Shown: piece after piece, positions 1-64,000 of the stretch
Layout: every line of letters starts with the position of its first letter
Numbering within the stretch: position 1 is the stretch's first letter
Notes under the pieces: generated by a model
Database searches by the model: none
Told to the model about the DNA's origin: nothing
The model's input: the letters and a program-made list of their open reading frames with translations, nothing else
Source: Aequorivita sp.
GTDB taxonomy: Bacteria > Bacteroidota > Bacteroidia > Flavobacteriales > Flavobacteriaceae
Assembly: GCA_024637015.1 (NCBI GenBank)
Contig: JAGXGE010000015.1
Coordinates: 186,001 to 250,000 of the forward strand
Direction of reading: 5' to 3'
Length of the DNA stretch: 64,000 bases
Position numbers and translations under genes: made by a program

Positions 1-1361
1 ATACAGCGGCATTAACGGGCGAAAGCAAACCAGATACCATTGCAAAGGGCGAAAAAGTGTTTGCCGGAAGCATTAACTTGAGTGGTGTTGTTGAAATTGA
101 AACTACCAAAGAATTCAAGGACAGTTCCATAGCGCGAATTCTAGATATGGTGCAGAACGCTACGGCGCGAAAATCGAAAACAGAATTATTCATCAGGAAG
201 TTTGCACGAATCTATACGCCCATCGTGGTTTACTCGGCAATTGGCTTGACATTTTTGCCATACTTTTTTGTGGATTCGTATGTCTTTAACGATTGGTTAT
301 ATAGAGCATTGATTTTCTTGGTCATTTCTTGTCCGTGCGCCCTTGTAATCTCAATTCCCTTAGGTTATTTCGGTGGCTTGGGAGCAGCTTCAAAAAATGG
401 TATTCTGTTTAAAGGTGCCTCCTTTTTAGATGAAATGACTAAGATTAATACCGTAGTTATGGACAAAACGGGAACCGTGACCAAAGGGGTTTTTAAAATA
501 AAGGATATAAAAGCAATGGATTGGGAAGAACCTGAATTGATGAAGTATCTAGTGGCGATGGAAAAACAATCTACCCATCCAATTGCCAAAGCCATAATGG
601 AGTACAAAACCACGGGTGACGATTTTAAGGCTACCAACGTGTCCGAAGTGGCAGGAAAAGGACTAAAAGGCACTGTAAACCGCAAAGCCGTATTGGTGGG
701 GAATAGTGCATTAATGACTTCCAATAACATTCAAGTACCCACCGAAACCGACGGTATAGTAGCATCTATAGTAATGATTTCCATTGAAGGCAAATTTGCC
801 GGTTATGTTACCATTGCAGACGAATTGAAAGCCGATGCGCACCAAGCCATTGCGGAAATTAGAAAATCAGGAATTTCCAAAATCATCATGCTTTCAGGCG
901 ATAAGGATTCCATCACCCAACAAGTGGCAAAGGAAATGGGTATTGACTGGGCTAAAGGTGGCCTGCTTCCGGAAGATAAATTAACCGAAGTTGAAAAATT
1001 AATGTCTGAAAATGACAATAAGGTAGCTTTTATAGGTGATGGTATAAATGATGCGCCCGTATTGGCAGCTAGTGATGTTGGCATAGCAATGGGCGGCTTG
1101 GGTAGCGACGTAGCCATAGAAACCGCTGATGTTATTATACAAACAGACCAACCCTCAAAAATCGCCAAGGCAATAAAAATAGGCCGTTCCACACGTCATA
1201 TTGTTTGGCAAAACATTGGTTTGGCCTTTGGTGTAAAAGCTGTGGTTCTTATTTTAGGCGCATGGGGCCTGGCCACCATGTGGGAAGCTGTATTTGCTGA
1301 TGTTGGCGTGGCTCTTTTGGCTATTTTGAATGCGGTTCGACTTCAAAAAATGGATTGGTAA
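1..1361 (+). CDS. Heavy-metal P-type ATPase (Zn/Cd/Pb type), 5' end outside window
   Basis: Pumps divalent soft metals out of the cytoplasm across the inner membrane, driven by ATP. The open frame continues upstream of the track's GTG at 57: reading from base 3 gives the actuator motif TGES, so the gene is cut by the window edge. Visible motifs in order are the membrane metal site SCPCALV, the phosphorylation motif DKTGT, the HP motif STHPIA and the hinge GDGINDAP. The last helices contain GVKAVVL and FADVG. This Lys/Asp pair is the hallmark of the P1B-2 (ZntA/CadA) class, as opposed to Cu pumps, which have CPC plus YN and MxxS motifs. The metal specificity is inferred from that pair only; the N-terminal metal-binding region is not in view. 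Confidence 0.93.
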   Translation, partial: TAALTGESKPDTIAKGEKVFAGSINLSGVVEIETTKEFKDSSIARILDMVQNATARKSKTELFIRKFARIYTPIVVYSAIGLTFLPYFFVDSYVFNDWLYRALIFLVISCPCALVISIPLGYFGGLGAASKNGILFKGASFLDEMTKINTVVMDKTGTVTKGVFKIKDIKAMDWEEPELMKYLVAMEKQSTHPIAKAIMEYKTTGDDFKATNVSEVAGKGLKGTVNRKAVLVGNSALMTSNNIQVPTETDGIVASIVMISIEGKFAGYVTIADELKADAHQAIAEIRKSGISKIIMLSGDKDSITQQVAKEMGIDWAKGGLLPEDKLTEVEKLMSENDNKVAFIGDGINDAPVLAASDVGIAMGGLGSDVAIETADVIIQTDQPSKIAKAIKIGRSTRHIVWQNIGLAFGVKAVVLILGAWGLATMWEAVFADVGVALLAILNAVRLQKMDW

Positions 1362-1951
1362 TTCGCACTCGAGTGAATGTCTTTTTGCAGCGCATCCTTA
1401 GCTTTATAGCGAGGAAGGTAGCCTTCTGGTGGGCGGAAGGAAAAGAACAAATAAAGAAAGAGACTACTTTGAACGTTCTTGGAGAAAGCTGATTATAAAC
1501 AACACCAAAAACAAGATAACAGTATAAACAAATATATTTCCAGCACCCATAATAAAACGGTTTTAAAAAATTTATAAAAAGTTAAAGAAATAGGCGGAAA
1601 TGTAAGGGGTCGTGGTTTTAAAAATATAGGAAGAGTAATGCGTGAACGTAAAAAAGGAAGCAGCTGTATTGGTTTAGAGGAGGATTGTGAATTTGTGAAT
1701 TTGTGAGTGTGTGAATCTGTGAATTGAGGTGCTAGGGGTGAAGTGTGAAGCTCGGGAATGGCTTTGCAAATGCAGTAAAAATAGATACGCTTTACCCTCG
1801 GCTCTACTCAGTGCAGGTAAAAGAACGCCAGAGAGGGACCTTTTTCACTTTTTATAGATAAACTACTGTTAAGTGTGCGGTGTATGATGCTTAGTTTAAT
1901 TATATTAGAAAGGAATGGTGAATAAACTATTTAAAGTAACATCTAAAAATT
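1362..1951. other. Intergenic region with short G-rich word repeat
   Basis: No convincing gene. Around 1685-1725 there is a run of GTGAATTTGTGAATTTGTGAGTGTGTGAAT words. Its reverse complement is the same ACTCACAAA/GATTCACAAA vocabulary as the arrays at 7.6 and 11.6 kb, so this is a short array copy in the opposite orientation. The rest is AT-rich and featureless to the eye. Confidence 0.6.
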
Positions 1952-2812
1952 ATGAAAAGATTCTTGATTCTAGCACTTTGTTCAAGTTTTGTTCTTACTT
2001 CTTGTATATCAAAAAAGAAGTATGTAGAACTTGAAACAAAACAAAAAAACACGCAAGACTTATTGAACACAGCAACGGTTAAACTTAATGACTGCCTGGC
2101 GGAAAGAGCTGTCTCTGTAGCTCGTGCCACGGAGCTTGAGGGGCGTTTAGCCGATATGAAAAAAACAAATTCTGATCTTATACAAAGCTCCAAAGACCTT
2201 ACCATGTTAACTTCAAAAGGAGCTACCAATTTAGAAAAATCATTGGAAAGCTTAAGAGAAAAAGACCTCAAAATCACTCGTTTGCAAGATGCCCTTAATA
2301 AAAAGGACAGCGTTACCCTTGCACTTGTTACTAGCCTTAAGCGTGAAGTGGGTGTAAACGATCCCGATATTGAAATAAATGTTGAAAAAGGGGTAGTATA
2401 CATTTCACTTTCAGACAAAGTATTGTTTAAAAGCGGAAGCTATCAAATTTCAAACAGAGCAACTGAAATCTTAGGTAAAGTTGCTAAAGTAATAAACGGC
2501 AAACCTAACTTTGAGGCCATGGTAGAAGGACATACAGACAATGTGCCTTATAGCAACGGCTTGTTATTGGACAATTGGGATTTGAGTGTGAAAAGAGCCA
2601 CCGCCATTGTTAGGGAACTTCAAAACTTAGGCGTGGAGCCTTCTAGATTGATTGCTGCCGGTCGTGGCGATTACGTGCCATTAGTGCCAAATGATACTGC
2701 AGAAAATAGAGCAACCAATAGACGTACGCGTATTTTGGTACTCCCAAAAATCGATCAATTTTATGATATGATTGAAAAGGAAATGAAAAACCTTGAAGCT
2801 GGAGGAAAATAA
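1952..2812 (+). CDS. OmpA-family lipoprotein
   Basis: Probably anchors the outer membrane to peptidoglycan. The 286-aa product begins with a lipoprotein signal peptide ending LTSC, so the mature protein should start at Cys18. Residues about 25-115 are charged and heptad-like, consistent with a coiled coil. The C-terminal half is an OmpA/MotB peptidoglycan-binding domain: VLFKSGSYQIS, then VEGHTDNVP, then NRATNRRTRILV. The HTDN and NRR residues that contact diaminopimelate in the family are intact. It stands alone and is followed by a rho-independent terminator. The ORF on the opposite strand is a shadow. Confidence 0.93.
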   Translation: MKRFLILALCSSFVLTSCISKKKYVELETKQKNTQDLLNTATVKLNDCLAERAVSVARATELEGRLADMKKTNSDLIQSSKDLTMLTSKGATNLEKSLESLREKDLKITRLQDALNKKDSVTLALVTSLKREVGVNDPDIEINVEKGVVYISLSDKVLFKSGSYQISNRATEILGKVAKVINGKPNFEAMVEGHTDNVPYSNGLLLDNWDLSVKRATAIVRELQNLGVEPSRLIAAGRGDYVPLVPNDTAENRATNRRTRILVLPKIDQFYDMIEKEMKNLEAGGK

Positions 2813-2835
2813 GTTGCCCTAGTTTAAAACAAATG

Positions 2836-2862
2836 ACCCGGCTCTAAAGGCTGGGTTTTTTT
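2836..2862 (+). terminator. Rho-independent terminator after the OmpA-family gene
   Basis: ACCCGGC, a 7-nt loop, then GCTGGGT and a run of seven T. One stem pair is G-T. It sits 24 bases after the OmpA-family stop codon. Confidence 0.85.
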
Positions 2863-3186
2863 ATTTGCTTAGTAGTGAGTAGTGAGAAGTTCAATCCTTG
2901 TTCTTAAAACCAAATACGAAATACTTGTGGTATTTTTATAGCATTCAACTCAGTCTCCTCTTCAATTTTTAATTATCTAACGCTAGAGAAGTTATAGCTT
3001 AAGTAATAATACCTATTTTATAAATAGGTTGGTTGTACTTTAATATAAATTACAATTTTGTCAGAAATTTGTAAGTTAGCCTAAACAAAATATTCGAATA
3101 AATAGTTTTAATATTGTTTTGATAACGACGGCGATATCTGAAAAGCCAATTTAAAATAGAGTAAGAATAATTAAAAAATTAAAGTT
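2863..3186. other. Intergenic, AT-rich
   Basis: Begins with a small AGTAGTGAGTAGTGAGAAG word repeat similar in style to the AGTATTG words near 45.12 kb. Otherwise AT-rich leader sequence before the 77-aa gene, with no recognisable site. Confidence 0.4.
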
Positions 3187-3420
3187 ATGAGTTCAGTAGA
3201 CGAAGACATCAAACAAATGCAAGAACAAATCAAAAAATACGGTTCTGTAACACAATCCAATATTCAAGTACAAATAATTGAAGGACCAGGTTCACAAGAA
3301 GGGAATAGAGGTTCTATAACTGCTAGTTCTGGAGGGAAAGTTGAAGGATATGGAATTTTGTATAATGCTGAATGGGAAGTTGGTAATTGGGGAGACACAA
3401 TGACTTTTACGAGGAGATAA
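3187..3420 (+). CDS. Small hypothetical protein, 77 aa
   Basis: Not recognised. The 77-aa product has no signal peptide or membrane segment. Residues 1-18 are charged and likely helical (EDIKQMQEQIKKY). The rest is rich in Gly/Ser/Thr and ends in a beta-type segment with WEVGNWGD. The ATG follows an AT-rich leader. A long AT-rich intergenic region lies on each side, so it is probably a single-gene unit. It could be a small cytoplasmic or leaderless secreted peptide; no function is assigned. Coding status rests on a clean ATG-to-stop frame with plausible amino-acid composition. Confidence 0.55.
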   Translation: MSSVDEDIKQMQEQIKKYGSVTQSNIQVQIIEGPGSQEGNRGSITASSGGKVEGYGILYNAEWEVGNWGDTMTFTRR

Positions 3421-3560
3421 ATTACTCGTAATCAATTTTCTATCGATAAAATTGATGTGCTAAACATATCGGTTTTATCGTTTTAATTTTTAATAGCAAT
3501 GTGATAATATAATAACGGTCATATTGTTCTTGAATACGCAAGACGTTCTTAAAATTGGGC

Positions 3561-3710
3561 CTAACGTTTTGTGTATGATTAGTTGCGTGTGCAGCAACTA
3601 ATTTAGTAAACAAATACTTGCCAGAGAAAATTCCGCAGCCCCGATGCTTCGGGGTTCCAGATAAGCACTAGCCATAGCAATTAATTATACACGGTGTGGA
3701 CAACTATGGT
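3561..3710. repeat. Inverted-repeat intergenic element with nested hairpins
   Basis: Outer arms GTGTATGATTAGTTGC (3571-3586) and GCAATTAATTATACAC (3677-3692) are reverse complements at 14 of 16 positions. Nested inside are a perfect 9-bp hairpin, ATTAGTTGC/GCAACTAAT (3578-3602), and a 6-bp hairpin, CCCCGA-TGCT-TCGGGG (3639-3654). The whole lies in a 510-bp gene-free stretch and looks like a dispersed, foldable intergenic repeat. No transposase or cassette gene is attached. Confidence 0.6.
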
Positions 3711-3931
3711 TTATTTTAAATTACCGCCAACGTGTTATAAAATACAATTTATGCATTATATACGGAAAATAAATCCTGTTATCGCTATAAGTCAATGCGC
3801 GTTTACGGGAATGAAAAATAACTATAAATTGATATTTCTCTAAAATGTAAAATGCACTTAAAATTTCCGAAGTACTCATTTCAGAATTTTTAAATGCATT
3901 AAGTATAACAAAGCTATCAGGATTTTAAAAC

Positions 3932-6900
3932 CTATTTCTCTACATAAGGTGCTCCCGCTGCTTTTAATTGGGTGTACATACTCTCCAGTTTTTGCTGGAT
4001 GGCATTCAATCTATTCGTTGCACCCGTCAATTGTGTGGTTATAATTTGTAATTGGTTTTTATGCGTATTGGTGGGGCCGTACGTAGAGCGCTCAATCCCT
4101 CTATACACGGCAAAAAGTCTTTCTCCCAGCTGGGGCGCAGTCTTTTCACCAATGGATAATTTTGCTGGATTTCCGTAGATATCAGCGTTCAATGCGTTCA
4201 GGTCATTACGGATGGCATTGAATTGAGTCTCCAAACTTCCGGGCTCGAGCTTGGTTTTATTCGCAGCTTTTTCCATTGCGGTCAATCGTTGTGCGGTCTT
4301 TTTCATTTCAATATTAAATGCTGAAATTTCTCGGCTTGTAGTTTCGTAGCTTCTCCAAAAATCTGCCGTAACAGAAGGACTCGAACCTTTTAGTGCGCCT
4401 TCGTATAAAGGTTTTACATTAAAGGTAATGGTTTCATCCAGTTTTTTAATAGTTCCGTTTTCTTGGAGATACATGGTTGCTTTGTAAGTGCCCGGAGGCG
4501 CCATCAATCCTTTCGGCGCATCTTCGTTTTCCTCCAAGGGTTCTTTTTCATCGAGCATGATGGGTTCTAAGGTAGGGTATCTTAAATCCCAAGCAATACG
4601 GTTGAATCCAGCTTTTGGAGTTGTGGTCAATTTTCGTATAATTTCGCCACTGCTATCTTCAATAGCAAAAATTAATTGGGGTTGTTCCGTCAGACTTTCA
4701 GCCGATAAAGCATCATACCCAGGAAAGGGAACATCTGAGTCTTTATAATTTTTTTCAGATTCTTTTCGTTTTGCTTCGGCAGTTTTTGGAGCTTCTTTTA
4801 AATAATAGGTAAATACAGCGCCAAAATCAGGATTGGGAGCAACAAAGTGGCTATCGCCTTGACTTCCTTTACCACTCTCAAAACTCAAATGAGGTCGTTC
4901 CACATACCACCACGCATCGCGTGTAGAAAACAATTTGGCATCCTGCTGAAGTGTTGAATTTGTTAATTCGCGCAAAGGCGTAATATCATCAAGAATATAA
5001 AATCCGCGACCAAACGAAGCGCCCACAAGGTCATTTTCTCTTCGTTGAATGGTAATGTCTCTAAACGAAATGGTAGGCACACCGCCTTCCAATTTAGTCC
5101 ATTGACCACCGCCGTTTATGGTGAAATAAATTCCGAATTCAGTAGCAGCAAAAAGCAAGTCTTTTTTTACGTGGTCTTGCACCAATCGCCAAACCATAGT
5201 GCCTTGCGGAATATTGCTCGAGATAGAACTCCACGTTTTTCCTTTATTCGTACTCTTTAATAAATAAGGTGTAAAGTCGCCATATTTATGATTATCCATA
5301 GCCACATAAACCGTATTGGCATCAAAAAGGTCAGCACGAATATCGTTTACAAAAGCAGTAGCGGGAACACCGGGAATTGAACCCACAGATGTTTTTGTCC
5401 AGTTCTTACCGCCATCTTCGGTCACTTGAATGATGCCATCATCTGTGCCTGCGTATAATAAACCTTGTTGTTTTGGAGATTCAGCTAAAGAGGTAATCGT
5501 GTTGTAATTACTCATGGCATATACATCCCAAGCTTCATTATAGGATTGCTTTTTGCCCATTATGGGGAGCTCAATTCGGTTTTGGTTCTTTGTCAAGTCT
5601 CCCGAAATTGCTGTCCAATCATCACCTCGATTTTCAGATTTCCAAACACGTTGCGAAGCAAAATAAATAGTAGTAGGGGTGTGGGGGCTCACTAAAATAG
5701 GGGCGTCCCAATTAAACCGCTCATAGTTTTCATTCGCGCCAGGTTGTGGTTGGATATCAATAACTTCTCCTGTGCTCATATCTACTCTTGATAATGTTCC
5801 TTCTTGACGCTCGGCATAAACGATGTCTGGATTTCCAGGTTCGGTTGCGGTCTGATGACCATCCCAATCCAAGATTACCTTCCAATCGCTATTTTGTATT
5901 CCGTGTACATTATCTGTACGCGATGGGCCACCTTCAGAGCTATTATCTTGAGTTCCCCCGTAAATATTATAAAAAGGTTTGGCATCATCAACGGCCAGTT
6001 TGTAGAATTGTGTAATGGGTAAATTTTCAATGTATTTCCATGTTTTTGTCAAATCAAAACTTTCATAGACTCCGCCGTCACTTCCTACTAATAAATAGTC
6101 CGGGTCATTTTGTCTAAAAGCAATCGCGTGATTGTCTCCGTGTTTATTCTTTTCATTCATGCGGTAAAAAGTCTTTCCACCGTCTTCTGAAATTTGCAAA
6201 TTACTATCCATCAAATACAATCGCTCTTCGTGATGTGGTGAGGTATATAATTCCTGATAATAATGAGGCCCCGTTGCACCAGTTACAGTATTTGATTGTT
6301 TTTGCCAAGAATTACCTCCATCATCGCTGCGCCAAAGTCCGCCCGTTCTGCGTTCCAATTCAATAGCTGCATACAAAGTATTTGGATTAAAGTGTGACAT
6401 AGCAAGCCCAATTTTACCCATATTTTCTTTAGGGAGTCCATTGGTTAGTTTCGTCCACGTTTCACCTCCATCCATACTTTTATGAAGCCCAGAGCCAGGG
6501 CCACCTCCCATGTAAGCTGCGACGGTGCGATGTCTATCCCACGTAGCGGCGATAAGCATGTCTGGGTTTTCTGGGTTGAGAACAACTTCGGTTACGCCCG
6601 TCCATTCATTATTGCCCAATGTGTTTTTCCAAGTTTTTCCACCATCTGTGGTTTTGTAAAGTCCGCGGTCACCTCCTTTGTTCCATAAAGGTCCCTGCGA
6701 TGCCACCCAAACCGTATTGCTATCCTCTGGATGCACAATAATTTTTGAAATATGTTGCGAGTCTTTAAGCCCCATATTTTCCCAAGTACTACCGCCGTCC
6801 ATACTTTTATAAATACCATCGCCATACGCAATGTGGCGGCCACCAACATCTTCACCCGTCCCTACCCAAATAGTATTATGGTTATTAGGGTCAATGGTCA

Positions 6901-7210
6901 CTGCGCCAATGGCAAACGTGGGTTGATCATCAAAAATAGGAGTCCAAGTAGTACCAGAATTCACAGTTTTCCAAACGCCACCCGAAGCAACTCCCACATA
7001 CCAAGTATTTTCATTTTCTGGGTGAATAGCAATCGCTGCAATACGTCCGCTCATAAACGCTGGGCCTATACTTCGTAGTTTTAATCCGTTAAAAACAGTA
7101 TCTTTTGAAACTTGTTGCGTATCGTTATTTTTATTTTTTTGTGCCGAAATATGTAGGGTGCAAAAAATAAGTAATAAGAAAGAAAAGAGGTAGCGTAATT
7201 TACTTTTCAT
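3932..7210 (-). CDS. Secreted BNR/sortilin-like beta-propeller protein
   Basis: A 1092-aa exported protein with a signal peptide (LFSFLLLIFCTLHISAQ). The first ~750 residues are built from repeated Asp-box/BNR units of the form S-x-D-x-G-x-T-W (for example SMDGGSTWENMG, TTDGGKTWKN, SDDGGNSW, TEDGGKNWTK), the VPS10/sortilin or xyloglucanase-like propeller arrangement. After it comes a domain ending TPKAGFNRIAWDLRYP, typical of a beta-sandwich at the end of these proteins, and then a helical tail. Family members are annotated as glycosyl hydrolase-like, but no catalytic pair is identified here, so enzymatic activity is not claimed. Monocistronic; a 5' leader separates it from the truncated lipoprotein gene at 7.3 kb. 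Confidence 0.85.
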   Translation of the reverse strand: MKSKLRYLFSFLLLIFCTLHISAQKNKNNDTQQVSKDTVFNGLKLRSIGPAFMSGRIAAIAIHPENENTWYVGVASGGVWKTVNSGTTWTPIFDDQPTFAIGAVTIDPNNHNTIWVGTGEDVGGRHIAYGDGIYKSMDGGSTWENMGLKDSQHISKIIVHPEDSNTVWVASQGPLWNKGGDRGLYKTTDGGKTWKNTLGNNEWTGVTEVVLNPENPDMLIAATWDRHRTVAAYMGGGPGSGLHKSMDGGETWTKLTNGLPKENMGKIGLAMSHFNPNTLYAAIELERRTGGLWRSDDGGNSWQKQSNTVTGATGPHYYQELYTSPHHEERLYLMDSNLQISEDGGKTFYRMNEKNKHGDNHAIAFRQNDPDYLLVGSDGGVYESFDLTKTWKYIENLPITQFYKLAVDDAKPFYNIYGGTQDNSSEGGPSRTDNVHGIQNSDWKVILDWDGHQTATEPGNPDIVYAERQEGTLSRVDMSTGEVIDIQPQPGANENYERFNWDAPILVSPHTPTTIYFASQRVWKSENRGDDWTAISGDLTKNQNRIELPIMGKKQSYNEAWDVYAMSNYNTITSLAESPKQQGLLYAGTDDGIIQVTEDGGKNWTKTSVGSIPGVPATAFVNDIRADLFDANTVYVAMDNHKYGDFTPYLLKSTNKGKTWSSISSNIPQGTMVWRLVQDHVKKDLLFAATEFGIYFTINGGGQWTKLEGGVPTISFRDITIQRRENDLVGASFGRGFYILDDITPLRELTNSTLQQDAKLFSTRDAWWYVERPHLSFESGKGSQGDSHFVAPNPDFGAVFTYYLKEAPKTAEAKRKESEKNYKDSDVPFPGYDALSAESLTEQPQLIFAIEDSSGEIIRKLTTTPKAGFNRIAWDLRYPTLEPIMLDEKEPLEENEDAPKGLMAPPGTYKATMYLQENGTIKKLDETITFNVKPLYEGALKGSSPSVTADFWRSYETTSREISAFNIEMKKTAQRLTAMEKAANKTKLEPGSLETQFNAIRNDLNALNADIYGNPAKLSIGEKTAPQLGERLFAVYRGIERSTYGPTNTHKNQLQIITTQLTGATNRLNAIQQKLESMYTQLKAAGAPYVEK

Positions 7211-7300
7211 AGTGTGTGAGGTTTTAATGGTTAGCGTTTTTATTGATTCATCTAAAAATAACGATAATTTTCGCAGATTTTGTTAAAACAAAATAAGAAG

Positions 7301-7621
7301 TTATTTACTTTTTAAAATAAAGGAGAATTTTGATTTTAGGATTGTGTCGAATTTTAAAGTCCGATTGAATTTTAATCCGAGTTCTTTGTCTATTACTTCA
7401 GTCGTTTTAAAAGTTCCAGCAACTCTAAATTCATTTCCGTTTACATAAATGGTTGAGTTTTTTGAAATTCCCCACTCAAAAATCATATCTATATTATGGT
7501 TCCAAAGTCGGATTGAATCATTCACTTTCAAATTCAGAGTGTCATTTTCAAACGCTGAATGAAAAGAAATTGCTGATTGTCCTTTTTTTAGATTCTTATA
7601 GGAATTACAAGAAATCAAAGT
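7301..7621 (-). pseudogene. 5'-truncated lipoprotein gene next to low-complexity array
   Basis: The frame opens GTLISCNSYKNLKKGQ. LISC is the end of a lipoprotein signal peptide, but a stop codon (TAG at 7625-7627) lies just three codons before ISC, so the hydrophobic signal segment and its start codon are missing. The only start is a TTG within the cleavage motif. About 105 residues remain, with a beta-rich composition and no recognised family. The low-complexity array begins within about 20-30 bases upstream, exactly where the lost 5' end should be. I infer that array growth or a deletion at its border removed the start. A real cytosolic 105-aa protein starting at TTG is the alternative. 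Confidence 0.6.
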
Positions 7622-7639
7622 ACCCTAAAAATACGTCTC

Positions 7640-8100
7640 TATAAAATACTCTCCAAATCCCAAATCCCAAAACCCAAAACCCAAAAAAACTCACAAACTC
7701 ACAAACTCACAGATTCACAAACTAACTTTCCCAATCAGCCTAAAGCCTAAAGCCTAAAGCCTAAAGCCTAAAGCCTCCCATCAACCCAAATCCCAAACCC
7801 CAAATCCCAAATTCCAAAAAAACTCACAAACTCACAGATTCACAGATTCACAAACTCACATACTCACAAACTCACACATTCACAAACTCACACATTCACA
7901 AACTCACAGATTCACAAACTAACTTTCCCAATCAGCCTAAAGCCTAAAGCCTAAAGCCTACAGCCTCCCATCAACCCAAATCCCAAACCCCAAATCCCAC
8001 AACCGCCAAAACACGTTTCACGCTTCACGTCTCACGTCTCACGTCTCCCGTCTCACCCCCAAAACCCCCAACCCACGCCTCACAAATCAAGCCTCACACA
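7640..8100. repeat. Low-complexity word array 1 (CCCAAATC / CTCACAAA / GCCTAAA / GTCTCAC words)
   Basis: About 460 bases almost devoid of G on the plus strand, built from blocks of short words: CCCAAAT, ACTCACAA, GATTCACAAA, GCCTAAA and, at the end, CACGTCT/CCCGTCT. A segment running CACAGATTCACAAACTAACTTTCCC...GCCTAAA(n)...CCCAAATCCCA occurs twice, at 7708-7809 and 7905-7999, with minor differences in unit number. There are no evenly spaced repeat/spacer pairs, so this is not CRISPR. No coding frame is supported. Confidence 0.9.
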
Positions 8101-8175
8101 TCACTATAAATGTTATAAAAAACACCAAAAGAAATGCCTATTATAGTCTAACTTAGTAAAAAAATTAAGCAGCTA

Positions 8176-9432
8176 ATGAACACCATTATTCTTATTGTTT
8201 TTTGTCTTGGCTATTTATTAATTGCACTAGAAGCCAAGGTTAAAATCAATAAAGCAGCCATCGCTCTTTTTACGGGAGGTTTTATTTGGTCTACTTATAT
8301 ACTATTTAAAACAGATACAGAAGAAATCGTTCAACAGTTGGTTGAACACATTGGCAGCATATCCCAAATTATATTCTTCCTAATTGGAGCAATGACAATT
8401 GTGGAATTAATCGATTCGTATAATGGGTTTGATGTAATCACAAGGCTTATCAAAACAAATAAAAAAAGGATGCTGCTATTTATTTTAGCTTTCATCACTT
8501 TTTTCCTTTCCGCGGTACTTGATAATCTTACCACTACCATAGTGATGGTTACCCTTATCCAAAAATTATTACACGACAAAAATGAAAGGCTATTGTTTGT
8601 TGGGATGATAGTAATTGCTGCAAATTCAGGAGGAGCCTGGACCCCAATAGGCGATGTAACCACAACCATGCTTTGGATTGGAGGGCAAATTACAACACTT
8701 AATATCGTACAGAAATTATTTTTCCCAAGTCTGATAAGTATGCTTATCCCCCTTATATTAATTTCATTTATGGTAAAAGGTGATTTTAAGAGAGTAGCTA
8801 TTTCCAATCAAGAATCACTTGTTTTAGGTTTCGAGAAAAGACTTGTATTTTATATTGGAATAGGGGCATTAATATTCGTTCCTATTTTTAAATCCATCAC
8901 ACATTTACCACCCTTTATGGGCATACTGATAGGCCTATCCGTATTATGGATAGTAACAGAAATTTTAAATAAGGGTAAAGCCTTTGAGCATAAAATTACG
9001 GTCACAAATGCTTTGCAAAAAATAGACACCCCAAGTATATTATTCTTTTTGGGAATTCTGATAGCAGTTGCAGCCCTTGAAGCAACCGGCATGCTATCAA
9101 GCCTAGCAACAATGCTTAGCGAATCGGTAGGTAATCTTAAAACCATAGCTATATCTCTGGGTATTCTTTCAGCAATAATAGATAATGTACCCTTAGTAGC
9201 CGCCACTATGGGGATGTACGACTTACAAACATTCCCCACTGACCATTATTTTTGGGAGTTTATTGCTTATTGTGCCGGAACAGGAGGTAGTATTCTTATC
9301 ATTGGCTCGGCAGCTGGAGTTGCCGCAATGGGAATTGAGAAAATCGACTTCTTCTGGTACGTAAAAAAAATAAGCTTAGTGGCACTTATTGGCTATTTGG
9401 CGGGAGCTCTTTTGTTAATATTACTACTTTGA
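8176..9432 (+). CDS. nhaD: NhaD-type Na+/H+ antiporter
   Basis: Inner-membrane sodium/proton exchanger of the ArsB/NhaD branch of the ion transporter superfamily. The 418-aa protein is almost entirely hydrophobic, with about 11-12 membrane spans. It carries the conserved charged and polar intramembrane stretches LDNLTTTIVMVT, ANSGGAWTPIGDVTTTMLW and AIIDNVPLVAATMGMY. The family's DN-x-T-T and NSGGA-x-TPIGD motifs are intact. The length fits NhaD. It stands alone behind array 1, with an ATG in a leader that lacks a Shine-Dalgarno site. It likely supports salt and alkaline tolerance, which would suit a marine or saline habitat (inference). Confidence 0.92.
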   Translation: MNTIILIVFCLGYLLIALEAKVKINKAAIALFTGGFIWSTYILFKTDTEEIVQQLVEHIGSISQIIFFLIGAMTIVELIDSYNGFDVITRLIKTNKKRMLLFILAFITFFLSAVLDNLTTTIVMVTLIQKLLHDKNERLLFVGMIVIAANSGGAWTPIGDVTTTMLWIGGQITTLNIVQKLFFPSLISMLIPLILISFMVKGDFKRVAISNQESLVLGFEKRLVFYIGIGALIFVPIFKSITHLPPFMGILIGLSVLWIVTEILNKGKAFEHKITVTNALQKIDTPSILFFLGILIAVAALEATGMLSSLATMLSESVGNLKTIAISLGILSAIIDNVPLVAATMGMYDLQTFPTDHYFWEFIAYCAGTGGSILIIGSAAGVAAMGIEKIDFFWYVKKISLVALIGYLAGALLLILLL

Positions 9433-9613
9433 TTATAGCTGTTAAAATCCCAAATCCGTATAAGATACTGGCGCTCATGTGTGCCATATATACAATAGGT
9501 AGGTTGAATATACATAGGTAATCATAGCAAAGCATCGCGCTCTCAATCTTCAACCCTCAGGTAGAGTGTTTTTCCGTATAGCCATGCGCTGGAAGTCGTA
9601 TTATTGGGTATAA

Positions 9614-11191
9614 TTAACTTTTGATCAGTTTAACTGTTTGTAAATTTCCATTCAACTGGATTTGACAGAAATACAAACCCTTATTCAGACCAGTTAAGTC
9701 AAGTTCTATTTTACTAATTCCAGGTTGTAATTCTTTGGTAAGTATATCAATCACTTTTTTTCCTAATACATCAAAAACGGTAATTAGAATAATTTGGGAT
9801 TCGTTTACATCAAACTCCAGAGTTGTGAACTCGGTGACCGGATTTGGATAAATCTTTATAGAAGCGGGATTTTGTATATTGTCAGTTACTCCTAACGGCT
9901 CGCCGTTATAATGATAAACAGTCATATCACTCGAACTAATTGCATAAAGACTTCCATCGCTCGCGAACATAGTTGCCAAGCCCCACCCGCCATAAATATT
10001 GGGTAGGTCTATCCATATTTGGTTTCCAGTATTACTGTATTCAACAATTGGCATCTGAATGAAAGATGGGTTATTGGGATCGGGTGATGGGCCTCCTTTT
10101 CCAGTTACAATTACCTCCCCAGTAGGCTTTGCCAAAATAGAATAGGGTTCTTCATCATTAAAGGTTGTAGCATCATAAATTGCATGCCAAAGCAACATAC
10201 CATCTGTATCGGTTTGAATTGTTTTCCAGTCAAAATAAGCAGAAGATGGGGTAGATCCGCCGTAGCCAATTGCGCTAATCCGGTTGTTCAGATAAACAAA
10301 TTTTCTAGAAATTTCAGTACCGCCAAAATCATAATCATGATCCCATAAAAAGGTTCCCGCCGAATTGTACTTTGTGATTCTCATATCTACTCCACTGGAA
10401 GGCGATACGGCATTTTCCAAGCTGCTTAAAACATACACATTATAGTTTTCATCAATTTCAATATCTGAAGCAATAAACCCTTCTGCTGCTGCTGTCCATA
10501 GCAAAGCTCCCGATGTGTCATAGACAAAAACAGGTGCAACATTTGCAGTTGGGCTGCCCGTAGCCATTACGATTCTATCGTCTTTAATTCGCATTGAACT
10601 AAAGTTTCGGGGTAAGTTTTCAAGGCTGGTAGTAGTAGAAAGTAAATTGCCGTTCGGATCGATTTTGAATAGAACTGCTCCCTCCGGGACGTTTATTGCT
10701 GTACCAATATACAAATTGCCTGAACTGTCCACCACACTTCGGGTGTTAAACCTGTTCAAAGAAGTAATTGTAATCGAGATAGGAATGACTGTTTTCCAAA
10801 GTAGTGTGCCAGAAGGGCTATACTTTAAGGCTACAATAGCATTAGGATAGTCCCAGCCTGTTGATGAATTATAAGAATATATGTTACCAACAACAAGAAT
10901 ATTGTTGTTTACATCACTATTTATCCAATTTGGTTTTTCGTACAATCCGGATATCCCCGAAGCATCAGACATTTCCCAAAGCAGGCTTCCAGAAATATCA
11001 TACTTCCGGGTGTAGGTTTCAAAATTCTGCCAGTAGCCTGTAACAATTAAATTGTCCTCAGAATCAACTGTGCTCATAACCGAATTTTTTGAATAATTTC
11101 CGGCACCTTGCATCCAGTCAAAAGTATATTGAGCCCTTAAATTTATTGATATAAACAGAATGAATATGGCAAGAGTGATTAGTTTTTTCAT
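9614..11191 (-). CDS. T9SS-secreted protein with type A sorting domain
   Basis: A 525-aa secreted protein. The N-terminus is a signal peptide (LITLAIFILFISINLRAQ). The body has about seven degenerate units of the type W-Y-Y-x-T-S-G-x-L-L-W-x, with recurrent SGSLLWE, SGTLLWK, SGALLWT, AGTFLWD and DGMLLWH. This matches SBBP/YVTN-like propeller repeats. The last ~75 residues are a Por secretion system type A sorting domain: SIKIYPNPVTEFTTLEF, then GLNKGLYFCQI, then QTVKLIKS. It is therefore exported by Sec, moved across the outer membrane by the type IX system, and anchored or released. Substrate unknown. Confidence 0.9.
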   Translation of the reverse strand: MKKLITLAIFILFISINLRAQYTFDWMQGAGNYSKNSVMSTVDSEDNLIVTGYWQNFETYTRKYDISGSLLWEMSDASGISGLYEKPNWINSDVNNNILVVGNIYSYNSSTGWDYPNAIVALKYSPSGTLLWKTVIPISITITSLNRFNTRSVVDSSGNLYIGTAINVPEGAVLFKIDPNGNLLSTTTSLENLPRNFSSMRIKDDRIVMATGSPTANVAPVFVYDTSGALLWTAAAEGFIASDIEIDENYNVYVLSSLENAVSPSSGVDMRITKYNSAGTFLWDHDYDFGGTEISRKFVYLNNRISAIGYGGSTPSSAYFDWKTIQTDTDGMLLWHAIYDATTFNDEEPYSILAKPTGEVIVTGKGGPSPDPNNPSFIQMPIVEYSNTGNQIWIDLPNIYGGWGLATMFASDGSLYAISSSDMTVYHYNGEPLGVTDNIQNPASIKIYPNPVTEFTTLEFDVNESQIILITVFDVLGKKVIDILTKELQPGISKIELDLTGLNKGLYFCQIQLNGNLQTVKLIKS

Positions 11192-11586
11192 GGCATATTA
11201 TGTTTAAATGAAATTGAATAAATTTAAAATGAATAAAAGCAATAAAAAATGATACCTATCAATATAACTATGTAAACAACTCTGAGAAAGAATACCCTAA
11301 TCTAACGTAAATGTATGCAATTTCCATTATTTTATTTCAAATTACATTTAAGAAATAAATAAGATTTTGAACATAGATATAGGGTTCAATTTTCTCAATA
11401 CAATAATGTAGAATAGTACTAGAAAAATATTAATAATAACCTGGGAATATAAATTTTAGAATGCGGTCTCAATGTGTGGTAACATATGGATATACAACAT
11501 TCGAGTGACGCATATACCGCACATACACACCCTGCTATGTTTCACTATATCTATTTCAAATATCCCCCATTTATACAGACTAACCA
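11192..11586. other. Intergenic, AT-rich
   Basis: About 390 bases upstream of the T9SS gene and before array 2. AT-rich, with no gene or recognisable regulatory palindrome seen. Confidence 0.4.
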
Positions 11587-11599
11587 ATGGCTCTAAAAA

Positions 11600-11975
11600 T
11601 GTATCGAAGCCCAAATTCCACCTCTCTTAAAAAACAACCCAAAACCCACAACTCACAACCCAAATCCCAAATCCCAAATCCCAAATTCCAAAAAAAACTC
11701 ACAAACTCACAGATTCACAAACTAACTTTCCCAATCAACCATCAACCATCAACCAACAACCATCAACCAACAACCAACAACCCAAATCCCAAATCCCAAA
11801 TCTCAAATTCCACAACTGAGAACCCACAACTCACAACTCACAACTGACAACCGACAACCGACAACCGACCTCCCAAATCCCAAATCCCACAACTGAGAAC
11901 TGACAACTGAGAACCGACACCCCACAACTCCCGTCTCCCGTCTCCCGTCTCCCGTCTCCCGTCTCCCGTCTCCCG
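11600..11975. repeat. Low-complexity word array 2
   Basis: About 375 G-poor bases with the same word vocabulary as array 1: CCCAAATC, then CTCACAGATTCACAAACTAACTTTCCCAATCA (also in both copies of array 1), then ACCATCAACC, CCCAAATC, ACTCACAACTGACAACCGAC, and finally a pure (CTCCCGT)n heptamer run at 11934-11975. The 86-aa ORF predicted here is composed of these repeats and is not a gene. Confidence 0.9.
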
Positions 11976-11987
11976 CTTCATCACTAA

Positions 11988-12012
11988 ATCGAGAAAACCA
12001 TTTTTAACAGTG
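11988..12012 (+). repeat. 25-nt direct repeat, left copy (flanks RND operon)
   Basis: ATCGAGAAAACCATTTTTAA followed by CAGTG, identical to 18361-18385. Both copies are preceded by a CCCGTCT heptamer run and by GTCTC-CGCTTCATC with one mismatch. Confidence 0.85.
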
Positions 12013-12064
12013 TCGGATTTTCTTTCGGAAGAAGGATGAATCTATTAAATGTTTACAATCATTG

Positions 12065-15000
12065 TTAATTAGTTACCGCCTCGTTTTTGTGCTTTACAGT
12101 CCAACGCTCCTTCACATAAAGTCTTACATCTTCTAAGGTGAGATACAAACAAGGAACAATCACCAGAATGATAGAGGTTGCAAAAATAATCCCGAAGCCC
12201 AGAGAAATCGCCATAGGAATTAAATAGAATGCCTGACTGGACGTTTCCAGAATAATAGGCGTAAGTCCACCAAAAGTAGTCAACGTTGTGAGCATGATTG
12301 GCCTAAATCTTCTTAAGCCAGCCTCATGAATCGCTTCGTAAATGGAATGGTCCTTTCGTTTTTTATTAGCATAATCAATCATGATCAAAGAGTCATTAAC
12401 CACCACCCCTGATAGGGCAATAACACCCATTAAACTTACAAGTGACAAATCGTAACCCAAAAGTATATGCCCCAAAACTGCACCTACAATACCAAAAGGG
12501 ATGGCGGTCATTACAATTATCGGTTGTAGATAATTTGAAAACGCCATGGCCAATAAGGCATAAATCAATAACATCGCCATACTGAAGTTGCCCCATAAAG
12601 ATTGTGTTGATTCGCGCATATCTGCCTGTCCACCTTCAAAGGTCCAAGTGATGCCAGGATAATCGGCACGTAATTTTGGCAATTCTTCCTCCTTTACTTT
12701 TGCAAGCACTTGACCCACAGCATTTGAAGGCTCTACATCAAAACCTACATTAACAACGCGACGACCATCTCTGCGGTTGATACTCGTAAAGGCTTCCCGC
12801 TGACTGACCTCAACAACATCCATAAGCGGAACCTCAACGCCTGCCGGAGTCCGAACGATAAAATTTTCGAGATTTTGAATGTCTCGGCGCTCATCCAAAG
12901 GAAGTTTCACACGCACTTCAATCTCATTAGTGCCTCGCAACTGTCGTAACGCAAGTGCACCAAAAAACGCATCACGCACTTGTTGCCCTACCTCATTAGA
13001 GGTTAATCCTAAATTACGTCCTTCAGGTAGAATCTTGAAATCATATTGCAATTTTCCCTTGTCGTAATTATCACTCACATCACGAGAGTTTTCGAAGGCC
13101 TTCATTCGATCATAAAATGCCATACTTGCACGTTCTAGCACATCAATATCTGAATGGCTTAGGTCTACACTTATATCCTGCTGGTAACTTCCGGGACCAC
13201 GCTCGGCCTCAAAGGTAATTTGATCTACCCCTTTTATATCCCCAATATTATCTCGCCAAAGCGCAATGACTTCAGCCGCTGACATATCCCGCTGATCGGG
13301 TGGCAACAGAACGATTTCAGTATCAATGAAATTTTGCCCTCGGATGTTGGTTTTTATCCCTTCAGCAATTTCGTAGAGATTATGTTCCTCAAACATGCGT
13401 TGCGTGGCGGCCGTGATTTCTTCAGCCACTTCTTCAGCCTGTAAACGTGTGGTTCCTACTGGGAGTCGCACACCTGCCTCTATTTCTTCCGCAGCGACTT
13501 GAGGCATTAAAATCATACCCATATGATCGCTATAGGCGTATCCTCCTACAATAAGTAATAGCGCAACCGCAAGACTTAATGTGATATATCTATATTTTAA
13601 ACATCGGTCGAGAAAAGGGCGATAATAGGTTTCTATAACATGATCAAAACCCTTAGCAAATGATTGCTGATAGCTTTCGAACTTTACGATATATTTATTC
13701 TTCTTTTTAGTGGAAAGATGAGCCAAATGAGACGGAAGGATAAATAGTGCTTCAAACAAACTCACAGCAAGAATGACAATAACAACAGCTGGAAGTGGCC
13801 ACCAAAACTTCCCTGTTTCGCCTGGAATAAACAATAAGGGTAAAAAGGCAATAATAGTTGTAAGAATACTGAATATTACTGGTTTGGATACATCCTTTGT
13901 TCCTTCAATAGCAGCTTTCATATAGCTCATGCCTTGTTGGCGCTTTTCATAGATGTTTTCTCCTACCACTATAGCATCATCCACCACGATTCCTAAAACC
14001 ACAAGGAATCCAAACATCGAAATCATATTGATGCTCACGCCAATTAAGGGCAATAAAATCATACCACCAATAAACGAAATCGCCATCCCCAGCATGACCC
14101 AGAATGCCAATCGGTATTCTAAAAATAGCGTCAAGATGACCAATACAATAATGATTGCCAAAAATCCATTTTCGGTAAGAAGCGAAAGTCGCTCGCGGTA
14201 ATCTTCTGCTCGATTGCTATCTATTCTGAAATTAACACCTGGAGGAAGCGGAAATTCTTTCATGGTTTGCTGAACCGTTTCCGCAATAACCAATGGAGAC
14301 TGATCTCCTATTCTGAAGATTTCCAATTCTACGGAAGGTGTCTGATTGAACTTTCCATGAAACCCACTTTCTTCAAATGTATCGGTAATTACGGCAAGAT
14401 CTCCCAAAGTAACTTTAGCTCCGGAATCTGAGGTTAGAATCGTAATATTTTCAAATTCGTCAGCCCATTGCTTGCGCTCTTTCATGCGGAGCAGAATCTC
14501 ACCCGAATTCGTTTCTACAGCTCCAGCTGGAACATCAAGACTGCTTTGCGCTATGAGGTCTGCCACTTGCCCTAATGTAAGTCCGTATTCCTGTAATTTA
14601 TACCTAGGGATTTCTATACTCGTCTCATAGTCTGGAACTCTGCCGATTTCCACCTGTGTAATGTTAGGATTACTTAACAGCGTATTTCGCATTTGTTCTG
14701 CGAGTTTACGCAAGGTCCAGATATCCGCATCACCATAAATACCAATTTCCATGACGTCGCGTTGACGATCTTGAAGACTTACTTGAGGTTGTTCAATATC
14801 GTCAGGAAAGGTATTGATTCTGCTTACTGCCTGATCAATATCCTGAAACGCTTTCATACGATCTGAACCTGCAACCAATTCTATTGCTATTTGACCGGAA
14901 CCCTCGTTGGCCGTGGAAACGATTTCTTTAATTCCTTGAATACCACGTATGGCTTCTTCTACAGGTAATAAAATACCTTGCTCCACCTCTGCAGGTGCCG

Positions 15001-15193
15001 CTCCTGGATAGGAAACGTTGACATTCACAAAATCAAGCTGGAACTGTGGAAATACTTCTTTCTGAATGTTGACCATGGTGTAAATACCACCGCCAATTAG
15101 AAGAATCATGAGCAGGTTTGTAATCACAGAATTACGTGCCATAAAAGCTATGGCGCCTTCTTTGCGAGGTGTATTTTTATTCTCCTTCGCCAT
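12065..15193 (-). CDS. RND efflux transporter permease subunit
   Basis: The inner-membrane pump of a tripartite exporter, driven by the proton gradient. At 1042 aa it has the usual RND length. It shows the classical topology: TM1 near residue 20 ([21 protein letters not shown]), a large periplasmic loop with a porter domain ([11 protein letters not shown]), a middle helix block with the proton-relay segment [16 protein letters not shown], a second porter loop, and a C-terminal helix block containing [15 protein letters not shown]. It belongs to the AcrB/HAE1-type family rather than the CusA heavy-metal group, because no Met-rich metal motifs are visible. It is last in the operon; its ATG directly follows the TAG of the adaptor gene. 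The substrate cannot be read from sequence. Confidence 0.93.
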
Positions 15194-16381
15194 CTATTGT
15201 TCAGAATTTTTAGATTTATCCTCTTTAGACTCTTCTCTTAAAGCCACGCCTTCTGCCACGGTGCTTAAATTGGATATTACAATTTTATCACCATCCTCAA
15301 GACCCTTATTCACATAAGCGTATTCTGAATCTGTGAGCTCTATTTGAAGTTGGCGTATTTCTAGTTTTCCATCCTTCATCACCCAAGCTGTATTATTCGG
15401 CCTTATGAAATCCCGGTTTAATCGTACAACATTAGCAACCGGTTTCCCTTCAATATTTACTTCTACGAAGGAACCAATCATCAAGTCCGGCTTGTCAGCA
15501 TCTGTTTTACTATTTAACGGATCTGGTACTTTTACAAGCACACGAGCCAAGCGTGTTTGACCTTCCAATGCGCCAATTTGTTTATCTAAAAACCCTTCGC
15601 GTGTGGCATCTTCAGACCAAGATGATTTATTACGCAAGATGACAGAAGAGCCTTGTTTATTTTCGTCCGGAAACGTTAACCAACGTAATTTTGACACAGG
15701 AATGGTCACCTCAACCCAGTAATACTCCGTTCCTACCAATCGCCCTAGATCATCTCCTGGAGCTACTTGCGATCCTACGGTTACATTCTGACTTAAAATA
15801 TGCGCATCAAAAGGCGCTCGTATGCTTGTACGGTTCAAATTAAGGGCGGCCTGGTCTACATTTGCTTGAGCGGATTGAATCGTTGCCTTTACCGCATTGA
15901 GCTGTGGCTGGCGTAACACTAAATTGCGCTGATTGTTAGACAAACTATCCAAACCTATTAAGGCTAGATCTTGCTCGGCCACCTCTTGTCGGCCCATTTC
16001 GATATTCAAATTTGTTTGTTGCTGTTTTAAATTTCCGCGTTGTAATTCTAGAGCATTCCTATAATCAGCAGGGTTTATCTGAAGTAACAATTCACCTTTT
16101 TTGACAAAACTACCCGGAATAAATTTTGATGAACGCTTTATCACAGGACCTGCAACCAAAGGACTGATAATAACATCTTCTACAGGACGCACTGTTCCCG
16201 TCGCCTGTATATTCGGCGTGTAATTTTTACGCTCTGCTATTGTTAAACTTACCAACATCGCACTTTCCTTAACACTGCCCTCACTTTTTGCCGTAGGCTC
16301 CGTACTGAATATAACTACCATGGCCACTACAGCAACAAGCAGAATTCCTGCACATATTAAAAGTATTTTTTTTGTACTCAT
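15194..16381 (-). CDS. RND efflux periplasmic adaptor (membrane fusion protein)
   Basis: A 395-aa adaptor that bridges pump and outer-membrane channel. It has an N-terminal membrane anchor (ILLICAGILLVAVVAMVVIF). The first lipoyl half is GTVRPVEDVIISPLVAGPVIK, followed by a helical hairpin of about 90 residues rich in Q/N/L and the second lipoyl half RAPFDAHILSQNVTVGSQVAPG. After that come the beta-barrel and membrane-proximal domains. It is the middle gene of the operon: 18 bases after the channel gene and directly abutting the pump gene. This tight packing indicates co-transcription and a shared export function. Confidence 0.92.
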   Translation of the reverse strand: MSTKKILLICAGILLVAVVAMVVIFSTEPTAKSEGSVKESAMLVSLTIAERKNYTPNIQATGTVRPVEDVIISPLVAGPVIKRSSKFIPGSFVKKGELLLQINPADYRNALELQRGNLKQQQTNLNIEMGRQEVAEQDLALIGLDSLSNNQRNLVLRQPQLNAVKATIQSAQANVDQAALNLNRTSIRAPFDAHILSQNVTVGSQVAPGDDLGRLVGTEYYWVEVTIPVSKLRWLTFPDENKQGSSVILRNKSSWSEDATREGFLDKQIGALEGQTRLARVLVKVPDPLNSKTDADKPDLMIGSFVEVNIEGKPVANVVRLNRDFIRPNNTAWVMKDGKLEIRQLQIELTDSEYAYVNKGLEDGDKIVISNLSTVAEGVALREESKEDKSKNSEQ

Positions 16382-16399
16382 AATTTCAAGTTAACTTCT

Positions 16400-17902
16400 T
16401 TATTCTTGTTCGCGTTCCGTTTCAAAACTGCCCGCTAAAGATCTGTAGAGACCTATTCTGAATTCCAGTAATTGCTGTTCTGCAGTTATTCTATCGCGTT
16501 TTAATTGTTGTTGCCCATCCAGAGCCAACAATACATCTAGATACTCACTTAAGCCATTTAAAAATTCAAAATGTAGTTGTTTATTGGTTTTTTCCGTCAA
16601 ATCGAGCTGACTCTCTAAAACCACTATACGTTCTTTTTGCTTCTGCTCATTAATTAAGGCATCCTCAACTTCTCTAAATGCTACCAAAACAGTCTGGCCA
16701 TAATCAAATAAAGCACTTTGTTTAAAGGCTTCAGCCTGATTTGCTTCAGCCTTTAGGCGACCACCATAAAATAAAGGCGCCACAAGATTCCCAGCAATAG
16801 AATAGGCCCATTCCTGAAATAAATTGGTATAGGTATTCGATCGCGCTTGAGTAGAAATATTTAGGGAAAGTCTAGGGTATTTATTTCTTAAGGCTACAGC
16901 ATAATCACGATCTGCAGCGAGTACACGTTCATGTGCATTTTTAATATCTGGTCTACGGCGGGCCAATTCGAGCGGAAGACCAGTTTGAGGGATTTGATCT
17001 AATACAGGTAGCTCAACTTGGGTGATATTAAGATCATTTTGAGCTGGACTACCTATGAGCACCGAAAGTTGATTTTTTGCCAGTTGCAGATTTCGCTCAA
17101 ATGTAATTTGTAATTCACGAGTAGACTCCAGTAATTGTTCTTGCCTTAAAATATCAACAGCCCGTATCTGACCACCGCCAAAACGAGCGCGTATTAAAGT
17201 CATTATTTTTTCATTAATTCCAACTTGCTCCTTAACTAGTTCTACTTGGCGCATCGCGTTAAGAACCCTAAAATAGGCAATACAAATCTCGGCGGAAAGA
17301 CTCATAGCTCCAGCTTGATAATCATAAAAACTTGCTTTAGCTCTGAATACTTCGGCTTCTTTTGCAGCACTTAATCTTCCCCATAAATCCACTTCATAGG
17401 AAGCAGAGAGTCCAACTTGACTGTTTTCTCCTCCTGCAAAATCGGGTTGTGGCCTGCTGATACCGCTTCTTAAAGACGCTTCTATTTGTGGCCAGAGATT
17501 AGAACCTTGAATTCGGACATTAGCTTTGGCTGCCTGAAACTGTTCCCAAATTGAAGCCAGATTTAAGTTTTTGGCAAATGCGGTATCTATCAGTCGGTTT
17601 AATTGCTCATCTTCAAAAGTGGTCCACCAACGTTCAGGTATGGCTTGATTTCCGGTATAATTGAAAGATTCTGGCGCAGGAATGGGTGCCTCTGCTTGAG
17701 ACATTCGTGGTGCACAAGCGGTTAAGGCCAAGCACATTATACCCAAGCACCATTGAATACTTAAGGAAGAATAAGAACGACTTAAAGCGTCAATTCTTCT
17801 AAATTTTAATAGATGATTATTTTTCAGCTTTCTCTTTTTATAGCTTGAAATACAAGATGTTAATTTTGTAATTTTCTTAAAGTTAATTATCTTAAATAAC
17901 AC
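16400..17902 (-). CDS. TolC-like outer-membrane efflux lipoprotein (NodT type)
   Basis: Outer-membrane channel of the RND system. After the signal segment ending CLALTAC, the mature lipoprotein shows RWWTTFEDEQLNRLID, the typical first conserved block of NodT/OprM proteins. Two outer-membrane efflux domain repeats follow, with GLSASYEVDLWGRL and LELARRRPDIKNAHE. It is the first gene of the operon. The annotated start (GTG at 17902) places about 60 residues before the lipobox Cys, unusually long for a signal peptide. A later, non-ATG start is likely but cannot be fixed; the region contains no in-frame ATG except the Met four residues after Leu-Gly within the hydrophobic core. Function is confident, start is not. 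Confidence 0.88.
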   Translation of the reverse strand: MLFKIINFKKITKLTSCISSYKKRKLKNNHLLKFRRIDALSRSYSSLSIQWCLGIMCLALTACAPRMSQAEAPIPAPESFNYTGNQAIPERWWTTFEDEQLNRLIDTAFAKNLNLASIWEQFQAAKANVRIQGSNLWPQIEASLRSGISRPQPDFAGGENSQVGLSASYEVDLWGRLSAAKEAEVFRAKASFYDYQAGAMSLSAEICIAYFRVLNAMRQVELVKEQVGINEKIMTLIRARFGGGQIRAVDILRQEQLLESTRELQITFERNLQLAKNQLSVLIGSPAQNDLNITQVELPVLDQIPQTGLPLELARRRPDIKNAHERVLAADRDYAVALRNKYPRLSLNISTQARSNTYTNLFQEWAYSIAGNLVAPLFYGGRLKAEANQAEAFKQSALFDYGQTVLVAFREVEDALINEQKQKERIVVLESQLDLTEKTNKQLHFEFLNGLSEYLDVLLALDGQQQLKRDRITAEQQLLEFRIGLYRSLAGSFETEREQE

Positions 17903-18200
17903 AAATAAGGGATTAAGAATTTTTTAACTCGTGAAATCTGAGTTTATGTGTGCAATTCGAATGAATAGCTTAATTTAAACCATTATTTTTTTATCCAATA
18001 ATATCTTACCAGTGTCAAGCATATTATTGAATTGGATTTAATCTAACTATGACCTTTAAAAATTACATTTTTTTCAATTATTGCTATTAATTAGTTCTAG
18101 TGTGTTTGCCCAATAAAATGCCAATTTGATATAACAAGCTTCAGATTCTGGAGGTAATTGCTATGTAGTTACACAAGACCAGCTCAATCAGGCAAGCTCA
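17903..18200. other. Promoter region of efflux operon, AT-rich
   Basis: About 300 gene-free bases upstream of the efflux operon. No TetR- or MarR-type regulator gene is adjacent and no palindromic operator is obvious. The right part merges into array 3. Confidence 0.35.
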
Positions 18201-18350
18201 AATCTCAAACCCACAACCCATAACCCCCGTCTCCCGTCTAACTTCTCACGTCTCCCGTCTAACGTTTCCCGTCTCACGTCTCCCGTCTCACGTCTAACTT
18301 CTCACTTCTCCCGTCTCCCGTCTCCCGTCTCCCGTCTCCCGTCTCACGCT
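18200..18350. repeat. Low-complexity word array 3 (CTCCCGT/CTCACGT heptamers)
   Basis: A short CAAACCCACAACCCATAACC introduction, then about 120 bases of heptamers alternating CTCCCGT, CTCACGT, CTAACTT and CTAACGT, ending with GTCTCACGCTTCATC. Same vocabulary and order as the ends of arrays 1 and 2. Non-coding. Confidence 0.9.
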
Positions 18351-18360
18351 TCATCCTTTC

Positions 18361-18385
18361 ATCGAGAAAACCATTTTTAACAGTG
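18361..18385 (+). repeat. 25-nt direct repeat, right copy (flanks RND operon)
   Basis: Identical over 25 nt to 11988-12012 and in the same orientation. The two copies bracket the whole efflux operon, about 6.3 kb. Confidence 0.85.
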
Positions 18386-18509
18386 CAGTGTTTTAAGTAT
18401 TTAATATATTTGATGCTCTCCCCTTTTAATTTGCCCCAATGCGGAATCCCGTAATGGGATGAATATGTATTGTTTTATATTTGAAAAAGTAAAAAACCCC
18501 AAAAAAATA

Positions 18510-19328
18510 ATGACAAAAAAACTACTTCTCTTTCTCTTTGCACTTTCTTTATTTGGCTGCAAAACCACAACTTACGTTCAGGTTATTGAAACCAAGGCCG
18601 ACAACGTAAAAATAGTTGATGATACTTATGTATTTGAAAATGATTCACTTAAAATAACTTATAATCTTTGGAGAGAAAGAGGATTAATGCAATTTAATAT
18701 TTATAATAAGCTAAATGTACCATTGTATATAGACTGGCGGAAATCTTCTTATATAGATAATACCTTTAAGCTTAATTATTGGGAAGATGTAGAGCGAACA
18801 AATGCGCTTTACAAAAGTTATTATTTTTATGACTTGCCCTATAATACGACGGCTTCAGTAGGTAATTCTGGCACTAAGATGGTTAAAGAAGAAAGAATTA
18901 CATTTATACCTCCAAAAGCAAATTACACCCGTACCAAATTTTATATAATTCCGAGAAGCTTTATTGTTTTGGACAAAAATGGTCCTTATACAGAGATTCC
19001 CCTAAGTAATGATACACAGCAAACAACTAAGGTTTTCTATAAAGAATTTAGTAAAGATGCAACACCGCGAACATTCAGAAATTTCTTGACTTTTTCATTA
19101 ACAGAAGATTTTGTTGATGAATTTTACATAGATAATGAGTTTTATATCAGTAAAATTTTAGAAATGGAAAGTAAAAATTTTTATGGAATTAGGGAGCATT
19201 ATACCAGACCGGCATATAATGCGGAAGAATTGCCGTATAAGGATAATCGTTATTTCTATATAAATGTAGGGGAACGAAAAGATGAGCCCAAGGCTAAAAA
19301 AGTTATTAAAGTAGATTTTGATGATTAA
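18510..19328 (+). CDS. Hypothetical lipoprotein upstream of type I RM operon
   Basis: Not assigned to a family. I place the start at the internal ATG at 18510 (MTKKLLLFLF), because it gives a proper lipoprotein signal peptide ending SLFGC; the track's upstream ATG adds 17 non-signal residues. The mature protein, about 255 aa, looks beta-rich, with NDSLKITYNLWRERGLMQFNIYNKLNVPLYIDWRKS, and ends in a basic/acidic tail. It ends 20 bases before hsdM and on the same strand, so read-through into the RM operon is likely. A cell-envelope protein has no obvious role in restriction, and it may simply mark the chromosomal neighbour of the island. Confidence 0.75.
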   Translation: MTKKLLLFLFALSLFGCKTTTYVQVIETKADNVKIVDDTYVFENDSLKITYNLWRERGLMQFNIYNKLNVPLYIDWRKSSYIDNTFKLNYWEDVERTNALYKSYYFYDLPYNTTASVGNSGTKMVKEERITFIPPKANYTRTKFYIIPRSFIVLDKNGPYTEIPLSNDTQQTTKVFYKEFSKDATPRTFRNFLTFSLTEDFVDEFYIDNEFYISKILEMESKNFYGIREHYTRPAYNAEELPYKDNRYFYINVGERKDEPKAKKVIKVDFDD

Positions 19329-19348
19329 CCACCAACTAATAAATATAC

Positions 19349-20959
19349 ATGGCAAAAAACACGACCAAAGCTGATATTAATTTTGAACAGGAACTTTGGA
19401 AAGCAGCAAACGAACTTAGAGGCGCTGTTGCTGAAAATCAATATAAAGATTACGTACTTCCCTTAATATTTTTAAAGCATATATCGGAACGTTATGAGTT
19501 GCGAAGAGATATACTACGCTCACTTCTTAATGACCCGAAATCTGAATACTACACACTAGACACTGAAGAACAAAACTATGTTTTGGAAGATCCAGACGAG
19601 TATCTTTCTAAAAATACCTACATCATACCAGAAGAAGCAACTTGGCAGTTTTTGCAGGACAATGCCGAACAGGATAATATAAAAGTATTGGTAGATGATG
19701 CTTTTGACCTTTTGGACAAAACTTTGGCTAACTATCGCCCAGATTTAAAAGGCATATTGCCCCGTATTTTTGTAAAAAGCCAATTGACCGCCAAACAGGT
19801 GGCAGGACTTATTAACCTCTTGGCAAACCCCAAACTTTCCGAAAAAGAGAACCCCGAAAGTGATATACTGGGTAGGGTCTATGAATATTACATAGGCAAA
19901 TTTGCTATTGCTGAAGGTTCTGGTGCGGGACAGTTTTTTACGCCTGGGAGTATAGTGCGCCTAATGGTGGAAATGATAGAGCCCTACGAAGGTAAAATAT
20001 TTGATGCCGCCTGTGGTTCTGGCGGTATGTTTGTACAAAGCCTTAAGTTTTTACAAGCACACGGAGGCGATAAAAGAAACATCTCTATATACGGACAGGA
20101 ACGCTATGACGGGACGCTGCGATTGTGCAAAATGAACCTAGCCTTGCGCGACCTTTCTTTTGATGTACGCCTTGGAGACTCTTTATTGCAGGATAAGTTC
20201 CCAGACTTAAAAGCGGACTTTATTATTGTAAACCCACCTTTTAATGTGAGCCAATGGCATCCTGAGGATTTGCCAGAAAACGACCCTAGATTGTTTGGCC
20301 CAAAAGAAGAATTTACCACAGATGGCAGTGCAAATTATATGTGGATGCAAACCTTTTGGAGCCATTTAAGCGATACGGGTACTGCCTCTATCGTGATGGC
20401 AAATGGGGCTATGACTAGCAATAATCGTGGCGAACGCAATGTGCGGGAGTTTATGGTAAACAACAATATGATAGATTGTATAGTGCGCCTCCCAGACAAG
20501 TTATTTTTAACTACAGGAATACCTGCTTGTATTTTTATTTTAAGTAAAAATAGAGATGGCAAGGACGGCACTCATCGTGAACGTAACAACGAAATACTTT
20601 TTATAGACACCAGTAAAATGGGCACGATGGAAAGCCGAAAGCTTCGCGTGTTTACCGATGATGATATTGAAAAAGTAACCAACGTTTACCACAACTGGCG
20701 CAACGTCATTGCGAGTGGAGCGAAGCAATCTGCCAATTATGAAAACCAAGACGGCTTCTGCTACAGCGCCACTCTTACAGAAGTACAAAAACAAGATTAC
20801 AAACTTACCCCTGGAATATACGTAGGCAGCGAAGCCATAGAAGATGACGGAATACCCTTTGATGAAAAAATGAAAGGTTTAAAAGCTCAGTTAAAAGAGC
20901 AATTTATAAAAGGGAATGAATTACAAGGAAGAATTTTAGAGAATTTTGGAAAATTTTAG
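19349..20959 (+). CDS. hsdM: Type I restriction-modification methyltransferase (M) subunit
   Basis: N6-adenine methyltransferase that protects the sites chosen by HsdS and joins HsdR in the restriction complex. The N-terminal HsdM_N helical domain is ELWKAANELRGAVAENQYKDYVLPLIFLKHISERYE. A GQFFTP block precedes the SAM-binding motif AACGSGG (about residue 220), and the catalytic motif IV is NPPF (about residue 294). At 536 aa it is near family length. Near residues 450-462 the sequence reads NWRNVIASGAKQSANYENQDGF. The VIASGAKQS part is an in-frame translation of a REP-like repeat (20704-20732). It lies in a variable C-terminal loop, so activity may be retained. Confidence 0.95.
   Translation: MAKNTTKADINFEQELWKAANELRGAVAENQYKDYVLPLIFLKHISERYELRRDILRSLLNDPKSEYYTLDTEEQNYVLEDPDEYLSKNTYIIPEEATWQFLQDNAEQDNIKVLVDDAFDLLDKTLANYRPDLKGILPRIFVKSQLTAKQVAGLINLLANPKLSEKENPESDILGRVYEYYIGKFAIAEGSGAGQFFTPGSIVRLMVEMIEPYEGKIFDAACGSGGMFVQSLKFLQAHGGDKRNISIYGQERYDGTLRLCKMNLALRDLSFDVRLGDSLLQDKFPDLKADFIIVNPPFNVSQWHPEDLPENDPRLFGPKEEFTTDGSANYMWMQTFWSHLSDTGTASIVMANGAMTSNNRGERNVREFMVNNNMIDCIVRLPDKLFLTTGIPACIFILSKNRDGKDGTHRERNNEILFIDTSKMGTMESRKLRVFTDDDIEKVTNVYHNWRNVIASGAKQSANYENQDGFCYSATLTEVQKQDYKLTPGIYVGSEAIEDDGIPFDEKMKGLKAQLKEQFIKGNELQGRILENFGKF
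20704..20732 (+). repeat. REP-like element inside hsdM, in frame
   Basis: CGTCATTGCGAGTGGAGCGA followed by AGCAATCTG. It matches the repeat family seen at 54.5-54.7 kb (CGTCATTGCGAGCGCAGCGCGGCAATC). It adds the peptide VIASGAKQS without breaking the reading frame. Confidence 0.75.
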
Positions 20960-20964
20960 AAAAC

Positions 20965-23283
20965 ATGGATCATTCAAAAAATTATATTAACTGGATAGGA
21001 GGGTTAACAAAGGATCAATTTGATCTATTTATCAAAGCTTTTATTAAAGATTTTTGGAAAGTTGAGGTTGTGGCTATAACCGATGGTAAGGGTGATGGTG
21101 GTATCGATGTGAAAATATTCGAAGATAAGAGATATAGAAAAATTCCTTTACAAATTACTATAGATAAAAATGTTTATAGTAAACTCGAAAAAGATTTGGT
21201 AAAAATCCAAAAATTAACTGAAGAGCAGGGTTACTCTGACACTTTTTACTTTTATTATTCTAGAGGAGCATCAGAGGCTAAAGTAATTGAATTAGTAGAT
21301 AAGGCAAGAAAAGACCATTCATTAGAATTAAAAATATTTGATAATAAGGTAATTGCAAGTTACCTAGATAGACCGGAATATTTTCTCTCTAGAGAAGCAT
21401 TACGAAATTTTTTTGGTAGTTTTTTGGAGGACGAAGACTCTTATTTTGATGAAAACCAAAAATTATATTTTGATTATTTATCCTATGGGGATGATTCAAA
21501 AGAACTGAAGGAAAGATTTATTATTTCATTCATTTTAAATGAGCTATATAAGAGTGATCAAGAAAGTGTTTCAATTGAGAATCTTGTATTAAAAATAAAT
21601 GATGAATTTGAGATTAATGTATCTAAGGGTTATTGTAATAGGCTGCTACAAAATCTACTTACTATCCATAAAATTGAGAAAAGTAAAAATGACGATTATA
21701 AACTATCAGAAATTGAATTTAGAAATATTAAGGAAATCCGTAACAATTCTGAATTATTAGAACGTGATTTTTCATCTAAGCTTCAAATTATAATAAATGA
21801 AAGTAATTCTGTAATTGAGATTAGAGAATTAATAAATAGGTTAAAAGCGATATTTATAAGTCAAAATAAAATTGATCTCAATGAAATATCTAATGGATTT
21901 AGCGACGAGGATTCTATAAAAGAAATTAGAGACTTTTATGGTTACGTGAATGGGTGTTTTGAAAATGAAAAATCAACTAAATTATTTATTACTAAAGTTT
22001 TTGATTTATGTAGTCAAAATAATTTTCTAGTGAAAATTTCTGCTGGCAGACTGTATAAGGATTTGATTAACAATCCAGAATTTAATGCTTATGCGAGAAG
22101 GAATAAAAAAGAAGTGTTTATTGACACCCCTATTCTTATTTTCCTCCTTTTAGTAATGAAAGAGCCAGATTATAAATATGATAATTATAAATTTAAAATA
22201 GCCAAAGAACTTTATGAGCTAATTGCATCCAAGGATAAATCCGCTTGCTATAGCACTACACAGTTATATATTACTGAACTAGCAGACCATTTTCATAATG
22301 CTATACGCCTTATTCCCATCCAAGAATTAGGATTGTTTGAGTCCTTGGGAGGCTCAAATAATGAAATCCTTAATTTATATCAGGCCCTTAAAGAAGATGG
22401 ATTAAAAGATATGTCCTTTCAAAAATATTTGGAGTCTTTTGGGGTTTCCATAACTAAAGTGGAAAATGATGATAGCAAAGAATATTTAAATCAAATTTTT
22501 TATAGAATATTTAAAGATAATCTTATAGAAATAGATGATGTGCCTCCTTACAATAAAGATTATAAGACTCGAAAAGATTACGAAAGAATTGAGAAAACCC
22601 TAGGTGAAGTTTATTCCCGAACGCAAGTTGAAAGAAGACCACGCTCTCTCTTGTTTGATTCTCTTTTCTTCTATCATATCTATGATTTTGATGAATTAGT
22701 TGATCCGACGGTTCTAACTTGGGATAAAACTTTTAGTGAATTCCGTAAAGACTTTCATTCAAAAAATCCAAATTTTAGATATTGGCATTTGTTTACACCT
22801 GGAAAGTTTATAGACCATATATCATTATTGAAATTTAAAATAAATAGTAAAGCAATATCAAATGAAGTCCTTTCAATGTTAGAGTCAGAATATGAGGTTG
22901 TTAAAGGAGTTAGAAAGCTTGCTGATACTTTGGCAACTATAATTGATTTAAAGACCGCGAGAGGAATAAATCTGACAAAAGGATTAGCGGATATAAGAGA
23001 TACTTATATCTATCAAATTAATAAAGATCAGGACGAAAAAATAATGTCTGAAGGGAGTTTACCTGTAGATGAAGTGCTTTCTAACTTAATAAATTACTAT
23101 CAAACTGAAAAAGGACAGTTTAAATATTTGGATTTTATAAACTCTTTAAAAATAGACAGTGTAATTGACGATTTATTGGAGGTCTTAAAATACGAAAACA
23201 ATTATTATTTAGAATATGGTAGCTTAACGAATGATTATAAAGCAAAATTTGATAAAATTATTAAAAACACAAAAGACGATTAA
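20965..23283 (+). CDS. Mrr-like / PIN-like protein embedded in type I RM operon
   Basis: A 772-aa protein not normally part of a type I system. Residues about 1-150 resemble an Mrr-type PD-(D/E)XK domain: GDGGIDVKIF at 43-52 and LQIT at 62-65. Here the usual Q-x-K catalytic triplet reads Q-I-T, so the lysine is missing or relocated. Residues about 150-370 are helical and charged, with a possible winged-helix segment. From about residue 383 a PIN-like domain is plausible: VFIDTPILIFLLL (first Asp), STTQLYITELADHF (Glu) and VLTWDKTFSEF (Asp). It starts 5 bases after hsdM, and its stop overlaps the hsdS start (TAATG), so it is translated with the RM genes. It is markedly AT-richer than hsdM. Both domain calls are by eye. 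Confidence 0.6.
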   Translation: MDHSKNYINWIGGLTKDQFDLFIKAFIKDFWKVEVVAITDGKGDGGIDVKIFEDKRYRKIPLQITIDKNVYSKLEKDLVKIQKLTEEQGYSDTFYFYYSRGASEAKVIELVDKARKDHSLELKIFDNKVIASYLDRPEYFLSREALRNFFGSFLEDEDSYFDENQKLYFDYLSYGDDSKELKERFIISFILNELYKSDQESVSIENLVLKINDEFEINVSKGYCNRLLQNLLTIHKIEKSKNDDYKLSEIEFRNIKEIRNNSELLERDFSSKLQIIINESNSVIEIRELINRLKAIFISQNKIDLNEISNGFSDEDSIKEIRDFYGYVNGCFENEKSTKLFITKVFDLCSQNNFLVKISAGRLYKDLINNPEFNAYARRNKKEVFIDTPILIFLLLVMKEPDYKYDNYKFKIAKELYELIASKDKSACYSTTQLYITELADHFHNAIRLIPIQELGLFESLGGSNNEILNLYQALKEDGLKDMSFQKYLESFGVSITKVENDDSKEYLNQIFYRIFKDNLIEIDDVPPYNKDYKTRKDYERIEKTLGEVYSRTQVERRPRSLLFDSLFFYHIYDFDELVDPTVLTWDKTFSEFRKDFHSKNPNFRYWHLFTPGKFIDHISLLKFKINSKAISNEVLSMLESEYEVVKGVRKLADTLATIIDLKTARGINLTKGLADIRDTYIYQINKDQDEKIMSEGSLPVDEVLSNLINYYQTEKGQFKYLDFINSLKIDSVIDDLLEVLKYENNYYLEYGSLTNDYKAKFDKIIKNTKDD

Positions 23284-24458
23284 TGCCCCAAAACTGGAAA
23301 ACATACAAACTGGGTGATTTATCCAACATAACAATGGGTCAATCACCTAAAGGAATTAATACCAATAAAAGCGGAAAAGGATTGCCATTATTAAATGGTC
23401 CCACAGAGTTTGGTTATTCCCAGCCTACGCCTACTCAATATACAACAGATCCAAAAAGAATTTCTAATTCGGGAGATTTGCTTTTTTGCGTAAGGGGTTC
23501 AACTACGGGAAGAATGAACTATTCAAATATTCCATATGCCATTGGAAGAGGTCTTTGTTCATTTACAGGTAGTAATGGATATAGTACTAGATATATTAAA
23601 TATCTTATTGATTATGAGTTAAGCAATCTGTTAAATATAACTACTGGTTCTACCTTTCCAAATTTGAGTAAAAATGATATAAATCAATTTAGTGTTAAAT
23701 CTCCTAATTATAAAGAGGCAAATAAAATAGCCCAAATCCTTTCCGCCATAGACGATAAAATAGAAAATAACCTAGCCATCAACAAAACCTTGGAGGAAAT
23801 GGCAATGGCACTCTACAAACATTGGTTTGTGGATTTTGGGCCCTTTCAAGATGGTGCGTTTGTGGAGAGTGAGTTGGGGGAGATTCCTGAGGGATGGGAA
23901 GTAAAACGATTGGATGATGTTTCAGTAATATTTGCAGGTGGTGATAAGCCAAAAGAATTCTCTAAAGAACAAAATGAAGAATTTAATATTCCAATTTATT
24001 CAAATGGGGTTTCTAATGAAGGTTTATACGGGTATACAGATGAAGCTAGGATATTTGAAGAAAGTGTTACTGTTTCCGCCAGAGGTACAATAGGTTTTGT
24101 GTGTTTAAGAATGCAACCTTACTTGCCAATTGTAAGGCTCATATCTGTAGTTCCTAATAGCGAATATATTTCAAGTAAGTTTCTATATCTATGTCTACAA
24201 ACTTTAAATATCCAAGGAAATGGAACTACTCAACAGCAGCTAACTGTACCAGATTTCAAAGAGACAAAAATTATTATACCAGATATTGATTTAGTAAATA
24301 AATTTACTGATATCGCGGACTTAGCTTATAAAAAGATTTTCTCAAATAAAGAAGAGAACCAAACCCTAACAAAACTCCGCGACACCCTATTACCAAAATT
24401 AATAAGTGGCGAGGTACGCCTAAAAGAGTTTCAAGAACAAACAGCTGCTATTTTATGA
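23283..24458 (+). CDS. hsdS: Type I restriction-modification specificity (S) subunit
   Basis: Chooses the DNA target for methylation and cleavage. The 391-aa protein has the standard two-half structure. TRD1 occupies about residues 1-150. The first conserved helix is ANKIAQILSAIDDKIENNLAINKTLEEMAMALYKHWF. Then comes the linker FGPFQDGAFVESELGEIPEGW, TRD2 and a second conserved helix ending TLLPKLISGEVRLKEF. Both TRDs are AT-rich while the central linker is clearly more GC-rich, which suits TRD replacement by recombination. ATG overlaps the stop of the preceding gene by one base; the end overlaps hsdR by four bases (ATGA). Confidence 0.95.
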   Translation: MPQNWKTYKLGDLSNITMGQSPKGINTNKSGKGLPLLNGPTEFGYSQPTPTQYTTDPKRISNSGDLLFCVRGSTTGRMNYSNIPYAIGRGLCSFTGSNGYSTRYIKYLIDYELSNLLNITTGSTFPNLSKNDINQFSVKSPNYKEANKIAQILSAIDDKIENNLAINKTLEEMAMALYKHWFVDFGPFQDGAFVESELGEIPEGWEVKRLDDVSVIFAGGDKPKEFSKEQNEEFNIPIYSNGVSNEGLYGYTDEARIFEESVTVSARGTIGFVCLRMQPYLPIVRLISVVPNSEYISSKFLYLCLQTLNIQGNGTTQQQLTVPDFKETKIIIPDIDLVNKFTDIADLAYKKIFSNKEENQTLTKLRDTLLPKLISGEVRLKEFQEQTAAIL

Positions 24459-27457
24459 CTACCGAGGCATCCATAGAACAAGCTACCATAGATTGGCTTA
24501 CAGATTTGGGGTATACCCATAAGGTGGGCATGGGGTTACCCCAAAATAATGTTGAGGTGGTGCTTACCGAGCCGTTATTGCAGTTTATTGAAAAGCAATA
24601 TCCAAACATTCCCAAAGAAATACAGGCACTTGCGGTGGCGGAGTTTACCAATAATGTAGGGGCAGACTTGGATCATAGAAACAGGGATTTTCACTTAAAA
24701 CTTACCAAAGGAAAAGAATACGCCTATGAGGATAGCGATGGACAGGAAAAAGCAACACATATCTATCCCATCGATTTTGAAAACCCAGAGAATAATACTT
24801 TTTGGGCGGTAAACCAGTTCAGTATTACGGGCAAAAACAAACGGCGCCCAGATATTATTATCTATATAAATGGTTTGCCACTTGTACTATTCGAGCTTAA
24901 AAATTGGTATGATGACAGCACCAACCTAAAAGAAGCGCATAACCAGATTGGGCATTACATAAAGGATATTCCCGTGTTGTTTGAGTACAATACCATTACT
25001 GTAATCAGCGATGGCAACGAGGCACAACACGGTATGTATGGCTCGGCAATGGAGTGGTACGCTGCATGGAAAAGCATTAATGGCACAGACACGGTGCAGG
25101 ATGATGATTTTCAGATGCACACCTTACTGTTTGGGCTTTTCCCAAAAGAACGCTTGCTTAACTACATCAAGAATTTCATTTTTCACGAAGACCATAACGG
25201 GACGCTTATAAAAAAGGGTGCCAAGTACCACCAATTCTTTGGGGTAAACTTTGCGGTAGAAGCTGCCAAGAGATCCGTTCGACCTTTTGGCGATGGGCGT
25301 ATTGGCGTAATTTGGCATACGCAGGGTAGTGGGAAGAGCATTAGTATGGCGATGTACACAGGAATTTTGCGAAGCTTACCGCAATTAAAGAATCCTACCA
25401 TAATAGTACAAGTTGACAGAAGCGATCTGGACACCCAACTCTATGAAAATTTTGTGCTCGCCAAAGACTTGGTGGGCGATGTGCAACATGCCGAAAGTAC
25501 CAACGACCTCCGCAGATTGCTTTCCGCTGGAGCTGGTGGCGTAATTTTTACCACCATTGAAAAGTTCCGTCTAAAACAAACAACGGACGAGAAATTGGGC
25601 GAATTGGAACATCCTGTACTCAGCGAACGTGAAAACGTGATTGTGATGGCAGACGAAGCGCACCGTACACAATATGGATTGCTAGATGGTTTTGCTAGCA
25701 ATCTGCGGAAGGCGTTGCCTAACGCTTCGTTTATTGGCTTTACAGGTACGCCTATAGACAGTAAAGATGCAGATACACAAGAAGTTTTTGGGAACGTAAT
25801 TCACGTTTACGACATAAAACAGGCTGTGGAAGATAATGCCACGGTAAACATCTTTTACGAACCGCGCTTGGCAAAGCTCCATTTGTGGAATGAGGATATA
25901 GATAGCGATGTGGATGAACTTGGCGAATCCGCTGAAGACAATCCTTCGTTGCGATGGGCTGCAATTGAAGATGCTGCAGGTTCAGAAGACAGGGTAAACA
26001 AAATTGCGGCAGATATATTGCAACATTACACCAACCGTACTAATACCTTAAAGGGAAAAGCGATGGTGGTTTGTATGAGTCGCCGAAACTGTGTAAAAAT
26101 GTACAATGCCCTTACCGCTTTGGAAGGTTGCCCCGAAGTGGCGGTGATTATGACGGGAAACATTAGCAAAGACCCTATTTCGTGGAATGAGCATTTGCGC
26201 ACCAAAGATGCTACAGAATCGATGAAAAAGCGTTTCCGAAATCCAGATGATCCTTTGCAGATAGTGATTGTTCGCGATATGTGGCTCACAGGTTTTGATG
26301 CACCTTGTGTGCATACAATGTATGTAGACAAGATAATGAGAGGCCATACGTTGATGCAGGCTATTACACGCACAAACAGAGTTTTTCACGATAAAAAGAA
26401 CGGGGTAATTGTGGATTACATCGGTATAGGCGATAACCTAAAGACAGCAACCAACAAATACACCCAAGGAGGAGGCCACGGCAAACCGACCATTGATATT
26501 GAGCAGGCATTGGAACTGTTCTTTAACCAAATTGAAAAATGTAAAGCATTTATACCATCTGAAATAGATTACACAAAATGGAAAGCCCTACGTGATGCCG
26601 ACAAAGTGCTTTTGGTAAAAAAGGCTCTGAATGCCATAATTAAATACGATGATGACTCCGAAGATTTTATGAAGGCTGAAAAGTCGCTAACGGGTTTGTT
26701 GAGTATTGTTAAAAGTCAACCTGCTATTCAGGAATTCGCAGTTGATGTTTTGTTTATTCAGCACGTTTCCAAAGCGGTACGCAATGCCAAATCGGTTACT
26801 ACAAGCCGAAGTGAACAGAAAGAAAAAGTAAAGGAACTGATTAGCCAAAGTATAGACAGCGAGGATATAGTAGATGTTTTTGCAATGGCGGGAATTGAAA
26901 AACCAGACATCTCCATACTCGATGAAACCTTTTTATTGGGAGCCAAGAAAGAAAAGGATGGTCTTGCATTAAAGATTGAATTGATTAAAAATATACTGAA
27001 GGATGAGATTAAACTTAGGCTTCATAAAAACATTAAGAAATACACTTCTCTAAAAGAAGAATTAGAAAAGGTAATAGACCGCTATCATTCCAATGCTCTC
27101 GACTCCTATGCAACCATTGCAGAATTAGTGGAAAGAGCGAAAGAACTACAGCACGAAGATGAGCGCACAAAAGCATTAGGCCTCTCGGAAGAGGAGTTAG
27201 CTTTTTACGACATCCTAGCCGCCAAAAAAGACCTTATAAAAGTGGAGGGTCCTATACAGGATATTGTTCACGGTGTGGTGAAAGCTGTAAAAAATAATCT
27301 CCAATTGGATTGGTCAAAGAAGGAAAACGCCAAAGCTTCAATACGACTAGCGGTTAAAAAAGAATTGCGGGGGAAAATATCCATTGCGCAGTTGAATGAG
27401 ATATTACAGGAGATAATGCTACAGGCAGAGGGGCAGTTTGGGGAGTGGAGTGCTTAG
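24455..27457 (+). CDS. hsdR: Type I restriction endonuclease (R) subunit
   Basis: ATP-driven translocase and endonuclease of the type I complex. Of its 1000 aa, the N-terminal nuclease domain shows DIIIYINGLPLVLFELKNW (D...E-x-K at about 130-147). The SF2 motor follows: Walker A QGSGKSISM (about 288-296), the DEAH box VMADEAHRTQYG (about 399), motif III GFTGTPID, and motif VI AITRTNRVFHDKKNGVIVDY. The C-terminal part, about 300 residues, is helical and mediates assembly with HsdM. Length and motifs are complete, so the enzyme should be functional. The gene overlaps hsdS by ATGA. Confidence 0.96.
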   Translation: MTTEASIEQATIDWLTDLGYTHKVGMGLPQNNVEVVLTEPLLQFIEKQYPNIPKEIQALAVAEFTNNVGADLDHRNRDFHLKLTKGKEYAYEDSDGQEKATHIYPIDFENPENNTFWAVNQFSITGKNKRRPDIIIYINGLPLVLFELKNWYDDSTNLKEAHNQIGHYIKDIPVLFEYNTITVISDGNEAQHGMYGSAMEWYAAWKSINGTDTVQDDDFQMHTLLFGLFPKERLLNYIKNFIFHEDHNGTLIKKGAKYHQFFGVNFAVEAAKRSVRPFGDGRIGVIWHTQGSGKSISMAMYTGILRSLPQLKNPTIIVQVDRSDLDTQLYENFVLAKDLVGDVQHAESTNDLRRLLSAGAGGVIFTTIEKFRLKQTTDEKLGELEHPVLSERENVIVMADEAHRTQYGLLDGFASNLRKALPNASFIGFTGTPIDSKDADTQEVFGNVIHVYDIKQAVEDNATVNIFYEPRLAKLHLWNEDIDSDVDELGESAEDNPSLRWAAIEDAAGSEDRVNKIAADILQHYTNRTNTLKGKAMVVCMSRRNCVKMYNALTALEGCPEVAVIMTGNISKDPISWNEHLRTKDATESMKKRFRNPDDPLQIVIVRDMWLTGFDAPCVHTMYVDKIMRGHTLMQAITRTNRVFHDKKNGVIVDYIGIGDNLKTATNKYTQGGGHGKPTIDIEQALELFFNQIEKCKAFIPSEIDYTKWKALRDADKVLLVKKALNAIIKYDDDSEDFMKAEKSLTGLLSIVKSQPAIQEFAVDVLFIQHVSKAVRNAKSVTTSRSEQKEKVKELISQSIDSEDIVDVFAMAGIEKPDISILDETFLLGAKKEKDGLALKIELIKNILKDEIKLRLHKNIKKYTSLKEELEKVIDRYHSNALDSYATIAELVERAKELQHEDERTKALGLSEEELAFYDILAAKKDLIKVEGPIQDIVHGVVKAVKNNLQLDWSKKENAKASIRLAVKKELRGKISIAQLNEILQEIMLQAEGQFGEWSA

Positions 27458-27480
27458 ACTTGATAAAGTAAATTTATCAT

Positions 27481-28734
27481 ATGAAAGAAATTACAATTAA
27501 AGAAACTCTTGAACCTTTTTTAAAAAATGTTGGAGAAATAACGATTCGACATAAAGAAATATCGAAGGAAAAAGGAGAAGACTTCAATCTATTCAGTATT
27601 ATGGGGATGGAGTCAAATGAAACATACACACACTCAGCAATTATTGCAACACTCCTTGATCCGAGTCAGAATCATTATAAAAAGGATTTTTTTCTTGATA
27701 AATTCTTAAAGATTATCGGCTATAAATTTGATGGGAAGGATTTAAATAATTCAACAGTAACTCAAGAATTTCATTTAGGTAAAATCGATGAGAATTATGA
27801 GAGAGGAGGATTCATTGACATTCTTATAAGATTTGATAATGGGAAAACAATTGCAATAGAGAATAAAATATATGCAAAAGACCAAAAAAAGCAGCTCTAC
27901 AGATATAGCAAATATAACGAAGCAAAAACAATATTGGTTTACTTGAATCTTTATGGTGATGAACCAACTGAGTATAGCTACCATACCTTAAAGTTGGAAA
28001 CCATACATAAAATTAGTTATAAAGAAGATATTATTAATTGGCTAACTGAAAGTAGAGAATTATTAAAAAAAGACTCTATTCTTTCTTTATCACTCAAACA
28101 ATACATATTACTATTAAAAAAACTTACTAAAACTATGGACAAAACACGTGAGAAAGAATTGACATCAAGTATTTTAAATAATTATGGAGCTGCTCAGTAT
28201 GTACATAGTAATTTTGATAAGCTCATTTATAATGTTCGAGAGTCTTTTAGACAAGCTGTAATAAGAAACTTACAAAATGTATTGATTGATAGAAATTATA
28301 GGGTAGTAAGCGGAAATGCATCAGATTATCATTATTCTCAAATTTGGATCGAGTTAGATAAAACTAGAGATTTAACAATGCGTTTTGGTATTGAATCATT
28401 TAGTGGTAAAGGAAATGAAAATGGTAAAATCTTTATTGGTGTTTTCGATAGATTAACTCAAGAGATTAATATTGATTTTGCAAATGAGGGGTCTGATAAA
28501 TATTTAAGTAAATACTGGCCAGTTATTAGATTAATTAGAACTCGTAAGGGCAATTCACTTCATCTAAATAGCGGTGATTTACTTCAAAAGTTAAATGATG
28601 AAAACTCCCACACTTTTAAAGATTTACTTGAAGAGACAGTTTCACAAATTGTTAAATTTATGAATGATTATACAGAAGTTATAGAGGAGATTGAAAGAAA
28701 TAGAGCAAATGGCTTAGAGAATCCCCAATCTTAG
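27481..28734 (+). CDS. PD-(D/E)XK nuclease-superfamily protein (PDDEXK_4 type)
   Basis: A 417-aa protein with the family signature ESNETYTHSAIIATLLDP near residue 45 and a likely active site GGFIDILIRF...IAIENKIYAKDQKKQLYRY (Asp about 115, E-x-K about 127-129). This matches the PD-(D/E)XK nuclease superfamily group typified by Pfam PDDEXK_4, often found in defence neighbourhoods. The C-terminal half is uncharacterised and mixed alpha/beta. It starts 23 bases after hsdR on the same strand, so it is probably co-expressed as an accessory anti-phage nuclease. It is AT-rich like the 772-aa gene and unlike hsdR. A role in DNA cleavage is inferred from residues only. Confidence 0.8.
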   Translation: MKEITIKETLEPFLKNVGEITIRHKEISKEKGEDFNLFSIMGMESNETYTHSAIIATLLDPSQNHYKKDFFLDKFLKIIGYKFDGKDLNNSTVTQEFHLGKIDENYERGGFIDILIRFDNGKTIAIENKIYAKDQKKQLYRYSKYNEAKTILVYLNLYGDEPTEYSYHTLKLETIHKISYKEDIINWLTESRELLKKDSILSLSLKQYILLLKKLTKTMDKTREKELTSSILNNYGAAQYVHSNFDKLIYNVRESFRQAVIRNLQNVLIDRNYRVVSGNASDYHYSQIWIELDKTRDLTMRFGIESFSGKGNENGKIFIGVFDRLTQEINIDFANEGSDKYLSKYWPVIRLIRTRKGNSLHLNSGDLLQKLNDENSHTFKDLLEETVSQIVKFMNDYTEVIEEIERNRANGLENPQS

Positions 28735-28873
28735 AAATTAATGAGGTTTGATATATAATAAGATTGATAAAAAATAATGATATAGTTTTGGGAGGCGTTT
28801 GGAGAGTGGAGGCATAGAGAGTGACTCGATGTATTAATTAATAATAGATTATTCTGGAAAAAAATAATATAAA

Positions 28874-31800
28874 ATGAAACACTTATCTATAAGAATAGCC
28901 TGGCATGACAACAAGTGGAACGGAACCATTTGCCAACACCCCTCAAAAAACACATACTGTATTCATTTACCCAGAATAAAGAAAGAGAAGGATGATGTTT
29001 TGGAGAATTCTTATTCAGGAAAATTATGGAATGAACTGCCAAATAGTTTTTTGCCACCATGCAAGGCAGAAGGTGGGTCATTTATGAATACTTTATCATA
29101 TAATCGTATTTTTGATCACCCTTATAAAAAGAACAGCAATGAAAGTGCCCCTCATTATCACCTAAAAGAAACTTCAGTTAAAGTTCCCCCGTTCACTAGT
29201 TTTGCTGTTCCTTTTTGGTGGATGCTAAAAGAGAATCAACCAAAAATAAGGGAAGAATATCCATCAGTTCCTTATGATAAAAATCCGCCTTTTCGCTCTT
29301 CTTGGGTTTATAGTAACACTACTCAAAATGCACTTCTAAATATTTTTTTTGATCCAATTAAAGAAAATAAATCCCTTGCTATTTATTATGTAAAAGGTGC
29401 TAATCCTCTTGATGAAAATGTTAACCGATTAATAGCCGGAGTAGGAACGATACTAAAAAAATCACCAATAATTGAGTACGGGACAAATAATGAAGTTACA
29501 TTTCCTCTTTGGGATAGAATGATCACTCATGGGATTAAACCAAATGACTCAAAAAGTGAAGGAGTATTATTGCCTTATCACGAATATTTAGAACTTCCTG
29601 ATGATTACATTCACAAAACAAAAGATGGCCGGAAAACTAAATATCAATTAATAGATGAAATAAAGCTTACGCTTAACGATATAGGGGGAAGAAAAGAGGT
29701 TATTGATGAATTTGCTTATGGTTCTAAATGGGTAAATAATAATTCTGCATTAATCATACTCTCTAAATTAAGAGCAATAGTGAATCGTATAATCGATCAC
29801 GGAATTGTACAGGGGCATTGGATTGAGAATTTAAAATGGATTGATAGGCAAATTGGTAATGTAAAAGCGGGAATGGGACCATTTCCATCATTTGCTAATG
29901 CAATTACCGCATTAGGCTTTCAGTTTTCTAATGAACTTGAAGAAGATTTAAGAAATGATTATGGTCTAGGTGTTAAGGACAATCCTTGGGAGTTTTGGGA
30001 AGATGTTTTATTTGGAACTATCACTATTAACAGAAAACAGTATAGCAAAGAATTTACACAATTTAAGGATATTTGGTTATCAGAATCACAGGAGCGTTTA
30101 AATTTACTTCAATTATTATCGCGATTTGAATTAACTGTTAGTCAAATTAAAAAATGGTTTGAACTACCCCTCCGTAATAAAATTGCCTTTGGTGTTTCCA
30201 ACAAGGATATTCTGATTAACCCTTACATTATTGCGGAAGAAGACAACGGGGATAAAAACCATTATCCGATTGCAGTAGAAACTATCGACGATGGTTTATT
30301 TGCTGATGTTGCTATTCAAGGAGAATATATTCCAGAAAAACCACAAGTCGTTGATTCACCACTAGATAATAGAAGGGTGCGTGCTTTAATCATTAGCTTA
30401 TTAAAAGAAGCTGCATTAAATGGAGATACTTTAATGTCTATTACTGAGATTACGGAAAAGCTTAATTTACTAAATCTTCAAAGAAGTAGTCATTTTCCAA
30501 CAAGCTACATAAAGGCAAATATGGCTTATTTAATAGAGCAACTTGTAAGTTTAGATTCTGGAAAAATACCATCGCTACAATTAAAACTTTACAACGAAAT
30601 TGAGAAGTTTTTAAGTAAAGTGCTACTTGCGAGGGGTAAAAAGGATTTAGAACCTTTAAATGAGCAATGGGATATATTAGTGAAAAATGTTATTGCAACA
30701 ACTAATATTACTTTTAATCCACTAAATAAGAAACATATTGCTGCACTTGAAGATCAGTCACTCGCATTAAATAAAATTACAAATAAAAAACTAGCTATAT
30801 TACATGGTCCGGCTGGAACGGGTAAAACCACTGTGCTAGGCACACTATTTGGAAATAAAACCCTTAGAAGTGAAGGCATATTACTTTTAGCACCTACAGG
30901 TAAAGCAAGAGTTAAATTAGGTAAGATGGCTAATGCCGAAGCGTTTACAATTGCTCAGTTTTTATCAAAACAAAAGCGCTATGATTGGACTCATATGGAG
31001 CCGTTATTTCATGGGAAAGAAACATATAAAGGAGAAAGAAATGTGATTATTGACGAATGCTCTATGCTTACCGTCAAAGATATATTTGCAATTTTTAAAG
31101 CATTGGACTTAGCTCATGTAAAAAGAATTATTTTAGTTGGAGACCCCTATCAACTTCCACCAATAGGACCAGGAAGACCATTCGCAGATCTCTGTAATTA
31201 TTTAGAAAATTTAGAACCAACAGATACTAATTACAATGCAAAGGATTGCCTTGCTCGATTAAATGAAGTAGTTAGAACCGTTGAAGGTGAAAATTCAGAT
31301 GCACTCACTTTGGCATCTTGGTTTTCAGGGGTAAAGCCATTAAAAAATGCTGATGAGGTTTTTTCTAAATTAGGAGATAATAGCTTATTAAACGATTTAC
31401 AAATAGAATTGTGGAATAATGAAGTAACGTTATATGAGAGACTAAACTCTTCTTTGGATAAAATAATGATTAATGAATTTCAGGAGGGCGGTGAGCTAGG
31501 AATGAACGCAATGTTGGGGATAAAAGGAGATTTAATTGATACCGATAAGATTGAATCTTTTCAAGTGTTGACTCCGGTTAAAGCTCCTTTTTGGGGTAAT
31601 AATAATATAAACAACATTGTACAAAAGAAGTTTAGAATTAATAAAAGAGAAACAATAAACATTGGAGACTATAACATTGGCTTACTTGATAAAGTAATCC
31701 AAACTAAAAACGAATGGAAAACAAGTTATTCAAGTTCCCTGGATTATCAATTATCAAATGGACAATTAGGTTTGGTTAAAGAAATGGCTAAAGGATATGC

Positions 31801-32530
31801 TAATGTTGTTTTTTCAGGTATAGATTCAGACGAATCTTTTGGCTATAGGTCTCAAGGACAAGCAGAAGTTGATGAAACAAATATCGAGTTAGCATATTCC
31901 ATTACGGTACATAAAAGTCAAGGCAGTGATTTTGAGTATGTTTTCTTAATTGTGCCGAAAAAAGGAAGAATCATATCCAGAGAATTAATTTACACAGCCC
32001 TAACAAGAGCAAAAAAGAAATTGATTTTAATTTTAGAAGGTGATAATCCACATTGGTTCATTAATTTATCAAAACCACAATACTCAGAAACGGCTAAAAG
32101 AAATACAAATCTATTTAGCGAAGCAGTAAGAGAAGAAGCATCAACAATACCTTTTGTGGAGGGATTAATTCATAAAACGAAAAAAGATGGATTGCTTGTA
32201 AGAAGTAAATCAGAAGTAATTATAGCTAATGAATTAGTCTATAGAGGGCTAGAATTTGAATATGAAAAAGAGTTTGAGGCTGAAGATGGTCAAAAAAGAA
32301 TACCAGACTTCACTTTTATAGATGCTGCTGGTGAACGAATTTTATTAGAACATTTGGGGATGTTGTCAATACCTAGTTATAAACATGACTGGGAAAAGAA
32401 ATTAAAATTCTATAAAACAAATGGGTTTGAATTAAATGAAAACTTGTTTTTAACAACAGAAAGTGAAAAGGGAGGTATAGATTCCAAAGAAATTGAAAGA
32501 GTAATCGATATTATTCAGGAATTATTATAA
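28874..32530 (+). CDS. SF1 helicase with C-terminal nuclease-like domain, 1218 aa
   Basis: Probable DNA helicase-nuclease. Residues 1-500 form a poorly characterised region that opens LSIRIAWHDNKWNGTICQHPSKNTYC. The motor follows: Walker A GPAGTGKTTVLGTLFG (about 644), Walker B VIIDECSMLTVKDI (about 723), LVGDPYQLPPIGPGRPF, and near the end the UvrD_C_2-type block ITVHKSQGSDFEYVF...YTALTRAKKKLIL. This is RecD/UvrD-like SF1. The C-terminus, VRSKSEVIIANELVYRGLEFEYEKEF...RIPDFTFIDAAGERILLEHLGM, has the shape of a PD-(D/E)XK domain (E, PDF, then E-x-L/H), with the catalytic Lys not obvious. It is separated from the nuclease gene by 139 bases. The context suggests an anti-phage effector; no named system is claimed. 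Confidence 0.75.
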   Translation: MKHLSIRIAWHDNKWNGTICQHPSKNTYCIHLPRIKKEKDDVLENSYSGKLWNELPNSFLPPCKAEGGSFMNTLSYNRIFDHPYKKNSNESAPHYHLKETSVKVPPFTSFAVPFWWMLKENQPKIREEYPSVPYDKNPPFRSSWVYSNTTQNALLNIFFDPIKENKSLAIYYVKGANPLDENVNRLIAGVGTILKKSPIIEYGTNNEVTFPLWDRMITHGIKPNDSKSEGVLLPYHEYLELPDDYIHKTKDGRKTKYQLIDEIKLTLNDIGGRKEVIDEFAYGSKWVNNNSALIILSKLRAIVNRIIDHGIVQGHWIENLKWIDRQIGNVKAGMGPFPSFANAITALGFQFSNELEEDLRNDYGLGVKDNPWEFWEDVLFGTITINRKQYSKEFTQFKDIWLSESQERLNLLQLLSRFELTVSQIKKWFELPLRNKIAFGVSNKDILINPYIIAEEDNGDKNHYPIAVETIDDGLFADVAIQGEYIPEKPQVVDSPLDNRRVRALIISLLKEAALNGDTLMSITEITEKLNLLNLQRSSHFPTSYIKANMAYLIEQLVSLDSGKIPSLQLKLYNEIEKFLSKVLLARGKKDLEPLNEQWDILVKNVIATTNITFNPLNKKHIAALEDQSLALNKITNKKLAILHGPAGTGKTTVLGTLFGNKTLRSEGILLLAPTGKARVKLGKMANAEAFTIAQFLSKQKRYDWTHMEPLFHGKETYKGERNVIIDECSMLTVKDIFAIFKALDLAHVKRIILVGDPYQLPPIGPGRPFADLCNYLENLEPTDTNYNAKDCLARLNEVVRTVEGENSDALTLASWFSGVKPLKNADEVFSKLGDNSLLNDLQIELWNNEVTLYERLNSSLDKIMINEFQEGGELGMNAMLGIKGDLIDTDKIESFQVLTPVKAPFWGNNNINNIVQKKFRINKRETINIGDYNIGLLDKVIQTKNEWKTSYSSSLDYQLSNGQLGLVKEMAKGYANVVFSGIDSDESFGYRSQGQAEVDETNIELAYSITVHKSQGSDFEYVFLIVPKKGRIISRELIYTALTRAKKKLILILEGDNPHWFINLSKPQYSETAKRNTNLFSEAVREEASTIPFVEGLIHKTKKDGLLVRSKSEVIIANELVYRGLEFEYEKEFEAEDGQKRIPDFTFIDAAGERILLEHLGMLSIPSYKHDWEKKLKFYKTNGFELNENLFLTTESEKGGIDSKEIERVIDIIQELL

Positions 32531-32719
32531 GATAGTGCTTTAAAATATAATTATACAGATCTGTCCTAGAATTTATAGTTGCATTTTTTCTGAAATTATA
32601 AAACAGTTCCGAAATTTGCTGTTTGCTTTCTAATGCCTGTTCATTGCTAAGCCCTTAATATTTATAATTACTAAGAAATGAATTATAATTCAAAGATTTG
32701 GCAGTAAATAGACATTATT

Positions 32720-32859
32720 GCCAAATCTTTACCTCGCTATTTATAATAGGTGGCTGGGCTAATGCCGTGCTCACGGCTGATCTCATCAAGACTCTTTCCG
32801 TTGTCGAATTCTTTTAAAATCTTTGCAATCTGTTACGGTGAGAATTTACTTCGTCTCAG
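32720..32859 (-). pseudogene. IS3-family transposase OrfA remnant
   Basis: On the minus strand the frame reads RRSKFSP*QIAKILKEFDNGKSLDEISREHGISPATYYK*RGK, the helix-turn-helix N-terminus of an IS3-family OrfA. Two in-frame stops sit where Gln (CAA to TAA) and Trp (TGG to TAG) belong, and the initiating ATG position reads CTG. Only about 45 codons survive; no orfB or terminal inverted repeats are visible. Dead relic of an insertion sequence at the island's internal border. The plus-strand 113-aa ORF here is a shadow. Confidence 0.8.
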
Positions 32860-32970
32860 AATACTGTTTAAAATTAAGATAATTACCCTACTTTTAAACA
32901 GTTTGGTTTTAAGGGAAGCTTACAACTTAATCTTTCAAAGTGGCACAAATCGAACCGAATTATCAAGTAA

Positions 32971-33270
32971 TCAAATTGACATTATTTTTTTTCCAAAAGC
33001 CTTCTCAATAGCAGCAATAAGCTCAATGCTAAAATTAACCTTGCCTTTAACGATTTTGCTCACCTCCTTTGGACTAATATTCATTATTTGAGCCAATTGC
33101 TCTTGAGACCATTTTTTCTCCTCCAATAAGGTTAAAACATTTATAGCTACCATTGCGCTGTCTTGCCCCAAACTGTTTGATTCTTTTTTAGCCTTATGTT
33201 TTTCGGCCCATTTGGAAGGGGTTCGGGAAAGAATTTTCTCGAATTTCTCTCTGTTATATTTAATACTCAT
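32971..33270 (-). CDS. XRE-family helix-turn-helix regulator
   Basis: A 99-aa DNA-binding protein. The better start is the internal ATG at 33270 (MSIKYNREKFEK), which avoids an unlikely N-terminal stretch. Residues about 45-95 form an HTH_3 domain: LEEKKWSQEQLAQIMNISPKEVSKIVKGKVNFSIELIAAIEKAFG. The N-terminal helical part (ILSRTPSKWAEKHKAKKESN) is the type seen in Bacteroidota antitoxin-like regulators. No toxin gene (HigB or similar) is adjacent, so it may be solitary. A 28-bp palindrome lies about 160 bases upstream and could be its operator. Confidence 0.8.
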   Translation of the reverse strand: MSIKYNREKFEKILSRTPSKWAEKHKAKKESNSLGQDSAMVAINVLTLLEEKKWSQEQLAQIMNISPKEVSKIVKGKVNFSIELIAAIEKAFGKKIMSI

Positions 33271-33296
33271 AGTCAGATTTGCTAAAAATTTAATCG

Positions 33297-33410
33297 GGGA
33301 GAATACCAAATATAAAGATTTTTTTTTGGTTCTATAAAATCAGACGTTTCGCATTACAAATGCAACAAAAAATAGACACGCTTTTCAAAAGTGCCAAGGG
33401 AATACCAATT
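33297..33410. repeat. Imperfect direct repeat, copy A (about 110 bp)
   Basis: Shares GGGAGAATACCAAATATAA, CATTACAAATGCAAC and AGACACGCTTTT-AAAAG, in that order and spacing, with 35751-35865. Copy A lies just upstream of the XRE gene; copy B lies beyond the far end of the four-gene cassette. Same orientation, about 2.45 kb apart. Confidence 0.7.
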
Positions 33411-33432
33411 TTAAAGTATAATAAAATAAAGC

Positions 33433-33460
33433 TATATCGCATATTGCAATATGCGATATA
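33433..33460. promoter_or_regulatory. 28-bp perfect palindrome
   Basis: The central 26 bases are ATATCGCATATTG followed by its exact reverse complement CAATATGCGATAT; flanking T and A extend it to 28. Located between the XRE gene and the cassette terminator, in the XRE upstream region. Suits a dimeric repressor operator. Confidence 0.65.
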
Positions 33461-33493
33461 CAGGTTTAATAACAAACAATTCTACAAATCAAT

Positions 33494-33563
33494 TTAATGT
33501 TAGCAAAACCCAACATTAAGCTCCTTTTTAAGCTATAATGTTGGGAAATACCAACATTAAGCT
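33494..33563. repeat. Cluster of AACATTAAGCT motifs in alternating orientation
   Basis: Four copies within 70 bases: TTAATGTT, CCAACATTAAGCT, AGCTATAATGTTGG and CCAACATTAAGCT. Copies two and three form a stem (CCCAACATTAAGCT / AAGCTATAATGTTGGG). Possible iteron-like or regulatory cluster just after the cassette. Confidence 0.55.
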
Positions 33564-33590
33564 AAAAAAACCCTCCAAAAATTTGAAGGG
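33562..33590 (-). terminator. Terminator after cassette 1
   Basis: On the minus strand CCCTTCAAA-TT-TTTGGAGGG (one mismatch) is followed by TTTTTTTAGC. It closes the four-gene minus-strand cassette, 24 bases beyond the last stop codon. Confidence 0.75.
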
Positions 33591-33613
33591 TCTTTATGCT
33601 ACACCAAAATAAA

Positions 33614-33811
33614 TTAGTAACGTCTTTTAAGTTGCTTGCATATCCATTTAAGAAGCACGGTAACCAAAAAACTGGTCACGGTACCAAAAGTAGCCATACA
33701 AAGTGTGACCATGATATCTTCTATAGGCAGGTTGGGCAGTATGCCAAACACAGTTCCTCCAAAAATACTGACGCGATAATTATCCATAGCCATCCGGTTA
33801 ACGATCAGCAT
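33614..33811 (-). CDS. Small membrane protein, cassette 1 gene 4
   Basis: A 65-aa protein whose counterpart in cassette 2 is the 72-aa gene at 61696-61914. Both read MLI...., a Gly-rich segment, LPN, then a hydrophobic span (IMVTLCMATFGTVTSFLVTVLLKW here) and a basic tail (KWICKQLKRRY). One or two membrane spans with positive charges at the C-terminus would suit a holin-like or other small pore former, but this is inference. Its ATG overlaps the end of the preceding gene by 14 bases, as in the other cassette. Confidence 0.7.
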   Translation of the reverse strand: MLIVNRMAMDNYRVSIFGGTVFGILPNLPIEDIMVTLCMATFGTVTSFLVTVLLKWICKQLKRRY

Positions 33812-34088
33812 CCAGCAGCGGATTGCTATTTAATTGAATCACCCTGCCGTCTATATTTGGAGTATCATCATCATCGTTTTCGTTCAGATCTTTTATTACC
33901 ATTTGGCTCACTACAGTAGCCACAGTCCCCGCCACCATAAGATACCCGCCAATGGTAATGACAACAGTGGGCATCAAAACGGGCACGGTTACTATAGCTC
34001 CTCCAATTGCCGTTAACCCAAACCCGAGATTCCGCAACTTTTTGAAAAACTTTGGTGTAGGTTCTTTCAGTCGATTATATAAATTCAT
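33798..34088 (-). CDS. Small two-span membrane protein, cassette 1 gene 3
   Basis: A 96-aa protein similar by eye to the 81-aa product at 61461-61706: both begin MN-L--R-K-PTPKFF---RNLG-GL---GG, continue with a second hydrophobic stretch VAGTVA--VSQ, and end in a charged tail. Two predicted membrane segments (about residues 25-45 and 48-65). The length and topology fit a class II holin-type protein, though sequence alone does not establish this. It lies 81 bases after the DUF5675 gene and overlaps gene 4 by 14 bases. Confidence 0.75.
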   Translation of the reverse strand: MNLYNRLKEPTPKFFKKLRNLGFGLTAIGGAIVTVPVLMPTVVITIGGYLMVAGTVATVVSQMVIKDLNENDDDDTPNIDGRVIQLNSNPLLDADR

Positions 34089-34169
34089 AACCTCAAATTT
34101 TAATTAATACTAGTCCGATAAATATTCCCACCAACCACCACCAATCGCCAACCATCAATTGAGAACCCT

Positions 34170-34580
34170 TCACCTTCCCGAAAACTCCGAACTAACTGTC
34201 AAAAACACAAGTTCGCCGGGCTCTCGAAAAGCTTCAATACGCAAAATAAGAAGGTCAAGTGCTTTTCTTGATCCTAATCCCTTGCCAATTCCCGTAAGTT
34301 GTGAAACCGGAGCAATGCAACTACCTAGTTCACTCGCGGCATCACTAGCAGGATGAATTAATATCCCACTTTGGTCTTGCACCCCTTTCACTAATAAATG
34401 ATGTTTAAACTGCAGTGAATAAAAAGGCTGCAGCTTATAAATACCGTCAGGAATACACGAAATATTGCGCTTGTTCGCACGCCAGGGTAGTTCAATGCTG
34501 AAGCACAAAAATTGACTTTTATGAAACAGCGAACCATTGGTCCCCGCTCTGAAATGTGTTCTATGTAGAAATAAATCCAT
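34170..34580 (-). CDS. DUF5675-family protein, cassette 1 gene 2
   Basis: A 136-aa protein of the DUF5675 type: ELPWRANKRNISCIPDGIY, then GILIHPASDAASELGSCIAPVSQLTGIG, then an S-x-x-AL--L segment. The IH...G-x-CI arrangement recalls the HG...S-x-GCI active site of YkuD-type L,D-transpeptidases, so a peptidoglycan-directed activity is a reasonable guess but unproven. No signal peptide, so export would need help, as phage endolysins get from holins; two small membrane proteins follow directly. The cassette 2 homologue (61061-61498) has Gly where this protein has the Cys. Confidence 0.8.
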   Translation of the reverse strand: MDLFLHRTHFRAGTNGSLFHKSQFLCFSIELPWRANKRNISCIPDGIYKLQPFYSLQFKHHLLVKGVQDQSGILIHPASDAASELGSCIAPVSQLTGIGKGLGSRKALDLLILRIEAFREPGELVFLTVSSEFSGR

Positions 34581-34594
34581 TGCTCCGTTTTAGG

Positions 34595-35350
34595 TTAAAC
34601 TTGGTCTACGTCCACAACACCAAGGGCATTGAATGATCCATTTCGCAACGGATACATTTCGCCGTTCACTTCTTGAAAAAAGCTTACACCAAGTACCTGC
34701 ATTACAGGCAAAATTCCTCCTCCAGTAATAGTTGGACTAAGAGTAAGGGCTGGTTGCGGTGTTGCATCCCAGAGGATAATAGGGGAAAATGCGTGATCCT
34801 CCTCAAATTTTCTACCTGCAAAGTCAAGTGCACAAACACCCGCTACCAACTGTACGTGCGTCGTTCCCTTTGGTGCATCAATGGTTTCGTTCGGCACAAA
34901 GGCATCAACATCCACGTCAAATACCCCAGTGGCTCTGTCAAAATTTGGCGTATAGCCACTAAAGAAAACCGTATTTAGCTTCCCTTTTTCGTTAAAGTCG
35001 AACTCATTCAACAAGCTCATATCGCCATCTTGAACCGTACGTTTACCACGATTGTTCAAAGGATCACTTTTTACAATACTCATCAAGACCTTTACCAGTC
35101 TTGATGTTACTCGGTAGTCGCTTGCCTGGCGCAATAAAATACGCTCTGCCTTTCTGATCAATTGACCTCCTTTTCCGGCAGTTCCAAATTCCATCCCGTT
35201 CTCTCGGGTACGCTTAAAAGCAGGATCGTTTAAAATGCGGTTCTTTTCAATACCGCCCTTCTCACGGGCCAAATACCCGTCTCTTGTTTTGTAAAAGGTA
35301 TAATCTCCAATTGTACCTTTTAGCTTTACAATTCCTTTTTGTTTTGCCAT
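34595..35350 (-). CDS. Conserved 251-aa protein, cassette 1 gene 1
   Basis: Function unknown. The start is set at the ATG at 35350 (MAKQKGIVKLKGTIGD), because the cassette 2 homologue begins identically and has exactly the same length, 251 aa. The N-terminal third is basic and Gly-rich (FYKTRDGYLAREKGG, TRENGMEFGTAGKGGQLIRKA). The middle is helical. The C-terminal half is beta-rich and ends FFQEVNGEMYPLRNGSFNALGVVDV. No signal peptide or enzyme motif. The high conservation of both ends between copies and the linkage to DUF5675 and holin-like genes suggest a structural or effector protein of a phage-derived unit (inference). Confidence 0.75.
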   Translation of the reverse strand: MAKQKGIVKLKGTIGDYTFYKTRDGYLAREKGGIEKNRILNDPAFKRTRENGMEFGTAGKGGQLIRKAERILLRQASDYRVTSRLVKVLMSIVKSDPLNNRGKRTVQDGDMSLLNEFDFNEKGKLNTVFFSGYTPNFDRATGVFDVDVDAFVPNETIDAPKGTTHVQLVAGVCALDFAGRKFEEDHAFSPIILWDATPQPALTLSPTITGGGILPVMQVLGVSFFQEVNGEMYPLRNGSFNALGVVDVDQV

Positions 35351-35425
35351 AATAACAAATTTTAATGTTAAACAATACCCCAAACCTACAACCGAGTATT
35401 GCCCAATCAATGACTCAAAACGCAG

Positions 35426-35471
35426 ACTGCACATTCTTGCTCCATTTTGCAGTAAACTGCACATTTGCTCC
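35426..35471. promoter_or_regulatory. Paired direct repeats upstream of cassette 1
   Basis: ACTGCACATTCTTGCTCC and ACTGCACATTTGCTCC, 30 bases apart (start to start, about three helical turns), roughly 75-120 bases upstream of the cassette's first ATG. The spacing and position suit a regulator binding site. Confidence 0.45.
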
Positions 35472-35750
35472 TATTCCTTCATATAATTGCACAATAGCTA
35501 CCTTCTTTTCCAATTAATGGGACTTAAGGTCACAGTTGCATGAGGCTACTAAGAATGAATTAAGGATCATACTGTAGTGACTTGGAAAATGATAGAATTG
35601 AAGTTTATGTGGTAATCTTAAATGAGGCCAAGAATTGGGGACGGTCTATACGTGGTTGGGAAGATTAATTTTATTTTTACACATTACGGAAAACCGTACC
35701 TGCCTGCATTTTAAACGCCCTCCTACGCATAAAGCTTCGGTGGCCAAAGG

Positions 35751-35865
35751 GAGAGAATACCAAATATAATTAATTTGTCGGTTTCAAAGGTTCGTGAAGA
35801 ACATTACAAATGCAACGATAAAGAGACACGCTTTTAAAAAGCGCGCCAGAGGGTAATAAATAACA
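35751..35865. repeat. Imperfect direct repeat, copy B
   Basis: GAGAGAATACCAAATATAA, ACATTACAAATGCAAC and AGAGACACGCTTTTAAAAAG match copy A at 33297-33410 in order and orientation. It brackets cassette 1 together with copy A. Confidence 0.7.
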
Positions 35866-36441
35866 CTTCAACTATATGGTTAACGATTACACAATGATGG
35901 TATATAAATTAAAAGTATAGTAACTTACTTAAAATTAGCAAAAAAATATAAACCTTAAAACTCTTCCAAACCCTGTTTTTATTGGGTTCAAAAAGATTTT
36001 CTGATTTTATGCGATAAGATTTTTTTTTACTGTCAGCAATATTCAAATATTTTTTTAAAATTTTTCATACTAAATAAATAAATTAATGTTATTGATTTTC
36101 AGCAAGTTAAAGTCTCTTTGGGCATATTACTCCTTAATATTGCATCAATTAAGACATTAAAATAGCCACTTAACTATGCCACTAAACGTTGCAATGTTAA
36201 ATAGTTTAATGAAACTGTGCTAAGTATGTGTGTGTAAAAAAACCTAAAAAATATTCAATTTTTAATTTAGAATGAATAGGGGTGGGTTAAAATAATCAAT
36301 TTCCCCCTCGATAATAATGTTTGATATGCTTCATACTAAGCCGTAGTATATAAATGAATATATTTTAAGTAAGAATGAATGGGTTAGCATATGAATAATT
36401 AATTTTAAAAATAAATATGAATGAATAGAGGAAATAATAAA

Positions 36442-38304
36442 TTAGTTGAAATTTAGCAAGGATTCGTTCAGTTTTTTTAAAATATTTTCAAGAGCAAATT
36501 TTGTTAATTCTGATGCTTTTTCTTTTTCATGATTTATTTTTTTTATCCATTTTTTGACGAATTGTTTTTCCTGCATAATATCAGGAGAAATTTCCTCATT
36601 ATATCTGTTTTCAATCTCAGTAGCAAAATCAATAATTTCTGAATTTTTTAAATTTATAAATACCTCCCAAAATTCGTCAAAATTAAATAATGAAAATATT
36701 GGTGTATATCGATACTGAGATTGAAGTGGATATGTTTGATTTAAAAACTCCTTAAAATCTGTTTTAAATAAATGAAAAAGGTTTGAAATTTCAGTTTTAA
36801 AATTATCATTTTTTAGCTTTTGATTTAAATTAAAACAATACTCAATTATTTTCTTTACTTCATTAGTGGTCTTTATATAAACACCTAAATTTTCCGTATA
36901 ATTATATTGAGGTATTCCCTTGTCAATTCCTTTTATGAATCTATGACTTAATTTTTCGATGTCAAATCCCAAGACATTATTCATCCTTGTTGCTAAAACA
37001 AATAAATATGGATACCTGCCAAGAGCGAAACTTCCTTTATCAACGAATTTCAACATTCGTAAGGTCAATTCTTTATATTTTTTAAATTCCATGTCAATGA
37101 AATCTCGTTGGGATAATTTTCCAACAATATCTTCTGCTTCCGAAAATTTCTCCTCTTTAATATTGAATTTCGTCTTTAATTCTTTCAAAAGTTCTTTTGG
37201 GAAAAATTGCGATTCACCAATTATAAAATCAAAAATTGATTTAAAAAAATAATTTGAAAATTGATTATCTCCTAAATATTTTGTTTTGTAAATATCAATA
37301 TATGTTTGTTCTTTTTTAACCGAATTAGAAGTGGAATTTTTAGCTAGAATGGCTTCTATTAAAAATCTACTACCACTATACAAATCGGAAATGTCCTTGT
37401 GGCTATGGGAATTAATTTTTCCCATTTTGTATTCCACTGAAATGGGTAAGGCGAAACTTAATACAGTTTTGAAAACAATATCCTTTACAGATAAAAGTAA
37501 TTTTTCTTCCTCTAATTCCTTTACAAGTCCCTTATATATGATTTTAAAATTCTCTAAAAAGAAAACTAAATTTCTAATATTCCCTTTATTGAGTAATATA
37601 ATTTCTAAAATAAAATTTTTGTTCTCTGTCAAATATTCAAAATATTCTAAATCGTGATCATTATTATATTTATTATTGATAATATGGTTAAAGATTGCTT
37701 CTACATCAGTTTTAAAATTCATAGACACTCCAATAACCTTTTCACGCAACATCGAATATGATTGATTATTCGTATTTTTTTCCTCTTTAAATAAAATTTC
37801 TTCGTTAGCAATTATGATAACTTTTGTATTTGAGTTTTCTACTAAGTTATTAATGAAACCGAACAATTCCGTGCTTTTTAAATCTTCGCTCTTTCTGTCA
37901 ATGTCATCAAAACATAACAACAACTTGTTATAGTTTAAAATATCTTTTGGAGAAGTATTTATATTGCTTATATACTCGTCTATATCAATGCCAGAATATA
38001 CTTTAAGCAAACTTTTGCCAATATCTGAGGCTATCTTGATCTTTTTTCCTTTTAGAATAGGGTACAATTCTAAGAAAATCATTTTTTGAATTTCCTCCAC
38101 CGTTTTAATACCAAATAGGGAAATTAAAATAGGCGTAAACTTGGAATCTTTTTCACTTGATACTTCAATTCCCTTGACTATTGGAAATAATTCATGTTTG
38201 AAATAATATGTTTTTCCTATTCCATATTCACCTCTAATTATAACTGCATAGTTGGTTTCTAATTGGAGATATTGAATAATTCGGTCTGTTAAAACTTCAT
38301 TCAT
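36442..38304 (-). CDS. KAP-type P-loop NTPase
   Basis: A 620-aa STAND-like ATPase. Walker A is RGEYGIGKTYYF (residues 24-35) and Walker B is KLLLCFDDIDRKSED (127-141), followed by a sensor-like KVIIIANEEIL. This ordering and the DDIDR box are typical of KAP-family NTPases. Unlike many KAP proteins it has no membrane segments inserted in the P-loop domain. The remaining ~400 residues are helical and charged. It is the last gene of a minus-strand operon: its ATG lies 9 bases after the 1103-aa gene. KAP NTPases recur in anti-phage systems as energy-consuming sensors; here the partner pair is unfamiliar. Confidence 0.82.
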   Translation of the reverse strand: MNEVLTDRIIQYLQLETNYAVIIRGEYGIGKTYYFKHELFPIVKGIEVSSEKDSKFTPILISLFGIKTVEEIQKMIFLELYPILKGKKIKIASDIGKSLLKVYSGIDIDEYISNINTSPKDILNYNKLLLCFDDIDRKSEDLKSTELFGFINNLVENSNTKVIIIANEEILFKEEKNTNNQSYSMLREKVIGVSMNFKTDVEAIFNHIINNKYNNDHDLEYFEYLTENKNFILEIILLNKGNIRNLVFFLENFKIIYKGLVKELEEEKLLLSVKDIVFKTVLSFALPISVEYKMGKINSHSHKDISDLYSGSRFLIEAILAKNSTSNSVKKEQTYIDIYKTKYLGDNQFSNYFFKSIFDFIIGESQFFPKELLKELKTKFNIKEEKFSEAEDIVGKLSQRDFIDMEFKKYKELTLRMLKFVDKGSFALGRYPYLFVLATRMNNVLGFDIEKLSHRFIKGIDKGIPQYNYTENLGVYIKTTNEVKKIIEYCFNLNQKLKNDNFKTEISNLFHLFKTDFKEFLNQTYPLQSQYRYTPIFSLFNFDEFWEVFINLKNSEIIDFATEIENRYNEEISPDIMQEKQFVKKWIKKINHEKEKASELTKFALENILKKLNESLLNFN

Positions 38305-38313
38305 TTGCTTAAT

Positions 38314-41300
38314 TTATTTATTATATTTTTCATATAAATCCCTTAAAAAGTACTGTCCATTCTTTGCAAACTCATTACAAATTTTATTAGATTTTTCAGA
38401 TAATAATAAATCATTCTGTAAATAAAGAAATTCTACAAATTCAAGTATCTCTTTTTGCATTATGGATGCATAATAAAAATCTTTAAAAAATGAATCAATA
38501 AATATTTCACAAGCATAAATGCAATTTTGTCTTACGTTCCCAATTATTTTTAGTCGATTAAGATTTTTAATTAGTTCGTCCAGATCCCTTCCATGACGTG
38601 CGTACGAAGAACTTTTAAGGATTAATTGAGTTGATTCTTCATTAAGTTGATCTATATATTTTATAAGATAAATTAAGGAAGGAAAGTCTTTGGATTCTAT
38701 TCCTTCCATCGTATCCAGTAATTTTAAAATGTATCGCCATAATTTTAAAATTTTATCTTTAAATTTTATTTTCTCCTCAGTAATAAGTCCATCTCTATAA
38801 CTAGAAAACTTGAACGAAAGAGAATGTACAATACTCTTAATACTATTAATCTCTTTTTTGTTGAGCAAAAGGGTTAATAATTCACCCTCATTTAAGTTTT
38901 CATAATTATAAATATAAAAGATAAGAATATGTGTTTCTAAAGGAGTATTACCCATACTTGAATCGACGATTTGCCAATTAGAAAGAATATGCTTTTTATA
39001 AATGTCCTTTAAAGTATTATATTCAAAAATAGAAGTAGGGTAATTTAATAAATGCCCTCCAAAAAAGGACATGATAGATTGATCGTTTTTTTGAGGTATT
39101 GATTTTAATTGCTTTTTTGTCCATTCAAAATCTAGGAAGTAAAAGTTGTTTATGTGCCAACCCAAAAGAACTAAAACCTCTTGAATATTATTGTTTATTA
39201 GTTTATCAAAAGCACTCTTTTCTTCTAAAGACCAAATTGGAGTTTTATCTTCCAATAATTGTTTTTTTAACCTCCCTTTTCTTAAAGAGTAATCAAGTAA
39301 ACATCCTATAATTACTCCTGTTCTCGAGTTTACAACTTGCATTGCTGAACCTAATTTGCCAACGTGTTTGTCATCTAACTTATTAGATATGTATTTTTCT
39401 AATAATAAAAATATATTTTTCTCAGCCATAGGTAAAAATTCTTCGGGAAATGCTATATCATCATTTCTCATTCCTTGGCTCATTAACCTACAAAAACTAA
39501 TTATTGTAGATGAGTAATCATAATCATATGGATCGTTTTTAAACTGTAACTTATCTGTAGAAAATTCGCTTTGGGATATATATTGGTAAATGAAATCTAA
39601 AGTATTTTTCCAATCAATTAGAATACCTGTTTTATGTGCATCTGATAGAGAATAAAATATTGTTGAAATATGTTTATAAGGTACTTTTAAAAATTGTAAA
39701 TGATTTAAATAAAAAATTTCAGGTTTTTCTTTAATAACGATACCTAAATTATCTGCCAATCCGTCAACGCTTGGATTTCTGAAACTCCTTTCGGGGTCAA
39801 ACTCCTTTAAATAACTTATTAACTCGTCTATTGGAAGACTCTTAATTTTTTTTGAACTAATTGGAGACGTACTTCCAAAAATGATACCTGACTCAATCTT
39901 GGGTCTAACTTGTTTTTTTGTTAGTTTTAATTTCTTTGATAATTGATTATAGGGCTTTTTAAAAAAGATATTTTCACTCAAAGCCGAATACCATAGTAGT
40001 CTAAAATTATCAAAATATTCTTTCTTATTATAATAATGTTCATCTTGCGATCCACGCTCTATAATATCTTTAAAAATCATAGCCTCGTCTTCATTTAATT
40101 TTTCTGCAATCTCTTCTATCAGGAAGTATAGGTCATCACCCCAATAATTGCTCGAAAATAATTTTCGCTCATCTTCATTTTCAATTAATTGAAAAAATAT
40201 TTCCTTAGTATTCTCCCAAGTTTTAGCGAATAGAAATAAGGATAGCTTTATAAAATGCCTGTGAGAATATTTTTGACTTAAAAAACTATGAATTACTTCT
40301 TGAATCCTTTCAGGTGATTCATCAGAAATTTTTACACATACATTTTTCAAAAATGTCGTGTATATACTTTTGACAGAATATGAGTGACTTTGAAGTTCGT
40401 TTGGGTAGAATATACTATTGATTATTCCATCAAATTCGGATTTAAGAGAAATCAATAATTTGTTGGCAATATGGAATATAACCTCATTTGAACAATAATT
40501 GGCAATTCCAGAATAAAAAGTATCGTTTTCGCACGCTTCTCTTAATCTATACGCCCGAATTATTGGATAGTGATTTCCTGTTTCATAAGTTGAAGTATCT
40601 CGAAATCTTTGGTCATTTGATACTTCAAAGACTAATTTTATTATCTTTTCTATTCGGGACTTATTATGCTTGGAAACTTCTTCATTTTCAAAATAAGTAT
40701 TAATAAAATTGAAAATTTCATTACTGGTAAGAACATTTTGAGGTTCAATTGTAAAATAAATAGGAAGCTGATTAATAATAATATCATTTACATATTTCTT
40801 TGGTAGATTGGTTAGAATTACCAAAAGAGTATACCAAATTCGATAATTTTTTATCGGCTGAATATTAATAGAATAAGTGCCTATATCTTCAACAATTTCA
40901 ACTAATAGTATGCTTAATCCTTCTTCAATTTTTCCTTTATTAATTTCTATGGCTAAGAACTCTAAGTACTCAGATTGATTCCAATAAGATTCATCTTTAA
41001 TTGTTTCTGGCGAAAAAAAGCCGTTTTCATATAGTGCTATAAACCAAGAATCTTTAATTAGATTTTTAAAAAAGTAATGCTCCTTTTGATTGTCTAAAAG
41101 AATATTCTTTAAAGTAAAAAGAATTTCTTCTGAAGGATTTTCATATTTTATTATTCTTTCTAATTGTTTAATTTGCTTTATAAAGTCCCCTAACAGTTTT
41201 AAAAGAATATCTTCATATCTTGACCATAGACTCGATATTTCTTCTGCATTTCTGGAAGTTTTGTATCCACCTCTCCTATGTGTATATTCAACAAACTTAG

Positions 41301-41625
41301 TCGCTACATCTATATATTCTCTTGCGAATGGTTCATCAACAGGTAAGTCCAATGCAGTCAAAATGGAGGCAATATGTCCTTTCCTCTTTTTTAAGTCGGA
41401 GTCTAATGACAGTGTTTTTTCAAGTTTCTTTTTTTCATCATCTGGGGCTAAAAAGTCTCGAAGACTTCCGTCAATTTCTCTTGCTGAATGAGCAATCATA
41501 TAAGACCTTGATGGGATAGATTCAGTCTCAATAAGCATTAACCCACTTTTATAAAAACCTGAGAGCTCCTCGCCAATATTTTTAAGTCCCTGATAAATTG
41601 CCTTTTGCTTTGCTAACATCTCCAT
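38314..41625 (-). CDS. Large helical protein of unknown function, 1103 aa
   Basis: Not assigned. The N-terminal ~160 residues carry a recognisable conserved-looking block: PSRSYMIAHSAREIDGSLRDFL, GHIASILTALDLPVDEPFAREYIDVATKFVEYTHRRGGYKTSRNAEEISSLWSRYEDILLKLL. The rest is a long run of helices rich in Lys, Glu, Leu and Phe, with no P-loop, membrane span or nuclease motif seen. It could be a scaffold or sensor of HEAT/TPR-like helical repeats. It lies 18 bases after the 4-TM gene and 9 bases before the KAP NTPase, which argues for one three-component complex. The His-Arg-Arg in the N-terminal block is the only feature hinting at an active site. Confidence 0.75.
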   Translation of the reverse strand: MEMLAKQKAIYQGLKNIGEELSGFYKSGLMLIETESIPSRSYMIAHSAREIDGSLRDFLAPDDEKKKLEKTLSLDSDLKKRKGHIASILTALDLPVDEPFAREYIDVATKFVEYTHRRGGYKTSRNAEEISSLWSRYEDILLKLLGDFIKQIKQLERIIKYENPSEEILFTLKNILLDNQKEHYFFKNLIKDSWFIALYENGFFSPETIKDESYWNQSEYLEFLAIEINKGKIEEGLSILLVEIVEDIGTYSINIQPIKNYRIWYTLLVILTNLPKKYVNDIIINQLPIYFTIEPQNVLTSNEIFNFINTYFENEEVSKHNKSRIEKIIKLVFEVSNDQRFRDTSTYETGNHYPIIRAYRLREACENDTFYSGIANYCSNEVIFHIANKLLISLKSEFDGIINSIFYPNELQSHSYSVKSIYTTFLKNVCVKISDESPERIQEVIHSFLSQKYSHRHFIKLSLFLFAKTWENTKEIFFQLIENEDERKLFSSNYWGDDLYFLIEEIAEKLNEDEAMIFKDIIERGSQDEHYYNKKEYFDNFRLLWYSALSENIFFKKPYNQLSKKLKLTKKQVRPKIESGIIFGSTSPISSKKIKSLPIDELISYLKEFDPERSFRNPSVDGLADNLGIVIKEKPEIFYLNHLQFLKVPYKHISTIFYSLSDAHKTGILIDWKNTLDFIYQYISQSEFSTDKLQFKNDPYDYDYSSTIISFCRLMSQGMRNDDIAFPEEFLPMAEKNIFLLLEKYISNKLDDKHVGKLGSAMQVVNSRTGVIIGCLLDYSLRKGRLKKQLLEDKTPIWSLEEKSAFDKLINNNIQEVLVLLGWHINNFYFLDFEWTKKQLKSIPQKNDQSIMSFFGGHLLNYPTSIFEYNTLKDIYKKHILSNWQIVDSSMGNTPLETHILIFYIYNYENLNEGELLTLLLNKKEINSIKSIVHSLSFKFSSYRDGLITEEKIKFKDKILKLWRYILKLLDTMEGIESKDFPSLIYLIKYIDQLNEESTQLILKSSSYARHGRDLDELIKNLNRLKIIGNVRQNCIYACEIFIDSFFKDFYYASIMQKEILEFVEFLYLQNDLLLSEKSNKICNEFAKNGQYFLRDLYEKYNK

Positions 41626-41643
41626 ACCCTTTCTTTTGTCAAT

Positions 41644-42729
41644 TTAATCTACCCAAATTAATTCCCTTTTCACTAAAGAATAAAGATTTACAACAAAGAA
41701 GAATAGAATCCCAAAATTTAATGAGATTAAAATTTCCGCTACAATAAGTCTTGTTTCAGGGTTAGTTAAACCAAAATATGCATAAAAAGGTAATAATAGA
41801 CCAAATACAGTGCTACACAGAAACATAATAAATATTAATTTTGTTGTTCCTGATAAACCAAACTTTAAATCTTTTTGAATGTCGTATAATTCAGTTAAAT
41901 AATACTCTTGCATATCATTACATAACTCAGCCATTAACTCATTGTTCAATTCTCGCCCAAGAAACTTTTTGTCTATACGTCCAATAGCACTTAGTATTTC
42001 CCCTTTAATTCTTCTACCTAAACTATAATATTTAATTAAAGAATAGTTTTTGTCAAAGAAATACCACATAGTACTGAAATATTGAATCTCCATTGCTCTT
42101 TGAACAAATTTTGAAGTGTAAATTCCTTTTCTTTGATAATCTCCATATAATTCGCTATTAGGAATGATTTGATCGCTTTTACGGTCTTTAACCAAGCTGG
42201 ACATTGCCAAATACATTCCCGACATTCCTTCTTTAAAATTTTTATGTTCGTATAACTCATCAATCAATTTTTCATCGACAGGCTTATAATCACTAAATGA
42301 CATTAATTTGTAATCGTAGTAGTCTATGTGCTTAAACCTTCCGTAATCAAACAAATTTTTAGTAGCATCTTCATCTTCCCAAATTCCCCAACGATTTGTT
42401 AGCTTTAAACAGACCCTTCTAAAATCTGTTATTTTTTGTGAAAAATGAGTTGCTTCGTCGTATAATTCTTTCTTTACAGTCCATATTTGAGATAACCTAT
42501 TAAAAAAGAAAGTGATTAGAATCGCAGAAAATAATCCATTTATTGTGAGAATGATTTCGAGACCATTATCAGGTTGAAAATTATTTGAATAGAAATGTAA
42601 TTTTGCAAACATTATTAGTACAAGTTCAAGGGAGATTAGAAATAATAATATCATAACCCAATCCCATTGAAGAATTTTCCGCCACAAAATTTTCGCTTTA
42701 TGGGATATTTTTTTTCGAGAAAATTCCAT
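41644..42729 (-). CDS. Four-span membrane protein, operon gene 1
   Basis: A 361-aa integral membrane protein, not assigned to a family. Two N-terminal spans (WVMILLFLISLELVLIMFAKL, LEIILTINGLFSAILITFFFN) and two C-terminal spans (IFIMFLCSTVFGLLLPFYAYF, VAEILISLNFGILFFFVVNLY) flank a ~220-residue charged cytoplasmic domain. It is first in the minus-strand operon with the helical protein and KAP NTPase. In defence operons such a protein is often the membrane-acting effector or anchor (inference). It is divergent from the AbiGi-like gene, with 58 bases between the starts. Confidence 0.8.
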   Translation of the reverse strand: MEFSRKKISHKAKILWRKILQWDWVMILLFLISLELVLIMFAKLHFYSNNFQPDNGLEIILTINGLFSAILITFFFNRLSQIWTVKKELYDEATHFSQKITDFRRVCLKLTNRWGIWEDEDATKNLFDYGRFKHIDYYDYKLMSFSDYKPVDEKLIDELYEHKNFKEGMSGMYLAMSSLVKDRKSDQIIPNSELYGDYQRKGIYTSKFVQRAMEIQYFSTMWYFFDKNYSLIKYYSLGRRIKGEILSAIGRIDKKFLGRELNNELMAELCNDMQEYYLTELYDIQKDLKFGLSGTTKLIFIMFLCSTVFGLLLPFYAYFGLTNPETRLIVAEILISLNFGILFFFVVNLYSLVKRELIWVD

Positions 42730-42787
42730 CTTGAATAAGTTTATTAATTTAGTGCTAAGTTAGCAAGCATTTTAAGAAAAAAACGAG

Positions 42788-43642
42788 TTGAAAGAAATAA
42801 ATCAAATAATACATTTAACCGAATCAATAGATATTTTGAAGTCTATTATCAAAAACGGATTTTACACATCTTATGCAAAAGAAACTTTCAATGGGAAAAA
42901 TATTTTGATTCCTATGATAAGCTTCTCAAATATTCTTTTTCGTGATATTGGAAAGAATGAGGTTGTCGATTATGGTAAATACGGAATTGTATTTGACAGA
43001 GACACAATCATTAAAAAATTTGATTTAAACCCAGTTTTTTATGTGAAAAATGAAAGTGATTTAGAAACAACTTTTAAAACAAATTTTGAAAATTCAATAA
43101 TACCACAGACCTTAAAAGTCGCTAAAGATTTTTATACTGATTGTAATTGTGAAAAATTTACTGACCATATCAACATCAATCCAATAAGTAACGAAGTTAA
43201 GGACTTGTTGAATACATTAGATAAAAACGTGAATGACGACTTTATAAATTCATTAAAAACAATTTTTGAAAATTACTTTGTTAATTCACTCAAACAAATG
43301 TTGGTTTTAAAACCATATACTGTTGAGAACAAATCTAGTGAAACTAAAATAGCTTACAACGAACGTGAATGGAGAAAAAGTTATTTTGAATTGAACTTTA
43401 TTTCTGAGTTTACACCAAAAGGGGAAATAAATAAGGAATTCCAAAAGTGGATAAATACGTCTAAACCACACTACACAGAAAAATACGTACAGAAATTTGA
43501 TCTAAGTGACGTAAAATTAATATATGTTGAAAATGAAAACGAAGTAAAAGACCTAAATAATTTTATAAAATTAAATTTCTTAAATCAGTCAATTCATATC
43601 AAAACATTGTCTGAATGTATAGAAATTGAAAATGCAATCTAA
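42788..43642 (+). CDS. AbiGi-like putative abortive-infection protein
   Basis: A 284-aa protein starting at TTG (42788). The opening HLTESIDILKSIIKNGFYTSYAKETF...ILIPMISFSNILFRDIG...YGKYGIVFDRDTIIKKFDLNPVFYVKNESDLE matches the pattern of the AbiGi family (putative abortive phage resistance, antitoxin side). No AbiGii-like partner lies next to it, so either it acts alone or it belongs with the divergent KAP operon. The C-terminus, KTLSECIEIENAI, is complete. Confidence in the family is moderate and based on memory of the pattern. Confidence 0.65.
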   Translation: MKEINQIIHLTESIDILKSIIKNGFYTSYAKETFNGKNILIPMISFSNILFRDIGKNEVVDYGKYGIVFDRDTIIKKFDLNPVFYVKNESDLETTFKTNFENSIIPQTLKVAKDFYTDCNCEKFTDHININPISNEVKDLLNTLDKNVNDDFINSLKTIFENYFVNSLKQMLVLKPYTVENKSSETKIAYNEREWRKSYFELNFISEFTPKGEINKEFQKWINTSKPHYTEKYVQKFDLSDVKLIYVENENEVKDLNNFIKLNFLNQSIHIKTLSECIEIENAI

Positions 43643-43881
43643 CAGTTTGTAAAGGAAATAGCTGGTTCTTTTCTAAATGACAGGTCTATACTTTTATAAA
43701 GGTCAATGCTAAACCAAAAGAGAAACGCTTGACAATGCACTGCTTCTAATACACTCATTCAGAAAAAGTTCAAATTGTTTTAATTTTTCTATTTTCATTA
43801 ATGAAGATTATCGGTAAAAATATTAGAGTAGAAAGGCGTTGGAATTGATTAATAATACAATAGCCGTACAATATTAAAAAT

Positions 43882-43926
43882 ACAAAAACCTCAACATCTT
43901 GATTAAAAGATAGTTGAGGTTTTTTG
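43882..43926 (-). terminator. Terminator-type stem downstream of tRNA fragment
   Basis: AACCTCAACTATCTT and AAGATGTTGAGGTT arms (minus-strand sense) with a short loop, flanked by T-runs on both strands. It directly follows the tRNA 3' fragment and is the usual transcription stop of a tRNA gene. Confidence 0.8.
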
Positions 43927-43955
43927 TGGCGGAGAAAGAGGGATTTGAACCTTCT
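43927..43955 (-). tRNA. 3' fragment of a tRNA gene (probable attachment-site scar)
   Basis: On the minus strand the sequence reads AAGGTTCAAATCCCTCTTTCTCCGCCA: T-arm, acceptor 3' strand, discriminator and CCA, most like tRNA-Ser. Beyond the T-arm towards 44 kb there is no variable arm, anticodon arm or 5' acceptor strand, so the gene is partial. Integrases of island-type elements target exactly this 3' end and leave such a copy. No integrase gene is in the window. Confidence 0.75.
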
Positions 43956-44104
43956 AGTGTATGAAATTAACAATGGTTTATGCTAATGTACTTCTGATTA
44001 AGCATCTCTTTAAATGGACACATGATTATTTTTTAAATCTATAGTTCTTTAAGGGTCAATTTATTATATTTGAATATTCTCCCCAGTTTTTTAAAATATG
44101 TGCA

Positions 44105-44329
44105 ATGAAAAAAAGTAAAAATTTATTTCTCGGGGGATTGGTATTTCTATTTCTTACCTCATTTTCTTACGATGTTCCAGAGGTTTATATCTGCAAAGGC
44201 CCTCAAAGCAAAAAATACCATTATAAAAAGGATTGTAGAGGTTTATCGAGCTGTTCTACAGATACCTATTCGGTAACGTTAAGCGAGTCTAAAAAACTAG
44301 GGAGAACCCTTTGTGGTTGGGAAAAATAA
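44105..44329 (+). CDS. Small secreted Cys-containing protein, 74 aa
   Basis: A signal peptide (LFLGGLVFLFLTSFSYD) is followed by a compact ~50-residue domain: VYICKGPQSKKYHYKKDCRGLSSCSTDTYSVTLSESKKLGRTLCGWEK. The four Cys plus YH--K-DCRGL form a pattern seen in small periplasmic or extracellular proteins of Bacteroidota, possibly metal-binding or disulfide-bonded. The residues fit Y-x-C(x)n-H(x)n-C-R-G-L-x-x-C. Function unknown. A 37-aa membrane peptide follows 26 bases after its stop. Confidence 0.7.
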   Translation: MKKSKNLFLGGLVFLFLTSFSYDVPEVYICKGPQSKKYHYKKDCRGLSSCSTDTYSVTLSESKKLGRTLCGWEK

Positions 44330-44355
44330 AGTGAAAAGATTTAAATTGGTAAAAG

Positions 44356-44469
44356 GTGGATAACTACGAAAAATTCTATCGAGAACAATTTAAATTCTCA
44401 CTATTGATGGTTGCAATAGCAGCAATTGTAATTTTCTTTTTATGGCTTTTTGGGATTATTGAAATGTAA
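44356..44469 (+). CDS. 37-aa single-span membrane peptide
   Basis: Not in the ORF track. GTG start, then DNYEKFYREQFKFSLLMVAI and a hydrophobic run AAIVIFFLWLFGIIEM to the stop. One clear membrane span with a charged N-terminal tail. It follows the 74-aa gene on the same strand and may be co-transcribed. The start codon choice (GTG) is uncertain, but the span makes coding likely. Confidence 0.5.
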   Translation: MDNYEKFYREQFKFSLLMVAIAAIVIFFLWLFGIIEM

Positions 44470-44489
44470 AATAAAGCTTAAGAGAAGTA

Positions 44490-44741
44490 TCAATCCATCT
44501 TACCATATTTTCCTATTTCAAAATTAAAATCACATAATTGCTTAGGATGGACATTTAGAGCCTGTGCGAATTTTAAAAAGGTGCTTATTGTCATATTAAT
44601 TTTTCCTTGCTCATACCGACTTATCTCAGAGTTCTCAATTCCCGTCAGGAAACTAATGTCGTTCTGTGTTTGGTTATTTTCATCTCGGAATTCTATAATC
44701 TTACTTCCAATTCCCTTCAAAAAATCGCTATTGATATTCAT
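44490..44741 (-). CDS. XRE-family helix-turn-helix regulator, 83 aa
   Basis: A small DNA-binding protein. Residues about 12-70 form an HTH_3 domain: GSKIIEFRDENNQTQNDISFLTGIENSEISRYEQGKINMTISTFLKFAQALNVHPKQLCDF. It has no fused output domain. An 18-bp perfect palindrome lies 48 bases upstream of its ATG and is a likely autoregulatory operator. It is convergent with the small membrane peptide gene. It may control the transcript leaving rightward from the promoter-like TAAATTTG at 44842. Confidence 0.85.
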   Translation of the reverse strand: MNINSDFLKGIGSKIIEFRDENNQTQNDISFLTGIENSEISRYEQGKINMTISTFLKFAQALNVHPKQLCDFNFEIGKYGKMD

Positions 44742-44788
44742 AATAAATTTTGTTTCAAAGCAATTTCTTTTTATTCCTATAAAATTTT

Positions 44789-44806
44789 ATTGGGATATAT
44801 CCCAAT
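44789..44806. promoter_or_regulatory. 18-bp perfect palindrome, putative XRE operator
   Basis: ATTGGGATATATCCCAAT equals its own reverse complement. It sits between the XRE start codon (44741, leftward) and a TAAATTTG -7-type element (44842-44849, rightward). Confidence 0.65.
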
Positions 44807-44841
44807 TTTTAAAAATTATTATTATATTTGTTTTAATAACA

Positions 44842-44849
44842 TAAATTTG
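44842..44849 (+). promoter_or_regulatory. Bacteroidota -7 box TAAATTTG
   Basis: Exact match to the TAnnTTTG -7 consensus of the primary sigma factor of this phylum. No clean TTTG is found 19 bases upstream. It would start a transcript towards the structured element at 44.92 kb. Confidence 0.4.
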
Positions 44850-44920
44850 CGATTCTTCTATAGCAATAATTAGAAGCATTCGCTTTGAATCTCGCTTTTG
44901 AAAACTGGTAATTTTTAAAT

Positions 44921-45035
44921 GGGAACGAGATGATAAGTAAGATGCTCACGTCTATATCGGCGTGGGCTCACTTATTGTTCCCAAGGTATACCAGTACCTC
45001 AAAGGCAGTAAGCTGAGTTCCGCGCCTTTTTGTAT
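44921..45035 (+). ncRNA. Candidate structured RNA
   Basis: TGGGAAC...ATAAGT...CTCACGTC-TATATC-GGCGTGGG...ACTTAT...GTTCCCA (44921-44985) folds as one long stem with three paired blocks and a small loop. It is followed by AGGTA-taccag-TACCT and by AAAGGC...GCGCCTTTTT, a terminator-like end. No ORF covers it. A promoter-like box lies about 75 bases upstream. It may correspond to a described flavobacterial RNA motif such as Flavo-1; this was not checked. Confidence 0.5.
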
Positions 45036-45112
45036 TTGGCTTGGTCGTGTTTTCTTCCCTCAACTTTCTTTCAAGGCAACTGTTTCTTCCACCAAGAAGC
45101 TTCGCATTTGTA

Positions 45113-45260
45113 TAGTATTGAGTATTGAGTAGTTAGTATTGAGTGTTTTCAACTCCTAATGAGGTCTCTCCCGAAGCCTCGGGAGCGCTCGACCAGACAT
45201 TCATGTCTTAATGCTTAAAGCTTACAGCTTACAGCCTAAAGCCTAAAGCATAAAGCTTTA
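45113..45260. repeat. Low-complexity word array 4 (AGTATTG, GCTTACA, GCCTAAA words)
   Basis: AGTATTGAGTATTGAGTAGTTAGTATTGAG at the left and GCTTAAAGCTTACAGCTTACAGCCTAAAGCCTAAAGCATAAAGC at 45212-45257. The GCCTAAA word is that of array 1. Between them is a CCCGAAGCCTCGGG stem. Confidence 0.7.
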
Positions 45261-45301
45261 AAAAAAAAGACCCGCTCCACGTTTTCGACGACCGTTGGAG
45301 C
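45258..45301 (-). terminator. Possible minus-strand terminator or leader hairpin
   Basis: GCTCCAACG and CGTGGAGC arms with GGGTC before a run of nine T (minus-strand sense). In the plus direction the same hairpin would lie in the leader of the SusC gene. The 5-nt gap before the T-run makes the terminator reading uncertain. Confidence 0.35.
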
Positions 45302-45349
45302 AGGCCAGTAGTTTAAAAAAGATATTAACCCTTAAACCAATGCAAAATT

Positions 45350-48349
45350 ATGAAAAATAATTACAGGTATAGGCTTGCACTTGCAAGTATTTTTGCCCTC
45401 TTCTTCACTTACAACTCCCCACTTTTTTCTCAGAACCTTCCACTAAAAACCATTAGTGGAATCATTACCGATGCCGAAGGTCCGCTCAGCGGAGTCAATG
45501 TATTGGTAAAAAACACCGCCCGTGGGAGCATCAGCGATCTGGAAGGCAGGTATGCCCTAACCGCCACTGCCAAGGATACACTTGTATTCACCTATTTGGG
45601 GTATAAGTCCCAAGAAGTGGTTGTGGGCAGTAGCAGTATTATGAATGTTGTTATGCAGGTTGATGCCACTGCCTTGGATCAAGTGGTTATTAATGCGGGG
45701 TATTATAAGGTTACTGAAAAAGAAAAAACAGGAAGTATCTCCCGTATTACAGCTGAAGATATTGAGGAACAAATAGTAATGAATCCTGTTGCTGCACTAC
45801 AAGGGAGGGTTTCAGGTTTACATATTATCCAAAACTCGGGGATTGCAGGAAGTGGCTTTATGGTCCAATTGCGTGGCAAGAACAGTTTAACGGCTGGTAA
45901 CCAACCATTATATGTTATTGATGGCATTCCTTTTAGTTCCGATGGAATGGGCACCCGTAACGTTTCCGGTACTATCCTGCCCGGCGCAGACTATAGCCCT
46001 TTTAGTTTTTTAAGTCCTTCCGATATTGAGAGTATTGAGGTGCTGAAGGATGCCGATGCCACGGCCATTTATGGCTCCCGTGGTGCCAATGGGGTTATTT
46101 TGATAACCACCAAAAGGGAGCAGAGGGGAAGCACTACATATTCCATTACCGCAAAGAGTAGCCTCGGGCAAACCGCAAAAAAACAAAAACTACTGAATAC
46201 AGAACAATATCTGCAGCTACGGGAGCAGGCTTTTGGCAATGATGGCTTCACTGAGTATCCTCCTTATGCGTACGATATTAACGGCACCTGGGACCGAAAC
46301 CGTTATTCCGATTGGCAGGAGGAACTATTGGGTGGGACGGCCTATATACGGGAATATCAGGCCTCGGTGGCCGGGGGCAGCAATTCCACTTCCTTTTTTT
46401 TCAGTGGTGGTTACCATAATCAGACTACAGTATTTCCCACCGACGACCGTTACCAACGCGCCAATGGCCTTGCCAAGCTTTCCCACAGTTTGCCCAACGA
46501 TAGCTTTAAGATAACCCTGTCCACAGCCTATGCCCATGAAAACAATCAGCTCCCGAGTTCCGATTTAAGCTATCAGGCTTTGATCTTACCCCCAAATGCA
46601 CCCCAATTATACAATGAGGACGAAACCCTCAATTGGGAGGACGGAACCTTTAACAATCCGTTGGCTTCCCTTCAAGGTGAGTTGTTGTCCAAACGAAACA
46701 GCCTGCTTGTAAATGGTTTATTGGAAATCAAGCTGCTGAACAATCTCACGCTACGCACCACCTTGGGGTATCAGGATACCAAACTATCTGAATATCGTAC
46801 AAGTCCCCACACCATTTATCCGCCACAGTATGGTTTTGACAGTAGTTTTTCTGGCATCTATACTAACGACGGAACCCGAAATTCGTGGATGGTGGAACCT
46901 CAATTGAATTATAACTATAGCCTTGGGGACCACAAGCTGGATGTATTGTTGGGCTATTCCGCACAAAACGAAACATCAAGCGTCTTTTCCCAATACGCAG
47001 AAGGTTTTGCCACGAACTCCCAAATTAGGAACCTAGCGGCGGCCAATTATATCAGGGTGATGAACGATGCCGAACAGGTATATAAGTATCAGGCGCTATT
47101 CGGAAGGGTAAACTATACTTTTATGGATCGGTATATCATCAACCTAACGGGGAGGAGGGATGGCTCCAGTCGCTTTGGCCCCAACAACCGTTTTGCCAAT
47201 TTCGGGGCGGTGGGTGGCGCCTGGTTGTTTTCAGAAGAAGCGGGAGTTGAGAATGCCCTACCCTTTCTTTCTCATGGAAAGCTTCGCGGTAGTTATGGCA
47301 GTACTGGCAACGACCAGATTGGCGACTACCGCTATTTAAACTCCTATGGCAGCACTGGTATATCTTTTAATGGAACTATTGGGCTCTACCCCACCGCCCT
47401 CTACAACCCCAATTTTGGGTGGGAGGAAAACCGAAAGGCTGAGCTGGCGCTAGAACTGGGCTTGTTTAATAACAGGATTACAACCAACATCAACTATTAC
47501 AGAAACCGTTCCTCCAACCAACTAGTAGAAATTCCCCTTCCAGGCACCACAGGCTTTCCTAGTATTTTGGGCAACCTCGGCGCCCTAGTGGAAAACAGGG
47601 GCTGGGAGTTTGAGCTGAATACCGTAAATATCAATCGAGGTAACTGGAAATGGAACACCTCCTTCAACTTTAGCCTCCCACGAAACGAACTACTTGAGTT
47701 CCCCAATCTGGCAAGTAGCACCTATGCCAACAGTTACGTAATTGGGGAGCCAATTACCATTGTAAGGGTGTTGCATTTTACGGGAGTTGATTCCGAAACG
47801 GGCGTCTATACATTTGAGGACTATAATGGCGACGGGCAGATAAGCGCCCCCGAGGATAGGAAGGCCATTATAGATACCGCTCCCGAATGGTACGGCGGGT
47901 TGTCTAATACTTTTGCCTATGAAAATCTGGAGCTGGATATCTTCTTCCAGTTTAGCAAGCAAATGGCACAGAATATAAACCGTTGGGGTATCACCCCCGG
48001 CGCCATGGCTAACCAGCCTGTTGAAGTATTAGATGCCTGGACTGCTCCTGGCGACCAAACAGATACCCAAGGCTATACCGCAGGCGGAAGCTATGAGCGC
48101 TCAGTAGCCGCCTATAATTTGGGGCAAAGTGATGCCGCTTTCAGTGATGCCACCTATTTACGGCTAAAGAATATCTCGCTTTCCTATAACATTCCAAATT
48201 TTCTCCACAGCACATCAAATGCTAAGGTATTTATCCAGGGACAAAACCTATACACCCTTACGGAATATAAAGGGCAAGACCCTGAACAGACGCAGGGTTT
48301 TATTCCTGCCCTACGATGGTTGGGTGCAGGACTTACATTAACCTTTTAA
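45350..48349 (+). CDS. SusC/RagA-family TonB-linked outer-membrane transporter
   Basis: A 999-aa outer-membrane barrel that imports oligomers with energy from TonB. It has a signal peptide, a carboxypeptidase-regulatory-like domain at about residues 35-110 (TISGIITDAEGPLSGVNVLVKNTARGSISDLEGRY), then the plug domain (ALQGRVSGLHIIQNSG...LYVIDGIPF...IESIEVLKDADATAIYGSRGANGVILITTK). The barrel runs to the terminal aromatic strand LGAGLTLTF. It is first in a three-gene operon with SusD and a prolyl oligopeptidase-type peptidase, so the imported ligand is likely peptide rather than glycan. Confidence 0.95.
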   Translation: MKNNYRYRLALASIFALFFTYNSPLFSQNLPLKTISGIITDAEGPLSGVNVLVKNTARGSISDLEGRYALTATAKDTLVFTYLGYKSQEVVVGSSSIMNVVMQVDATALDQVVINAGYYKVTEKEKTGSISRITAEDIEEQIVMNPVAALQGRVSGLHIIQNSGIAGSGFMVQLRGKNSLTAGNQPLYVIDGIPFSSDGMGTRNVSGTILPGADYSPFSFLSPSDIESIEVLKDADATAIYGSRGANGVILITTKREQRGSTTYSITAKSSLGQTAKKQKLLNTEQYLQLREQAFGNDGFTEYPPYAYDINGTWDRNRYSDWQEELLGGTAYIREYQASVAGGSNSTSFFFSGGYHNQTTVFPTDDRYQRANGLAKLSHSLPNDSFKITLSTAYAHENNQLPSSDLSYQALILPPNAPQLYNEDETLNWEDGTFNNPLASLQGELLSKRNSLLVNGLLEIKLLNNLTLRTTLGYQDTKLSEYRTSPHTIYPPQYGFDSSFSGIYTNDGTRNSWMVEPQLNYNYSLGDHKLDVLLGYSAQNETSSVFSQYAEGFATNSQIRNLAAANYIRVMNDAEQVYKYQALFGRVNYTFMDRYIINLTGRRDGSSRFGPNNRFANFGAVGGAWLFSEEAGVENALPFLSHGKLRGSYGSTGNDQIGDYRYLNSYGSTGISFNGTIGLYPTALYNPNFGWEENRKAELALELGLFNNRITTNINYYRNRSSNQLVEIPLPGTTGFPSILGNLGALVENRGWEFELNTVNINRGNWKWNTSFNFSLPRNELLEFPNLASSTYANSYVIGEPITIVRVLHFTGVDSETGVYTFEDYNGDGQISAPEDRKAIIDTAPEWYGGLSNTFAYENLELDIFFQFSKQMAQNINRWGITPGAMANQPVEVLDAWTAPGDQTDTQGYTAGGSYERSVAAYNLGQSDAAFSDATYLRLKNISLSYNIPNFLHSTSNAKVFIQGQNLYTLTEYKGQDPEQTQGFIPALRWLGAGLTLTF

Positions 48350-48359
48350 TGCTTAAACT

Positions 48360-49769
48360 ATGAAAAATTCTATACAGAAATACAATTACCGCTCCCTCAT
48401 GCTATTACTACGGCTAATGCTCTTGGTGCTATTGGGAGTGCTACTCTCCAGTTGCGAAAAGGCACTGGAACCGGATTATCCAGATTTTTTGCTCTCGGAA
48501 GAGGCTCTATTTGAAAACGGAACTACGGTTAACGCCGCCCTTGCCAATATATATAACGGTCTTCGGGATATTAGTCCCGTTAGTGGGGGTGTTGACGGAA
48601 CGGGTATACTCCTGGGGCTCTATGCGGATGAACTGGACTATTATCGGGAAAATGCCCCGGTTGACAATGCCTTTTATAATCATACGATACTTCCTAACAA
48701 TACTGCGGTGGGCAATTTTTGGAACAACAGCTATTCCCTTATATACAGTGCCAATAAAATTGTGGAAGGACTTGAAGATGCCCCCTTGGAGGAGGAAGAG
48801 CGGAATGGCTTTATGGGGGAAGCACTTTTCCTTCGGGCTTACCTCCACTTTTACCTTGCCCAATTGTTTGGGGACATACCCTATATACAAAGTACCGATT
48901 ATTCCGAAAATGCTTCGGTTTCGCGTATGCCCCTAACGCAGGTATACCAAATTGTGGAAGAGGATCTACTCTCTGCCAAGAACCTGTTGCCAGCTATGGA
49001 AACCAGTGGCGAAAGGCTTAGGGTTTCCAATGGCGTGGCCAGTGCGATGCTCTCACGATTATACTTAGTTACACAGCAATGGGAAAAGGCAATTAGTGAA
49101 AGTACAGCAGTCATTACGGAGGGGACATATACTTGGCAACCCGATTTAAATTTGGTCTTTCTAAAAGAGAGCCCCTCCACTATTTGGCAATTAAAACCCG
49201 AATTTGAGGGTTCGGGAACCAAGGAAGGGGAAACTTTAGTATTTGACTTTGGGCCGCCTTCCCTCTATGCACTTTCAGATAGTTTTATCGAAGGCTTTGA
49301 AACAGGAGACCTACGAAAGGAAGCTTGGACCCGAGAGCTATCGGACGGAGTACAAAGTTGGTACCACCCCTATAAATACAGGCAAAATTATTATGACGGT
49401 AGTAGTTCCGAATATTCCATTCTCTTCCGTTTGGCGGAACAATACCTCATCCGAGCGGAGGCATCCCTGCAAATGGGAAATTTACAGGAAGCAAAGGACG
49501 ACATAAATGGAATTAGACTTCGCGCAGGACTAACGCCCACCCTTGCCAGCAACCCAGAAGAAATCATAGATGAGTTGCAAAACCAATGGCGTTATGAATA
49601 TTTTACCGAGCAGGGCCACCGTTGGTTTTACCTAAAAAGATCGGGGACCGCCGATGAGGTATTGGGGCCCGTTAAATCGGGTTGGAAAGCCACCGATGTG
49701 CTTTTCCCGTTGCCGGCAAACGAACTCATACTAAACCCAAACCTCAACCCACAAAACCCAGGATATTAA
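48360..49769 (+). CDS. SusD/RagB-family nutrient-binding outer-membrane lipoprotein
   Basis: A surface lipoprotein forming the lid of the SusC channel. Of its 469 aa, the signal peptide ends LLSSC (Cys about residue 32). The SusD_RagB N-terminal TPR-like region includes FMGEALFLRAYLHFYLAQLFGDIPYI, and the C-terminal block is LFRLAEQYLIRAEASLQMGNLQEAKDDINGIRLRAGL...RWFYLKR. Ten bases follow SusC; the stop codon shares a base with the start of the peptidase gene (TAATG). Complete. Confidence 0.95.
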   Translation: MKNSIQKYNYRSLMLLLRLMLLVLLGVLLSSCEKALEPDYPDFLLSEEALFENGTTVNAALANIYNGLRDISPVSGGVDGTGILLGLYADELDYYRENAPVDNAFYNHTILPNNTAVGNFWNNSYSLIYSANKIVEGLEDAPLEEEERNGFMGEALFLRAYLHFYLAQLFGDIPYIQSTDYSENASVSRMPLTQVYQIVEEDLLSAKNLLPAMETSGERLRVSNGVASAMLSRLYLVTQQWEKAISESTAVITEGTYTWQPDLNLVFLKESPSTIWQLKPEFEGSGTKEGETLVFDFGPPSLYALSDSFIEGFETGDLRKEAWTRELSDGVQSWYHPYKYRQNYYDGSSSEYSILFRLAEQYLIRAEASLQMGNLQEAKDDINGIRLRAGLTPTLASNPEEIIDELQNQWRYEYFTEQGHRWFYLKRSGTADEVLGPVKSGWKATDVLFPLPANELILNPNLNPQNPGY

Positions 49770-52372
49770 TGAAACAAAATATTAAATTAAATGAACAGTC
49801 AATTAGCCACCTCCTCATACTTTTTTTCATGTTTGTTTTGGCCTCCTGCCCCATTTTGGGGCAGCAAGGGCCAGCAAAATCACTATTGCAACCAAATGAT
49901 TACGATATGTGGCACCACTTGAGAATCACCCAAATTTCTGGGGATGGTCTATGGACTTCCTATAAAATGGACTATGAAATTGAAGCAGACACCTTATTTG
50001 TTTTAAGCTATGACGGCAAGACGGAATATCAGTTTCCCAATGCCCACAGCGGCCAATTCCAACCCAATAAAAAAACGGAATTTTTTGCCTTTAAGGATGA
50101 TCAAAAAGGAATAGGCGTCCTCAATCTATCCAAAGGCGAGACGGTATGGGAAGCGGAAGCGGACCGCTTTGAGTTTGATAGTCAGGGGAACTTTCTTGCA
50201 CTTTATAATCCTCAGTCAAACGAGGGATTTTTGAAATTATGGGATCTGGAAAGGGATCAGACCACCGAATTAAAAGGAATTCAAAATTTTAAATTTGGTC
50301 CTTTGGGAAAAAGAGTCGTTGTAATAAGCAAGGATTCTACTGAAACGACGGTATCACTACTGCGACTAAAGGACATGCTACAGTCTGTTATCATAAAAAC
50401 CAAAAATTCAGAATTCATATACCCCACGTGGAACGATACAGGCGATGGCTTGGTTTTTATGGAAAGCACTCCAAATTCGGGACAGCGGCTCTATTATTTT
50501 GAGGATAAAAAAACACCGATGCTCAGGGAATTGGACGAAATTGATTTAAGAACGCTCGAAAGTTTTGCTATAAGCAAAATTCCACTTTCCTTTTCCAGGG
50601 ATGGGGAAAGGATATTCTTTTGGACCCATAGCCCAGACAATGATTCACTTAACAAAGAGAAAGACAGTGTAAACGTGCAGGTTTGGAAGGGCACAGACAA
50701 ATGGATATACCCTAGGCAGCAGGTGGATTGGGAATTCAACCATGCCGATAAACTGGCGGTATGGTGGCCCAAAACAAAAAAAATAGTTCAGATAGGTACG
50801 GAGGAAAGACCCGAGGTAATTCTTGTCGGGGATGAAAAGTATGCACTTACTTATAATGTTTTGACGTACGAACCGCAATTCAGACAAGCCCCGCGAACAG
50901 ATTTTTATATTACCGATTTGGATACAGGGGAAACATCCTTATTTGCCAAGGAATTGGAAACAGCCTTGGGCTACCTTAGCATTGATCCCAACGGAAAATA
51001 CATTGCATATTTCCTTGAAGGAACATGGTGGTTATATGATATTGAAAACAAAAAGCATTTAAATAGTACCGGACAAACCCCAAACTCCTTTACTTATAAA
51101 TTTCCACCGCATACTTTAGATAGCACTCCTTATGGAAACATGGGCTGGACCACCAAGGGTGAATTCTTGGTTTATGACGAATTCGATATTTGGAAAATAG
51201 GGGCAGGAACTAAAAACCCAAAACGACTTACAAACGGACGGGAGAGAGATATCCGTTATAGGGAATACAAAGGTCTTTATAATGGTTTCCGTTCCCTTTC
51301 AGATATTTCTCGGGATAAGCCAATTGATCTCGCTAAGCCTATTATCCTATCTACGCAGGATTCCCTCTTCATTCAAGGTTATGCCTTATTGGAGCCGGGT
51401 GGCAAGGTAAAGGACTTATTAAACGAAAACGGAAGAATTACGGAATTGCGAAAGGCAAAATTCACCGATAATTATATTTATGTAAAGCAGAAAAACGATG
51501 CACCTCCTTCACTCTGGAAAAAAGCAGGAAAAGATGCCAAGCTTTTGGTACAATCAAATGAACAACAGCATAGGTTTCTTACTGGCAAAACAGAATTGAT
51601 TTCTTACACAATCGATCAAGGGCAAAAACTGCATGGAATTCTTCACTATCCTGATAATTTTGAAGCCGGAAAACAATACCCTATGATAGTGTATGTTTAC
51701 GAAATGATAGGTTATAAATACCAAAAATATAATAATCCAAGTTACTATAATGGCACTGGTTATAACTACAGGAATTTTACGGCGTCGGGGTATTTTGTTC
51801 TGGAACCGGATATTTTGATCCAAAAGGGCAATCCTGGTGGCTCCGCTACCGATTGTGTAGCAAGGGCAGTTAATAAAGTTTTGGAAAAGGGGTACATAGA
51901 TAAAGACGCCATGGGACTGATTGGTCATTCCTTTGGAGGCTATGAGAGCGCTTTTATTATCTCACAGACCAATATATTTGCTGCAGCCGTAGTGGGCTCA
52001 GGTATTTTTGATCTTACAGCATCCTATCATAACATTAATAAAGATACCGGCAGGCCGGAGCATTGGCATTATGAGGACCATCAGTGGCAGATGGGCAAAA
52101 GTTTTTATGAGGGCAAGGAACTGTACAAGCGAAACTCCCCAGTGGAGTTTGCCCAGAACATAAAGACCCCAACCTTAATATGGACTGGAAACAAGGATTA
52201 TCAGGTAAATTGGCATCAAAGTGAGGCCATGTATCTAGCCTTGCGTCGTTTACATGTGGAAGTGGAATTACGAATTTATGAAAACGAAAGCCATTCCCTT
52301 GCAATACAAAAAAACCAAAAAGATCTTACAAAAAGAATTCAAGATTGGTTCAATAAATATTTAAAAAAGTAA
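49769..52372 (+). CDS. S9 prolyl oligopeptidase-family peptidase
   Basis: An 867-aa secreted or periplasmic serine peptidase. The start is the ATG at 49769 overlapping the SusD stop, because it gives a signal peptide (SHLLILFFMFVLASCPILGQQ); the track's longer frame runs into SusD. The N-terminal two-thirds is a degenerate beta-propeller gate. The C-terminal alpha/beta hydrolase has nucleophile GHSFGGYES, an acid in WTGNKDYQVNW and the His in ENESHSLA. It probably cleaves peptides captured by the SusCD pair. Final gene of the operon, followed by a strong terminator. Confidence 0.9.
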   Translation: MKQNIKLNEQSISHLLILFFMFVLASCPILGQQGPAKSLLQPNDYDMWHHLRITQISGDGLWTSYKMDYEIEADTLFVLSYDGKTEYQFPNAHSGQFQPNKKTEFFAFKDDQKGIGVLNLSKGETVWEAEADRFEFDSQGNFLALYNPQSNEGFLKLWDLERDQTTELKGIQNFKFGPLGKRVVVISKDSTETTVSLLRLKDMLQSVIIKTKNSEFIYPTWNDTGDGLVFMESTPNSGQRLYYFEDKKTPMLRELDEIDLRTLESFAISKIPLSFSRDGERIFFWTHSPDNDSLNKEKDSVNVQVWKGTDKWIYPRQQVDWEFNHADKLAVWWPKTKKIVQIGTEERPEVILVGDEKYALTYNVLTYEPQFRQAPRTDFYITDLDTGETSLFAKELETALGYLSIDPNGKYIAYFLEGTWWLYDIENKKHLNSTGQTPNSFTYKFPPHTLDSTPYGNMGWTTKGEFLVYDEFDIWKIGAGTKNPKRLTNGRERDIRYREYKGLYNGFRSLSDISRDKPIDLAKPIILSTQDSLFIQGYALLEPGGKVKDLLNENGRITELRKAKFTDNYIYVKQKNDAPPSLWKKAGKDAKLLVQSNEQQHRFLTGKTELISYTIDQGQKLHGILHYPDNFEAGKQYPMIVYVYEMIGYKYQKYNNPSYYNGTGYNYRNFTASGYFVLEPDILIQKGNPGGSATDCVARAVNKVLEKGYIDKDAMGLIGHSFGGYESAFIISQTNIFAAAVVGSGIFDLTASYHNINKDTGRPEHWHYEDHQWQMGKSFYEGKELYKRNSPVEFAQNIKTPTLIWTGNKDYQVNWHQSEAMYLALRRLHVEVELRIYENESHSLAIQKNQKDLTKRIQDWFNKYLKK

Positions 52373-52398
52373 TATAAATTAATAATTACAAATTGAAA

Positions 52399-52427
52399 GA
52401 TGCCCCAAATGGGGCATCTTTTTTTTT
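52399..52427 (+). terminator. Rho-independent terminator after SusCD-peptidase operon
   Basis: GATGCCCC-AAAT-GGGGCATC, a perfect 8-bp stem, followed by nine T. Confidence 0.92.
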
Positions 52428-52434
52428 AAGGCAA

Positions 52435-52698
52435 TCAAGGTTGCCAGTTCATAAATAAAGGTAAGGAACAACTCGTTGGTCCATTCTTACCAAAAACAAT
52501 TCTACCTGTGTTGTCTGTACAAGTTGCGGTACTTGACAGATCACATTTCCCGTGGGGAACGCAGACACCGTTTTGGTAAATGTAACCCTGCACAAGGGCC
52601 ATTTCTTCCTTACCATCATCCTGTGAGGCAAAAGCTGCCGCAATAGCAAGCATAAAGGCCGCCACAGGTAACAAAAACTTGAATTTTAAATTTCTCAT
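52435..52698 (-). CDS. DUF6520-like small secreted protein, 87 aa
   Basis: A signal peptide (LKFKFLLPVAAFMLAIAAAFASQ) is followed by a ~60-residue Cys-containing domain: VQGYIYQNGVCVPHGKCDLSSTATCTDNTGRIVFGKNGPTSC. The G-Y-I-x(n)-C-x-P-H-G-x-C pattern fits the DUF6520 family of Bacteroidota, which commonly sits beside MauE-like genes. It is 86 bases upstream of the MauE-like gene in map order but both are on the minus strand, with this gene downstream. Function unknown. Confidence 0.8.
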   Translation of the reverse strand: MRNLKFKFLLPVAAFMLAIAAAFASQDDGKEEMALVQGYIYQNGVCVPHGKCDLSSTATCTDNTGRIVFGKNGPTSCSLPLFMNWQP

Positions 52699-52784
52699 GA
52701 TTTCTAAAATTTAAATTTATAAATATGACCTACTCTCTTCTACAGGTTTTCGGTCTCATCCCTGTTCTTGCAAGAAAAAATCTT

Positions 52785-54275
52785 CTAATAAAAATGGCTA
52801 TTAACTATTTTATAGGCTACTAAGTAATTCCCTTGGAGCGCATATAGCATCCTGTTTTTTATAATAAACTCCCGCGCCTTACTTTTTTCGTGTTTATATA
52901 AATAGAAGCTAAACCGATAGCTTTGGTCGCTAAGGTCATATACGTCTATTAGGTTAGCTTCCTCCATCATATTTTCAGGTTCAAGTTTTCCAAGTCGCGG
53001 GGAATCTATCAATAAGAGCTCTTGTGTAGTAGCACTATTTTTATTTACCAAAACGGTATTGCCGCCAAGTTTTCTTTGGTCTTTGGTATTGTTTTCTGCT
53101 ATATGGAGTTGGGCCTTACTAACAGTATCAATAGTTCTTCCCCGAAACTCCAATTCCAAATTTTGTTTTGAAACTATATACTGGTTTCTGTAGTAATAGG
53201 TAAAAATTAATTTATCGAGGCTGGAATTATAAATTAACCTTCCATCTGTATCAAACACACCATCAAACTGTTTTTCCAAAAGTTCCTCACTGAATATCCC
53301 TTTTAGGGAATCTTCAATGTCAATAGTCCCAATTATATTTTCACGGTTAACGCCGCTACTGGATTGAACGGCCAACTTATGGTTATTGATAGGGTAAGCG
53401 TGGTTAAAATAATAATCTCCCTGCATTTTGGTTGAAGCTTTCCAAACGGTGATATCGCCTTGAAGTATTATGGGCACAGTACCATCGGTAACATAAAATT
53501 TTGGAGGTACCACCCACACCTTAACGGTACGGTAAGGCAGATCCATTTGGTCCAATTTTATCATTGAGGTTGTGGTGTCCCTAAGACTGCTGTCGATGAC
53601 CGTCATTAATAGTGGAGCCGTACTATTTCCCAAATAGATTTTCCCATTTCCAACCCCTGCAAAATAATAGGAACTGTACTTTAAATCGAAACTGTGGATT
53701 TTTTCTATTGCGTGGGGCATATACCTTCTCTGAAACGCATTATTCCGATGCATCTTCTTCTCCGAAAATGCAAACAGCAAGGCAACAATACTAATCCCAA
53801 TAATGGCAAGGGTGGTGAGCAAAAGCAATTTCTTTTTTGGGTTCCTGTACGCTAAGAAAAAAATAGCCAATGCGGCCAACACGATAAAAACAATATTAAA
53901 GATGAGGTGCTGCGTCCAGCTTAGTTTTTCCAAAACGCCCCCGCAGGAGCAGGGGATAAAGTCGGAGAAATTAAGGATGATATAGATATAGGCCGTAAAC
54001 ATTACCATAAGGGTAAAGGCAGCATGGAGAGCCAAGGTTCTATACTTTGGCACCATCAACAAAAGGGCAATAGCTATTTCTATCCCCGGTACCAGCCAAG
54101 CAATTACCCCAGCATAAGCACTGAGCAGGGGAGATTGTGCCAGTTGGATGGTGAAGGTTTCAAAGTCGAGGAGCTTGCTAGTGGCTGCGTATATAAAAAG
54201 CAATACAAAAGATAATCCAACAGTAGTTATAACTAGAGTTGCCTTTTTTCCTTTTTTAGAACTGTCCCTATGCAT
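52785..54275 (-). CDS. MauE/DoxX-like redox-associated membrane protein with C-terminal periplasmic domain
   Basis: A 496-aa membrane protein. The N-terminal ~150 residues are four spans of the MauE/DoxX type: YAATSKLLDFETFTIQLAQSPLLSAYAGVIAWLVPGIEIAIALLL...FSDFIPCSCGGVLEKLSW, where the CSCGG segment is the likely redox-related site. After a fifth span comes a ~300-residue soluble domain rich in beta structure (IYLGNSTAPLLMTVIDSSL) of unknown role. Upstream of the DUF6520-like gene in the same operon, which it may help oxidise or export (inference). Confidence 0.75.
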   Translation of the reverse strand: MHRDSSKKGKKATLVITTVGLSFVLLFIYAATSKLLDFETFTIQLAQSPLLSAYAGVIAWLVPGIEIAIALLLMVPKYRTLALHAAFTLMVMFTAYIYIILNFSDFIPCSCGGVLEKLSWTQHLIFNIVFIVLAALAIFFLAYRNPKKKLLLLTTLAIIGISIVALLFAFSEKKMHRNNAFQRRYMPHAIEKIHSFDLKYSSYYFAGVGNGKIYLGNSTAPLLMTVIDSSLRDTTTSMIKLDQMDLPYRTVKVWVVPPKFYVTDGTVPIILQGDITVWKASTKMQGDYYFNHAYPINNHKLAVQSSSGVNRENIIGTIDIEDSLKGIFSEELLEKQFDGVFDTDGRLIYNSSLDKLIFTYYYRNQYIVSKQNLELEFRGRTIDTVSKAQLHIAENNTKDQRKLGGNTVLVNKNSATTQELLLIDSPRLGKLEPENMMEEANLIDVYDLSDQSYRFSFYLYKHEKSKAREFIIKNRMLYALQGNYLVAYKIVNSHFY

Positions 54276-54730
54276 ATCATAATTTCAATTACATAAAATT
54301 AATGCACCTCCCTAAGAAGGAAGTAGGGTTGAAGGATACAATGAGTAAGGGTAAAACCTTACTATGAAAAGTAGTAAGTGCTAATTGAAATTTCAAAGAG
54401 TAATTAAGAACTATATAAATTGCTGGCGCGTTCGTCTCGCCCATGGCTGCAAAGCTGTATCCTCCAATAGAAGGTGTATTATATCCGAGCCAAACCGTCA
54501 TTGCAAGCACAGCGCGACAAATCGAAGATTCAACGGAGTTAACCTCATGACCCAAACCGTCATTGCGAGCGCAGCGCGGCAATCCCATGAGGCTACTTGC
54601 CATCATGATTAAAACTACACCACAACAGATTGCTTCAGTCGTAAACTCCTTCGCAATGACGTTAATCAATCATGACCCAAACCGTCATTGCGAGCGCAGC
54701 GCGGGAAATTAGTATCGAGGCCACCGCCCT
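54276..54730. repeat. REP-like repeat cluster, non-coding
   Basis: Three direct copies of CCAAACCGTCATTGCGAGCG CAGCGCGG-type sequence (54490-54520, 54551-54585, 54678-54705) and one inverted copy GATTGCTTCAGTCGTAAACTCCTTCGCAATGACG (54628-54661). The ORFs called here (126, 75 and 73 aa) are translations of these repeats, with telltale VIASAARQS peptides. They are not genes. Confidence 0.8.
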
Positions 54731-55410
54731 CTATATAAACCCCTTATCCCTAGCACGCATTACCAGATCAATATCATTACCTTCCTCTACATCAAAAATT
54801 TCCTTTAATCTTTTTTTCCGTTTCTCAATACCCGCTATGGAAAGTGGAATAAAATTGGGCAGATCTTTGGTAAGCTTCCCCACAGAAATGTAATATAGCA
54901 TTAACCGATCCCACCTGTCTAAATGGTATTTAATGAATTGTTGCTTTCTTAAATACTTGGTAACGGTTTTACTGTAATAAGGTGGGTCTTCCATTACGTC
55001 CAGTACAGCTTGCGGAAAGTTGGAAGGCGTTACATCACTCTTTATCATCAGCCCTTCCGGATTGATGCTCTCCAATAAATTCTGGATGAGCAAGTTGTTG
55101 TCGAAGGTGGTAATAACAATAAGCTTGGTGTTCGGAAACGTTTCCTGATTTCAATGCCCAAGTCTTCTCCTGTTTGATATTTTTTATCCGTGTGCTTGGG
55201 TAATTGGATATCCAAAAACACCAAATGTAGGGGTCGGTAATTAAAGGTTTCATCCAGCTTGTGGAGGGCCTCTTCAAAAGTGGTTGCATGGTGTATTTTA
55301 AAAGTATAATCTGAATCTTCCTTGTTGATTACCTCCAGCGCACTGGAATAGCCCACCAAGGTCATTTTGTGATCGTCTACCATTAAAACATGTATTTCTT
55401 TTCGTTCCAT
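54731..55410 (-). pseudogene. Response regulator (REC + LuxR-type HTH), split by a one-base frameshift
   Basis: Two overlapping ORFs form one gene. The upstream part has the receiver start VLMVDDHKMTLVGYSSALEVI and phospho-acceptor VFLDIQLP; the other frame carries VITTFDNNLLIQNLLESINPEGLMIKSDVT (conserved Thr and Lys) and a degenerate LuxR-type HTH at the end (LMLYYISVGKLTKDLPNFIPLSIAGIEKRKKRLKEIF). The frames join at AAACGTTTCCGAAC (about 55131-55146); one extra T restores IRKRFPNTKLIVITTF. Otherwise about 226 aa. Four bases downstream of the histidine kinase, its probable partner. Either a true inactivating deletion or a homopolymer sequencing error. Confidence 0.85.
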
Positions 55411-55413
55411 TTT

Positions 55414-57444
55414 TTATACATTTTTTGGAAATTGAATCCCTATAGTGGTGCCAATACCAATCATGGAGTTTACTGTTAATTCCCCATTCAGTTTTTTTGC
55501 TCTGGCTTTCAGGTTTTTTAAACCGATACCTTTTCTCGCCAATCCTTTGTTGAATCCCTTTCCATTATCGGTAACGGAAATAACAAAATTGTCCTCCTCC
55601 ACCAAAAAGGAAATAGCTACGTTTGTGGCACTTGCATGCTTAATTACGTTTTGAAGTATTTCATCCAGCATTCTGCAGATATTGATTTTGTACAGATAAT
55701 CTAAATGCTCCCATTCCTCCGAATTTTTATAGGTTAGGGTAAATTGGAAGTTTCCAATTTCGCTGCGCTCTTTAATACTATTTTCAATTTCATTCTTAAA
55801 CCCAAGCTCATCCCAAATAAGGTCATTCCTAAGATCGTGGGAAATATTGCGTATCTCAGATTCAATTTCGGTTAGCAGGTCGATGGAGTTCTTGTGCTGT
55901 TCAAGACTTTCAGTACTACCTTTTAATGCTATAAATGACCACTTAAAACGAATGGCAAATAAGCGCGCCAAAATGCCATCGTGCAATTCCTCCGATATGC
56001 GAAGTCGCTCCTGACTTCTGCCGCGTTCCAAAGTGGTTTTGTTTTCCATGGCCATTAAAAACATGTCTTCATTGTACTGTTGTTGCTCCCGTTCAAAGAG
56101 CAGTTCCTTGTTTTTTACCCGCTGCCTTGTGTTTAGATAAATGAGCAATAGCAGTAGGGTAACCGTGGCTGCACCAATAGTTATCCATAGTCGTTGCCTA
56201 AAAAGTCTTTTGTTTACACGGATATACTTATTGGTCTCATATTTAATGGCCGTGAATTTGTTCCTCAGGTTACGGTCACGTGCATTAAGGGCCTTATCTA
56301 GCGCGATGTGATTTTGTAGATAGGATAAACTATTTGCTTTGTCAAGGGCTGCCAAAAGTTCTAACGCGTTGAGCACATCTCGTGTTAATTGGTTTGCTTC
56401 TGCGCGTTTATAAGCTTCTTTAGCATAAGTTATTCCCCTAACGGTATCGCCAAGCTTGGCGTAGTAGGAGGCAAAACGTAACCTGCTTACTACACCTCCA
56501 GCAGTATCACCTATACTGTCGCGAAGGGCTAATGCCGTTTCCATGGATGCCTTAATATTTACTGCGGCTCCCGAGGCTAAAAGGCTAAAAGCTTTGTTGT
56601 CCAATAATTTGGCATATAGGGAAGGGTGGGAGTTGAGAGTTTCTATACGACTTAAGGCCTTATCAAAGTAAGTGACAGCCTGCTTAAACTGCCCTAATTT
56701 ATGAAGCCGAACGCCCATATTATTCCAAAGTTCCAGTTGATAGTATTCTGAATTTTCAATCTTGGTTAGGATCGCTGCTGCTTTTGTGTAATAAACTAAT
56801 GCCTTTTCGTATTCTTCCATATCGTCCGCATTGGTTCCCAATAAATTGTAACACAAATAGAGTTGTTTGTGTTTTTCTGCTTTCTCAAAATTTTTAATGC
56901 TGCGGAACAATAGAATTTCTGCTCCTGTAAAGTCATTGGTCTGGCTGGAGATATAGGCCATATTGTATAACATCTTTCCGGCGTAATAGGTATTTTTGAT
57001 GGATGAAAAGAGTTTGAAAGCACTATTGTAATGGGAATAGCTGCTCTCAAATTTTTTCTCCCTTAAATAATACGCCCCATAATTCCAATGTGCATCTGCG
57101 AGCAGGGACGGGTTTTCTAATTGTTGCGCAAGCATAAGGCCTTCTGAGGCTACGCTATTGAAAAAGGCCGAATCTTGAAGGTGTGAGGACGCTTCAACTA
57201 TTTTACTGATTTGGGAGTACTTAAGGCTATCCTGATAGGTGTGCTTTAAAACTTGGTAGGAAATTTTTAGGAGCCGTATTCTTGTTTGTGGGGAAAGGGA
57301 ATCTTCTTGCGATTTATTGTAATACTTCTCAAAATCGGAAAGTTTTTTAATGCTTTGGGCAGGACCGGGCGAAGAAAATAAAAGGAGTGTTAGTGAAACC
57401 ACCAATGGAAACTCCCGCCAATATGATTGCTTGTAGGTAAACAT
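55414..57444 (-). CDS. TPR sensor histidine kinase (HisKA_3 type)
   Basis: Start set at ATG 57444 (MFTYKQSYWREFPLVVSL), because it yields a signal peptide ending SSPGPAQS and because a separate lipoprotein gene occupies the upstream frame. Of 676 aa, residues about 50-400 form six or more TPR-like repeats in the periplasm, followed by one membrane span (LWITIGAATVTLLLLLIYL), the phospho-acceptor helix RISEELHDGILARLF, and a HATPase domain (DEILQNVIKHA, VTDNGKGF, GIGLKNLKARAKKLNG). It presumably phosphorylates the downstream (now frameshifted) response regulator. Its signal is unknown. Confidence 0.9.
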   Translation of the reverse strand: MFTYKQSYWREFPLVVSLTLLLFSSPGPAQSIKKLSDFEKYYNKSQEDSLSPQTRIRLLKISYQVLKHTYQDSLKYSQISKIVEASSHLQDSAFFNSVASEGLMLAQQLENPSLLADAHWNYGAYYLREKKFESSYSHYNSAFKLFSSIKNTYYAGKMLYNMAYISSQTNDFTGAEILLFRSIKNFEKAEKHKQLYLCYNLLGTNADDMEEYEKALVYYTKAAAILTKIENSEYYQLELWNNMGVRLHKLGQFKQAVTYFDKALSRIETLNSHPSLYAKLLDNKAFSLLASGAAVNIKASMETALALRDSIGDTAGGVVSRLRFASYYAKLGDTVRGITYAKEAYKRAEANQLTRDVLNALELLAALDKANSLSYLQNHIALDKALNARDRNLRNKFTAIKYETNKYIRVNKRLFRQRLWITIGAATVTLLLLLIYLNTRQRVKNKELLFEREQQQYNEDMFLMAMENKTTLERGRSQERLRISEELHDGILARLFAIRFKWSFIALKGSTESLEQHKNSIDLLTEIESEIRNISHDLRNDLIWDELGFKNEIENSIKERSEIGNFQFTLTYKNSEEWEHLDYLYKINICRMLDEILQNVIKHASATNVAISFLVEEDNFVISVTDNGKGFNKGLARKGIGLKNLKARAKKLNGELTVNSMIGIGTTIGIQFPKNV

Positions 57445-57529
57445 AATCAATACATAGGGGGAGTTTACAAATGTAAGAAAAGCCTTTCTATTACAAAAGG
57501 CTTCTCTTAAAATCAGGCTGTTATGGATT

Positions 57530-57691
57530 TCAATCCTTTTCATTATCGGGTTCGGCACTGTGCTCCCCGCCAGTACCATAAATGGGTGGAGTTTTCTGCG
57601 ATTTGCTATCCACAGTTAGTAAGTCTGGCGTACAAGAAGTAAAGAGGCTAGTTAATAAAACTAGACCCAAGAAGGTGATTTTTGTTTTCAT
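57530..57691 (-). CDS. Small lipoprotein, 53 aa, upstream of histidine kinase
   Basis: Not in the ORF track. ATG at 57691 reads MKTKITFLGLVLLTSLFTSC, a textbook lipoprotein signal peptide, then TPDLLTVDSKSQKTPPIYGT and GGEHSAEPDNEKD before a stop. The mature part is only about 34 residues, acidic and unstructured-looking. It lies 85 bases upstream of the kinase ATG on the same strand and may be a co-regulated envelope peptide or a ligand for the TPR sensor (inference). It shows that the first 45 residues of the longer kinase ORF are a shadow. Confidence 0.75.
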   Translation of the reverse strand: MKTKITFLGLVLLTSLFTSCTPDLLTVDSKSQKTPPIYGTGGEHSAEPDNEKD

Positions 57692-57885
57692 CGTGAGCGT
57701 TTTTTTGAGTTAATAAAAATTTAACCCCTCCATATTGAGGGCGCTCATTGTGCACAATGAAACTGGTTTTTAAACCAGAAGGAGAAGCAAACTCCTTAGT
57801 GCTAAGGTAATTTCGAAATGGTAAAAACTGCTTTTATTTATGGGCTATTCAGTGAAGTGCCCAATTGTACAAGTGAAGAAAACCC

Positions 57886-58629
57886 CTATGGCAGTAAATG
57901 AATGGATTTTAATCCAAAAACGGGGTTTTGTGGTTCCGCCAAAATTCGTTTTACTGTTTCTATACGGTCTATATAGGTTTTTGAAAACTGGATCGCCTTT
58001 TCAAAATAGTGTAACATGATTTCCTTTTTCCCATAATCAATCCGCTTTATATAGTACGAGTTTATAACATAACTTCTATGGATTCGCTGGAAGTTATGCG
58101 GTAATTGTAAATGGGTGTGTTTAAGGGTCTCAAACCCATTTATAACGGTACCATCCTTAAGATAAAAATCGGTGGTATAATTGTCTGCCTTTAAGAATAG
58201 AATATCGTCCAAATGAAGATATTGATACTTGTAATAATAGTGAATGCAATGTAGTTTTGTAGGGGAGTATACCGAGTGATAACGACAGATTGCCCTTTCA
58301 ATTTCCATTGGTTTTTCCAATTTATCAACTACATCAACAACCCCTTTTTTATAGGCTTTGAAAGCTTTCTGATAGCAAGTGGTTAGGACAATATATTTGG
58401 GGGGAATACCCAGGATTTTATTTATAAGGGTAATGGTCTTGAAAGGACTTGCTGTTATCGAATCAAAATTTATTAAAACCAGTTCAGGGGCAAACTTTAA
58501 ACTTTTGTTCACTTTTAACGAAAAGCCATCGGTAACGCCCACACAGCTATAGTCCGATAAAGCACAAAAAGCCTTTTGAATAAACTCAATTGTTTTTGGA
58601 TTGCTATCGATTATTAAATAGTATCTCAA
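57886..58629 (-). CDS. LytTR-family regulator with degenerate receiver domain
   Basis: A 247-aa DNA-binding regulator. The N-terminal ~120 residues have receiver-like order (YLIIDSNPKTIEFIQKAF, PELVLINFDSI, YIVLTTCYQKAFKAYKKGVVDVVDKLEKP). At the phospho-acceptor position LV-F-L-D the sequence reads LVLIN, so Asp is replaced by Asn. The C-terminal ~100 residues are a LytTR domain: HYYYKYQYLHLDDILFLKADNYTTDFYLKDGTVINGFETLKHTHLQLPHNFQRIHRSYVINSYYIKRID. Single gene, upstream of and divergent from RteC. Regulation may be phosphorylation-independent. Confidence 0.85.
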   Translation of the reverse strand: MRYYLIIDSNPKTIEFIQKAFCALSDYSCVGVTDGFSLKVNKSLKFAPELVLINFDSITASPFKTITLINKILGIPPKYIVLTTCYQKAFKAYKKGVVDVVDKLEKPMEIERAICRYHSVYSPTKLHCIHYYYKYQYLHLDDILFLKADNYTTDFYLKDGTVINGFETLKHTHLQLPHNFQRIHRSYVINSYYIKRIDYGKKEIMLHYFEKAIQFSKTYIDRIETVKRILAEPQNPVFGLKSIHLLP

Positions 58630-58770
58630 CTGGAAAGATTTGTAACCGAATATTAAGTATTACAATTGGTATAATAGTAAGGTTCAACCGTACTCTTTGT
58701 ATGGAATATAGTACGTTTAAAGAATAGCCCAATTACTAACTTCACGGTATTAACCAAAATTTGCCCCAGC

Positions 58771-59601
58771 ATGAAGTTTTATATAGAAGAGCTTTCACGT
58801 GTGGAAAGTGAGTTGGAACAACTGGAGCTAGACACTCCAATAATCTATAATAAAGCCGAGAAGGCAATAACACTTTGTAGGGATTCGCTAGGAATAATGC
58901 GGCAAAGGGTTTTAAAAAAAGGGTTTAAGGATACCAAAGCTGAATGCCATTTTTTTAAGGCTGTAAAACCCAAAGTAGTTGGCTATCTCATTCACTTTGT
59001 TAATCTGGGGGCAATTGAGTGCCATAGACCCATAGGGAGTGGGAAGGAAGAGCATAAATTTTATATAGAACAGATTGCTGTTTTAAAGAATTACTTTGTT
59101 GAGCATCGCGAGTTTTATGAATATTACATGCGGGGACTTTCCCATCATGACCTTTTGTTTTTCACCCGAAATACCCCTTCCCCGGAATGGTTCCGTGCTA
59201 ACATTACATCCATAGTGGACACCAACTTTTCAACCTCAAAGGACATGGTACTCGCCCAAATACTAGGTAATACCCTTACCATAAATTACCTAAAGCATAA
59301 ACTATCACGAAAAAAAAGAAAAGCTTTCGGCAATAAGGAAATAATAGCTCCCCTAAAATGGACCGGTTCAAAAGTAGATCTGGTTGAATTGGTATATGCG
59401 CTCCAAGCTAGTAATATGATTAATAATGGGAATGTTGGAATCAAGGAATTGGCCAATAACATGGAGAAGCTTTTTTCAATCGAACTTGGAGATTACTACC
59501 GAACCTTTCTCGAAATAAGGATGCGTAAAAACAACCAAACTAAATTGCTGGATTTTCTAAAGACCTGCATTGAAAATAAAATTATTGAAGCAGATGGGTG
59601 A
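58771..59601 (+). CDS. rteC: RteC-domain protein
   Basis: A 276-aa protein of the RteC type, known in Bacteroides conjugative transposons as the activator of the excision genes. The family pattern is visible: a helical N-terminal half (KAECHFFKAVKPKVVGYLIHFVNLGAIE), the block YYMRGLSHHDLLFFTRN, and a C-terminal winged-helix-like part (LKWTGSKVDLVELVYALQASNMINNGNVGIKELANNMEKLFSIELGDYYRTFLEIRMRKNNQTKLLDFLKTCI). No excision, mobilisation or transfer genes lie beside it, so it is either a lone regulator or a remnant of an integrated element. It stands between the LytTR gene and cassette 2. Confidence 0.85.
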   Translation: MKFYIEELSRVESELEQLELDTPIIYNKAEKAITLCRDSLGIMRQRVLKKGFKDTKAECHFFKAVKPKVVGYLIHFVNLGAIECHRPIGSGKEEHKFYIEQIAVLKNYFVEHREFYEYYMRGLSHHDLLFFTRNTPSPEWFRANITSIVDTNFSTSKDMVLAQILGNTLTINYLKHKLSRKKRKAFGNKEIIAPLKWTGSKVDLVELVYALQASNMINNGNVGIKELANNMEKLFSIELGDYYRTFLEIRMRKNNQTKLLDFLKTCIENKIIEADG

Positions 59602-60302
59602 AGTGAAGTACGAAGTGCGAAGGACGAGGGACGCTGTTATTGTCTGTTGTGGGTTGTCAATTATCAGTTTTTGGTTATGGCCTTGACGCTAATTTCAGCT
59701 GGTTAGCAAAAAAAATAGCATAATTAAACTTTGGCATAACTTCCTATTTTTTGCCATAGTTTAATTGATTAGTTTTCCACTTTTAAGGTGGTCAACCTAT
59801 ATCAGGGACGTACACAACTCCCGTCTCACGCTTCACGTCTCACTTCTCACAACTCACAACTGACAACTGACACCCCATTCACGGATACTCCATAGTAAAG
59901 CCATAGATACTTCATTAAATTGTAAGAAAACAAGCATTTTTTCCTACAAAATTGAATTCATTCTTTCACAACTTGGGTCCAACTTGTGAAAAACAAGAAG
60001 CAGTTTCTTGCGCCAAATACCTTCGGACTGGCTTATTTTACAATACCTGCCTAGCTATTTTGGGCCTCATGTCTATAAGCGAAGTTTCTTACCAGCTTAT
60101 AATAATAGAACCTTTTTCTAACTTTTTTGAAGGTTTCTCCCGCCCCAATTTTAAATCCCTAAAAATCTTTGCTCGCTAATCGCTTGCCATTACCGCCCTA
60201 GCTCTAATCTCCAAAAAATATTCATACCCAAGATGCACCCAACTTGTGAATAATGGCTTTTTCCACACCCCATCTTTGCAGCTAACTTTAAATCTTTTTA
60301 TT
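59602..60302. other. Upstream region of cassette 2
   Basis: About 700 bases. Holds a G-poor word array at 59818-59875 (CCCGTCTCACGCTTCACGTCTCACTTCTCACAACTCACAACTGACAACTGACA, same vocabulary as arrays 1-3). It also has two copies of CCAACTTGTGAA at about 59979 and 60239, the second just before the cassette. The 75-aa ORF at 59952 is not supported. Confidence 0.5.
59818..59875. repeat. Low-complexity word array 5
   Basis: CCCGTCTCACGCTTCACGTC followed by CTCACTTCTCACAACTCACAACTGACAACTGACACCCC. Same word order as the end of array 2. Confidence 0.8.
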
Positions 60303-61058
60303 ATGGCTAAACAAGCTGGAATTATCAAGTTAAAGGGAACTATCGAGGATATTTCCTTTTACAAAACTGCAGATGGTCACCTTGCCCGTGCAAAGGGTGG
60401 GGTAGACCGCGACAAGATTCTGCACAGTGCTGCTTTTGCACGTACTCGTGAAAACAACTCCGAATTTGGCCGGGCAGGCAAGGGAGGCAAGCTCATCCGC
60501 AGCGCTCTGCGTTCCCTAATGCAAAATGCCAAGGACAGACGAGTGGTAAGTAGGCTAACAACCTTACTGCTTGCAATTATCAAGACGGATCCACTAAATC
60601 CACGGGGACAAAGAAACCTGGATGAGGGGAACCTTGATCTTTTGCAGGACTTTGATTTTAACATCAATGGCAAATTGGGTACCACTTTTTATGGGCTCTT
60701 TACACCTGCCTTCGACCGTGTAAGTGGGGATGCTACAATTGCGGTTGATGCCTTTAGCGCCACAGAGCAAATTGCGGCTCCTTCGGGAACCACCCATTAC
60801 AAATTGGCAATGGGCGCAGCAGAACTCGACTTTGTAAACAAAACCTTTGTGTACAGCGAAATGGATTTGGGGGTATTGCCCTATGACAATTCAGCGGTGT
60901 TGGCCACTACGCTCACCGCTTCGGTAACTCCAAATTCACCGTATCCAGTATTATCAGTGCTGGGCGTTGAATTCTACCAAGAGGTAAATGGTCAATTCTA
61001 CTCCTTAAAGAATGGGGCCTTTAATGCCTTGGGTGTTGTAAATGTAGACGACGTCTAA
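60303..61058 (+). CDS. Conserved 251-aa protein, cassette 2 gene 1
   Basis: Paralogue of 34595-35350: same length (251 aa), same start MAKQ-GI-KLKGTI-D-(S/T)FYKT-DG-LAR-KGG and same end VLGV-F-QEVNG--Y-L-NG-FNALGVV-VD-V. The start is the ATG at 60303, not the upstream one in the track. The middle diverges more than the ends. No signal peptide, membrane span or enzyme motif was seen; role unknown. The next gene begins two bases after its stop codon, so the cassette is one transcription unit. Confidence 0.75.
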   Translation: MAKQAGIIKLKGTIEDISFYKTADGHLARAKGGVDRDKILHSAAFARTRENNSEFGRAGKGGKLIRSALRSLMQNAKDRRVVSRLTTLLLAIIKTDPLNPRGQRNLDEGNLDLLQDFDFNINGKLGTTFYGLFTPAFDRVSGDATIAVDAFSATEQIAAPSGTTHYKLAMGAAELDFVNKTFVYSEMDLGVLPYDNSAVLATTLTASVTPNSPYPVLSVLGVEFYQEVNGQFYSLKNGAFNALGVVNVDDV

Positions 61059-61060
61059 GT

Positions 61061-61498
61061 ATGGAACTTGTTTTAACAAGGGTTTATAAGCGTGGGGGTA
61101 CCAATGGTACCCTCACCTTAAACGGACACTTCGTCTGTTTCACCCTCGAGCTTCCATGGAAGGAAAACAAAAGAAATATTTCCTGTATCCCGGAAGGCAA
61201 ATACGAACTAAAAGCACGCTTCTCACCAGAGTTTCAAAACCATTTGCAAGTGCTGGATGTATACGGCAGAAATCTTATTCTTATCCATCCCGCCAATAAA
61301 GCCATTGAAGAATTACGTGGTGGTATAGCGCCCGTTGCACAGCTCACTGGAATAGGAGCAGGGATATATTCAAGGCTCGCCTTGGAAAAACTGCTTTCCA
61401 TTTTTCATCAAACATTGGAAGACAATGAAAAGGTAATACTAAATATAAACTCAAACCGCTATGAATATCTTAGACAGATTCAAGAAACCAACACCTAA
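61061..61498 (+). CDS. DUF5675-family protein, cassette 2 gene 2
   Basis: A 145-aa homologue of 34170-34580. Shared blocks are ELPWKENKRNISCIPEGKYEL and LILIHPANKAIEELRGGIAPVAQLTGIGAGIYSR. At the position of Cys in cassette 1 (LGSCIAPV), this copy has Gly (LRGGIAPV). If that Cys is catalytic, as in YkuD-like L,D-transpeptidases, this copy would be inactive or would use a different chemistry. Overlaps the next gene by 38 bases, so translation is coupled. Confidence 0.8.
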   Translation: MELVLTRVYKRGGTNGTLTLNGHFVCFTLELPWKENKRNISCIPEGKYELKARFSPEFQNHLQVLDVYGRNLILIHPANKAIEELRGGIAPVAQLTGIGAGIYSRLALEKLLSIFHQTLEDNEKVILNINSNRYEYLRQIQETNT

Positions 61499-61706
61499 GT
61501 TTTTTAGGACAATGCGCAATTTGGGTATCGGTCTCGCAACTGTTGGGGGTACGCTACTTGCGGCGCCTATCACTCTTCCGGCTTGGCTGGTATCGGCTGC
61601 TACTTATTTGGTGGTAGCAGGCACAGTAGCCTCAGCCGTAAGTCAGGCTACAGTTGAGGAAGAAGTCGCACCCAAACCTCAAAATCCGAAGCAAAATGTT
61701 AATTAA
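61461..61706 (+). CDS. Small two-span membrane protein, cassette 2 gene 3
   Basis: 81 aa; homologue of 33798-34088. MNILDRFKKPTPKFFRTMRN leads into two hydrophobic segments (GIGLATVGGTLLAAPITLPAWLV, AATYLVVAGTVASAVSQ) and an acidic-Pro tail. Overlaps the end of the DUF5675 gene by 38 bases and the start of gene 4 by 11 bases. Holin-like by size and topology only. Confidence 0.75.
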   Translation: MNILDRFKKPTPKFFRTMRNLGIGLATVGGTLLAAPITLPAWLVSAATYLVVAGTVASAVSQATVEEEVAPKPQNPKQNVN

Positions 61707-61914
61707 GGATCCACCGCTTATTGCTGGTACAGCAGGTGGTATTATTGCATCCACCTTACCTAACATAAGTACCCATCAATTCCTTTCTACCTGTATTTTA
61801 GCATTGGTTGGAGCCACAGTAAGTTTTTTCACTACACTGCTGTTAAGAAAATTGATAAATCTTTTAAAGACTTACAATTGGAAAGTGTTTTTTACTTTTT
61901 GGGAAAAAAAGTAA
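61696..61914 (+). CDS. Small membrane protein, cassette 2 gene 4
   Basis: 72 aa from the ATG at 61696; the track's upstream ATG (61654) lies inside gene 3. The start is set by similarity to MLIVNR in cassette 1 and by the 11-base overlap with gene 3. It reads MLIKDPPLIAGTAGGIIAST, then LPNISTHQFLSTCILALVGATVSFFTTLLLRKLINLLK and a basic-aromatic tail. One or two spans. Followed by a terminator. Confidence 0.7.
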   Translation: MLIKDPPLIAGTAGGIIASTLPNISTHQFLSTCILALVGATVSFFTTLLLRKLINLLKTYNWKVFFTFWEKK

Positions 61915-61933
61915 TTAAATCATGTTAAAAATG

Positions 61934-61975
61934 AAACCGCCATTTTGGATCGACCTAAAAGGCGGTTTTCTTATT
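61934..61975 (+). terminator. Terminator after cassette 2
   Basis: AAACCGCC and GGCGGTTT arms around a 19-nt loop, then a T-rich tail (TTCTTATTTATT). Confidence 0.7.
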
Positions 61976-62096
61976 TATTGAGTAGGAAAAATTATTCTGT
62001 GTATTTAATAATCTTTTTAAAAAACTATCGCAATTTTATGAAGGCATCTTAGGTTAATAAAAAACTTTTTTGGCGGCTCATTATTTTTATTGTCTC

Positions 62097-62663
62097 TTAT
62101 TTCAAGCACTGTATTAAGGAATCTGTCGTTACTACGGTCGCAAATTCTTCATTTAAACTTGCAAGTGCAGTTTCATGTATAAGTTCTGCTGAGTAATTTT
62201 GTCCGTCTATTCCCTTTTTATTAAAAGTAGCAGTTGCGTCTGAAACGAGATAAGTGTCAAATCCAAAGTTTCCTGCCATTCGTGTTGTAGTTGAAACGCA
62301 ATGGTCTGTTGTCAAGCCTACAATTACAAGTTTTGTGATTTCCGAATTGTCAAGTTGCTCTTTTAAATTTGTCCCAATGAAGGCACTATTTACATGCTTC
62401 TTGATTACAATTTCATTTTCAAGTGGTTTGACCAAATCCTTGAACTCGTTGCCCTCATTTGTTTCGTGATGTAAAGCATTCGGATTTATGGAACAATGTT
62501 GAATGTGAAAAATTGGAAGACTATTTTCTCTCCAAAGATGTAAAAGTTTGCTTGCATTTTCTTCAGCATTTAAATTATTTCTTTGTCCTCCCCAATATTC
62601 AATATTGTCAAATGCTTTTTGAATATCTATAAGGATTAATGCTGGTCTGTCTAATTTTGTCAT
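62097..62663 (-). CDS. Isochorismatase-family cysteine hydrolase
   Basis: A 188-aa hydrolase. The catalytic residues of the family are visible: the Asp in ALILIDIQKAF, the Lys in IVIKKHVNSAF (about residue 93), and the Cys in GLTTDHCVSTTTRMAGNFGF (about residue 125). Members hydrolyse amide or ester bonds in small cofactors and metabolites (nicotinamide, isochorismate, ureido compounds); the substrate is not readable. Monocistronic. Confidence 0.9.
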   Translation of the reverse strand: MTKLDRPALILIDIQKAFDNIEYWGGQRNNLNAEENASKLLHLWRENSLPIFHIQHCSINPNALHHETNEGNEFKDLVKPLENEIVIKKHVNSAFIGTNLKEQLDNSEITKLVIVGLTTDHCVSTTTRMAGNFGFDTYLVSDATATFNKKGIDGQNYSAELIHETALASLNEEFATVVTTDSLIQCLK

Positions 62664-62699
62664 ATTGTAATTATTGGTTTTTTTAGTTAAATTGTCGTT

Positions 62700-62900
62700 T
62701 TATGCAAGAAATTGAAGAAGCTATTCATGGTTTTTAATCACCGAAAACCCCGCCAAATAGTAAATGACTGCTATTCCATTGCTCCCAATTGGATGATAAA
62801 GTTTAAAAGTGGCAACGCCTTTTGGGATACCACTTTCATAAATTATTTTTACACGTTGCCAATGGTTTGATAACATGCCTCTTATCGATACCGTTTTCAC
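62700..62900 (-). pseudogene. Broken GNAT acetyltransferase (ArsN-like) gene
   Basis: The first frame reads MLSNHWQRVKIIYESGIPKGVATFKL, the N-terminus of a phosphinothricin-type GNAT (usual form V--IY--GI-TG-ATFE). The conserved continuation NWEQWNSSHLLFGGVFGD is in the next frame, so one or more bases were lost or gained near 62800, and a stop follows. The rest of the gene is absent. It sits directly downstream of the ArsI-type gene, where ArsN acetyltransferases are found in arsenic operons, so I call it a decayed arsN (inference). Confidence 0.65.
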
Positions 62901-62904
62901 CTTA

Positions 62905-63360
62905 TTAGCTTTTCTGTGCAGCATTTATACCGTCGTTGCCTGTCCATTGTACCATAGCTTCCGGTGCTGGTTTTGCATTAATCCCTTCTCCGTAAACTGT
63001 AGAGGTTCCGTGCGTGTAAAACGCTTCCCAATCCACACCTTGCGGGTCGGTAATCCAACTTTTTTGCGATTTTGAATAACAGCAAGTGCATTGGGCTTCC
63101 TCTCTAATGGTTCCTTTGGCGTTTTGCATATTTGCATATACTTCTTGCAACGCTGTTTCGCTTTCCAGTTGCAAACCTAAATGTTCAATTCCATTTTCGC
63201 TATGTCCTGTTGAAATGGCATAGTTGATTCTTGGGTCTTCCAACATCCATTTTGCATAGTCGTCTTTTACAACGCTTGGTGTTGTATTAAATAAAGCATT
63301 GTAAAATGCAATGCTTTCGTCAAGGTTTTTCACTTTTACGTGAACGTGAAATCGTTTCAT
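62905..63360 (-). CDS. ArsI/CadI-type vicinal-oxygen-chelate metalloenzyme
   Basis: A 151-aa VOC-fold protein. It opens MKRFHVHVKVKNLDESIAFYNALFNTTPSVVKDDYAKWMLEDP and has the vicinal Cys pair CTCCYSKSQKSWITDPQG near residues 90-97, characteristic of ArsI (Fe-dependent C-As lyase) and CadI cadmium-induced proteins. His/Glu metal ligands are in place (HVHV, EHLGLQ). ArsI breaks down methylarsenicals or aromatic arsenicals. The C-terminus (PAPEAMVQWTGNDGINAAQKS) is unusually long and polar. No arsR or arsC is next to it. Confidence 0.8.
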   Translation of the reverse strand: MKRFHVHVKVKNLDESIAFYNALFNTTPSVVKDDYAKWMLEDPRINYAISTGHSENGIEHLGLQLESETALQEVYANMQNAKGTIREEAQCTCCYSKSQKSWITDPQGVDWEAFYTHGTSTVYGEGINAKPAPEAMVQWTGNDGINAAQKS

Positions 63361-63464
63361 TTTTTTTTATTTTAATTTGTTATAGCATCAAGACGGAAAG
63401 GATGCAAAAAAGACGCAAATTATTTTTGAAATTTCTTTTTTATAAGGAGCTTAAAGTAGATTTT

Positions 63465-63492
63465 TGTAACAAACTTAAGTATACTGCGTCTT
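63465..63492 (+). promoter_or_regulatory. ECF-sigma-type promoter-like sequence
   Basis: TGTAAC (63465-63470), a 16-base spacer and CGTCTT (63487-63492). This matches the -35 AAC / -10 CGTC pattern of group IV (ECF) sigma factors. It lies 30 bases before the lipoprotein ATG. Confidence 0.4.
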
Positions 63493-63522
63493 GTTATTAT
63501 TTAAACAATTATTTATTTTAAA

Positions 63523-64000
63523 ATGAAATATCTACTTTCCATTTTTTGCCTGTTATTGCTAATAGCAGCCTGCAAGCCTTCACAGCCTACAGAAGTACTT
63601 GTTATTCCCTCCCTACATGGCGCCCATGAAATAAATGAAAACTACACTTATGGGGATCTAATGAAAATTGTCAAGGCATTTTCCCCCGATGTGATAGGGG
63701 TAGAAATAAGACCCATTGATATGGAGATGAATAGCGACACCCTTGATCTCTACTACCCCATTGAAATGATCATGGTCCGCGATTCTTTCCCCGGAAAAGT
63801 TACAGGCATAGATTTTTACAGTGAAGCTTCAAAGAAGGTTCCGGTTAGCAGGGAGATTTTTACAGATACCACCACTGATCTTGGAAAATTAAAGAACCTG
63901 GTAAAAGCTATGCAAATGGACTCGTTAATGATAAAAAAGGATGAGGGCGCGGGTATTCCCAAGATTCAAGAGGAACAAAAAAGAATAGCTTTAACCTACT
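63523..64000 (+). CDS. Lipoprotein, 3' end outside window
   Basis: Absent from the track because it runs off the window. ATG at 63523 gives MKYLLSIFCLLLLIAAC, a lipoprotein signal peptide, then KPSQPTEVLVIPSLHGAHEI and ...YGDLMKIVKAFSPDVIGVEIRPIDMEM. The order (short beta strand with a His, Y--L--I---F-PD-I-VE) resembles the first part of TraB/GumN- or DUF5694-like proteins, so it may belong near that group, with low confidence. A possible ECF promoter precedes it. The window ends after about 159 codons. Confidence 0.65.
   Translation, partial: MKYLLSIFCLLLLIAACKPSQPTEVLVIPSLHGAHEINENYTYGDLMKIVKAFSPDVIGVEIRPIDMEMNSDTLDLYYPIEMIMVRDSFPGKVTGIDFYSEASKKVPVSREIFTDTTTDLGKLKNLVKAMQMDSLMIKKDEGAGIPKIQEEQKRIALTY

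Follow-up and report, generated by a model that had tools for sequence, protein, structure and literature searches.

Our analysis strongly supports the view that the four-gene cassette found twice in the window (the entire 64,000-nucleotide stretch of DNA analyzed here) is the conserved att-proximal end module of non-phage, apparently non-conjugative elements that integrate at tRNA-Ser genes. The two copies in the window, cassettes A and B, are best explained as remnants that such elements left stranded (Table 1). A role of the cassette in exit by lysis is moderately supported, by analogy with phage holin-endolysin modules. As a whole, the explanation that we consider probable is an att-end module of integrative elements that would serve their exit by lysis.

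Two complete four-gene units had been described in the first-pass annotation, and both are indeed present, with the order gene 1 (g1), DUF5675 (g2), g3, g4 in each. The equal length of the two gene-1 products (251 aa) and the preserved overlap between g3 and g4 (14 nt in A, 11 nt in B) were likewise borne out, as was the DUF5675 assignment (Pfam E values of 2.2e-23 and 2.4e-28 for the two g2 proteins). The description of the genes as tightly packed holds in general, except that g2 and g3 of cassette A are 81 nt apart. The two gene-1 proteins align over 251 gap-free columns and are least similar around residues 183-215. Cassette A is surrounded by direct repeats at 33296-33394 and 35750-35844, spaced by about 2450 bp; transposition of the cassette via these repeats was set aside, since similar sequence occurs elsewhere in the genus away from the cassette (loci L123 and L120).

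Table 1. Coordinates of the two cassettes and of associated features in the window
Feature	Position	Strand	Remarks
PDC-S68 candidate defence gene	28874..32530	+	PADLOC; cargo-like, left of cassette A
Terminator-like hairpin and T-run 3' of cassette A	about 33563..33592	-	read from sequence
Cassette A gene 4, small holin-like membrane protein	33614..33811	-	65 aa; 14-nt overlap with gene 3
Cassette A gene 3, small membrane protein	33798..34088	-	96 aa; cationic N-terminus, hydrophobic segment 28-46
Cassette A gene 2, DUF5675	34170..34580	-	136 aa; L,D-transpeptidase/carboxypeptidase fold, His76 and Cys88 present, no hydrophobic leader
Cassette A gene 1	34595..35350	-	251 aa; ATG at 35350
PDC-S49 candidate defence gene	36442-38304	-	PADLOC; between cassette A and stranded core
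Dsr1-like candidate defence gene	38314-41625	-	PADLOC; between cassette A and stranded core
Unknown gene amid candidate defence genes	41644-42729	-	between cassette A and stranded core
AbiGi-like candidate defence gene	42788-43642	+	PADLOC; between cassette A and stranded core
Stranded tRNA-Ser 3'-end att core GCGGAGAAAGAGGGATT	43929..43945	+	directly 3' of hairpin terminator; no tRNA in window
RteC family regulator, element backbone gene	58771..59601	+	PF09357, 8.9e-62; near cassette B
Cassette B gene 1	60303..61058	+	251 aa; 53% identity to A
Cassette B gene 2, DUF5675	61061..61498	+	145 aa; Gly in place of the active-site Cys (GGIAPV)
Cassette B gene 3, small membrane protein	61461..61706	+	81 aa
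Cassette B gene 4, holin-like	61696..61914	+	72 aa; weak match to PHROG holin family phrog_2359 (E 0.0055)

Among other loci with at least 1 kb of sequence downstream, all four genes were present in the same order in 71 of 75, and because this order recurs so often the cassette is far beyond chance. Gene 1 is under strong purifying selection (dN/dS 0.012-0.154 in 19 of 20 pairs, the twentieth being saturated). The proposal of a module under selection is thus sustained by both the recurrence of the full set and the low gene-1 dN/dS, and the four genes are usually, rather than rarely, adjacent elsewhere, which favours a module. That the module is self-contained, as had also been proposed, did not hold up: a divergent HTH gene lies beside the cassette in 62 of the 71 loci, and the cassette forms the att-end of elements of about 12-63 kb. 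Stranded copies also remain under purifying selection, suggesting some use outside the mobile element and counting against a purely mobile-element role.

The order of genes in these elements is a 17-bp core corresponding to a tRNA 3' end, the small divergent HTH gene (207-257 bp from the core), g1-g2-g3-g4, and cargo including defence genes, followed by DUF6943, an AAA protein, a replication-like protein, RteC and the integrase, before the next core or tRNA. Two complete elements of about 31.9 and 34.6 kb lie in tandem after the tRNA-Ser of genome G048 and one of about 27.5 kb is found in G138; in all three cases, the tRNA-Ser 3' core is present at both the integrase end and the cassette end, forming a direct repeat. 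Both kinds of element end were present in 6 of the 8 genomes in which the cores were inspected closely. Nine further genomes contained 24 exact cores, compared to none for a reversed control pattern, with core-to-core distances of about 12-63 kb. Of 20 cores examined, 10 had HTH-g1-g2-g3-g4 to their right at a constant distance, a count that partly reflects selection, as the nine genomes were chosen mostly because the locus already showed a core. This does not apply to the tRNA and integrase findings: eight of the 20 cores form the 3' end of a tRNA-Ser gene, and in seven of these eight the integrase, a tyrosine recombinase identified by Pfam Phage_int_SAM_5 / Phage_integrase, lies to the left. 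Tyrosine-recombinase integration takes place at the 3' end of tRNA-Ser or, in some cases, of other tRNAs. The breakpoint between locus L103 and loci L100/L102 coincides with the core, and the tRNA-Ser of the Aequorivita genome itself is empty, matching the junction in genome G167 up to the core. In a circular Marivirga record of 25,320 bp, in which several frames are broken, the integrase, a terminator, a tRNA-like sequence and the HTH gene are adjacent, the order that an excised circle should have.

The hosts are Flavobacteriaceae and relatives, marine and freshwater Bacteroidota, and the cargo includes defence (anti-phage) and efflux genes. The defence genes vary (Septu-, AbiE-, TIR-, Avs4- and reverse-transcriptase-like) and in several elements lie in the gap between g4 and DUF6943. 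The integrase, a DnaC-like loader and DUF5675 are common to all three resolved elements, in a set of 77 ORFs (95 aa or longer) from which ORFs crossing the borders of the fetched stretches were cut or missed. An AlpA-like gene matches HTH_17 (PF12728, E 6e-8).

Bacteroidota ICEs and mobilizable elements such as CTnDOT and NBU have an RteC-family regulator and a related tyrosine integrase, as do the elements described here. They differ in that no relaxase of family PF03432 was found in four whole cassette-carrying genomes; visual inspection of the three resolved elements revealed no type IV secretion genes. That the cassette is the degraded lysis region of a prophage could be argued from the spread of DUF5675 in phages (relatives encoded in 177 of 50,697 records) and from its holin-like neighbours. 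Gene 1, however, was found in none of the 50,697 phage records and in no viral contig in two IMG/VR scans of 2.9 million contigs, and no structural family occurs in the first 25 of the 66 PHROG families common to the three resolved elements. By these searches gene-1 homologues do not sit in prophages, which favours a module; the idea of a prophage fragment was rejected and a degraded lysis region is extremely improbable.

The resemblance to a lysis module pointed out in the first-pass annotation has gained a structural basis, in that DUF5675 has an L,D-transpeptidase/carboxypeptidase fold. Its best match in a VIA structure comparison was Pgp2 (Z 10.2, rmsd 2.6, 111 of 136 residues aligned), followed by Tlde1a (Z 9.6), Csd6 (9.3) and YkuD (9.1), and nearly all 50 rows were enzymes of this fold, judging by their titles or identities; the best Foldseek E value was 0.012, with none below 1e-3. 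A His-x11-Cys motif, probably the catalytic pair judging from sequence, is present in 75 of 81 scored g2 copies, including that of cassette A, while the Cys is lost in cassette B. Among the 60 HTH-linked copies scored, 59 retain the motif, and its loss was more common without the HTH gene (5/21 vs. 1/60), although related copies are not independent and some loci scored as lacking the HTH gene end at contig borders. Six ORFs were omitted from this tally: L106 and L126, where His and Cys are kept by eye, the fragments L082 and L110, and the distant L154 and L156. The g3 and g4 proteins are predicted membrane proteins with one clear hydrophobic segment each (two adjoining in g3 of cassette B), whose similarity to phage holins is weak or absent (PHROG holin matches with E values of 0.0055 and 0.063).

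DUF5675 and two holin-like proteins together resemble an endolysin plus holins, and would be consistent with lysis. As in phage holin-endolysin modules, a leaderless enzyme of peptidoglycan-active fold is encoded beside two small membrane proteins; in Salinibacter phage M31CC-1, two membrane-protein genes are located one gene past the DUF5675 relative. The cassette differs from such modules in the L,D-transpeptidase/carboxypeptidase fold of its enzyme, in the uncharacterised 251-aa gene that leads it and in not being in a phage.

The gene-1 protein of cassette A has a basic, helical N-terminal part (net charge of +13 over residues 1-110) and an acidic beta-sandwich C-terminal part. Foldseek searches against the PDB and viral models, in which the N-terminal part was not queried by itself, gave no E value below 1e-3, the best VIA match was a generic sandwich (Z 6.0) and comparison with the sequences of solved structures gave no convincing match. 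DUF6266 (PF19781), a Bacteroidota family of similar size with an N-terminal motif similar by eye, found no profile support as a home for gene 1 (hhalign probability 0.1-0.4%). A link to extracellular injection systems was discarded: in G167, two tail-tube genes (Pfam gp19, E 5.6e-47) lie beside L138, a solo HTH-g1 unit, but they are chromosomal flank rather than partners, since the Aequorivita genome has a matching stretch of chromosome around its empty tRNA-Ser.

Not all elements carry the complete cassette. The HTH gene, g1 and DUF6943 are present without g2-g4 in two elements (L083 and L096), and g2 is missing from a third (G048b), indicating that the lysis genes g2-g4 are not obligatory while g1 is. 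L138 also lacks g2-g4, and adjoins a core. One could propose on this basis that gene 1 and the HTH gene serve element maintenance or att recombination, with g2-g4 as passengers that remodel the cell wall or exclude incoming elements; no gene is more constrained than gene 1, and the charge of its N-terminal 110 residues (+11 to +13) would fit DNA contact. We nevertheless think this quite unlikely, given that g1 and g2 are closely packed across loci (mostly within a few nt), which argues for joint use, that the C-terminal half of gene 1 is a generic beta-sandwich, and that 24 of 124 gene-1 ORFs stand alone on a chromosome, with neither the HTH gene nor g2-g4 (the table of ORFs has at least one duplicate, as L031 and L128 are one contig, and four of its loci contribute two gene-1 ORFs each). 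The Aequorivita genome itself has a third, distant and solo gene-1 relative (C6:18414-19145, 34% identity); no third DUF5675 was found there.

An abortive-infection unit, in which gene 1 would sense phage and g2-g4 would open the cell, is another explanation, and one that would attribute the position among defence genes to defence rather than transfer. Cassette A lies amid four PADLOC candidates, several elements have defence genes between g4 and DUF6943, selection persists on stranded copies, and peptidoglycan-cutting and holin-like proteins would suit a suicide effector. In contrast to the defence cargo, which varies by element, the cassette keeps one position and spacing relative to the att core, has an HTH partner of its own and is in this respect backbone-like. 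Together with the more frequent loss of the g2 dyad (in related copies) where the HTH gene is absent, this makes a defence function unlikely.

For exit by lysis, we propose the following scheme. The element would be induced, probably by way of RteC, the HTH_17/AlpA-like gene and the HTH gene that lies divergently next to gene 1, would excise at the 17-bp core and would replicate by means of an initiator-like protein and a DnaC-like loader that it encodes itself. Expression of g1-g4 would follow replication, with g3 and g4 acting as holins that let the leaderless g2 enzyme reach and cut peptidoglycan; the donor cell would then leak or lyse and release the element. Gene 1 may be the element's exit companion, at a guess a coat, packaging or DNA-protecting protein. 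Arguing against lysis are the poor similarity of g3 and g4 to holins, the dispensability of g2-g4 and the lost dyad in cassette B.

The elements share with phage satellites (P4-like, PICI, PLE, PICMI) site-specific integration by a tyrosine recombinase, an HTH_17/AlpA-like regulator, their own replication genes, a defence-gene hotspot and the lack of any structural gene set found. They differ in their size between cores, in having no known helper and in their apparent lysis module; according to a review (PMC11389934), satellites lack any lysis mechanism of their own, which also counts against the lysis reading. Tycheposons and VEIMEs, as portrayed in parts of two reports (PMC10872708, PMC10803314), similarly target tRNAs, use a tyrosine recombinase and carry cargo; those parts do not mention the g1-g4/HTH/DUF6943/RteC backbone, and the hosts here are Flavobacteriaceae and relatives. 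No literature on DUF6943 or on these elements was found in a search that covered few subscription papers or preprints; for DUF5675 it gave two papers.

It is a long shot that the islands, non-phage and non-conjugative, leave the donor by their own lysis module, their DNA coated or accompanied by the gene-1 protein, and act as a gene-transfer agent that needs no helper and spreads anti-phage systems through Bacteroidota. The elements form tandem arrays at a single tRNA gene and contain defence genes of various kinds. Their fixed att-side module, with its peptidoglycan-cutting fold and holin-like proteins, opens the exit of islands with no recognised relaxase to a direct test, and the conserved but unnamed gene 1 is the prime candidate for the transfer part that is missing.

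The cassette occurs twice in the window, and the first-pass annotation's placing of one copy (A) on the minus strand and the other (B) on the plus strand, with four genes each, was borne out (see table). Gene 1 (g1) encodes 251 aa in both copies, which are 53% identical in a gap-free alignment, and the second gene (g2) of each encodes DUF5675. The gene 1 protein has no match up to E 1 in Pfam, PHROG or NCBIfam. Beyond the two window copies, the genome holds no DUF5675 and one further gene 1 relative, a distant, solo paralogue on contig C6 (G000:C6:18414-19145; L003, L136; 34% identical) that lacks g2-g4 and the small divergent HTH gene found beside gene 1 elsewhere. Purifying selection acts on lone copies akin to this paralogue that other species of the genus carry. 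The HTH gene is likewise absent beside both window cassettes.

Features of the window and of the elements, with coordinates where available
Feature	Position	Strand
Cassette A g1	34595-35350	minus
Cassette A g2 (DUF5675)	34170-34580	minus
Cassette A g3	33798-34088	minus
Cassette A g4	33614-33811	minus
Cassette B g1	60303-61058	plus
Cassette B g2 (DUF5675)	61061-61498	plus
Cassette B g3	61461-61706	plus
Cassette B g4	61696-61914	plus
SusC/SusD, S9 peptidase, MauE, response regulator, TPR histidine kinase, LytTR, RteC cluster	window 45350-59601	
G048 element 1, tRNA-Ser	579435-579520	
G048 element 1, end (core)	611379-611392	
g4-DUF6943 insert, L085: PDC-S46 match		
g4-DUF6943 insert, L059: ThsB-like TIR protein match		
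g4-DUF6943 insert, L088: UG19 reverse transcriptase match		

With cassette B gene 1 as query, 79 loci were found in named genomes, mostly in Flavobacteriaceae. The order g1-g2-g3-g4 was kept in 71 of the 75 loci with at least 1 kb downstream (exceptions: L033, without g2, L047, L083 and L096), and a small divergent HTH-like gene lay within 1.5 kb of gene 1 in 62 of the 71 whose upstream sequence reached 1.5 kb or more. When the set was widened to 124 gene 1 ORFs (120 loci), the HTH gene accompanied the complete cassette in 61 and g1 without g2-g4 in 12; the complete cassette stood without HTH in 20, 24 ORFs had none of HTH and g2-g4, and 7 showed some other combination. Relatives of gene 1 were present in 25/28 genomes of the genus (up to 9 per genome), 19/148 drawn from the order and 32/395 in the phylum. 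The cassette is under purifying selection: dN/dS was 0.012-0.154 for gene 1 in 19 of 20 pairs, the remaining one being saturated, and 0.031-0.348 for g2-g4, four saturated pairs excepted.

The cassette is the att-side end module of elements that are specific for tRNA-Ser and insert in tandem. Locus L103 is 94-97% identical to L100 and L102 up to 773 bp upstream of gene 1, where similarity breaks, while L100 and L102 remain alike through an integrase; at the breakpoint, directly after a hairpin terminator, stands GCGGAGAAAGAGGGATT, which is complementary to the 3′ end of a tRNA. (L100:14653-14931, also in L102, is a 93-aa ORF that turns hydrophobic after its start and has only a weak RuvX match in Pfam; we take it to begin like the RuvC-I part of Cas9.) Whole elements were resolved in the complete genomes G048 (two) and G138 (one, about 27.5 kb). 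The first in G048 reads tRNA-Ser, integrase, cargo, RteC, replication-like protein, AAA, cargo, DUF6943, g4-g1, HTH, core; the second, built alike, follows it as far as a core at 645983-645996.

Exact cores numbered 24 in nine further genomes, compared with 0 for a reversed control pattern. In six of the nine, all sites share one orientation and cluster together, 12.4 to 63.1 kb from one to the next; spacing is less regular in G548 and G549, and the G545 sites are scattered over contigs. Among the 20 sites read in detail, ten have HTH, g1, g2, g3 and g4 to their right (HTH-core distance 207-257 bp), eight are the 3′ end of tRNA-Ser, seven of these with an integrase directly to the left (L230 being the exception), and two (L228, L231) fit neither class. 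An integrase or its fragments lie left of five of the ten cassette ends, which marks these as tandem elements. At L221, a second HTH-gene 1 pair, with gene 1 alone and in opposite orientation, lies directly left of another element's core. Allowing up to 3 mismatches, a core was found within 1.4 kb upstream in 24/124 loci, all with the HTH gene (1/124 in shuffled sequence), so at many loci the att site must be a different one or have disappeared. Other sites were indeed seen, with a G048 copy adjoining tRNA-Tyr, L036 adjoining tRNA-Arg, and a second core type at L080, L089 and L109.

The genome's own tRNA-Ser (C30:20906-20991) is element-free. In G167, which shares its chromosomal flank, similarity stops at the core, beyond which lie HTH and a gene 1 on its own (L138). 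A Marivirga record, NZ_CP129969.1, entered as a circle of 25,320 bp, carries AAA pieces, a replication-like protein, HTH_17, integrase, terminator, tRNA-like sequence, HTH and g1-g4; integrase adjoins HTH, as expected for a closed circle. The reading frames of its integrase, g1 and g2 are broken.

The window has no integrase and no tRNA. Its only exact core (43929) follows a hairpin terminator and is not oriented toward cassette A. Candidate defence genes surround cassette A (PDC-S68 left; PDC-S49, Dsr1-like and AbiGi-like right), and 19349-43642 as a whole is defence-rich, with restriction-modification-like genes recognized by eye. An RteC gene, next to regulator, MauE-like, peptidase and SusD/SusC-like genes, precedes cassette B; judged by eye, the element regions of G156 and G048b have this cluster next to RteC too. 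The cassette A relative in G160 adjoins the SusC cluster, and the defence block is missing there. Both window cassettes can most simply be read as remnants stranded in a region rich in defence genes. Cassette A is bracketed by direct repeats at 33296-33394 and 35750-35844, some 2450 bp apart and made up of 43 nt at 88% and 27 nt at 85%; similar sequence occurs away from the cassette at other loci of the genus. Short AAAGCTTACAGCC-like repeats lie at 45209-45273 and 7736-7966, a motif also present in other genomes of the genus.

A prophage origin of the cassette was rejected on the absence of gene 1 from 50,697 phage records and from viral contigs, scanned with both the protein and a 50-row alignment. 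Among 72,556 plasmids, one matched. Of the phage records, 177 encode relatives of g2, one of which carries the annotation L,D-carboxypeptidase/transpeptidase; in Salinibacter phage M31CC-1 the relative is followed, one gene on, by a pair of membrane-protein genes. The AlphaFold2 model of g2 (pLDDT 93) shows a PG-enzyme fold: nearly all of 50 VIA rows are L,D-transpeptidase-fold enzymes, by title or known function, led by Pgp2 (Z 10.2, rmsd 2.6, 111 aligned), then Tlde1a, Csd6, DpaA and YkuD. Foldseek alone gave weak matches (best E 0.012). The His-x11-Cys motif was present in 59/60 scored copies with HTH and 16/21 without; it is intact in cassette A, and the Cys is gone in cassette B. No hydrophobic leader was seen in g2. 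The small, hydrophobic g3 and g4 match holin PHROGs weakly and had no phage relatives by tblastn. Gene 1 (model pLDDT 82, first 11 residues poor) is basic over residues 1-110 and acidic thereafter, with only generic beta-sandwich matches in structure searches.

In the three resolved elements, Septu (PtuA, PtuB) and AbiEii PADLOC models were among the matches listed (25 of 220 families). More than 1 kb is inserted between g4 and DUF6943 in 7 of the 40 loci with DUF6943. At L036, with no DUF6943 nearby, an Avs4 match adjoins g4, and a protein at L039 has the same N-terminus.

We propose that g3 and g4 may act as holins, that the cassette would cause cell lysis or leakage, and that the HTH gene may be its regulator; gene 1 might, at a guess, be a coat, packaging or DNA companion protein. 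The absence of g2-g4 from some elements that keep g1 (L083, L096) counts against this mechanism, and implies a g1 role independent of g2-g4. No PF03432 relaxase was found in four cassette-bearing genomes, and no earlier description of these elements was found in the open-licence literature. In plan, they resemble the phage satellites and tycheposons described in passages of PMC11389934, PMC10872708 and PMC10803314; by that account satellites lack any means of lysing the cell, whereas these elements carry the putatively lysis-like g2-g4. We file them as tRNA-integrating cargo elements of a new sort, set apart from satellites.
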